IMG/VR virus record: IMGVR_UViG_3300011420_000169
Span: 1 to 31,009 of that record
Strand: one strand, 5' to 3'
DNA: 31,009 bases
Source: a virus
Positions within the stretch are counted from its first letter, which is position 1. Each line of letters begins with the position of its first letter. Below, one piece after another: positions 1 through 31,009 of this stretch. The notes under the pieces are model-generated. The model was given only the letters and a program-made list of their open reading frames with translations, was not told the origin of the DNA and searched no databases. The position numbers and the translations under genes are program-made.

Positions 1-612
1 GGAATATCCAACCATGCAATCTAAAAACTCTTCTCTCAAGGTATAAATACGATTCAGGTTCAAGTCTTCCGGCTTTGCGGGATACGTCGAAGTGCAGACC
101 AATAACCCGACTAAAGGAGCCCTCGGATAAAGGATATTCATTGCACACCAAATATCCTTTTTAGAGCACATTCCCGTGCTCATGATAACGGGCTTTCTAA
201 ATCTCGCGATCTCACTAACCAAGTCCAAATTTGTCACCGAAGCAGACGCGATCTTGAACAAAGGCATTCCCATCATATGAAGGGTCCGCGCCGCATTCAC
301 GTCCCACGGCGAAGCGAACATTGTAATGTCCGCAGTCTCCGCGTACTCGAACAACTCCGCGTATTGCTTCGAACTGAATTCGATCTTCTCGCGATACGCC
401 AGATAGGTCATACGGAAACCCCACGGGGTATCTCGTTCCACGTCCCATAGATGGGGTGGAAGACTCTCCGCAGGGGTCCGCTTTTGAAATTTGACGGCAT
501 CACAGCCCGCATCTTTTGCAGCGTCAATAAGCCGCTTTGCGATATCCATATCGCCATTGTGGTTGATGCCTATCTCTGCAATTACAAACGTGTGATTAGG
601 AAAGCAAAACAT
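1..612 (-). CDS. neuB: NeuB-type nonulosonic acid (sialic/pseudaminic/legionaminic) synthase, 3' end cut by window edge
   Basis: The first 204 residues of an NeuB-family enzyme, which condenses phosphoenolpyruvate with an N-acetylated hexose or hexosamine to make a nine-carbon nonulosonate. Family signatures seen in order: IAEIGINHNGD (residues 11-21), DAVKFQKRTP (38-47), FASPWD (99-104), FKIASAS (119-125), PVIMSTGM (141-148), CTSTYPAKPEDLNL (173-186) and VGYS (201-204, normally followed by DH in a metal-binding motif). The barrel's remaining strands and any C-terminal SAF domain lie beyond the left edge. The ATG at 612 has a purine-rich Shine-Dalgarno (GAGGGGGG) and overlaps the end of the methyltransferase-DUF115 gene by 17 bp, so the two are probably translationally coupled. 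The sugar substrate (sialic, pseudaminic or legionaminic) cannot be decided from this fragment. NeuB homologues are normal in bacterial capsule, LPS or flagellar glycan loci but unexpected in a phage structural operon. Confidence 0.9.
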   Translation of the reverse strand, partial: MFCFPNHTFVIAEIGINHNGDMDIAKRLIDAAKDAGCDAVKFQKRTPAESLPPHLWDVERDTPWGFRMTYLAYREKIEFSSKQYAELFEYAETADITMFASPWDVNAARTLHMMGMPLFKIASASVTNLDLVSEIARFRKPVIMSTGMCSKKDIWCAMNILYPRAPLVGLLVCTSTYPAKPEDLNLNRIYTLREEFLDCMVGYS

Positions 613-2317
613 TGTTGCCCCCCTCTTCGTGCCAAACCCCGTCCCACATTCTAGTAACAAGGGAATCACCGTAAAACTTGATACTCTTCAACAACCCCTG
701 CTCATGTGCGATAGACACGATATCCAAAACCTGATTGGCAAAATCGATCATGGAAGGGGTGGTCTGAATCGTCTCCCCCTTAACTTCCACTTCCGTCCAG
801 TTAAACGTTATACTCTTACCGGCTATCCCCTTAGCATGAGTTTGAGCCCGGTCCTTAGCCATAAGGTCTAAGCCGAACATATGAAGCTCATCGAAGCCAA
901 GATTAAAAGCGACCGACATTCCATTGATTGCAACTGAACCGCCCGCATTGATAACGGTGCATGTCGTATATCCGTTATCTGCACGAAGGCCCCGAATCTT
1001 GGACGACTCGCGACTATCGAAGATATAGCAAGAATACTTACTAAGCTTCTCAAGTATGGAAGGACGTGTAACCGACGCGGCTAGGAAGGTCGTGCCGTCT
1101 TGCATGTTTACAAAAGAAGGCTCCTGTTCTTCAGAGCAATCAAGCGTTAAAACGTAATCCGGAATAATTCCACGATCCAAGCACCAAGGGTACATCCGTG
1201 CGATTGCAATAAGCGGATAACCACACCCCTTCAACCATTTAATATTATCGATCTGCTCATCAACCGAAGGACCACCCGCGAGAATCATAGCCGGTCCTTT
1301 TTGTGTGCCCGTAATCTCGGATATGTCCGGCACTTTCAAAGCCAGATTCGCTTTCATGTTGGCAAATAAAAGCTTTGGTGAAAACTTACACACGCCCCTG
1401 AATCGGGGAGAACGTCGCGGTATGCCGTCCGGCTTAAACAAGTGGTCCATGATAAACTCCGACCACTCGGTAGGCTTTGTCAAGGGACGCAACCGAAACT
1501 CCGCCCCGCGATACTGCCACAAAGATAAAATCTCTTCGTCGCTGTAATACTCTTCAAACCCTAATCGGTCCATTACGTATTCTAGCGAACGAGCACAAAA
1601 CTGATAGGTATGAGCGACCTGGAAATAACTGTTGACGTTGTTTCTGAAAAATCCCGGTGTATAAACGTACAGAAACCCTTCCGGGGTTAGAAGCTTACCT
1701 AACTCCTCAACTGTATGCAGGTCCGTAAGATGCTCGATAGCATCGTGAAGTATTATAAGGTCTGCTTTAATGCCCCGGTCTTTCAACTCCTGCACAGAGG
1801 TAACTATGTTCAACCCCTTGCCCCGCGCAAACTCCACCGCTTCAAGGTCCCACTCGACCCCGTAAGCCTCTGCGCCCGCATTCTCAAAGGCTCGTACAAA
1901 CCCCCCAACGTAACAACCGAAATCGATAACGACCTTCGGGGACGGAATATCCATTTCATCAAGCCATTCCTGCATCCCCTCGCCTATTTTAACCTTGCCC
2001 TGAAATTCATCCTCGACGGTTTGGGCTCCGCCCCTTTGCGCGTAAATGTAACGGTACTCGTTATTATAAAACTGGCGATAAGACTCTTTCGTCAACCGGG
2101 GATTGGCCCGCATCAACGCACAAGCCTTGCAAAGCACCATACGGTGTGTCATCCCCGCACGGTCAGTTTCCGCAATTACAAAATCATTAGCGCTGTCATC
2201 CCCACAAATACAGTCGGTGGGCTCCCTCACATACTCCCCACTGACAAGCTTTCTTTCGTATTCTCTCTTATGAATAGGGGCGGCAAGCTGCCGCCCCATT
2301 TTGCTGTCTACTCTCAT
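596..2317 (-). CDS. Zinc-ribbon SAM methyltransferase fused to DUF115 (Maf/MptE-like) domain
   Basis: A 573-residue two-domain protein. The N-terminal half is a class I SAM-dependent methyltransferase. It has a putative zinc site (C36, C38, C63, C66), then the family phrase ANPRLTKESYRQFY (71-84), SAM motif I DFGCYVGGF (132-140), an acidic motif II (GVEWD, 153-157) and LIILHDAIEHL (187-197). This zinc-ribbon methyltransferase type is common in deoxysugar and surface-glycan loci. The C-terminal half (about 340-573) resembles DUF115, the fold of flagellin nonulosonate transferase Maf and of MptE: MILAGGPSVDEQI (344-356), then IPDYVLTLD (385-393), NAGGSVA (457-463) and FGLDLM (481-486). DUF115 proteins also occur in phages without a proven role. 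Together with the overlapping NeuB gene, a role in making or attaching a modified nonulosonate is plausible but inferred. The ATG at 2317 follows AAGGGGGGAG. Confidence 0.85.
   Translation of the reverse strand: MRVDSKMGRQLAAPIHKREYERKLVSGEYVREPTDCICGDDSANDFVIAETDRAGMTHRMVLCKACALMRANPRLTKESYRQFYNNEYRYIYAQRGGAQTVEDEFQGKVKIGEGMQEWLDEMDIPSPKVVIDFGCYVGGFVRAFENAGAEAYGVEWDLEAVEFARGKGLNIVTSVQELKDRGIKADLIILHDAIEHLTDLHTVEELGKLLTPEGFLYVYTPGFFRNNVNSYFQVAHTYQFCARSLEYVMDRLGFEEYYSDEEILSLWQYRGAEFRLRPLTKPTEWSEFIMDHLFKPDGIPRRSPRFRGVCKFSPKLLFANMKANLALKVPDISEITGTQKGPAMILAGGPSVDEQIDNIKWLKGCGYPLIAIARMYPWCLDRGIIPDYVLTLDCSEEQEPSFVNMQDGTTFLAASVTRPSILEKLSKYSCYIFDSRESSKIRGLRADNGYTTCTVINAGGSVAINGMSVAFNLGFDELHMFGLDLMAKDRAQTHAKGIAGKSITFNWTEVEVKGETIQTTPSMIDFANQVLDIVSIAHEQGLLKSIKFYGDSLVTRMWDGVWHEEGGNNVLLS
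2277..2297 (-). other. Strong GC hairpin inside the 5' end of the methyltransferase-DUF115 gene
   Basis: A perfect inverted repeat with 9-bp arms (GGGGCGGCA / TGCCGCCCC) and a 3-nt loop, about 20 nt downstream of the ATG at 2317. It lies just after the preceding structural gene. It is followed on the minus strand by TATTC rather than a U-run, so it is more likely an attenuator, mRNA-stability or translation-control element than a full intrinsic terminator. No regulatory role is shown. Confidence 0.5.
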
Positions 2318-2347
2318 AACTCCCCCCTTCAGAAAGTTATTAAAGGT

Positions 2348-3181
2348 CTAGTCGGTGACGATAGCCGCCGCCGTTGGATCAAGCTTATACTGAAAAAACA
2401 AATAAGCTTTTCCGGTTTCAGCCTTTGTGCCGGTGAAAGAAGCCGTCAACGCCACTGCCCGCGCAAAGCTCAACACAGTTGCGGTAGGGACAAAATAACG
2501 TTTGCGGCTAAACCAACCGCCCGCTGTTTGGATCGACATGGTATCCCAATTTGCCAACTGAACCCCGGCAAACTGAGTTGCGAAAATCTTGCCCGTGCTG
2601 GAATGAACAAGAATCTGCTTGTATCCCGTCGCACTCAAGTTCATGTTTCTGACAAGCGCATCACTATCACCGGCCACACCGATGTTGTACATGTTGTTGC
2701 CCGTAGCAGCGCCGAGAAATGTTCCGGTAACTTTGAGAAACACGTCATCGATAATCATGCCCTTACGTGCAGTGAAGCCCGTACTTCGGAGCGTGGTGCT
2801 TGAAGCAACGTCGTTAATCGGGGTAACGAGGGTAAAACTATCTCGTTCAGGATCAACGTCAACGCGATGCTGTGAAGCTTTTACGGCCTTCAAGAAATAG
2901 GCACGTCCACTCAAGGTAAGCACCGAAATGTCAACGGTAGAACAACTAAGGTTCGTATAGAAACTCAACTGTCCGTCCGTCATAGTGCGCGACACAAAGC
3001 CCGCCCCGCCTTGACCTAAACTTTGGGTCAACAGCGTACCGGAAGCATTATAAATTGCTTGCCGAGTAGCGGAACCTGCGGTATAAACCTGAAACTGCCC
3101 ACTGTCATCATTGACAGGTTTCTTTTTGCGAGTATCGATCAACTGAAGAAACCATTCTCGCTTGTTGTTAATGTTAGCCAT
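2348..3181 (-). CDS. Putative phage structural protein (277 aa), unrecognised
   Basis: A 277-residue protein rich in Thr, Ser, Ala and Gly with alternating beta-type hydrophobicity, no cysteine-rich site, no membrane segment and no enzyme motif that I recognise. A short basic N-terminus (INNKREWFLQLIDTRKKK) precedes repeated Gly/Thr-rich segments (GTLLTQSLGQGGAGF, TGKIFATQFAG). Composition and position, two genes after the major capsid gene on the same strand, suggest a virion surface or head-decoration protein. That is context, not a family match. The ATG at 3181 follows AAAGGAAAATAAG. GC-rich hairpins lie just upstream of it (3239-3257) and just downstream (2277-2297), so its transcript level may be set separately. 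Confidence 0.75.
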   Translation of the reverse strand: MANINNKREWFLQLIDTRKKKPVNDDSGQFQVYTAGSATRQAIYNASGTLLTQSLGQGGAGFVSRTMTDGQLSFYTNLSCSTVDISVLTLSGRAYFLKAVKASQHRVDVDPERDSFTLVTPINDVASSTTLRSTGFTARKGMIIDDVFLKVTGTFLGAATGNNMYNIGVAGDSDALVRNMNLSATGYKQILVHSSTGKIFATQFAGVQLANWDTMSIQTAGGWFSRKRYFVPTATVLSFARAVALTASFTGTKAETGKAYLFFQYKLDPTAAAIVTD

Positions 3182-3238
3182 CTGACTTATTTTCCTTTTC
3201 GCGCCCTTCTACCCAATGAGACAGAGCCGAATTATTCA

Positions 3239-3257
3239 GGGGGGCCGAAGGCCCCCC
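3239..3257 (-). terminator. GC-rich hairpin, possible partial terminator after the 113-aa gene
   Basis: An 8-bp perfect stem (GGGGGGCC / GGCCCCCC) with a 3-nt loop sits 8 bp after the stop codon of the 113-residue gene and before the start of the 277-residue gene. On the minus strand it is followed by TGAATAATTC, without a U-tract. It could act as a leaky terminator or a 3' stabiliser that keeps capsid-region mRNA abundant relative to downstream genes. Confidence 0.5.
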
Positions 3258-3265
3258 CTACTTGA

Positions 3266-3607
3266 CTAGAGTTTTGCAGTTCCCCAAACGAAGCCATAAA
3301 TAACCCCGCCTGTATGCCCCGAAATGTCCATATCGGTTCCATCCGCAATTGTCAGGACGTTTCCCGAAGCAGTGACCACGGCACCAAGAGCGCCGTTGGA
3401 ATCACCGCCGAGAATTGCACCCGTGCTATCGCTGATCTGAATGACCCAACCATGAATGTCCTTCAACTGTGGAAAGGTCAATGTCATCGACGTGTCATTT
3501 GCCGGTACTGCTTTGAAAGGAATCACCGGAAGCATCGAGCCCACCACTTCAAGTGGAAGGGCCTTGCCGCCACTAACCCCTGTAGGAACAACCGCCGTAA
3601 GAGCCAT
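3266..3607 (-). CDS. Small putative head/decoration protein (113 aa)
   Basis: A 113-residue protein rich in Gly, Val, Thr and Ala. It starts MALTAVVPTGVSGGKALPLE and has no charged clusters, cysteines or membrane segment. Such short beta-rich proteins placed directly after a phage major capsid gene are often capsid stabilisation or decoration proteins, but no specific family is recognised. The ATG at 3607 lies 25 bp after the capsid stop codon, with a GGAGAA Shine-Dalgarno upstream. A GC-rich hairpin follows the stop codon. Confidence 0.75.
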   Translation of the reverse strand: MALTAVVPTGVSGGKALPLEVVGSMLPVIPFKAVPANDTSMTLTFPQLKDIHGWVIQISDSTGAILGGDSNGALGAVVTASGNVLTIADGTDMDISGHTGGVIYGFVWGTAKL

Positions 3608-3632
3608 GCTTTTATTCTCCTTCCCTTATCGA

Positions 3633-4694
3633 CTATTGGTCTGCAACAGCGGAGGCAAACACATGGACAATACCGTTGTCTTCCGGAGTGGATCGGTCAA
3701 AAACGAGCTTTTGAATTCCACGAATTTCGTGAATTTCGTAAGTCCGGTCATGCTGGACATCGCTTTCTTCTTCTCCAAACTTCGAGCGTTGACCCCAACA
3801 CACCGCAGCGGCTTGCGCCCCCAAAAGCATGTTGTGCGAAACGTTGATGCTACTCGCACCCGCGCTTGCTTCAATCAAAAGGCGATCATACTCGTACACA
3901 AGAACACCGTCCCAAGCACCTTTGAAGCGGCTACCGCTGAACAAAGGCGACTCGCTGTTAGCCTGGGGGGGAATGTTCAAGTGAGCATTTCTCCACGAAG
4001 CATCGAAGCGGGTCAAATCACGAACCGAGTAGGTATGACCTTGGAAGGAAAACCATTCCTCGTAGTGCTTTCCGTTCTTCACTCGCATCGGACGAATCTT
4101 AGCAAGTGCCACAACGGGGATAATAGCTTTACGCTTGGCAACTTCGATCATGCCGGTTGTCAACATATCGTTGGTTGAATCGACATTAGCCATCGCCGTC
4201 GCATGGGTGGCATTCCAGTTGCTATCAAGTACGCCGTACAGGTAACGACCACGAACACGCCCCGAGGAAGTGTCGGACAACGCGATAGTAATATCGTCGT
4301 CCAGGTCAACCCGGCCCTCATCCTGAAGGGCTTCCTTCGCCTGTTCCAACACGTCAAATTTGACGCGCTTTTGAGACATAGGAATGTTTTCGATCTTCAC
4401 TAGCCGACGGTAATTGTCGATAGTGATTCTTTGACTGAAAAAGGACACGGTGCCTTCATTACCGATGCCCTTTGCGTTGCCGTCAACGCGTCCGCCAACC
4501 AATCGTCCTCGAATACCGACGGTGATAGCATCGCCGTCCGACTTGGTAAGGTCTTCCTTAACTTGAATAGGCATATCAGAGCCCGTGCCCATGAAATGCT
4601 TCCACGCAAGCTGGCCGATATACTCAGAGAAGATAGACTCTTCCCATTGTTCGACGGTTAGCCCGTGGCCTGTTAGAACTTCAATGTAACTCAC
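3633..4694 (-). CDS. Major capsid protein, N4-gp56 family (DUF4043-like)
   Basis: A 353-residue capsid protein. Family features seen: an N-terminal segment ending LAWKHFMGTGSDMPIQVKEDL, then the phrase GDAITVGIRGRLVGGRVDGN (about 54-73), EGTVSFFSQRITIDNYR (79-95), VFEQ-like helix LEQAKEAL, and a mid-protein AKIRPMRVKNGKHYEEWFSF (about 199-218). The N4-gp56 family forms the HK97-fold shell of several podovirus-like and other tailed phages. The start is GTG at 4694, supported by AGGAGA 8-13 nt upstream. It follows the scaffold gene by 23 bp, the usual scaffold-then-capsid order. Confidence 0.88.
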   Translation of the reverse strand: MSYIEVLTGHGLTVEQWEESIFSEYIGQLAWKHFMGTGSDMPIQVKEDLTKSDGDAITVGIRGRLVGGRVDGNAKGIGNEGTVSFFSQRITIDNYRRLVKIENIPMSQKRVKFDVLEQAKEALQDEGRVDLDDDITIALSDTSSGRVRGRYLYGVLDSNWNATHATAMANVDSTNDMLTTGMIEVAKRKAIIPVVALAKIRPMRVKNGKHYEEWFSFQGHTYSVRDLTRFDASWRNAHLNIPPQANSESPLFSGSRFKGAWDGVLVYEYDRLLIEASAGASSINVSHNMLLGAQAAAVCWGQRSKFGEEESDVQHDRTYEIHEIRGIQKLVFDRSTPEDNGIVHVFASAVADQ

Positions 4695-4717
4695 TGATTT
4701 AGTCTCCTAGTTTTGAA

Positions 4718-5671
4718 TTAACCGAACAGCTTCTTCAGTGGGGTGACTTTCGGTCCGGCCTTTGGCCCGTCACTTCCACTACTGCCGCGAGAAGAAGACA
4801 TACCCTCGACGTTCTCATCTTTTAGTTTCTTGCCTTCACGAATTTCCTCAAGAATCTGTTTCCGGATTTCTTTCTCAAGAGAATCCTTCACTTCCTTACT
4901 AATTGAAGCGTGGATCTTTTCCGGTGTATCTCCGTATTTCCCTTCAAACTTGTGTCGGTTCAAAATACGAAAAGCCGTCAGGACAGGGTTATCAGCGTTC
5001 ATGACCGCGTTTTGAATCATCTCATTCTGACCGAACAGTTGATGAAACTCCCCAAGGAGCCCGTCTACCTGTTCTCTGCCTAGCGATTCATAAGCTGACT
5101 CACGAGCCGCTAAGGCTTTCCCCGCTCTCAATGCCGTCCTGGCGACATCTTCCGGCTGCACCGTCTCTTTACGCTCGTCTTCTTCCGTCCAAGTGCCGTC
5201 TTGCTTTTTGCTCATCACTTCGAGTTGGTGCTTGATCGACTCAAACTCCCTACCCTGATCTGCAAAACGTTGCTGTACCGTGGTGGCGTAGTCTCGCGTA
5301 TCGGAATACCGTTTTTTGTACGGATTTTCTTCAGACTCCCAAGGGTCATCCTTGGCTTTGTCTTCTTTGTTTTCAGAATCGGGCGACGGCTTCTTTTCCG
5401 CATCGTCGTCGGACTCCGACTCCTTAGAATCGACTGGTTTTTTCTGATCCTTTTTTTCAGGGTCCGCCTTTTTATCGGCTTTCTTTTCCTTATCGGGGGA
5501 CGGCTTTTTTTCAGCCTTTTCCGAATCGGAATCCTTTTTCGAATCAGAATCCTTTGCCTTTTTCTTAGGGGTCTCTTCTTTCTCTTCAGTGACGGGTTTC
5601 GGCCCTGCTGAAAAAATCGAATCTAAACTCGTGCGTGGAGCCGTGGGGCTCCCGCTCTCTTTATCTGCCAT
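4718..5671 (-). CDS. Putative head scaffolding protein, highly charged
   Basis: A 317-residue protein with a disordered, very charged N-terminal third (residues 20-115, mostly Lys, Glu, Asp, Ser and Pro). The motif AEKKPSPD occurs twice there. A predicted helical region follows (about 120-270, e.g. RDYATTVQQRFADQGREFESIKHQ), then a Gly/Ser-rich stretch and the basic C-terminus TPLKKLFG. Scaffolding proteins are typically acidic to highly charged, helical, and encoded directly upstream of the major capsid gene, with a basic C-terminal helix that contacts capsid. All of this fits, although no sequence family is recognised. The ATG at 5671 follows GAAGGGAG with 8-nt spacing. Confidence 0.78.
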   Translation of the reverse strand: MADKESGSPTAPRTSLDSIFSAGPKPVTEEKEETPKKKAKDSDSKKDSDSEKAEKKPSPDKEKKADKKADPEKKDQKKPVDSKESESDDDAEKKPSPDSENKEDKAKDDPWESEENPYKKRYSDTRDYATTVQQRFADQGREFESIKHQLEVMSKKQDGTWTEEDERKETVQPEDVARTALRAGKALAARESAYESLGREQVDGLLGEFHQLFGQNEMIQNAVMNADNPVLTAFRILNRHKFEGKYGDTPEKIHASISKEVKDSLEKEIRKQILEEIREGKKLKDENVEGMSSSRGSSGSDGPKAGPKVTPLKKLFG

Positions 5672-5910
5672 TGGTAAAACTCCCTTCAGGATTGTTTGTG
5701 GGAAGGCCGAAAGAACAAGCCAAACTTGTTATCGGGCCGTCACGTTAAACTGAGATGGGAAACTCGCCTCCTAACGGATTACTCCGCCCAAGAATGGAAG
5801 AGGCGAAAACTGTACCCCCGCATAAGCTGCAAGGGCTCTATGTCATGTTTTGCCGGGGGTAATACGGATCATCGCCCCTATAGGTAGGCTCCCCGTATGC
5901 GGCCCCCGAG
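5672..5910 (-). promoter_or_regulatory. Intergenic leader upstream of scaffold/capsid genes with two inverted repeats
   Basis: No convincing gene is present in this 239-bp gap on either strand, which is rare in this compact module. It holds a hairpin at 5705-5738 (inner stem AACAAG/CTTGTT with loop CCAAA, outer stem GGCCGA/TCGGGCC with one bulge) and a wider inverted repeat TCGCCTC (5764-5770) / GAGGCGA (5800-5806). No clear -35/-10 pair was found. It may be a processing site or a late-gene leader. Confidence 0.4.
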
Positions 5911-6516
5911 CTATGTTAAAAACGATGCCCACTCTTTTGAAAAGAGCTTGAGCGACACCGGCTTGATCCAATCGAAATGACCCATATTTGCAAAGTAGCG
6001 CCCGACAACCCGAGAATGGAGTTTCGTCGGACCAACAAGCCCTTGCCGGCCATAAGTAGACTGACTAACAACCTTGTCCGCGTCTGACCAATAAACCAAC
6101 ACGCTATCAAACTGGCCCGAGTATTTTGACCAATCAAACTTTTCATCCATCGTAGTCGCAAGCAGAATAATCCGCTTGAAATGCATCCCCGCTTCAAGCG
6201 CAGCTTGAACAAGGGTGCCCGCATAAGAATGCGCGACGATAGAAAGTGATTCGTCTTTCCCGGTGACGCCTTCAATAAACAGTTCGAAGGATCGGAGATT
6301 CTCAACCACGGATTTGTTGATTGTCCGGCGATACCACGGCAACCAAGTGAACACGCCTACGGCATACTTCCAGAACAACCCGGACCATTGCCAGCTATAC
6401 GCCGCGAAAGGCTGTTTTTGGTCGTCCCAAATTGCCTCAAGACGCGACGGCCAATTACGCTCCTCAGAGCCGCCCGGAATCGTCTCGATACCGTAAAGCA
6501 GAATCACCCTATCCAC
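5911..6516 (-). CDS. Alpha/beta hydrolase (lipase/esterase-like)
   Basis: A 201-residue predicted alpha/beta-hydrolase. Seen: a first beta strand VILLYGI (4-10) before the oxyanion region, a nucleophile elbow AHSYAG (S97) in place of the usual GxSxG, candidate acidic residues in YWSDADKV (D145/D147), and a C-terminal GHFDWI with likely catalytic H180. A Trp-rich region (WSWQW, WLPWY) could form a lid. The start chosen is GTG at 6516, preceded by GAGG, overlapping the end of the 37-aa membrane-protein gene by 13 bp. An in-frame ATG farther upstream (6720) would run through two other genes. Phage hydrolases of this fold can attack outer envelope lipids during lysis. The neighbouring holin-like genes fit that, but the substrate is unknown. 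Confidence 0.75.
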   Translation of the reverse strand: MDRVILLYGIETIPGGSEERNWPSRLEAIWDDQKQPFAAYSWQWSGLFWKYAVGVFTWLPWYRRTINKSVVENLRSFELFIEGVTGKDESLSIVAHSYAGTLVQAALEAGMHFKRIILLATTMDEKFDWSKYSGQFDSVLVYWSDADKVVSQSTYGRQGLVGPTKLHSRVVGRYFANMGHFDWIKPVSLKLFSKEWASFLT

Positions 6517-6617
6517 GATAAAAACCTCGACCAAAGCTTCGACGCTACAGCGGCCACCGCAGGATAAAGGGCCGCTAACAAAATGCCGACAGCGACACTG
6601 AAAATAATTGTCATCAT
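6504..6617 (-). CDS. Very small single-span membrane protein (37 aa)
   Basis: An ATG at 6617 (second ATG at 6614) opens a 37-codon frame beginning MMTIIFSVAVGILLAALYP and ending with an amphipathic RFLSWIG. One transmembrane helix covers roughly residues 3-24. A good Shine-Dalgarno (AAGGGG, 6-nt spacing) precedes it. Its stop overlaps the start of the hydrolase gene, and it begins 2 bp after the 61-aa membrane-protein gene. In this lysis-like cluster it could be a holin or antiholin partner or a spanin-like piece, but nothing specific is recognised. Confidence 0.6.
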   Translation of the reverse strand: MMTIIFSVAVGILLAALYPAVAAVASKLWSRFLSWIG

Positions 6618-6619
6618 GG

Positions 6620-6805
6620 TTAACCCCTTGTCCAAAAAAGATGCCCGCACACGATCCCGGCGAAAAACGGCACAACCGGATAGCGATTGAAGAAACCAAT
6701 AACTTCCGAAATCGTATCACCCGGCCTGCTATTCACCACGGCATAAATATCATAAGCGGCAAGCAGCGCACTAAGTCCGAACAGAATCCAAACCGATTTG
6801 TTCAT
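6620..6805 (-). CDS. Small two-span membrane protein (61 aa), holin-like
   Basis: A 61-residue protein with two hydrophobic helices, roughly residues 5-24 and 42-58 (VPFFAGIVCGHLFW). They are joined by a polar loop containing RPGDTISEVIGFFNRYP. The layout of two helices with a DTISE-type loop and GHLFW at the end is a pattern I associate with small phage membrane proteins near lysis genes. Its ATG at 6805 overlaps the preceding stop codon (ATGA). Confidence 0.7.
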   Translation of the reverse strand: MNKSVWILFGLSALLAAYDIYAVVNSRPGDTISEVIGFFNRYPVVPFFAGIVCGHLFWTRG

Positions 6806-7005
6806 GATCTCTTACTCCACGGTCCGAAATATTTTGTGTTCTTCACCCGGTACACCCGCTTCTTAATCCCCGGATCATCGTCAAGCCGCTCGACTTCATG
6901 GTGGTGAATATCAAGCCCTTGTTCCTTGAACATTTTGATGTTCTCTTGAGTGATAGTCTGTGGATCTCGAATCTTGTCGAAGTCCGCTCTAAATTCCCGA
7001 CTCAT
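6802..7005 (-). CDS. Hypothetical phage protein (67 aa)
   Basis: A 67-residue soluble, charged protein (SREFRADFDKIRDPQTITQE...) without a recognised motif. Its ATG overlaps the end of the 3TM holin gene (ATGA at 7002-7005), and its stop overlaps the start of the next small membrane protein. It is therefore translationally coupled within the lysis-like cluster. Function unknown. Confidence 0.65.
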   Translation of the reverse strand: MSREFRADFDKIRDPQTITQENIKMFKEQGLDIHHHEVERLDDDPGIKKRVYRVKNTKYFGPWSKRS

Positions 7006-7421
7006 GAACTAACCCCCTTAAACTTTTCAAAGGTCCGAAGTCCGCCTAACCCGAGCATGCCGAAAAGCAACGTGGTGAGAGTATCCATGTCAAAAACCGG
7101 TAGTGGGGGCACTTCCCATTCGAACATCGTCACTAGAAAAACCACCAAGGGCTGAATCACAAAATGATAGGCAAGCCCGGTTGCCCCAACCCAACCGCAC
7201 GCCGGACGCCACCCGGCCACAAAGATACTCGCGTGTTTAGCTTCTTCCTTATTGATTTCAAGCTGGCCGAGAACCGATTGCCAATCGAACTGCATTACCG
7301 CAAGCTTAAGTTCTGCTTCGATATGCGCCCGCTCCGCTTCGCTCATCTTCTCCGGGGGCAACACCCGCTTAAGGACGGTATCAAGCAGTCCGGCGACCGG
7401 ACCAACTAAAGCTTGCCACAT
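7002..7421 (-). CDS. Holin of the 3TM family (PF11351-like)
   Basis: A 139-residue protein. An amphipathic, Glu/Lys-rich N-terminal helix (KMSEAERAHIEAELKLAV) is followed by the family phrase FVAGWRPACGWVGATGLAY (about 68-86), a hydrophobic stretch (FVIQPLVVFLVTMF), the loop EWEVPPLPVFDMDTLTTLL, and a final helix LFGMLGLGGLRTFEKFKG. This matches the 'holin of 3TMs' family, which permeabilises the inner membrane for lysis in phages and gene-transfer agents. The ATG at 7421 is preferred over an upstream in-frame TTG at 7442 because AGGAA precedes it. Confidence 0.85.
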   Translation of the reverse strand: MWQALVGPVAGLLDTVLKRVLPPEKMSEAERAHIEAELKLAVMQFDWQSVLGQLEINKEEAKHASIFVAGWRPACGWVGATGLAYHFVIQPLVVFLVTMFEWEVPPLPVFDMDTLTTLLFGMLGLGGLRTFEKFKGVSS

Positions 7422-7555
7422 ATTATTTTTCCTACTGCCCAATCATATACGTTCGCGAAAATCACTACGCTAGAAAGAATCCAAACGTCAGAGGCGTCCA
7501 TACTAGATAAGATTACGCCCAATGCTGTAAGGCACACGGACTGAAGCGGGTCCAC
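7406..7555 (-). CDS. Possible small membrane protein (49 aa), GTG start
   Basis: In the gap between the holin and the 64-aa gene, a GTG at 7555 (or an in-frame ATG at 7516) opens a 49-codon frame. It has two short hydrophobic stretches (VCLTALGVILSS and VWILSSVVIFANV) and overlaps the holin start by 16 bp. The gap is otherwise empty in a densely packed region, which supports it. The lack of a good Shine-Dalgarno before either start argues against it. Function unknown. Confidence 0.35.
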   Translation of the reverse strand: MDPLQSVCLTALGVILSSMDASDVWILSSVVIFANVYDWAVGKIICGKL

Positions 7556-7560
7556 TTCGG

Positions 7561-7755
7561 TTACAAATCGCGTATCTGCTCCGCCTTAGAAGGAATACAC
7601 GCGCCAAACAAAACTTCGTCGGTCTTCGGGTCAAGCTCTAAAGCAGCAACCTTAGTCCGCCCGTACTCCACACACGAAGCCGCGTCGTTAAAAGGCTTCC
7701 GCTCAACTTCTAAAACCCCAAGCGACATCCAGACAATTAAAGCAATAACAATCAT
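7561..7755 (-). CDS. Small membrane-anchored or secreted protein (64 aa)
   Basis: A 64-residue protein with an N-terminal hydrophobic helix (MIVIALIVWMSLGVL) followed by a polar domain with two cysteines (ASCVEYG and FGACIPS) that could form a disulfide if exported. The ATG at 7755 overlaps the portal stop codon (ATGA). Its place beside the holin fits a spanin-like or periplasmic accessory role, but no family is recognised. Confidence 0.65.
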   Translation of the reverse strand: MIVIALIVWMSLGVLEVERKPFNDAASCVEYGRTKVAALELDPKTDEVLFGACIPSKAEQIRDL

Positions 7756-9863
7756 TCTTCGGACTCCTCGTTTTTAGTTTTTTCAGGGGCAGCGGCCTTG
7801 ATAACTTCCTTCTGGATATCCATCCGGCCTTTTTCCAATGCAAGCTGGCCCTTCTGCAAATCAACCTGGCCCTTCATCTGCGCCACTTGACCCTTAATCT
7901 TTTCGTTCTCGCCCTTCTGTCTTTCTACCTCGACCTGCGATTGATCTTGCGATTCAGGAACCTGCTTCTTTATTAGCTCTTTCTCGATCTCCGTCTTACT
8001 CTTAAGCTCCTGGGTCGTTTCCGGTGCATTTTCTCGCACCCACTGCGCGACCTGCGGAGCCCCCATCTTGTCGTAATAGAAAGCCCGCTCCATCGGGGGT
8101 AATTGATCGATTGTCGCGTTGATCGAAATCTTAGGCTCCGTCGGAGGCGGCTTACCCTGCTCCTCGATCTCCTTCGCAAACTCGTTCTTGTCCCGAAGGT
8201 CGCTCATGAGAATCATCTTTTTCATCCAAAACGGCCCAAGCTGCTGAAGCTGTGGAACATACTGCAACAACAACGCCCACTGCTCCTGCTGGAGTGTTTC
8301 GGTGTCCGCAAAATCGGACGCAACAACGTCATATTGCGCGGACTTAATCTTTTGCAGCAAAGGGACCGTGAGATTTACAACCCTCGACTTCTCTTCACTG
8401 TCCGTAATCAACAAAGTCTTTTCTTTGGTAAAATAATTCTGCACCCGCTCAAGCACTACTCGCCCGGTGATCTTTCGTGTGCGACGAAGGTTTGAAAAGA
8501 GCCGCGCTACGGGCTTGTTCGACTCCGAAAACTTGCGCTTAAGCCCTGCGGCTGAACGGATCTCTTGGGTGTTCTGCGCGATACGAGGATCGACGCCAGT
8601 AATCCGATAATAGTCTTCTTTCGAAGCCCCGTGCATGGCAAACTGTGATTGTGCCAACTCAAGGTTATTGCGTAGAAGAATTTTTTCTTGAGCTAAAGCC
8701 CCATCTTCAACAGTCGCAACTCCGTCCGGCTTATGGATCTCTTCTTGGTATAGATCCTTATCGGTAATAGCCCCACGCTCCGCGATAGTCTGATTCGAAT
8801 TCAACAAGTGTAAGGCTTTCGACTCTCTCTTATTGATAGCGTCCTGCATCGTCAACGCGAGAGAGATAGGGCCATAAGGAGCCCCGTTTTTCTTTCGATA
8901 CACCCAATAAGGAATCAGCGAATAATACTTGTTTCGTGTGACCTTGTGCTCAAGCAGAATCCGCGAAGTAAAAACCGCGGTACAAAGCTTTTTCTTGAGG
9001 CGTTCAATCTTCTCGTAATCAACGCCCTCTTCAAGATCCTTGACTAATTCCTTGCCTTCTTCTTCCTGTACGGTCTGACCGTCTATGAGATAGATGCACT
9101 CGCGAACCGGCTTCTTATACTCCATCGTGACAAGACGAATCTTGCGCCGCTCGCAGTCCACATAATTTGCATTCTTAAATGCATCAACCGAGCTAATCTG
9201 TGACCCCATGCCCGTCTGTTCGTCGGACACAAGCCCTTCAAGCTCTGCCTTGGCCTTGGGGTATTTTGCGACTACATCTTCAAGCGGAAACCATTTTGCC
9301 GTGGCGACAAAGTTTGCATCTTCGTTCCAATCGTAGCGCCGTGAATCGGGGTCCGGATAAACCGACAACACGTCTTCGTGCTGAATCTTGATTTCCGGCT
9401 GATACAGGTCATCGAATTCAACACGAACAGCCAAAACACCGGCCCCGGACGTGAACCCGTCGGCGGCCATATCCGTTTCCTCGAATTCAAGATCGTTCGA
9501 TTGACGAACGTAAAGAAAGACATCGGTGAGAGCATCGGCCCCCGCCTTGTCTTCCGCGTCATTACGGCCCCGAAATCCAATCCTGTATTGCTGCTCGGTA
9601 AGTTGCCCCATTAAAGTAGAGACTGTAACCGACACCTGGTTGTTCACCGTAGGGGGCTGTCCACGCTCCTCAAGAATCGCCAACTCTTCTTTGGTCCACT
9701 GATTACCCTCGCAATACTGAAAACAGCGGATCATCTCCTTACGAGCATCGATCCATGAGGGATGGTCCAGCGCATAGGAAAAGTAGCCGTCTAGCTTAAC
9801 TAGAAGCTCCTCTTTCTCTTTTGCGCTTTTCGCTTCTTTTTCTGGATCGGCTTCGTAAGGCAT
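7752..9863 (-). CDS. Portal protein, P22-like
   Basis: A 703-residue portal protein that forms the dodecameric DNA channel at the head vertex. The N-terminal region matches large P22-type portals: YFSYALDHPSWIDARKEMIRC, then CEGNQWTKEELAILEERGQP, PTVNNQVSVTVSTLMGQ (intermembrane-like wing), RNDAEDKAGADALTDV, and later ITGVDPRIAQNTQEIRSAAGLKRK. The C-terminal 80 residues form a long Gln/Lys/Glu coiled coil (SQVEVERQKGENEKIKG and repeats of MKGQ/LQKGQ/LEKG), consistent with a barrel-like helix bundle. The ATG at 9863 overlaps the terminase stop as TAATG and is preceded by GGAAAA. An upstream TTG at 9878 is less likely. Confidence 0.88.
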   Translation of the reverse strand: MPYEADPEKEAKSAKEKEELLVKLDGYFSYALDHPSWIDARKEMIRCFQYCEGNQWTKEELAILEERGQPPTVNNQVSVTVSTLMGQLTEQQYRIGFRGRNDAEDKAGADALTDVFLYVRQSNDLEFEETDMAADGFTSGAGVLAVRVEFDDLYQPEIKIQHEDVLSVYPDPDSRRYDWNEDANFVATAKWFPLEDVVAKYPKAKAELEGLVSDEQTGMGSQISSVDAFKNANYVDCERRKIRLVTMEYKKPVRECIYLIDGQTVQEEEGKELVKDLEEGVDYEKIERLKKKLCTAVFTSRILLEHKVTRNKYYSLIPYWVYRKKNGAPYGPISLALTMQDAINKRESKALHLLNSNQTIAERGAITDKDLYQEEIHKPDGVATVEDGALAQEKILLRNNLELAQSQFAMHGASKEDYYRITGVDPRIAQNTQEIRSAAGLKRKFSESNKPVARLFSNLRRTRKITGRVVLERVQNYFTKEKTLLITDSEEKSRVVNLTVPLLQKIKSAQYDVVASDFADTETLQQEQWALLLQYVPQLQQLGPFWMKKMILMSDLRDKNEFAKEIEEQGKPPPTEPKISINATIDQLPPMERAFYYDKMGAPQVAQWVRENAPETTQELKSKTEIEKELIKKQVPESQDQSQVEVERQKGENEKIKGQVAQMKGQVDLQKGQLALEKGRMDIQKEVIKAAAPEKTKNEESEE

Positions 9864-11374
9864 TATGCGGTTTTCCAACTAGTCTTAGATTTCTTACCCT
9901 TAGTTTGCTTGACGCTCTTGTTGAACATTTTCCGGATTAGATCCGGTCCCCACATTTCAGTCTGAATCAAAGAATCTGCTCTATTGGGCGAATCAACACC
10001 CCGACGCTTCATTTCCTTCTTCGTCTCGATCTTGATTTTTCCGGTCACTTCCTCGTAACGAGGGGCGTTAAGATCCCCGTGAAGCAACGGGTCGTCCGGA
10101 ATGGACAGGAACCCTTTTTCGAAAGACGTTCGTGTTCGCCACCAAAGTTCGTCACGAAGCCGGTAGAACCGGTGAGCATTAAAAGCAGTGTTCGCAACGT
10201 TGATCCCGTAAACATCAATCTTCGCGGCTTCAAGTCGTTTCCTCAGTCCGCCCTCAATACCCCACCCGACGCCGATAGAATCTAGCAGCAACGCTTTCGG
10301 CGCAGGGTCATTCGCGAGGATCTCGCGAGATGCCCACTCAATCAACGCGTTCGACTCTGAATAGCCCGCCACTTGCAGCGGAGCTACAAGAGGCCCTGTT
10401 CTATGTAGGAGACAGCTTTCATCTCCCCCCGCGCCAACGTCCAGCGAATATATTGTTGGATCGTCGGACACGACTTCCATCTCACGATCTACGGCATCAA
10501 TAATCCATTCCCACGGAATGACCGTGTTCTCCCCTGAGAGAGGGGGCAAGCCAAGAACTCGAATACGAAAGGTGTTACTTTCTCTTCCGTATTTTTTCTC
10601 CAACCGCTCAACAGAATCCTTCGTAACTATCTCGGACTCTTCCGCGTTCCACCGATAAGCCATCCAGTTTTCCCGGTCGCGGTTGTGCGTGTCATATGCA
10701 AAGCCCTTAGCCCGCGTCGGATTAAAGAACAGGAGGCAAAGGTTACACATTCGTGTAAGGGTAGACTCAAGGGGACGAAACACGGGGTCCGGAATACCGG
10801 ACGCTTCATCACCGATGATAAGGAGATAATCTTCGTGCAGTCCGGCCAACGTCTCTGCTTGTTCTTCCGCGCTGTTCCTCGTGTTCGCGGTGCGTGTGAC
10901 GGCGAACCACTGTTGACCCAACGCTTCATTGAAATAGAACTTATCAGTCTGCCAAGTGAACCAGTCCTTAAGCTTCGAACGTTGATGCCACTTCGCCAAC
11001 TCCGCCCACAAAGTAATCTGCAACTGCTTAGCTGACGGCGACGTAACAGCGATCTTCGCGAAAGGAAAACAAGTAAGGAACCAAATTATCACCCACGAAG
11101 CGGAAGCACCTTTGCCAGTCCCAACACCACTCATCACGCTTGTACCAAACTTGCGGTTTAAAATCTGCTCGCGTTCAGTGACAGGGAATCCGTCTATAAG
11201 CTTGCCCGTCGCGTTCCACTTGTAAACCTTAATCTTCGCCCAGACCATTTCGCACAACTCTATGAGGTAGGCTTTCTGCTGTGCGGAAGGGTCAATGCCG
11301 AAAACATCCTTAACGAACTTAGGAATATCCTTAGCCCAAGTAAGGATTATACTGGCTTGCTCGGACTTAGGCAT
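9863..11374 (-). CDS. Terminase large subunit (packaging ATPase and nuclease)
   Basis: A 503-residue terminase. ATPase motifs: Walker A GVGTGKG (83-89), Walker B LLIIGDE (184-190) with a catalytic acidic pair, and coupling motif FFNPT (216-220). Nuclease domain, RNase-H type: LDVGAGGDES with D312, LLLDSIGVGWGI (about 355-366) and the C-terminal acidic DSPNRADSL. It cuts concatemeric DNA and drives it into the prohead through the portal. The gene overlaps the small upstream gene by 8 bp and is followed directly by the portal gene, the usual order. The subtype (headful or cos) cannot be read by eye. Confidence 0.92.
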   Translation of the reverse strand: MPKSEQASIILTWAKDIPKFVKDVFGIDPSAQQKAYLIELCEMVWAKIKVYKWNATGKLIDGFPVTEREQILNRKFGTSVMSGVGTGKGASASWVIIWFLTCFPFAKIAVTSPSAKQLQITLWAELAKWHQRSKLKDWFTWQTDKFYFNEALGQQWFAVTRTANTRNSAEEQAETLAGLHEDYLLIIGDEASGIPDPVFRPLESTLTRMCNLCLLFFNPTRAKGFAYDTHNRDRENWMAYRWNAEESEIVTKDSVERLEKKYGRESNTFRIRVLGLPPLSGENTVIPWEWIIDAVDREMEVVSDDPTIYSLDVGAGGDESCLLHRTGPLVAPLQVAGYSESNALIEWASREILANDPAPKALLLDSIGVGWGIEGGLRKRLEAAKIDVYGINVANTAFNAHRFYRLRDELWWRTRTSFEKGFLSIPDDPLLHGDLNAPRYEEVTGKIKIETKKEMKRRGVDSPNRADSLIQTEMWGPDLIRKMFNKSVKQTKGKKSKTSWKTA

Positions 11375-11570
11375 TACCTTGAGCCCCCATCGAAATAAAC
11401 TTGCAGACCTCTGTAAGCTCTGCCCGTTCGTCGTCCGACACTTCCCCGCCGTCCGAATGGCGCAGGCCCCAAAATAAATGGCCGTCTTCGAAAAAGGGCC
11501 TTAGCAGAAAATCTTTGTACTGAAACAGGGGCGGGGTGCGGGTGACTTCATTAATCGGCGCAATAGACAT
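11367..11570 (-). CDS. Hypothetical protein between terminase genes (67 aa)
   Basis: A 67-residue protein from the ATG at 11570 (MSIAPINEVTRTPPLFQYKD) with a compact mixed composition (RPFFEDGHLFWGLRHSDGGEVSDDERAEL). Upstream in-frame starts would lie inside the neighbouring gene. It overlaps the preceding gene by 20 bp and the large terminase by 8 bp, which suggests coupled translation. The Shine-Dalgarno is weak. No family is recognised. Confidence 0.55.
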   Translation of the reverse strand: MSIAPINEVTRTPPLFQYKDFLLRPFFEDGHLFWGLRHSDGGEVSDDERAELTEVCKFISMGAQGNA

Positions 11571-11856
11571 AGAGCTTGCCGTGTCCGAGGGTAGGGATGA
11601 TAAGTCCGTTGACCGGAAGCGGGGGATTGAACATAGTCGGCGGAGAGAGTGGAAAAAAAGCATTGTTCACCGTACCCTCATCAAGCAGTGTGTCTTCCCA
11701 AATAGCGTTACCGTTCTTGTCTGTAAGCACAGCCGCATCGCCGATGGTGGTAGCGCCGACCCACCGAATAGCGGTGACGGCCAAGCGACGATGAGTGACT
11801 ACCGTGGCGGCTGCTGTGTCAAGTACGATTACGTTTTGTCCAACTACGTTTGCCAT
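11551..11856 (-). CDS. Putative small structural protein (101 aa)
   Basis: A 101-residue, mostly beta-type protein: VGQNVIVLDTAAATVVTHRRLAVTAIRWVGA, then AVLTDKNGNAIWEDTLLDE, and a C-terminal PVNGLIIPTLGHGKLYVYCAD. The regular beta pattern and NGL-IPTL-HGKLYVY ending look like a small virion-associated protein, but I cannot name a family. It lies in the packaging cluster and follows a clear Shine-Dalgarno (AAAAGGAAA). Confidence 0.65.
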   Translation of the reverse strand: MANVVGQNVIVLDTAAATVVTHRRLAVTAIRWVGATTIGDAAVLTDKNGNAIWEDTLLDEGTVNNAFFPLSPPTMFNPPLPVNGLIIPTLGHGKLYVYCAD

Positions 11857-11867
11857 GATTTTCCTTT

Positions 11868-12095
11868 TTAAAACTTTTTTGCATTTTCGACGGACTTGAT
11901 AATTTTGAATTCGTGGTCGTCAAGATACAGGTAATATTCTGAGAGACCCACGCCCGACTTAACGAACTTCACAAGCACACGGTTGACCGGAGGGACAAGC
12001 TCATCGCACTTGATATTTTCGACAACGTAGCCGATAGCGTCCGGTCGTGCCCAATGATTCGAAAGCACTTTGATCTTATCACCGGCTGAAGCCAT
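11868..12095 (-). CDS. Hypothetical protein with a KOW/SH3-like look (75 aa)
   Basis: A 75-residue protein (ASAGDKIKVLSNHWARPDAIGYVVENIKCDELVPP...LVKFVKSG...YYLYLDDHEFKII). The opening GDKIKVL...GYVVE followed by paired beta strands resembles a small SH3/KOW-type barrel, but this is a weak visual similarity. It sits 1 bp after the small terminase gene in the same direction. Confidence 0.6.
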   Translation of the reverse strand: MASAGDKIKVLSNHWARPDAIGYVVENIKCDELVPPVNRVLVKFVKSGVGLSEYYLYLDDHEFKIIKSVENAKKF

Positions 12096-12096
12096 T

Positions 12097-12528
12097 TTAC
12101 TTTTCGAATTTCGACTCTTCTTCGTGGGCTTCCATGATGATCTTCGTCAGGGTTGCGACATTCGCCGTGCTCTTTCCCTCAAGTAATCGTAGCTGTTGAA
12201 AAGAGCGATCCATGAGAGCGATTGATTCGATTGGGTTCATCGTCGCGGCTAGATCGTGAAGGCGGTCCTTGGCCCGCACGTTCAGCACTGTTAAATCCCA
12301 AATCTCTTTTTCTTTGATCTGCTGAATTTTCTGTTCCATGCGCGGGTCCGTGTAGGCTTCCCGATTGGCGAGATACTTGTCGATGGTGTGTCCGCTCATC
12401 CCGGTTCGCTTCTCAATCGCGTACTTGCTGTTTCCCATGTCGCGGAGCGCGAACAATTCGGCTTTCTCTTGTCGAGTAAGCTTCTTACCCCTCTTTCTAT
12501 GCCTTACTACACGCGGCGGCTTCATCAT
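12097..12528 (-). CDS. Putative terminase small subunit (HTH DNA-binding)
   Basis: A 143-residue protein. A basic N-terminus (PRVVRHRKRGKKLTRQEKAEL) leads into a helix-turn-helix, LFALRDMGNSKYAIEKRTGMSGHTIDKYLANR (about 25-56). A helical C-terminal domain follows with a Glu/Lys-rich end. This is the arrangement of small terminase subunits that recognise the packaging site, and it is the first gene of the leftward packaging and head operon, upstream of the large subunit and portal. No exact family is claimed. The first ATG at 12528 has AGGGG upstream; a second ATG follows immediately. Confidence 0.72.
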   Translation of the reverse strand: MMKPPRVVRHRKRGKKLTRQEKAELFALRDMGNSKYAIEKRTGMSGHTIDKYLANREAYTDPRMEQKIQQIKEKEIWDLTVLNVRAKDRLHDLAATMNPIESIALMDRSFQQLRLLEGKSTANVATLTKIIMEAHEEESKFEK

Positions 12529-13116
12529 GGACGTACCCCTTCAATATAAGTATGCCAACCGCCGAGTTTTGACCAGAAAGTTTAGGCCGGAAAAGTGGTG
12601 AAGGGTCTGGAAATGTTGAAGAAAAAAATATTTTTCTCTTTTTATTTTTGACATGCGGTAAACGCCACTAGCCCAGGTATCCACCCTTCCCATCCCCCGG
12701 TGCCCCGTACCTAAGCCCCGGTCTCGAATCCCGTGATATTGCTGATAATTTATAACTAGGGGATGAAGAGAGCAAAGCCCGGTCGGCTTGGGCGTGTAAT
12801 ATAAGCTAACGATTTCGCTAGATTATATGTAAACGTTCTTTACTTTAGTGGATCGAGCGTAACCCCGGTGACAACGATAGACCTATTATTGACAGCACAA
12901 AGCCTTGTGTTGTCGCATAGTTGCCAGTGAAGTGACGTAAATGTCCAAGCGCTTGACACTTATGTAAGCCCCGCTGACATTTCTCTTTTTGTTCGTCTGC
13001 CAAATAGTCACTGGTTACGACATGATAAGCCAAAATGTCATATAACCTTATGGCATGTAAGATGCTAAGCTTACTATCAAGTTCGAATCAACACAAAACT
13101 GAAAGGAGCAAATAAA
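12529..13116. promoter_or_regulatory. Divergent intergenic control region between late (left) and early (right) genes
   Basis: This 588-bp gap holds no convincing gene and separates leftward packaging genes from rightward early genes, so it must hold outward promoters. Seen on the plus strand: TTGACA hexamers at 12648-12653, 12889-12894 and 12953-12958. The last is followed after 17 bp by a weak -10 (GACATT). Also seen: an A/T tract at 12619-12649, a near-perfect dyad GACAGCACAA-AGCC-TTGTGTTGTC at 12891-12914 overlapping one TTGACA, and a second hyphenated dyad at 13013-13047. Both dyads are good operator candidates. Promoter calls are tentative. Confidence 0.5.
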
Positions 13117-13242
13117 ATGAAGACAAGCGAATACCTCAAGCAAGTAAGACTAGCAATCGCGCTCGGTGATAGGCGTGGTTTGCAAATCTTACTTGACCGG
13201 TATAAGATTGCGGATGAAGTCTGCACTATCGTTAAGGAGTAA
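13117..13242 (+). CDS. Small early protein (41 aa)
   Basis: The ATG at 13117, with the strong Shine-Dalgarno AAAGGAGC 8 nt upstream, opens a 41-codon frame (MKTSEYLKQVRLAIALGDRR...). The product is a short helical, basic polypeptide with no recognised family. It is the first rightward gene after the control region and is followed 5 bp later by the next small gene, so it is likely the promoter-proximal gene of the early operon. Confidence 0.6.
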   Translation: MKTSEYLKQVRLAIALGDRRGLQILLDRYKIADEVCTIVKE

Positions 13243-13247
13243 TTGTA

Positions 13248-13469
13248 ATGCCAACAGCAACAAAGATCAAAACAGACCTGGAAGCAAAGGCTAGAATCAC
13301 AGCAGAGCATACTGAAGTATTAGCCGTGTTTACTCCGTATGCAGTGACAAAGGCTTCATACTTCGATCTAGCAAGGCATATTGCAAAGATCGAAGAAAAC
13401 GCAACTGGAAGTAAGTTCGAACCATTGTACTCCGATCAAGGATTCTGTTTAATCCGCAAAGCAAAGTAA
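13248..13469 (+). CDS. Small early protein (73 aa)
   Basis: A 73-residue protein (PTATKIKTDLEAKARITAEHTEVL...) preceded by AAGGAGT. It has an amphipathic N-terminal helix and a short C-terminal beta-type segment (GFCLIRKAK). No motif is recognised. It lies between the 41-aa gene and the DUF932 gene in the rightward early cluster. Confidence 0.65.
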   Translation: MPTATKIKTDLEAKARITAEHTEVLAVFTPYAVTKASYFDLARHIAKIEENATGSKFEPLYSDQGFCLIRKAK

Positions 13470-13508
13470 TGTAGCAAGTCGCGAATAATGTGAAAGGATA
13501 AAATCACT

Positions 13509-14573
13509 ATGTCGCATGAACTGTACAGTAACGATGATATGGTCTACGTGGGTGCTGCACCTTGGCATGGCTTAGGTGAATCAGTTGACTCGATTGACTC
13601 TCTCCCTCGGTGCTTAGACTGGCAAGTATGTAAGCTAGGCATGTCGTTCCGGTTTGAATCGCAAGGTGAGCGTTTCGAATTTGACAGCCAATATAAAGCA
13701 TTGGTTCGAAGTGACAACCATGCAGAGCTAGGCATAGCAACGGATCAATACGAACCCCATCAAAACGCTAAGCTATGGGAAACCTTTAAATCCTTCTGTG
13801 ACGCTGGAAACATGAAGATTGAGACAGCGGGCACTCTCCGTGGTGGCAAGATTGTTTGGATACTCGCAAAGATTGATCGGGGTTTCTCGATCAACGGCGA
13901 CAAACAAGAACTATATGCTTTGATTGCTACCGCTCACGACCGAAGTATGGTTACTTCAATCAAGCCGACGTATATAAGAGTAGTCTGCTATAATACTCTC
14001 TCCGCAGCGCTGACAAGCTTGGAAGGAGCATTCAAGCAATCACACCGGAGTGACTTCAATGGCAAGAGAGCTAAGGATTTTGTCGCTCATTCAATCCTAG
14101 GGTTTGAAGACTATCAGAAACAAGTGATAACGCTCACCGCTATCGATCTTACATCGATCAATCGTCCAATCTCCGAAGCATACGCCACGGAGTTAGTTAA
14201 CACGGATCTGTTTAACAGTGCCGCAAGCGCAATTACTCACACCGACATTACTAAGGAAATGGATGCAATGGCTCGTAAGCAATTCGTCCGTCTTCTAACA
14301 GAGAATGATAGCGCGTCAAGAGAGTTTTGCACCCTCGTAGAAAAGGATGCTAACAGACCTGTTAAGCACCTACTGCACGACATTAAGACGGAGCAAGCTG
14401 GCATCGCAAATAAGACGGCCTGGGGAATGTTTAACGGAGTAACTCGCTACATCGATCATACTCACGGTCGCAACGCTGACAACCGTCTGTCTAATGCGTG
14501 GTTCGGTACGGGCGCAGCTGTCAAGAGCAAGGGAATGGCTCTAGCTCTGGACTACGCCGACGCTTTGGTCTAG
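13509..14573 (+). CDS. DUF932 / TIGR03299 phage-plasmid-like protein
   Basis: A 354-residue protein matching the DUF932/TIGR03299 family found in phages and plasmids. Family traits seen: VGAAPWHGLG near the N-terminus (15-24), YKALVRSDNHAELGIA (about 63-78) followed by Y-PHQN, GTLRGGKIVWILAKI (about 108-122), TSIKPTYIRVVCYNTLSAAL, and a late NTAWG-like segment KTAWGMFNGVTRYIDHTHGR with W-GTGA near the end. The family's function is unresolved, although its members are common early genes in phages. AAAGGAT precedes the ATG. A 12-bp hairpin follows the stop codon. Confidence 0.85.
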   Translation: MSHELYSNDDMVYVGAAPWHGLGESVDSIDSLPRCLDWQVCKLGMSFRFESQGERFEFDSQYKALVRSDNHAELGIATDQYEPHQNAKLWETFKSFCDAGNMKIETAGTLRGGKIVWILAKIDRGFSINGDKQELYALIATAHDRSMVTSIKPTYIRVVCYNTLSAALTSLEGAFKQSHRSDFNGKRAKDFVAHSILGFEDYQKQVITLTAIDLTSINRPISEAYATELVNTDLFNSAASAITHTDITKEMDAMARKQFVRLLTENDSASREFCTLVEKDANRPVKHLLHDIKTEQAGIANKTAWGMFNGVTRYIDHTHGRNADNRLSNAWFGTGAAVKSKGMALALDYADALV

Positions 14574-14582
14574 TGCCTTGTT

Positions 14583-14611
14583 AGGGTGAAGAGGGTAAGC
14601 CTCTTCGCCTT
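14583..14611 (+). terminator. Hairpin after the DUF932 gene, possible terminator or processing site
   Basis: A 12-bp stem with two G-U pairs (AGGGTGAAGAGG / CCTCTTCGCCTT) and the loop GTAAG begins 9 bp after the DUF932 stop codon. It is followed by TATAGAGGG rather than a U-tract. It may be a weak terminator or an mRNA 3'-end stabiliser that separates this abundant early transcript from downstream genes. Confidence 0.5.
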
Positions 14612-14640
14612 ATAGAGGGTACTAGTTAGGAGATATGAAA

Positions 14641-14820
14641 ATGAAAAATAATAAAACAATAGCCAACAGTTTAATAAGTGAAGGCTTTGATAAGACCTAT
14701 ATCCGCAGCGGCATCGTCCATGTACAATGCTCGCAATGTGAAAGTCTCGTTATCTGCGGAATCCCGGCGCATGAACGTGGTTGCCCTAACATAAAGCCTA
14801 AGCAAACAGAAAAGGAGTAA
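14641..14820 (+). CDS. Small Cys/His protein with a zinc-ribbon-like motif (59 aa)
   Basis: From the ATG at 14641 (AGGAG 8 nt upstream; the ATG at 14635 is too close to it), a 59-residue protein. It carries C-x2-C-(x6)-CGIPAHERGC, giving Cys/Cys/His/Cys zinc ligands. The GIPAHERGCPN tail is a pattern seen in small phage proteins. It may bind nucleic acid, but no function is known. The next gene starts 3 bp after its stop. Confidence 0.6.
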   Translation: MKNNKTIANSLISEGFDKTYIRSGIVHVQCSQCESLVICGIPAHERGCPNIKPKQTEKE

Positions 14821-14823
14821 AGA

Positions 14824-15051
14824 ATGGCAAGAGCATACCGTTTTAGAGTTATTGAGTATTTTTCATACTACGCCGTGCGAGATACTTGGTCCGGTAAAGA
14901 GCATGCTATGTCCGACGGAGTGGAATGCTTATTCACTAAGACCGGTAGATCCATGAGACCCGGTAGTGAATACTTCCGGAAGGCATGGGAAAAAGCTTTA
15001 AACGAAAATAGTAACGATACGGCGGAAGCCTATTTCAATGAGGAAAGGTAG
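14824..15051 (+). CDS. Conserved-type phage protein (75 aa)
   Basis: A 75-residue protein (ARAYRFRVIEYFSYYAVRDTWSGKEHAMSDGVECLF...RPGSEYFRKAWEKALNENSNDTAEAYF). The pattern RDT-SG-EH-MSDGV-LFT and GSE-FR-AWE-ALN recurs in phage hypothetical proteins as I recall, but its role is unknown. AAAGGAG lies upstream and the gene follows the zinc-ribbon protein by 3 bp. Confidence 0.7.
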   Translation: MARAYRFRVIEYFSYYAVRDTWSGKEHAMSDGVECLFTKTGRSMRPGSEYFRKAWEKALNENSNDTAEAYFNEER

Positions 15052-15058
15052 ACCAACC

Positions 15059-15217
15059 ATGCCAGGACATTATTACTTATATACTGTTGACGTGAAGCGG
15101 AACGGAGTCTATCAACGTGAACAGCACACCGGGTGCAATATATGGGAGATAGCAGGCAAGCTTTCATTGCCGCTGGACTCGATCCGGTACGTTCACAAAG
15201 AAATAACCAGGAGGTAA
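15059..15217 (+). CDS. Small protein (52 aa), unrecognised
   Basis: The ATG at 15059 opens a 52-codon frame (PGHYYLYTVDVKRNGVYQRE...KLSLPLDSIRYVHKEITRR) preceded by AGGAAAGG. It has an aromatic-rich N-terminus and a basic C-terminus. Its stop codon overlaps the Shine-Dalgarno (CCAGGAGG) of the next gene by adjacency. The neighbours are small early genes. Function unknown. Confidence 0.55.
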   Translation: MPGHYYLYTVDVKRNGVYQREQHTGCNIWEIAGKLSLPLDSIRYVHKEITRR

Positions 15218-15219
15218 CA

Positions 15220-15654
15220 ATGGCAAGACAAAAACGCACAAAGAAGAAGTATCAAGAGCTATTCGACAACCCTGCTAGGCTATTCGGCGAAGACGCCCAA
15301 GTAGTCTTATGGCCGAATGGCGTCCCGGAGATATGGATCAAGAATCGCAACGGGACCAAAGGGGTCTGCATCACCGCAAGTGAGGGTCCAGCATGTTTCT
15401 CAGTTCGAGTCAAGCATTTCATCGGAGCATATGATTTTACAGTCTTAGCGTGTAATCCGGACTACGAACCGCAAGACATTGAACCAATCCGTGAACTAGA
15501 AGTTTGTCAGTACAACCAAGACGAAGTATCTCAAGCTTTCAAAGCGTGGTATATGGCGGATAGCCATAACAGTGAGCACCGGACGGAACTACTCAAATCA
15601 TACGAAACCTTGAAAGCGGCTAATCCGGACTATGGAGCGAGATTCAAAAAGTAG
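15220..15654 (+). CDS. Hypothetical protein (144 aa)
   Basis: The ATG at 15220 is chosen because CCAGGAGG lies 5-12 nt upstream; longer in-frame starts overlap the previous gene. The N-terminus is basic (ARQKRTKKKYQELFDN), followed by an alpha/beta-type body with paired beta strands (AQVVLWPNGVPEIWIKN, FTVLACNPDYEPQD) and a Tyr/Asp-rich helical C-terminus. No motif is recognised. Last gene before the palindrome-containing gap. Confidence 0.65.
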   Translation: MARQKRTKKKYQELFDNPARLFGEDAQVVLWPNGVPEIWIKNRNGTKGVCITASEGPACFSVRVKHFIGAYDFTVLACNPDYEPQDIEPIRELEVCQYNQDEVSQAFKAWYMADSHNSEHRTELLKSYETLKAANPDYGARFKK

Positions 15655-15767
15655 GCGCGGAAATGTTATCTTACGATCAAAGTATAGATTGCCTGTCAAC
15701 AGTGTCTTGCTTTCAGTCAATCTCTAGCGTTCGGTTAATAGCTCGGTTTCTTCAAACAGTATGTCTA

Positions 15768-15819
15768 AGTACAGTACATGCATGTATACGTAGTATACAT
15801 GCATGGGTAGTACAGTACA
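15768..15819. repeat. 29-bp palindrome flanked by 11-bp direct repeats
   Basis: A perfect inverted repeat (CATGCATGTATAC / GTATACATGCATG, 3-nt GTA centre, 15777-15805) flanked by exact direct repeats AGTACAGTACA at 15768-15778 and 15809-15819. The left repeat overlaps the palindrome by 2 bp. It lies in a 178-bp noncoding gap before a small gene. The structure could be an operator array, a recombination or resolution site, or part of a replication origin. Nothing in the sequence decides among these. Confidence 0.85.
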
Positions 15820-15832
15820 GAAGGGTAGTTAT

Positions 15833-16030
15833 ATGAAACGCTCGGATCTTTTAAACGGTACAGAGAGAGACTTAAATCGTGTTGAATTTTATCGACGTAA
15901 ACAATGGCTAGTCGCGACGTTTGAGACTCCCGGTGAAGCTTATCGTTTTTGGCTTGATCTTAAACGGGGGACCCATGCCTTGTTATATCAGGATGGCAAG
16001 TTAACGGCACGTGGCAATGGAAAGGAGTAA
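15833..16030 (+). CDS. Small protein (65 aa), unrecognised
   Basis: The ATG at 15833 is preferred, with AAGGGTAG upstream, over an in-frame ATG at 15803 that lies inside the palindrome. A 65-residue charged protein (KRSDLLNGTERDLNRVEFYRRKQWLVATFETPGEAYRFWLDL). The mixed beta/alpha pattern is compatible with a small binding protein, but no family is seen. It is 3 bp upstream of the next gene. Confidence 0.6.
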   Translation: MKRSDLLNGTERDLNRVEFYRRKQWLVATFETPGEAYRFWLDLKRGTHALLYQDGKLTARGNGKE

Positions 16031-16033
16031 ATC

Positions 16034-16282
16034 ATGCAAGCAATCGAAGTCAAATATCACGGACCTACGTCCAACAGACCTGCACGGTATACGGCAAGGT
16101 GCGACGCCGGCAGTCTTACCTTATCACGACACTGCGAAGCACTCGCAAGAAAGTCAGGCGGATTTCCTTGCGCTTGGATAGTCGCATCCAAGCTTTGCGA
16201 GAAGCTAGGCTGGACTGACGATTTCGTTGGCGGAGAACTTAAACACTCATGGGTGTTTGTCTTTAAGACGGGGGTGTTATGA
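16034..16282 (+). CDS. Conserved-type phage protein (82 aa)
   Basis: An 82-residue protein starting MQAIEVKYHGPTSNRPARYTARCDAGSLTL, with the middle segment EALARKSGGFP and a C-terminal LGWTDDFVGGEL-HSWVFVFKT. The pattern MQAIE-KYHGPT ... LGW ... G-L-G-YVFVF appears in many phage and prophage hypothetical proteins as I recall. No function is established. Its stop overlaps the next ATG (ATGA). Confidence 0.7.
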   Translation: MQAIEVKYHGPTSNRPARYTARCDAGSLTLSRHCEALARKSGGFPCAWIVASKLCEKLGWTDDFVGGELKHSWVFVFKTGVL

Positions 16283-16995
16283 GACTAGAGACCATATTGA
16301 AAGCGGCAAAGAATTCGATGATACACGGTCATCATAAGCCTCATTGTTATGGGGCTTTCGTAGAGGGTAAAGGGTACGTTAATGACGGTGGATCTGGTTT
16401 CGATAGGGCGGATTACTTGCGTCAATTAGAGAGAGACGTTAACCTTGAAATAGATCAAATGGAATCTGCCTCTAGTTATGGAGAACCGGGTTACACTAAC
16501 CCGGACAAAGGTATATTGTTTGCCAATTGGAATAAATTCCCTCCTGAATTGGCTTCGATCTTAGAAAAAGCGGGTTATGGGATTGAATGGTCCGATGAGT
16601 GGACTATCTGCGACTGCGGTAAGGCGGTTCGCACTTCGCCGGATTCGTATGGTTGGAAAGGTTACTACATGATTCTAAATGATTGTGAATTATTTTGCGG
16701 GGATTGCCTCAAGGATGACCTTGACCTTTACGAGGGTGCACTACTGAATAAGGTCCGACATGCCGACACCTTGGGAGTAGACTGGACAGCCCGCGGGTTT
16801 GAGAAGTTTAACCAAGATTCGTATGAGGCCGGTTTTCATTCGCATCAAACCGACAAGCCGCAAGACGTTGTTAAGCTTCTACCAAAAGATGTCGATTTCC
16901 TCTTTTCAATTCCTTCCGTGGGTCAGTTCGATATCTTTTTCGACTGCTGGATACGGAAAAAGGGAATCAACGCGGAAGGGGAATTAGTAGATTAG
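16279..16995 (+). CDS. Putative Cys-rich zinc-binding protein (238 aa)
   Basis: A 238-residue protein with an aromatic, acidic composition. A cysteine cluster ICDCGKAVRTSPDSYGWKGYYMILNDCELFCGDCL spans about 109-145 (CDCG and CELFCGDC), a likely zinc-binding treble clef. The C-terminal part (VKLLPKDVDFLFSIPSVGQFDIFFDCWIRKK) is hydrophobic-rich but not membrane-like. The family resembles conserved phage hypotheticals. The ATG overlaps the previous stop. Function unknown. Confidence 0.65.
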   Translation: MRLETILKAAKNSMIHGHHKPHCYGAFVEGKGYVNDGGSGFDRADYLRQLERDVNLEIDQMESASSYGEPGYTNPDKGILFANWNKFPPELASILEKAGYGIEWSDEWTICDCGKAVRTSPDSYGWKGYYMILNDCELFCGDCLKDDLDLYEGALLNKVRHADTLGVDWTARGFEKFNQDSYEAGFHSHQTDKPQDVVKLLPKDVDFLFSIPSVGQFDIFFDCWIRKKGINAEGELVD

Positions 16996-17020
16996 CCGGA
17001 GCAAAAAAGGAGTTAGGGTT

Positions 17021-17215
17021 ATGATGATACTATACGGTAAATTTGGAAAGCAAAAACGATTCAAAGCAATGGATCTGAAGAACTGCAAGCAAGTGGGTAA
17101 TCTTATCTATGCTTCTCTTCTAACCGATACAGAAGGGGCACGCGTGTTAAAAGAATGCACGGTTTGTAATCCAGAATGGCAGTTCGAACTTAGAACCGTT
17201 GGGAGGGACCTATGA
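17021..17215 (+). CDS. Small protein (64 aa)
   Basis: A 64-residue protein preceded by AAAGGAGTTAGGG, with a second ATG immediately after the first. It shows ILYGKFGKQKRFKAMDLKNCKQVGNLIYASLL and KECTVCNPEW. Two cysteines in a C-x2-C pattern near the end could bind metal. It overlaps the XRE regulator gene by ATGA (17212-17215), so both are likely co-translated. Confidence 0.6.
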   Translation: MMILYGKFGKQKRFKAMDLKNCKQVGNLIYASLLTDTEGARVLKECTVCNPEWQFELRTVGRDL

Positions 17216-17415
17216 CACCTACAGAATTAAGACGAAGACGTGCGGCCCTAAGCCTAACACAGCGTCAACTCGGGGACCTCCTAGGAGTAACCTATCATAC
17301 TGTGCTCCGATGGGAGAATGGCCGGGTGCCTATCCCAGGCATGGCAGACCTTTCCGTGGGGTTCATAGAATCAACGCGTTTCACTGAAAAACAGTTTGGA
17401 AGGAAACGGAAATGA
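17212..17415 (+). CDS. XRE-family helix-turn-helix regulator (67 aa)
   Basis: A 67-residue Cro/CI-type DNA-binding protein. The HTH core LRRRRAALSLTQRQLGDLLGVTYHTVLRWENGR (about 6-38) shows the classic Q-L...G-T...V-RWE pattern, and a short basic tail (FGRKRK) follows. It lacks any C-terminal dimerisation or cleavage domain, so it resembles a Cro-like or small antirepressor-type regulator rather than a CI repressor. It is translationally linked to its neighbours at both ends by ATGA overlaps. Confidence 0.85.
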   Translation: MTPTELRRRRAALSLTQRQLGDLLGVTYHTVLRWENGRVPIPGMADLSVGFIESTRFTEKQFGRKRK

Positions 17416-17594
17416 ACTATAGAATTGAACCGGTTGAAAACAGTTTGCTTAACCTTAAAGGTTGGCGTATAGTACGTGCTGACGGCGCTGTGCTTCTGCC
17501 TTTCACGACGAAACGAGAAGCGGAAAAGCTTATAGACTTCTTTGCACCGACGGCTTACCCTACGCAAGGTGATTACAATTTTGCAAAGGATTAA
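17412..17594 (+). CDS. Small protein (60 aa)
   Basis: A 60-residue protein (NYRIEPVENSLLNLKGWRIVRADGAVLLPFTTKREAEKLIDFF...) with beta-strand/turn segments GWRIVRADG and AVLLPFTTKREAE. The GWRIVRADG..L..F.TK.EAE..I pattern looks like a small accessory protein of unknown function. The ATG overlaps the XRE stop and precedes the serine recombinase gene by 3 bp. Confidence 0.6.
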   Translation: MNYRIEPVENSLLNLKGWRIVRADGAVLLPFTTKREAEKLIDFFAPTAYPTQGDYNFAKD

Positions 17595-17597
17595 GAA

Positions 17598-18245
17598 ATG
17601 ATTGCACTCGGATATATAAGGCGCAGCAAAAAGAGCGAAGCTAAGACGGTCTCTCTTGAGGAGCAAGCGCAGCGCATAGCGGACTATTGCGCGTCTAAAG
17701 GCTGGACACTCGCCGAAGTGCTCCGCCATGATGGTATCTCAGGGACAAAGCGGAAACGCTTCGTTGATATCGACGGGGCTCTCTTGCGGTTCGGTGCTGA
17801 TGCATTGGTCGTCTATAACCTAGATCGGCTTGCGAGGGATGCAGGGGGTTTGTTGGACGCTCTGAAGTCATATCAATCCAGAGGCATTCAAATCCATGAG
17901 TCAAGCAGCGGACTGATTGGAGATAAAGCCCTTGACCGGCTTATGGTCGGAGTGCGAGGGGTCATGGATGAGTATTACGCGCTAGTCATAGGCGAGAAGA
18001 CAAGCGACGCGTTGCAGGGGTTACGTTGGCAGGGTAAGAGGTACACGTGGTTAGAGCCCTTCGGATATCGTTACGCGGGGGGGCTCATGGTGGCGGACCC
18101 TACGGAGCAAGGCATCATTAGTCAGGCGCGTACCTTGCGCCAGGAGGGGCTTAGTTATCGAGCCGTGGTGAGGAAGCTTAGGGCGGAAGGGTACAAGGGA
18201 CGGTTGAATCACGAAACCGTAAGGCGTTTGTGTTTGCCTGAATAA
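17598..18245 (+). CDS. Serine recombinase (resolvase/invertase-like, 215 aa)
   Basis: A 215-residue site-specific serine recombinase. The resolvase domain shows IALGYIRRSKKSE with catalytic Ser at 10 (R8 and R9 adjacent), QAQRIADYCASKGWTL, HDGISGTKRKR (D45-R55), VVYNLDRLARD with catalytic Arg (72-82) and GVRGVMDEYYALVIGEKTSDAL, the long helix. The C-terminal ~75 residues (WLEPFGYRYAG... VADPTEQGIISQARTLRQEGLSYRAVVRKLRAEGYKGRLNHETV) form a short recombinase-type HTH domain. The size is far below large serine integrases, so inversion, resolution or DNA-cleavage roles are as likely as integration. AAAGGA precedes the ATG. Confidence 0.88.
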   Translation: MIALGYIRRSKKSEAKTVSLEEQAQRIADYCASKGWTLAEVLRHDGISGTKRKRFVDIDGALLRFGADALVVYNLDRLARDAGGLLDALKSYQSRGIQIHESSSGLIGDKALDRLMVGVRGVMDEYYALVIGEKTSDALQGLRWQGKRYTWLEPFGYRYAGGLMVADPTEQGIISQARTLRQEGLSYRAVVRKLRAEGYKGRLNHETVRRLCLPE

Positions 18246-18267
18246 CTATGCTATTAAAGGGGGGACG

Positions 18268-18399
18268 ATGAATAAATTTCTACCGGTGTGTGTTGCTGTT
18301 TTTGTTGTGCTGTTGATACCTATCGCGCTTCTTGCAATTATCGTTGCGGTTCGGGGTTATGCAGGGTTCGTAGCATGGATTTTTAAGGGGTTGCTTTGA
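18268..18399 (+). CDS. Small single-span membrane protein (43 aa)
   Basis: The ATG at 18268, with the strong Shine-Dalgarno AAAGGGGGG, opens a 43-codon frame (NKFLPVCVAVFVVLLIPIALLAIIVAVRG...). One long transmembrane helix spans about residues 4-28, followed by a short basic amphipathic tail (YAGFVAWIFKGLL). It could be a small holin-like or regulatory membrane peptide next to the recombinase. No family is recognised. Confidence 0.55.
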   Translation: MNKFLPVCVAVFVVLLIPIALLAIIVAVRGYAGFVAWIFKGLL

Positions 18400-18421
18400 C
18401 GAGTTAAAGGAGGAATGGTTT

Positions 18422-18913
18422 ATGGCAAGTCAGAAAGATCATATTGAAAACGCACTGAATCAGCTTCTTGCCAAGAAGCATCAACTTGAGGGTGAAGTGC
18501 GAGAAATCGAGGAAGCAATCGGCGCTTTAGCAAAAGTGCCCGCGTTGCTAGAAGGGGGACGGCCTTCCGTGCTGGCGTTCGAGAAGTCGCGACCGAAGTT
18601 TGAGCAATCGCAATCGATTAACAGGGGTCTTAGCGATAAAGTTCGCGCCTATATCGCGGAGTATCCCTATGGCGAAAAGATCGTGGTAGGGCCAATGATT
18701 GAAGACCTAGGAAGGAAGGGAGTTAAAGGTAAGCACTCTTCGTTATATGCCTACATTCACTCCCTCTTGAAGAAACTAACTGCTGCGGGTGAGATGGGGT
18801 TGCAGTACACGGCGGGCGTTGGTTACACAAGGGAACGTCCGGCCCTTTATCCGAAAGAGCCGGACGCCGTTCTAGTGCACACGGAAGGGTTGTCAGTTAG
18901 TGTTGCTGAATAA
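18422..18913 (+). CDS. Coiled-coil protein with a possible winged helix (163 aa)
   Basis: A 163-residue protein. Residues 8-45 form a Leu/Glu/Lys coiled coil (ENALNQLLAKKHQLEGEVREIEE). The region DKVRAYIAEYPYGEKIVVGPMIEDLGRKGVKGKHSSLYAYIHSLLKKLTAAGEM (about 71-125) looks like a winged helix-turn-helix. A helical oligomerisation part plus a DNA-binding part suggests a regulator, a reading by eye only. AAAGGAGGA precedes the ATG. It lies just upstream of the repeat-containing control region. Confidence 0.6.
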   Translation: MASQKDHIENALNQLLAKKHQLEGEVREIEEAIGALAKVPALLEGGRPSVLAFEKSRPKFEQSQSINRGLSDKVRAYIAEYPYGEKIVVGPMIEDLGRKGVKGKHSSLYAYIHSLLKKLTAAGEMGLQYTAGVGYTRERPALYPKEPDAVLVHTEGLSVSVAE

Positions 18914-19160
18914 TTTGACGTGAACAAGATGACAGTCATTGTCTACATGAACATGAGCGACCTGCACAACTTCGCCGTTTTTAGTGGTTATTTCGATTTT
19001 GACAGGCTCTTTGACAGGACGACAATCTTGACACCGAAAATTCTTTTCTGTTGTGGTTTCCATAGTTCGACTAACATGGCACTATTTGTACCAAAGCACA
19101 ATAGAGGGGGTACATTGTGTGCCTTGCTATTTTTTTTCGGTAGGGCATTGTCAATACATC
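18914..19160 (+). promoter_or_regulatory. Control region upstream of the small HTH gene and integrase, with repeated TTGACA motifs
   Basis: A 247-bp gap without a convincing gene. Exact direct repeats TTTGACAGG lie at 18998-19006 and 19010-19018, with a third TTGACA at 19028-19033. All are in the -35 sense on the plus strand. A TGTACC/GGTACA inverted pair with a 16-nt spacer lies farther downstream. No strong -10 was found after the TTGACA repeats, so these could be operator sites instead of promoters. Confidence 0.4.
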
Positions 19161-19340
19161 ATGCAACCAGGAACTTTAAAAACCCTTCGGAAAAAAGCGA
19201 AGTTATCTCAAGAAAAGCTTGCTCAAAAACTAGGAGTAGATCGGCGGACGGTGGGACGGTGGGAGCTTGGTCAAGTCAAAATACCGCCAGTTGTAGCGAT
19301 TGCAGTCCGTGCACTTCTGAACAAGTCAAGGCGCGACTAG
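19161..19340 (+). CDS. XRE-family helix-turn-helix regulator (59 aa)
   Basis: A 59-residue Cro-like protein. The HTH region TLRKKAKLSQEKLAQKLGVDRRTVGRWELGQVKIPPV (about 8-44) shows the canonical SQ-LA-LGV-R-TV-RWE spacing. Without the HTH core little remains, so it is likely a dimeric Cro or control protein. The ATG at 19161 is used because the upstream in-frame start at 19053 lies in the control region and yields an unrelated leader. The Shine-Dalgarno is weak, which may mean low translation. The integrase gene begins 39 bp after the stop. Confidence 0.8.
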   Translation: MQPGTLKTLRKKAKLSQEKLAQKLGVDRRTVGRWELGQVKIPPVVAIAVRALLNKSRRD

Positions 19341-19379
19341 CGGATATTTTTCTCCGGTCTGTTGGTATCGGGGGTGCTT

Positions 19380-20449
<1,070 letters not shown>

Positions 20450-20453
<4 letters not shown>

Positions 20454-20668
20454 AGCTTTTATATATAGGGTTGGATGGTGAGAAGTACACGGCGGAGTGG
20501 AAGAGTAACCCCGTCGGTCACTTAAGGGTGTGCAAGGCGGGCTCCCGTAGGGCGGTGATGTCACCGTTCATGAGCCGCACTCAAGCAGAAGAGTTTTTCG
20601 AGCGTATTAAGGGAGACGGCGCAGTGTTAGAAATCCATGACGGGTCTAATGGAAAGGAGAAGCACTAA
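20450..20668 (+). CDS. Small protein at start of replication operon (72 aa)
   Basis: From the ATG at 20450 (AAAGGA upstream, ATGA overlap with int), 72 residues (KLLYIGLDGEKYTAEWKSNPVGHLRVCKAGSRR...). It looks alpha/beta with a beta-rich N-terminus, and its stop overlaps the next ATG. No motif is recognised. It is first in the run of small genes leading into the replication genes. Confidence 0.6.
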
Positions 20669-20853
20669 TGGAAAGATACTTGTTTCTTGTGTCAACGCGA
20701 GAATGGGACGGGGACCGTGAATATTGGAGACAGAGAAACCCGCTGACGGCTAAAAGCTTGGACGATGTAGCTCGTCGGTTGAATGTTCCAATGGCGGACC
20801 TGCGCTTAGACGGAAAGTCACAATACACAAAATTTCCAAAGGAAGGAAAGTAA
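20668..20853 (+). CDS. Small protein (61 aa)
   Basis: A 61-residue protein (ERYLFLVSTREWDGDREYWRQRNPLTAKSLDDVARRLNVPMADLRLDGKSQYTKF). The start overlaps the previous stop by one base (TAATG). The segment SLDDVARRLNVPMADLRL has the look of a short HTH-like helix pair, but the evidence is thin. Function unknown. Confidence 0.6.
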   Translation: MERYLFLVSTREWDGDREYWRQRNPLTAKSLDDVARRLNVPMADLRLDGKSQYTKFPKEGK

Positions 20854-20857
20854 AAAA

Positions 20858-21034
20858 ATGGAAACTGACACTTACACGATCTTGGTTATCTATAACGATG
20901 GTTCGACGGAGCTAATCGAGAAGCTGGACCAACTCGCCTCTATCGCGTGGCTGATTGGGCTACTCAAGATGGAATTGACGGGCTCCGGGTTTCAGTCGAT
21001 TCGCGAATTTCGAATGATCCGCGATAAGAAGTAA
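20858..21034 (+). CDS. Small protein (58 aa)
   Basis: The ATG at 20858, preceded by AAGGAAAG, opens a 58-codon frame (ETDTYTILVIYNDGSTELIEKLDQLASIAWLIGLLKMEL...). It is a mixed beta/alpha protein with an amphipathic helix. No recognised family. It follows the previous stop by 4 bp. Confidence 0.55.
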   Translation: METDTYTILVIYNDGSTELIEKLDQLASIAWLIGLLKMELTGSGFQSIREFRMIRDKK

Positions 21035-21163
21035 ACAAAACAAAAGTGCCGCGTGGTGTGGAACTGGCGGACAGAACTAAACCGAAATGAGAAATCGGAG
21101 AATGGAATCTTGGAGAGGCGGCGGAGATATTAACAACAATACCGGAAAGGCAAAACGGAGAAC

Positions 21164-21379
21164 ATGGAAAACTATACCGCGCTCGTTGAGTATGTGAAAT
21201 CTCTTCAACACAAAACAGAAGCATTGATCGAGGAAGCCCGACGGCGGATTGTGTGCGGTGCGTTGCATTCTTTAGAAACACTCTGCGATATGATCGATTT
21301 TCACTTAGGTTTGCTGGCGAAGGTGCGAGACTATTTGCTTGTAAGGTGCGTGGCTGACGATGCTGTAACCCTACACTAA
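21164..21379 (+). CDS. Small helical protein (71 aa)
   Basis: A 71-residue, mostly helical protein (ENYTALVEYVKSLQHKTEALIEEARRRIVCGALHSLETLCDMIDFHLGLLAKV...). The ATG is preceded by ACGGAGAAC. The 129 bp before it hold no convincing gene. No motif is recognised; the composition suggests a helical bundle or dimer. Confidence 0.55.
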   Translation: MENYTALVEYVKSLQHKTEALIEEARRRIVCGALHSLETLCDMIDFHLGLLAKVRDYLLVRCVADDAVTLH

Positions 21380-21431
21380 AACGGTGTTTGTTGGGTATAA
21401 GCTTATAACTTTAACTAAAGGGGGTAAGTAT

Positions 21432-21950
21432 ATGGAAATAGGGCTAAATTGCAAGGCACAAACGTCGTTTGATGGTCAAAACCCGGCACTTGGCATACAT
21501 ATATTAGAGGGTGTGGACATGGATTTTGACCGAATCGAAAGGCGGCAGAAAAAGAAAATGCAGGCGGTTTATCAACCACCAATTGAGCTTAGGAATTTCG
21601 TCACCCGTGATCGGCAGGCGGTCTTGTCCGGGCTGAAAGACGAGGAGTTTGACGCAATGCTTCACTTCTCGGATAAGGCTTACAACGGGCCGGTTGCTTT
21701 GCGAATCGATGACTTTCCGATGGAGTTTAAGGCTGACGTGTGGCGGGCCTTGCTCCAATTCAATAAGCCTCAACAGAAATTTCTCCTTAATGTCCTAGTA
21801 AAAGGTATGGCTATCGAATTGGCAGCTAAGCTTACAAAGCGGAGTAAGTCGCATTGGCAGGATTGGCTAACTAAGATTGCCCTTCCGGCCTTAAGGGAGA
21901 GCCTTAAGGATTACTGCATTGATGGGAAGTTGGTGCTTCGTGGCAAGTAA
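21432..21950 (+). CDS. Protein with C-terminal helix-turn-helix-like segment (172 aa)
   Basis: The ATG at 21432 is chosen because AAGGGGG lies 8-14 nt upstream; an earlier in-frame ATG (21384) has no clear site. The C-terminal segment QQKFLLNVLVKGMAIELAAKLTKRSKSHWQDWLTKIALPALRESLKDY (about 117-165) resembles a sigma region 4/HTH-type helix set with a basic recognition helix, suggesting DNA binding. The remainder is unrecognised. Possible transcription or replication regulator. Confidence 0.6.
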   Translation: MEIGLNCKAQTSFDGQNPALGIHILEGVDMDFDRIERRQKKKMQAVYQPPIELRNFVTRDRQAVLSGLKDEEFDAMLHFSDKAYNGPVALRIDDFPMEFKADVWRALLQFNKPQQKFLLNVLVKGMAIELAAKLTKRSKSHWQDWLTKIALPALRESLKDYCIDGKLVLRGK

Positions 21951-22110
21951 GACTGACGTAACGGCACGAGCCGCTGAGAAGATCAAGCGGAAGTATTTCG
22001 GGGAGTGCGGGCACGAAGTCTACCCCGTCCTTGTCTCTGGTATGCGCGGGTCGGCCCTTATGGGGTGGCATTGCGAGACCTGTAAGGTTAGAGTGAAGAA
22101 GGTAAAATAA
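21940..22110 (+). CDS. Small zinc-ribbon protein (56 aa)
   Basis: From a GTG at 21940 (an in-frame ATG at 21922 is possible), 56 residues: VASKTDVTARAAEKIKRKYFGECGHEVYPVLVSGMRGSALMGWHCETCKVRVKKVK. ECGH ... HCETC provides Cys/His/Cys/Cys ligands for a minimal zinc ribbon, with a basic tail, which suggests nucleic-acid binding. It overlaps the end of the preceding gene by 11 bp. Confidence 0.55.
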   Translation: MASKTDVTARAAEKIKRKYFGECGHEVYPVLVSGMRGSALMGWHCETCKVRVKKVK

Positions 22111-22277
22111 TGAAAGAGCTAGGTATCGGACTTTTAGTGCTTGGTGGTTGCTTTCTACTCCCCCATGCAATTATTTATCTTTGTCAATTCGAATGGTTCA
22201 GGTGGGGGGCAATTACGTTTTTGGTCGGACTGCTGGCGTGGATAATCGGAAAGCTTAGATTGTCGGACCTAGCATGA
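22110..22277 (+). CDS. Small two-span membrane protein (55 aa)
   Basis: The ATG at 22110 overlaps the previous stop (TAATG) and opens a 55-codon frame with two hydrophobic helices, LGIGLLVLGGCFLLPHAIIYL (about 4-24) and WGAITFLVGLLAWIIG (about 32-47). Its stop overlaps the primase start (ATGA). It is odd for a replication operon. It might be a membrane tether or a superinfection-exclusion type protein, but there is no evidence either way. Confidence 0.55.
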   Translation: MKELGIGLLVLGGCFLLPHAIIYLCQFEWFRWGAITFLVGLLAWIIGKLRLSDLA

Positions 22278-22918
22278 GCAACTATTACGAGCACGACAGG
22301 GCGGAGAAGAAAGAACGGCATGCCGGACCCCGGCCCCCTATGCCAAAGCCCAATTACGATTATTGTCAGATGATGCACGAGTACCTTGAAGCCAGGAGGC
22401 TATCTTATCATGTCGCACGTGTTAATGGTTGGTATCCTACTACTGCTGTGGATCGTAGCCCACGTATTGTTATTCCTGGCGTTAATCCGCATGGCCTAGC
22501 TTACTATCAGGCGCGGGCAATGGACGACCATAAGATTAGGTATAAGTCCCCCGCTGCTTCAAGGGCTGACAGTATCGTGTTGGTTTATCCGGCTGAGGAC
22601 GGCGCTCGTGATAAGAGTGGGACAGGAGGGGCCGCTATATTCGAAGGCCCTATGGATGCTCTTGCCGCTGCGGGTTTGGAGTGGATCGGTATAGCCTTAA
22701 TGGGTAATGAGCCCCCGGACGGTGTGTTAGCTTACACCGCTTCTATCTGTGACAGTGTGCAAGAAGTCGCGATCTTACCGGACATGGACCACCCCGAAAT
22801 GGGGGGCTATGTCCTTGGCTATCTTGGGACGCGGGGAATCAAGGCGCGGGTTATCATTCCTTCGGAGAAAGACTTCGCGGACATGAGCCCCCGACAAAGA
22901 GAGGAGATATTAGGATGA
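22274..22918 (+). CDS. Toprim-domain primase-like protein
   Basis: A 214-residue protein with a Toprim fold: AIFEGPMDALAAAG (121-134) with catalytic-type E124, and PDMDHPEMGG (169-178) with D170 and D172, matching the E...DxD metal-binding pattern of DnaG/topoisomerase-type enzymes. Upstream, residues 32-100 (CQMMHEYLEARRLSYHVARVNGWYP and RIVIPGVNPHGLAYYQARAMDDHKIRYKS) resemble the RNA-polymerase-basin region of bacterial-type primases. No CHC2 zinc finger is seen, so it is short and lacks the usual template-recognition finger. It likely makes primers for the helicase/polymerase encoded downstream. The ATG overlaps the previous stop (ATGA). Confidence 0.82.
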   Translation: MSNYYEHDRAEKKERHAGPRPPMPKPNYDYCQMMHEYLEARRLSYHVARVNGWYPTTAVDRSPRIVIPGVNPHGLAYYQARAMDDHKIRYKSPAASRADSIVLVYPAEDGARDKSGTGGAAIFEGPMDALAAAGLEWIGIALMGNEPPDGVLAYTASICDSVQEVAILPDMDHPEMGGYVLGYLGTRGIKARVIIPSEKDFADMSPRQREEILG

Positions 22919-23109
22919 GACTATTAAATTGGTTGGGCTTCGTGATAATGACTAAAGCTCAATTTAAAATGTACTTGGATGAGGCATATTGGGAAGGCCA
23001 CGATGACGGTTGGATCGGGGGGAAAGATGAAGGCTACGAAGAAGGCTTCCAAAACGGTCAAGAAACCCAGTCTCAAGAAAATCAGTTTGACGAAGGAACC
23101 GCTATCTAA
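22915..23109 (+). CDS. Small acidic protein (64 aa)
   Basis: A 64-residue protein (RLLNWLGFVIMTKAQFKMYLDEAYWEGHDDGWIGGKDEGYEEGFQNGQETQSQ) with repeated Gly/Asp/Glu and Tyr/Glu-Gly segments (DDGWIGGKDEGYEEGFQNG). Its start overlaps the primase stop (ATGA), and its last 83 bp overlap the UDG-like gene in another frame. The unusual overlap makes one of the two starts worth testing. Function unknown. Confidence 0.55.
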   Translation: MRLLNWLGFVIMTKAQFKMYLDEAYWEGHDDGWIGGKDEGYEEGFQNGQETQSQENQFDEGTAI

Positions 23110-23509
23110 TGCAGGGTCCGAGCGTTGGGCATGTCAGGAGTGCGGGCTGTATACGGGTGAGCCTAGTCGTCCGCAGGTCCCCGAGGATTGGACTGGAAAG
23201 CTGCTGATTGTTGGAGACAATGGAAACCTTACTGGACGAGCTTTTTCACTTCTTCGTAAGCTCTGGCGGAGCGTGGGATATACGGATAGCGACGTTGCTT
23301 GCTTTAGCTCTGTGCGTTGCAGCGGACCAAAGGCCGCGAACATGAATCAGGTCCGCGCTTGCAGGCCGTTTTTGCTGACCGTTCTAGCTAAGCTTAATCC
23401 TAAATTTGTATTAGCTGCGGGCGCAACAGCTTTCCGGGCGATCAAGAATGACGGGTCTATAAACATCACAAGGAACCGGGGAAAGCAATTGAAAGTGGAG
23501 GGTCTATGA
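23027..23509 (+). CDS. Uracil-DNA glycosylase-superfamily protein, N-terminal part (C-terminal motif encoded in the polymerase gene)
   Basis: From the ATG at 23027 (GGGGGGAAAG upstream), 160 residues. A Lys-rich N-terminus comes first (2-24), then family 4-type UDG features: iron-sulfur-like cysteines C36/C39 (WACQECG) and C98/C112 (VRCSGPKAANMNQVRAC), IVGDNGN (61-67) in place of the active-site GEGPG motif, and FVLAAGATAF (127-136). The frame stops right after RGKQLKVEGL, just where family members continue with the conserved strand leading to the HPS motif. That part is found at the start of the polymerase ORF at 23870 (KVYATYDPASVL). The domain may lack glycosylase activity, as G-E and H residues are replaced. 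An alternative longer start is at 22979. Confidence 0.75.
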   Translation: MKATKKASKTVKKPSLKKISLTKEPLSNAGSERWACQECGLYTGEPSRPQVPEDWTGKLLIVGDNGNLTGRAFSLLRKLWRSVGYTDSDVACFSSVRCSGPKAANMNQVRACRPFLLTVLAKLNPKFVLAAGATAFRAIKNDGSINITRNRGKQLKVEGL

Positions 23510-23712
23510 GTAATAGGGAGACTTCGGTTACGGTTATGATTGTTCCTGCGAAGGGGGGTATTAAGGGCCGTAGTTATTTAGTTAAGATCAGGGATGAGCA
23601 ATTTTTGTTCGACAGTTGGGAAGCCCTTCATTTCGCAAGTCAACTCATTGACGCGGTATCGCATCAACATGCCGATGGGAGGTACGGTCCCCATGAAGAA
23701 GGTAGCCGATGA
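23506..23712 (+). CDS. Small protein within the UDG/polymerase interruption (68 aa)
   Basis: A 68-residue protein (SNRETSVTVMIVPAKGGIKGRSYLVKIRDEQFLFDSWEALHFASQLI...). The ATG overlaps the UDG-like stop (ATGA), with GGAGG upstream. It is alpha/beta, compact and unrecognised, and its composition is normal for neighbouring phage genes, so it looks like a real gene rather than intron sequence. It overlaps the next small gene by 4 bp. Confidence 0.6.
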   Translation: MSNRETSVTVMIVPAKGGIKGRSYLVKIRDEQFLFDSWEALHFASQLIDAVSHQHADGRYGPHEEGSR

Positions 23713-23873
23713 GTAACACGGATATCATCGCGAAGCTAATCGCACAAGCAGAACTAACTGAACAGTTTCTCGTAGAGGGCCGCTGTGGATATGAAGTCGA
23801 AATTATGATGGACAACCAGAGGGCAATCATGACGGCCATGATTCGACTACTCCGGGCTCTGGAGACGGTTTGA
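23709..23873 (+). CDS. Small helical protein within the UDG/polymerase interruption (54 aa)
   Basis: The ATG at 23709, with GAAGG upstream, opens a 54-codon frame (SNTDIIAKLIAQAELTEQFLVEGRCGYEVEIMMDNQRAIMTAMIRLLRALETV). It is mostly helical with an acidic centre. Both this and the preceding gene start MSN. Its TGA stop overlaps the TTG start of the polymerase (TTGA), so translation is coupled to the polymerase. Function unknown. Confidence 0.55.
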   Translation: MSNTDIIAKLIAQAELTEQFLVEGRCGYEVEIMMDNQRAIMTAMIRLLRALETV

Positions 23874-25873
23874 AAGTCTACGCCACTTATGACCCCGCGT
23901 CGGTACTGAAAGGGGGGTATGAATTTGAGAAGAGAATTATTGAGGATCTCGGACGATTTACAACGCGTCAATTGCGCAGTCCCGTTGCCGGTTCGCCTAG
24001 TGGAAATTCAACAGTGTTGGGATTTGACACTGAGTATTCAGCGACGGGTGAGTTACTTACAGTCGGCTTTGCAGACGCAAATCAATCAAGAGCTATTGAG
24101 ACAAGTGGAAAGTGGCAAGCAGAAGCCAAGAAAATCCTCAAGTCGGCGCAAGTAATCTGCGGGCATTCTGTGGAGGGAGACCTTGATTACCTTGTCAAAA
24201 ACAAACTCTGCTTGGAAAAGTGGTTACGAGGAAAGGATGTTTACGATTCTTTTCTCCTTGCTCGAATGGTGGATGAAAACCGGGGGCGTGGTGGATACAA
24301 TCTACAGTCCCTCCTCTTATCCGAGTGTAACTTTTCGGAGTGGAAGTCTGAGACAGAAGCGCTTCTTAAAAAAACTAATAACGCGGCTGATTGGACGCCG
24401 GATCAAAGGACAGAGCGTTGTAGACTCGACGCTTGGGCTACCCGAATCCTTTGTGAACGATTCGCCCCACAAATCGACAAAGAGTTGTACTCGTTCACGG
24501 CCTCTATCGCAATGTCCCTGCACCGCGTCGGCCTTGCAGGGGCAGCAATTAACCTTCGTCTTTTTCACAAGCTCGGACGGGGCTGGAAACAAGAAGCCGA
24601 GCGACTCCGACAAAAGATAACCCGCTATGCTCATTCTAAAGGAGTGTCCGAGTTTGTCCCCACTAAGGATGACCATCTGCGGGAAATTCTCTATAAGAAG
24701 CTTCACTATCCCGTATTGTCGAAAACTGAAAAGGGCGGGCTTCCTCAAGTTAATAAAGCAACTCTCCAAAAGATCATAGCGGACTGTGAAGGCAATCATG
24801 TTTTTATCAAATATCTTCTTGAATTTAACAAAGTCGATAAGCTTGCATCGACTTGGTATGGTTCAGAAATGGAAGGCCGTAAGAAATCGGTCGGAGAGCT
24901 TATTCAAAACATACCGGGAAGTCCCAATCTTGGCTTGCTGCACTTCTGGATATACTCTTTACGTGCTCGAACTGGCAGACGGGCGTCAGGTGGCGGTGAG
25001 GAGGGCGACCCTGAAAGTCGAAATTCTCAGAACTGGCCTCCTGCTGCGCGTAAAGTTGTCGTTTCACGATGGAAGAACGGGAAAATTGCTATTTGCGACT
25101 TCACAAGACTTGAAGTGGTGCTCATGGGTTGGAGAGCCGGTGATGAAAAGCTGCTTGACTATTTTCTTAATGGGTCTGGTTATATCGGGGTGGCTAAGGA
25201 GTTTTGGGGGCAGGATGTTAAGGAAGGGACTCCCTTATATAAGGGCACTAAGAGCTTAGTGTTAGGCTTAGACTATAACATGGGGTGGTATAAGCTCGCT
25301 CTTGATTTGTGGAACAAGGCCGGACTGCGGTTATCGGAGGATTGGAATGAGCATTGCGCGGAAACGAAAAGGGTCCGTAAACGCTACCTTGCGATGTTTT
25401 CGGGTCTGCGAAGGTATATCAGAGACAGAATTACAGAAGTCACTGACACGCAACAGGTCGTTTCTCCTAGCGGAAGGATACGTCATTTGTCCCACCACGG
25501 GCCGGACAGCGAAGGGTTCTGGCATATTCGAAACGCTGCGGTCAATCAACCTATTCAAAGCTTTGCGTCGGACGTTACAGGGGGTGCGGTAATTGATTAT
25601 GAAGCTGCATTATTACGTGAGCATAATCTTAGTTATCTTGACTGGCATCGGGCTCTTTCCAATACGCCTTGGGACCCTCCTTGTTCTCCTGTTTTTAACG
25701 AGGTACACGATGAGCTTGATTTGGATCTACACCCAAAAAGCGGGAAAAGAGACTTGGAAATATTGGTAGATTGCATGGAGAACGTGCGGTCACTCAAAAA
25801 GCTTGTGCCTGGATTTGATCTTAAGCTTAAGGTTGACGTTAAGGTTCGAAAGGATTGGTGTGGGAATGGATAA
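23870..25873 (+). CDS. Family A DNA polymerase with 3'-5' exonuclease domain and an N-terminal UDG-like remnant
   Basis: A 667-residue polymerase starting with TTG at 23870 (GGAG upstream). The first ~30 residues (KVYATYDPASVLKGG...RIIEDLGRF) are not polymerase-like. They match the C-terminal motif of family 4 UDGs, where HPS would be (here YDPAS). Exonuclease: D53/E55 (VLGFDTEYS), ICGHSVEGDLDYL with D104, and RCRLDAWAT with D187. Polymerase: motif A CDFTRLE with D410, motif B-type TKSLVLGLDYNMG with K461, NAAVNQPIQSFASD, and motif C VHDELD (H613 D614 E615). All key acids are present, so it should be active. It is encoded after the primase and before the nuclease and helicase, as a T7-like replication set. 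Confidence 0.92.
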   Translation: MKVYATYDPASVLKGGYEFEKRIIEDLGRFTTRQLRSPVAGSPSGNSTVLGFDTEYSATGELLTVGFADANQSRAIETSGKWQAEAKKILKSAQVICGHSVEGDLDYLVKNKLCLEKWLRGKDVYDSFLLARMVDENRGRGGYNLQSLLLSECNFSEWKSETEALLKKTNNAADWTPDQRTERCRLDAWATRILCERFAPQIDKELYSFTASIAMSLHRVGLAGAAINLRLFHKLGRGWKQEAERLRQKITRYAHSKGVSEFVPTKDDHLREILYKKLHYPVLSKTEKGGLPQVNKATLQKIIADCEGNHVFIKYLLEFNKVDKLASTWYGSEMEGRKKSVGELIQNIPGSPNLGLLHFWIYSLRARTGRRASGGGEEGDPESRNSQNWPPAARKVVVSRWKNGKIAICDFTRLEVVLMGWRAGDEKLLDYFLNGSGYIGVAKEFWGQDVKEGTPLYKGTKSLVLGLDYNMGWYKLALDLWNKAGLRLSEDWNEHCAETKRVRKRYLAMFSGLRRYIRDRITEVTDTQQVVSPSGRIRHLSHHGPDSEGFWHIRNAAVNQPIQSFASDVTGGAVIDYEAALLREHNLSYLDWHRALSNTPWDPPCSPVFNEVHDELDLDLHPKSGKRDLEILVDCMENVRSLKKLVPGFDLKLKVDVKVRKDWCGNG

Positions 25874-26030
25874 TAGACTGGAAGCTTATACCCTCGCGTT
25901 GCAAGATATACAGTATATCATGAAGCAATACGAACAGTATAAGCCTGAGGCGTGGGTAACTGTAAGGAAGATTGTCGCGGGGGCCTTACACCCGCATAAG
26001 ATCAAGAAGGGAGATAAGCAAGATGCCTAG
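25866..26030 (+). CDS. Small protein (54 aa)
   Basis: From the ATG at 25866, overlapping the end of the polymerase by 8 bp, 54 residues (DNRLEAYTLALQDIQYIMKQYEQYKPEAWVTVRKIVAGALHPHKIKKGDKQDA). Helical with a basic C-terminus. No family is recognised. Its stop lies after the ATG of the next gene (8-bp overlap), so this segment is tightly coupled. Confidence 0.55.
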   Translation: MDNRLEAYTLALQDIQYIMKQYEQYKPEAWVTVRKIVAGALHPHKIKKGDKQDA

Positions 26031-26460
26031 AGGAAGTAGTAGGCCGTCAATGTTCATCGCATTTTCGGCCAAGGTCCGGGAAGGTAAATACGTTAAGGGT
26101 CCTTCGGTCGGACTGTGGCCCCGCGATACAGGTCCGGAGGCCGGGGGCTCACTCAAGGGTGAATACCTGGAGCAACTGGTTGAGTTTCTAAACAAGGCTT
26201 GCGACAAGGGCAGCGACGTGTCCGTGGCGCTGTTCAAGGGTAGCAAGAAATTCGGCAAACGTCAGGATGAGGAAGACGAAGAGGGCGATGATGATGATGA
26301 TGAGGAAGAGGAAGAGGAAAAGCCTTCCCGCAGTCGTCGCAGTAAAAAAGAAGACGAAGACGAAGAGGACGAGGACGAAAAGCCCCGTCGTGGCAGCAAA
26401 GGGAAAGCGGCTAGTAAAGGGAAAGGCAAGAAAAAAGACGATTGGGGATTTGACGATTAG
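26023..26460 (+). CDS. Acidic-tailed protein, possible ssDNA-binding-like (145 aa)
   Basis: The ATG at 26023, with AAGGGAG upstream, gives 145 residues. Residues 1-75 form a compact beta-type region (FIAFSAKVREGKYVKGPSVGLWPRD...LVEFLNKACDKGSDVSVALFKG). The rest is low-complexity Asp/Glu (82-97) alternating with Lys/Arg/Ser, ending KKKDDWGFDD. An acidic tail with a terminal aromatic is typical of single-stranded DNA-binding proteins such as T7 gp2.5 and T4 gp32, where it recruits partners. The place next to the polymerase fits. Sequence homology is not evident, so the call is tentative. Confidence 0.5.
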   Translation: MPRGSSRPSMFIAFSAKVREGKYVKGPSVGLWPRDTGPEAGGSLKGEYLEQLVEFLNKACDKGSDVSVALFKGSKKFGKRQDEEDEEGDDDDDEEEEEEKPSRSRRSKKEDEDEEDEDEKPRRGSKGKAASKGKGKKKDDWGFDD

Positions 26461-26597
26461 AATCACGGCCCCTCATTTTTGTGCCGGACTATCTGTTGAA
26501 CGGGGGTTTGTTGTTGAGGCGGCCCCTGTTCTTCGGTGGTTCGAAGGGGCTCCGGTGTGTCTGGTTAAATTTATTTGCAAAAAAAGGAGATGGGAAT

Positions 26598-27029
26598 ATG
26601 AAGAGACGACTACTTTCTAAAAAAGAAGTGACCCTAGACAATATCGAGAAAGAGGGAACCGAGATTGAGAATCTTCGTGGTTTGCGAAACATGTATGGAC
26701 ACGCCTGCGACACTAGCGACGGGGGGTGTGTGGTGTATGTGCCGGACGTGTCGGTGGAGTTTTTGAAAGAGGAGGAGGCCGACGACAACGAAGCGGAGTC
26801 CGCGAAGAAGGAGAAGAAGGCCCCTACCCCCGCGTCGTTATCGTCTGCTGCTGCTGATTTATCAAATAATTACGAAGCCGTTTCGCTTCTGCCAATAGTG
26901 GCCGCTATGAAAAAGAATCATTATTGGGGCACTGTGGCCGGTATAGTTCAAGAAGAGGACGGAGAGGGTGGCACCTTAATTTTCATTCCCAATGTCACCC
27001 CGGTAGAGTTGGGATTGGAAGAAGAGTAG
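26598..27029 (+). CDS. Hypothetical protein with acidic linker (143 aa)
   Basis: The ATG at 26598 is preferred over upstream starts because AAAGGAGATGGG precedes it. 143 residues: a basic N-terminus (KRRLLSKKEVTLDNIEKEG), two similar beta-type segments (GGCVVYVPDVSVEFLKEE and GGTLIFIPNVTPVELGLEE), and a charged linker (ADDNEAESAKKEKKAP) between them. The near-repeat of the V-IP-V-P-EL motif suggests an internal duplication. The 137-bp gap before it is empty. Function unknown. Confidence 0.6.
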   Translation: MKRRLLSKKEVTLDNIEKEGTEIENLRGLRNMYGHACDTSDGGCVVYVPDVSVEFLKEEEADDNEAESAKKEKKAPTPASLSSAAADLSNNYEAVSLLPIVAAMKKNHYWGTVAGIVQEEDGEGGTLIFIPNVTPVELGLEEE

Positions 27030-27032
27030 AGC

Positions 27033-27761
27033 ATGCGGGTCACACGGTCAAAAAAAATGGAAGCGTGGGCTTTGAAGAAAATCAAAGCTCACCTTGAATC
27101 ACGGCCAAGATCGGACAAGGGGTGGCATGTGTCCGATTTGCTCTATGCTCGTAAAACCTTCTGGCGGAAGCTGGACCCCAAGCCTATGACCGATGAAGAG
27201 GCTTTATATTTCGTTGCGGGCCACGGCCACCATAACATTCTTGAGGCGTGCCTTGGGAAGTACGAGAAGAACAACCGTAGCGATGCAGGTGAGTTTGAAA
27301 AGCACGGTATCTTTTTTTCACCGGATATGCGGATGAAGAACTTTACTCTTGAAATTAAGACTAGCAGGGCAAGGAAGATTACGGCGGATGTCCGCGAACC
27401 TATCGATGTTTATGATGGCTATCTTAAGCAGGAGAATAGCTATCAGTCACTCATGAAGCAAGACCGGGGAGCACTGCTTGTGCTGTTTTTGAATGCAGTT
27501 AAGGATGAGGTTAAGGAGAGTTGGAAAACTCGCCCGCAGCTTCGGTGCTATAAGATTCTCATGGACGCAAAGGAGCGTAAAAAGCATTTAACGTGGCTCT
27601 TTTCAACAGCGAAGAGTCTCACTGAGGCTGTGAAGACAAAGAAGTGTGGTAAGCTTCCACTTTGCCCCATATGGCTCTGTAAGGATTGTGTGTGGTTCGC
27701 GAAGTGTAAGCCTTGGCTTATGGACCCCAAGCGAAAGAACCTACAAGAAGGGCGGGCATGA
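27033..27761 (+). CDS. PD-(D/E)XK nuclease, Cas4/RecB-like with Fe-S cysteines
   Basis: A 242-residue nuclease. Active-site motifs: AGHGHHNIL (H66 region), D98 (SPDM), E107-x-K109 in FTLEIKTS and the helix ENSYQSLMKQ, as in Cas4/RecB-type exonucleases. A C-terminal cysteine cluster (C205, C211, C216, C219, C225 in KKCGKLPLCPIWLCKDCVWFAKC) would hold a 4Fe-4S cluster. It probably trims DNA ends in replication or recombination. It lies between the acidic-tail protein and the helicase, overlapping the helicase by ATGA. No CRISPR genes are nearby, so it is not a CRISPR adaptation gene here. Confidence 0.82.
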   Translation: MRVTRSKKMEAWALKKIKAHLESRPRSDKGWHVSDLLYARKTFWRKLDPKPMTDEEALYFVAGHGHHNILEACLGKYEKNNRSDAGEFEKHGIFFSPDMRMKNFTLEIKTSRARKITADVREPIDVYDGYLKQENSYQSLMKQDRGALLVLFLNAVKDEVKESWKTRPQLRCYKILMDAKERKKHLTWLFSTAKSLTEAVKTKKCGKLPLCPIWLCKDCVWFAKCKPWLMDPKRKNLQEGRA

Positions 27762-28888
27762 AAAAGATAAGGCTTGCCGAAGAACTTGAACAAAACTTGC
27801 TTCAAGCCGCTCGGTTGGGAGTAATCCCAATCGAAGACTTGGACCCCGAGGAGTTCAGCAAAAAAGCAAAGGCGGTTTACCTTGCAATCAATCATCTATT
27901 TAAAAAGCGCGTCCCCCCGCCACTTAAGGTTGAATCTATCCAACTTGCGGCTTCGTCTTTGTTGGGTATTCCGAAGGGCTCTGTTACGCGTTACCTTGCG
28001 GATATTAGCTCGACTGATCCCGGCGCTGAGGTACGAACTATTCTTCGATCTGCCCGCGAAAAGTCGCTACTCGTATCTTTGCTTAACGAAGCTGGTTCGC
28101 AACTCGCAACAGGGGACCTTAGACTTTCTGATCTCGGACGTTTGATCGATAAAGGGGTGGGCAGTGGCGATCCCATTAAATCATTCTCAAGCCAAGTCGT
28201 TGATAAGTTTCCCGTGCCTCCTAAAGGCTTCTCCCTCGGTAGTCTCAAGAAGATTTCAGAAATTACTAACGGGCTGTTTGGTATATGGGTTATCGGGGGA
28301 GAGCCTGGCCTTGGCAAGTCTACCCTTTCATTTCAAATCGCGCTCGACGTTGCGAAGAACCACCCCGTTGCGTATTACGATCTTGACGGCACTGGCGAAG
28401 CCTATGTCCTCGACCGAGCACGACAGATATTTCGAAACAATGTCAAAGATTTTAAGCGAAGCACTAACCAGTTTTACTTTCGTCCGTCTATCGTTTCGCT
28501 GGAAAGCGATCTAGCTTTCCTGAAGCCCCCGGCATTACTCGTGCTGGACAGCGTGCAGACGCTACCGACAAGCATTAAGTATAGCAAACAGTCTTTGGAT
28601 GATTGGCTCAAACGGTTTAAGGGTATCGCTCAAAAGGGGTTCGCTATCCTACTGGTTAGTGAGAAGGCACGGTCGGAATACGGAGAGGCGAACTTGAGTG
28701 GTTACAAGGGGTCCGGTGATATCGAGTACGCGGGAACAATGTGTGTGCAGCTTCTTGAAGATCCCGACGACAACGAGCTTGTTCAGTTTCACATAATGAA
28801 AAATCGTCACGGGCGAGATAAGGGACATATCACGAACCTTGAACGTGATGACAAACGAGTGTTTTGGTTTGAGGAGGTTGGAAAATGA
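27758..28888 (+). CDS. Replicative DnaB-like helicase / RecA-fold ATPase
   Basis: A 376-residue protein. An N-terminal helical region (1-150) precedes a RecA-fold ATPase with Walker A GEPGLGKS (181-188), Walker B LLVLDS (260-265) and later sensor-like segments (ILLVSEKARSEYG, 298-309; HIMKNRHGRDKG, 345-356). The arrangement fits DnaB/RadA-like ring helicases that unwind the fork and partner with the upstream primase and polymerase. It lacks a zinc finger. The ATG at 27758 overlaps the nuclease stop and its end overlaps the next gene by ATGA. A RadA-type recombination role is an alternative. Confidence 0.85.
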   Translation: MKKIRLAEELEQNLLQAARLGVIPIEDLDPEEFSKKAKAVYLAINHLFKKRVPPPLKVESIQLAASSLLGIPKGSVTRYLADISSTDPGAEVRTILRSAREKSLLVSLLNEAGSQLATGDLRLSDLGRLIDKGVGSGDPIKSFSSQVVDKFPVPPKGFSLGSLKKISEITNGLFGIWVIGGEPGLGKSTLSFQIALDVAKNHPVAYYDLDGTGEAYVLDRARQIFRNNVKDFKRSTNQFYFRPSIVSLESDLAFLKPPALLVLDSVQTLPTSIKYSKQSLDDWLKRFKGIAQKGFAILLVSEKARSEYGEANLSGYKGSGDIEYAGTMCVQLLEDPDDNELVQFHIMKNRHGRDKGHITNLERDDKRVFWFEEVGK

Positions 28889-29136
28889 TTAACTTTAAAC
28901 GGTCCGGTAAAACGGTTGAAATTACGGTTGACCTTGAAGTGCCTGGGATGGGAATGCGGGTTTGGACGTTTAGTTGGAATGCCACCTCTGACGAGTATGC
29001 GGCTTTCCTTGCGGAAGACATGCGCTTAGCTATGTTTAAGAGGCTTAAAGTGATTCGTGAAAAGGCATATGAATATGGATGGAAAGACGTAAAGGCTAAA
29101 AACACTAAACGTACTTGGTTTGAGGGGTGGTGGTAA
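28885..29136 (+). CDS. Small protein (83 aa)
   Basis: An 83-residue protein (INFKRSGKTVEITVDLEVPGMGMRVWTFSWNATSDEYAAFLAEDMRLAMFKRLKVIREKAYEYGWKD...). It has a beta-strand N-terminal half and a charged helical C-terminal half ending TWFEGWW. The ATG overlaps the helicase stop. No known family. It sits between helicase and HNH genes. Confidence 0.6.
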   Translation: MINFKRSGKTVEITVDLEVPGMGMRVWTFSWNATSDEYAAFLAEDMRLAMFKRLKVIREKAYEYGWKDVKAKNTKRTWFEGWW

Positions 29137-29137
29137 G

Positions 29138-29527
29138 ATGAAGGAAATCAATTTCAAAACGTGGTTGACCTGGACGCTTCGGAAAGCGTCTTACCGCTGG
29201 CCTCCTCGGTTGCAAGCGTTAACGAATGCGCAGATTTCCAAGCCCGAGTTTAGCCGAAATCCGGGCGAGACAGTGACGCTTCGTGTGCGAAACTTTTACC
29301 GCTGCGCTCATTGTAAGCTCGGATTTTCTCGTAAGGGCGTGTCCATCGATCATATTGAGCCAGTTGTGGACCCTAAGAAAGGTTGGCAGGGGTGGGAAGA
29401 GTATGTGACTCGGATGTTCTGTCAGGTGGGCGGGTTTCAGATAATCTGTGGAAAGTGCCATGACAAAAAAACACTCAAAGAAACCAAAGTCAGAACGAAG
29501 AGTAAAGCTTCCCGACGCGCCGCCTAA
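29138..29527 (+). CDS. HNH endonuclease-like protein (129 aa)
   Basis: A 129-residue protein with an HNH nuclease core: RCAHCKLGF (C56, C59), SIDHIEPVV with D71-H72 (general base), and IICGKCHDKKT (C104, C107, H108). The two CxxC knuckles plus D-H and a terminal H match HNH enzymes. The ATG at 29138 follows GAGGGG. It may be a free-standing homing-type or packaging-associated nuclease; its place in the replication operon points to the first. The next gene overlaps its last 68 bp. Confidence 0.8.
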   Translation: MKEINFKTWLTWTLRKASYRWPPRLQALTNAQISKPEFSRNPGETVTLRVRNFYRCAHCKLGFSRKGVSIDHIEPVVDPKKGWQGWEEYVTRMFCQVGGFQIICGKCHDKKTLKETKVRTKSKASRRAA

Positions 29528-29702
29528 CGTGGCGCGGGATATCGTCACTGTGCTTCGGGCCTTCTCGAATCACATGCACGAACAGCTTAACTTTCCCCCG
29601 CACAAGGGGGACAAAGATAAGGAGGAAAGGCTTATAGCCTTAAACTGTTGGCGGGCGCAACTTGAGAGTGTGTTGGAACAAAGAAGGGGAGAGAAGGAGT
29701 AA
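29460..29702 (+). CDS. Small basic protein (80 aa)
   Basis: The ATG at 29460 (GGAAAG upstream) gives 80 residues with a basic N-terminus (TKKHSKKPKSERRVKLPDAPP) and an amphipathic helical C-terminus (LNCWRAQLESVLEQRRGEKE). An in-frame GTG at 29448 is possible but less favourable. The overlap of 68 bp with the HNH gene makes coupled translation likely. Function unknown. Confidence 0.55.
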   Translation: MTKKHSKKPKSERRVKLPDAPPNVARDIVTVLRAFSNHMHEQLNFPPHKGDKDKEERLIALNCWRAQLESVLEQRRGEKE

Positions 29703-29704
29703 TA

Positions 29705-30397
29705 GTGAAAACTAAGCTACCATTAAGATTTGAAAGGATAACGTCGAAGAGGGTCCGCAACGACCAACTTCACGAAAACCCTTTACATGACCCAAAAGCG
29801 GACCGTGAAGAGGCTATCAAAGATCAAAAGGCTTTGGCGGATACCTTGGGTGTTTGGTCCGTGGGTTTCCTCGATATCGAGACAACCGGCCTAGGGGCGG
29901 ACTTCGGGCATGTACTTTGCGCTTGCATTAAGCCGATGGTAAGCGCTGACATGATTACCCTCAGAATCGATGACTACAAGGGGTATAAAAAAGAACTGTG
30001 TAACGACAAGGCGCTTGTCCTAGCGATTAAAGAACAGATTGCTAAGTTCGACGTGCTTGTGCATTACAACGGCGATCAATTCGACTTGCCCTTTATCGAC
30101 ACTCGACTTGCGATTCATGGTGAGAGACGTGCTCCGCTCGTACATTCGATTGACCTTCTTCCCATTGTCAAAAAGAAGTTGCGCCTTCACTCGAATCGGC
30201 TGGATACCGTTGCAACGGCTTTGGGGTTGGTCCATCAAAAAACAAAGCTCGATCCTCAAGTGTGGCAGCGAGCGTCCCACGGTAGCAAGGCGGATCTCGA
30301 TTATATTGTGGAGCACTGTGAAGCGGACGTGTACGTTTTAGAAGAAACCTTTAAGCGGCTAAAGGACTACATTGACTCGATCTTTCGAAGACGTTAA
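29705..30397 (+). CDS. DEDD-family 3'-5' exonuclease (RNase-H-like, 230 aa)
   Basis: A 230-residue exonuclease starting at GTG 29705. DEDD acids are visible: D57/E59 (VGFLDIETTGLG), D127 in LVHYNGDQFDLPFIDTRL (119-135) and D208 in HCEADVYVLEETF (204-216). These resemble the RNase_H_2/YprB-type exonuclease family. It is separate from the proofreading domain already present in the polymerase, so it may act in DNA or RNA primer processing. The TTG start of the next HNH gene overlaps its end by 26 bp. Confidence 0.82.
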   Translation: MKTKLPLRFERITSKRVRNDQLHENPLHDPKADREEAIKDQKALADTLGVWSVGFLDIETTGLGADFGHVLCACIKPMVSADMITLRIDDYKGYKKELCNDKALVLAIKEQIAKFDVLVHYNGDQFDLPFIDTRLAIHGERRAPLVHSIDLLPIVKKKLRLHSNRLDTVATALGLVHQKTKLDPQVWQRASHGSKADLDYIVEHCEADVYVLEETFKRLKDYIDSIFRRR

Positions 30398-30809
30398 GCG
30401 CCGACTGCTGGCGAGACGGGAAGTGGTGCAGGGTCCGGAGCCAACACGGTGTTGGCTTTGGACCGGATCTAAGCGGCATAAAGCAGCGGAGTATGGGGGA
30501 ATTAGAATTGCAGGTAGGACTTGGATGGTGCATAGGGCTTCTTACCATGCGTGGCGTGGGCCTGTGCCGGACGGCTTAGAGCTAGATCATCGATGCTCCA
30601 ATCAAGCTTGTTTTAATCCGGACCACCTTGAGCTAGTGACGCATCAAATCAACATGGCGCGGGCCAGAAGTAGTAATGCAGAAAAAACCCATTGCCCCAA
30701 AGGGCATCCTTACGATTTCTGGCGAAAGTATCCGGACGGCAAGCTTAGGCGTGGGTGTCGGCGGTGTTGGACAGCCGCCACTCGACGGTCATTAGAAAGG
30801 AGAACATGA
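30372..30809 (+). CDS. HNH endonuclease (HNH_3-type) with zinc-ribbon tail (145 aa)
   Basis: A 145-residue protein starting at TTG 30372 with AAAGGA upstream. The HNH core CWLWTGSKRHKAAEYGGIR ... VHRASYHAWRGPVPDGLELDHRCSNQACFNPDHLELVTHQ carries H54, D72-H73, C75, C80, N82 and H85. The Cys/His pairs CPKGHPYD and CRRC near the end form a probable zinc ribbon. HNH_3 enzymes of this sort are often free-standing homing endonucleases in phages. Its stop overlaps the next ATG (ATGA). Confidence 0.85.
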   Translation: MTRSFEDVKRRLLARREVVQGPEPTRCWLWTGSKRHKAAEYGGIRIAGRTWMVHRASYHAWRGPVPDGLELDHRCSNQACFNPDHLELVTHQINMARARSSNAEKTHCPKGHPYDFWRKYPDGKLRRGCRRCWTAATRRSLERRT

Positions 30810-31009
30810 AAAAGGCATTACTGATTGGGAAGACAGGGGATATTACTGTTAGGGAGGTTGACGGGGAAAAATACGCTTTGTATATCCCGGTGCTTACTCC
30901 TGTAGAAAGGAGTTTGTCTCAAGATTGGGTAGCCCCTCTTTCAAGAAGGTTTGTTTATATGGCGTGTGTTGGGCCTTATATGGTTTACGAGGAGAGTTTG
31001 CCCCGATGA
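30806..31009 (+). CDS. Small protein at right edge (67 aa), complete
   Basis: A 67-residue protein from the ATG at 30806 (GAAAGGAGAAC upstream) ending with TGA at 31007-31009, the last base of the window. The sequence (KKALLIGKTGDITVREVDGEKYALYIPVLTPVERSLSQDWVAPLSRR...VYEESLPR) is mostly beta-type and unrecognised. It is coupled to the preceding HNH gene by an ATGA overlap. Confidence 0.55.
   Translation: MKKALLIGKTGDITVREVDGEKYALYIPVLTPVERSLSQDWVAPLSRRFVYMACVGPYMVYEESLPR

Follow-up and report, generated by a model that had tools for sequence, protein, structure and literature searches.

The replicase gene of this virus is broken inside its uracil-DNA glycosylase (UDG) domain. In the 31,009-nt stretch analysed here (the window), a separate gene is predicted to encode the N-terminal ~3/4 of a family-4/UdgX-type UDG fold (the N-chain), and the portion absent from it (KVYATYDPASVLKGG...EDLGRF) forms the first ~30 residues of the polymerase ORF (the C-piece), with two small genes, o68 and o54, lying in between (Table 1). 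Some relatives (given L numbers throughout) carry the gene uncut, another is split at the same position around different small genes (the cargo), and the catalytic motif A of the UDG is lost from the window. The original prediction, that a gene insertion split a fused UDG-polymerase gene, is thus supported by both the uncut relatives and the UDG-homologous N-terminus of the polymerase. The three domains do not share one polypeptide in the window, the N-chain being separate, and all parts are homologous to one-ORF replicases.

Table 1. Predicted features of the split replicase locus, and the gaps between exonuclease and polymerase genes in relatives
Feature	Genome	Position	Strand	Remarks
UDG N-chain	window	23027..23509	+	TGA stop 23507-23509; C-terminal ...NRGKQLKVEGL
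Cargo ORF 1 (o68), 68 aa	window	23506..23712	+	ATGA overlap with UDG N-chain
Cargo ORF 2 (o54), 54 aa	window	23709..23873	+	ATGA overlap with o68
Polymerase ORF	window	23870-25873	+	TTG start; TTGA overlap with o54
UDG C-piece	window	23870..23965	+	Last core strand (TYDP replacing TYHP) and final helix; polymerase N-terminus
3'-5' exonuclease domain	window	23966..24475	+	GFDTEY ... GHSVEGDLD ... RCRLDAW; Pfam PF01612 0.0033, below cut-off
Family-A DNA polymerase domain	window	24476..25873	+	CDFTRLE ... LGLDYNMG ... VHDEL; Pfam PF00476 5e-28
Exo/pol gap	L002	4605-4986
Exo/pol gap	L003	717-1448
Exo/pol gap	L004	4608-4820
Exo/pol gap	L005	190-880
Exo/pol gap	L017	4602-5170

The N-chain matches Pfam PF03167 (UDG; 2.6e-8) over profile positions 9-101 of 141 only, and its cut edge falls at the hairpin turn ahead of the strand bearing the HP motif. 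Against PDB profiles it matches 1vk2/1l9g at 2e-11. Its AF2 model (pLDDT 75.5) matches UdgX and family-4 UDGs (Foldseek E 4e-5) and adopts the UDG superfamily fold, aligning to 6ioc over 132 residues (VIA Z 10.7, rmsd 3.2). Among the structure matches is also 9qhs (phiLo), a phage polymerase of known structure that includes a UDG-like part (VIA Z 7.1); our literature search found no paper on it. Four Fe-S-type cysteines (CQEC = CxxCGL, VRC, RAC) are present in the alignment, a pattern consistent with a putative 4Fe-4S cluster, and are kept in five of the six N-chains aligned, L004 having lost one. The N-chain thereby shares both fold and four-cysteine pattern with family-4 UDGs and UdgX (Thermotoga maritima 1vk2, Thermus thermophilus 1ui0, Mycobacterium smegmatis UdgX 6ioc); those proteins are single-chain and active, whereas the domain in the window is split and lacks motif A. 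An alternative start, an upstream ATG at 22979, is possible for the N-chain ORF. A 64-aa ORF in another frame (22915-23109) overlaps its start at 23027 by 83 nt, and a similar acidic DEGYxDGYEDGY repeat protein (3444-3590) overlaps the UDG start of L017.

Membership of the polymerase in family A is indicated by its Pfam match and by the motifs read in the sequence (Table 1), and its model (pLDDT 84.7) matches Bst/Taq Pol I (Foldseek E 3e-21). The exonuclease domain that precedes it is a separate ORF in some relatives (P0003-P0005). Residues 2-32 of the polymerase ORF align to residues 169-196 of the one-ORF protein of L031 (QAWATYAPRAVLLGGSSYLPRIKEDFER) and to residues 196-223 of that of L033 (FVTYHPAAVLRGALPLRQRILDDLKRFT); with 2000 shuffles per relative, 0/2000 reached the score in either case, and the UDG homology proposed for the first 30 residues is confirmed. 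Pairwise shuffling of the window's 31 residues against distant one-ORF replicases gives a weak signal, though the multiple alignment lines them up alike. Searched against PDB profiles by itself, the 33-residue C-piece returned nothing, being too short a query. P9, G15, E20, I23, D26 and R29 of the C-piece are retained in all seven sequences.

One-ORF relatives at the same position were found, as the original prediction would have it. The UDG, exonuclease and polymerase occupy one 811-aa ORF in L031 (IMGVR 3300045996_001342) and one 856-aa ORF in L032/L033 (3300023212_000345, 3300023213_000167), L031 and L033 being the closest intact relatives found. On L031, the UDG ORF of the window maps to 1813-2247 and its polymerase ORF to 2257-4185 (40% identity), in the same frame with a 9-nt gap; on L033, the corresponding positions are 3488-3976 and 4001-5968, again in frame, with a gap of 24 nt. 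Moreover, the Pfam UDG match of L033 is contiguous (8-140 of 141) and runs through the C-piece, whereas that of the window breaks off short of it. In a multiple alignment, PMBT14, Serbin, ctfzr933, Lebethron and KimJongPhill provide further one-ORF outgroups with the same domain order. A scan of 84,980 bacterial and archaeal genomes found no relative, and hence no host or prophage.

The genes around the replicase also recur. The window gene at 22274-22918 has a counterpart upstream of the UDG in the relatives covering that region, L031 and L033 included; it appears toprim-like by eye (EGPMDALAAAG ... PDMD) and has no match in Pfam. The ORF at 25972-26460, possibly a single-strand-binding protein, has a long acidic tail ending DDWGFDD, and counterparts follow the polymerase in L002 and L003. 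In L024, L025, L026 and L028, the one-ORF UDG-exonuclease-polymerase adjoins thymidylate synthase, dCMP/cytidine deaminase, pyrophosphohydrolase or dUTPase, and in L026 a pyrimidine hydroxymethylase is also near; these neighbors suggest a link with modified pyrimidines.

The ORF ends, the ATGA/TTGA overlaps and the GGT triplets at 23501-23503 and 23867-23869 all lie where they had been placed, though a 3-nt repeat carries no weight. Re-reading of the coordinates likewise puts the N-chain and polymerase ORFs in the same frame, with a 366-nt interval between them. This interval had been described as frame-preserving: the shared frame is real but uninformative, because each 4-nt stop/start overlap (ATGA/ATGA/TTGA) shifts the frame by -1 and the three sum to zero, which makes the interval a multiple of three. 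Frame preservation thus gives no reason to invoke splicing or bypass. An intron, intein-like element or translational bypass restoring a fused protein, which the original prediction had itself ranked lower, would fit the shared frame and the seamless protein obtained by exact removal of 23504-23869, but we regard it as very improbable. An Rfam search of 23300-24100 yielded no group I/II or other RNA at E<=5, and the window and L009 yielded none at the gathering cut-off. The interval is filled by two ORFs with Shine-Dalgarno (SD)-like sequences, is replaced by ~780 unrelated nt at the same site in L009, and is missing altogether from relatives whose halves overlap; its length is far above the 50 nt of the T4 gene 60 bypass, and its divisibility by three is already explained.

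Both cargo genes match only the identical contig, and o54 has no convincing relative. In Pfam and PHROG, o68 has no match and o54 only weak ones; neither matches a nuclease family there, which gives no indication of a homing endonuclease. The search for homologs of the 68- and 54-aa ORFs thus came back empty, leaving them as orphan genes. An apparent relative of o68 in L038 was discarded as a chance match in the wrong frame, inside a tail-like gene. L009 (3300014885_000008), whose polymerase ORF is 63% identical to that of the window and likewise retains the exonuclease-polymerase fusion, is split at the same point (...EVPGV* / polymerase from MKTYVSFDP) around four other small genes, a difference that speaks against one mobile element common to both. 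The cargo of the window, of L009 and of the relatives with overlapping halves is mutually unrelated. The metagenomic origin of these records might raise the suspicion that an intact gene was split by assembly or sequencing error; we give this practically no credence, since a second IMG/VR record has the identical interval, which reads as clean coding sequence, and independent metagenomes show the split at that site too (L009) or overlapping halves (L002, L003, L004, L017, L019). The second record, 3300011430_000004 (48,897 bp), is a longer copy of the virus, identical to window positions 19027-30370 over the parts compared.

The original prediction did not foresee further split states, nor did it attribute the divisibility by three to the overlaps. 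In L002, L003, L004, L017 and L019 there is no interval: the UDG ORF overlaps, in the +1 frame, an ORF that carries the C-piece, and TYHP is kept. Moreover, the exonuclease and polymerase are separate ORFs in L002, L003, L004, L005 and L017, with 1-3 small genes between them (Table 1); this cargo includes a conserved ~70-aa protein (PCWMDEWALGYFCALRD) and a small membrane protein. L005 and L019 belong to one record (IMGVR_UViG_3300006854_000011), in which both contig ends cut the exonuclease gene, and this genome is probably circular or circularly permuted.

Separate translation of the two pieces is favored, judging from the start signals. SD-like sequences precede the o68 start (GGAGGG upstream of its ATG) and the polymerase TTG. 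In 5/5 overlap-group genomes, an in-frame ATG with a GAG(G)-type SD upstream is available to the second ORF; random synonymous recoding, run on four of them, produces such a combination of open ATG and SD-like site only 2-12% of the time per genome (the genomes are not independent). The usage of AGG arginine codons, as a source of SD-like sequence, is not rare enough alone to serve as an argument. A programmed +1 frameshift could still yield a fused UDG-exonuclease in these five genomes, the second ORF lying in the +1 frame in every one; were one base skipped at the stop, L004 (CCA GGA CTA TAG G) would yield PGL-RCYATYHP and L019 (CAA GGC TAA A) QG-KAFGTYHP. However, L002, L003 and L017 have no stop there, and no slippery run is common to the group, for which reason we dropped the frameshift as a shared mechanism. 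CUA to UAU and GGC to GCU would be expected to re-pair poorly. Chance would seldom provide the ATG and SD that the second ORF has, and with the halves far apart in the window and L009, fusion is evidently not needed. We therefore rate frameshifting as improbable.

The polymerase tree separates the split genomes, as one clade (97/99), from L031/L033 and recovers a further clade for the overlap group (90/89); it is compatible with the window and L009 being sisters as well as not. Known UDGs are single-chain folds; a split in mid-fold is thus unlikely to be ancestral, which argues for fission rather than late fusion. In the window, L009 and L004 the N-chain stop follows PG(L/V) or EGL directly, and that of L019 comes one residue sooner; this similarity favors one ancestral break. 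In the UDG tree L009 lies nearer the fused relatives, and the trees are compatible with fission having occurred once or twice. A single insertion event may account for the present arrangement, and a frameshift fission before the arrival of the cargo fits as well.

The uracil-excision active site has apparently degenerated in the window. Motif A (GEAPGADEDQRTGRPFTGRSG; GEAPGxxED, with the catalytic acid) is intact among near relatives only in L033, which also retains TYHP. L031 has a decayed motif A (VLGSAPNSDERQ) and TYAP; the motif is deleted or degenerate in L002, L004 and the window, and largely deleted in the latter two. The HPS/HPA motif B sits on the polymerase ORF and not on the N-chain, and its histidine has become aspartate in the window (YDP) and L009 (FDP). 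Since motif A is lost but the Fe-S cysteines are mostly kept, the domain has probably stayed in the replicase to bind DNA or to serve its structure. The pieces could instead be inert remnants of a domain that died and then broke, leaving the polymerase N-terminus vestigial, as the deletion of motif A, the HP to DP change and the L004 cysteine loss would suggest. We consider this unlikely, although less so than a frameshift: the N-chain ORF is open in every split genome in which the region is complete, at 40-50% identity, with NIT..RGK invariant and most cysteines kept, and a dead fragment at such divergence would be expected to be lost or riddled with stops. The six invariant C-piece residues point the same way.

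We therefore favor, as the probable account of the whole, fission followed by separate translation and docking into an inactive accessory subunit. An ancestral three-domain replicase gene (UDG-like, 3'-5' exonuclease and family-A polymerase) would have broken at the turn of the hairpin that leads into the HP-motif strand, the front becoming its own gene and the back remaining as the polymerase N-terminus, and in the window two unrelated small genes would then have come to lie between them. All four ORFs would share one message, with translation passing between them by stop/start-coupled initiation. The N-chain may dock onto the ~30-residue C-piece, rebuilding a catalytically dead, Fe-S-bearing UDG fold that would hold DNA or template beside the polymerase. 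Both cut edges are of low confidence when modeled alone (the last 18 residues of the N-chain, 143-160, have pLDDT <50; polymerase residues 1-20 have pLDDT ~60, and KVYATYDP forms no strand), which is suggestive at most of their pairing with each other, since chain ends are often low. The H to D change and the L004 cysteine loss count against this account, and drift toward a remnant is possible. More tentatively, and at somewhat less than even chances, the dead fold would be a detachable DNA-binding subunit of a family-A replicase, assembled from two chains by strand complementation, with the relatives showing how one replicase gene broke up step by step at two different domain borders.

UDG-exonuclease-polymerase A replicases have been described in phages, e.g. 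Pseudomonas phage PaBG gp205 (PMC7412058). The window's replicase has direct one-ORF sequence relatives among them, including those of PMBT14, Serbin and ctfzr933, with the same three domains in the same order; there they form one polypeptide, whereas here two genes share the UDG, foreign genes lie between them and the active-site motif is lost. Split genes are known from T4-like phages, i.e. 43A/43B of phages 25 and 44RR, nrdA of Aeh1 and topoisomerase 60/39, and the 43A/43B and nrdA pieces have been shown to form working enzymes (PMC2988022). In both settings a contiguous phage gene has become separate cistrons with foreign DNA between; in the T4-like phages this DNA encodes a homing endonuclease or goes untranslated, whereas here it consists of small orphan genes that vary among relatives. 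The 43A/43B polymerase is also of family B, whereas that of the window is of family A and the cut lies within the accessory UDG fold. Vaccinia D4 UDG doubles as a polymerase processivity factor (PMC10253040, PMC11142717), which offers a functional analogy only, of a UDG fold serving a replicase beyond base excision; D4 is an active single chain from an unrelated virus with an unrelated polymerase family. A literature search limited to open-licence papers, and weak for that reason, turned up no account of a UDG domain divided across two genes of a phage. What the window joins is a UDG-exonuclease-polymerase fusion and a split phage gene, cut inside the UDG fold, with changing non-endonuclease cargo.

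Gene callers would label the N-chain a stand-alone 'uracil-DNA glycosylase', a label that is probably wrong. Overall, the relatives form a natural gene-fission series, from an active-looking fused form (L033) through a decayed fused form (L031) and overlapping +1 halves with exonuclease and polymerase apart (L004, L005/L019, L002, L003, L017) to halves parted by cargo (the window and L009). This series makes it testable whether a domain cut inside its fold still serves, and what role the UDG-like domain plays in phage polymerases after the loss of uracil excision.
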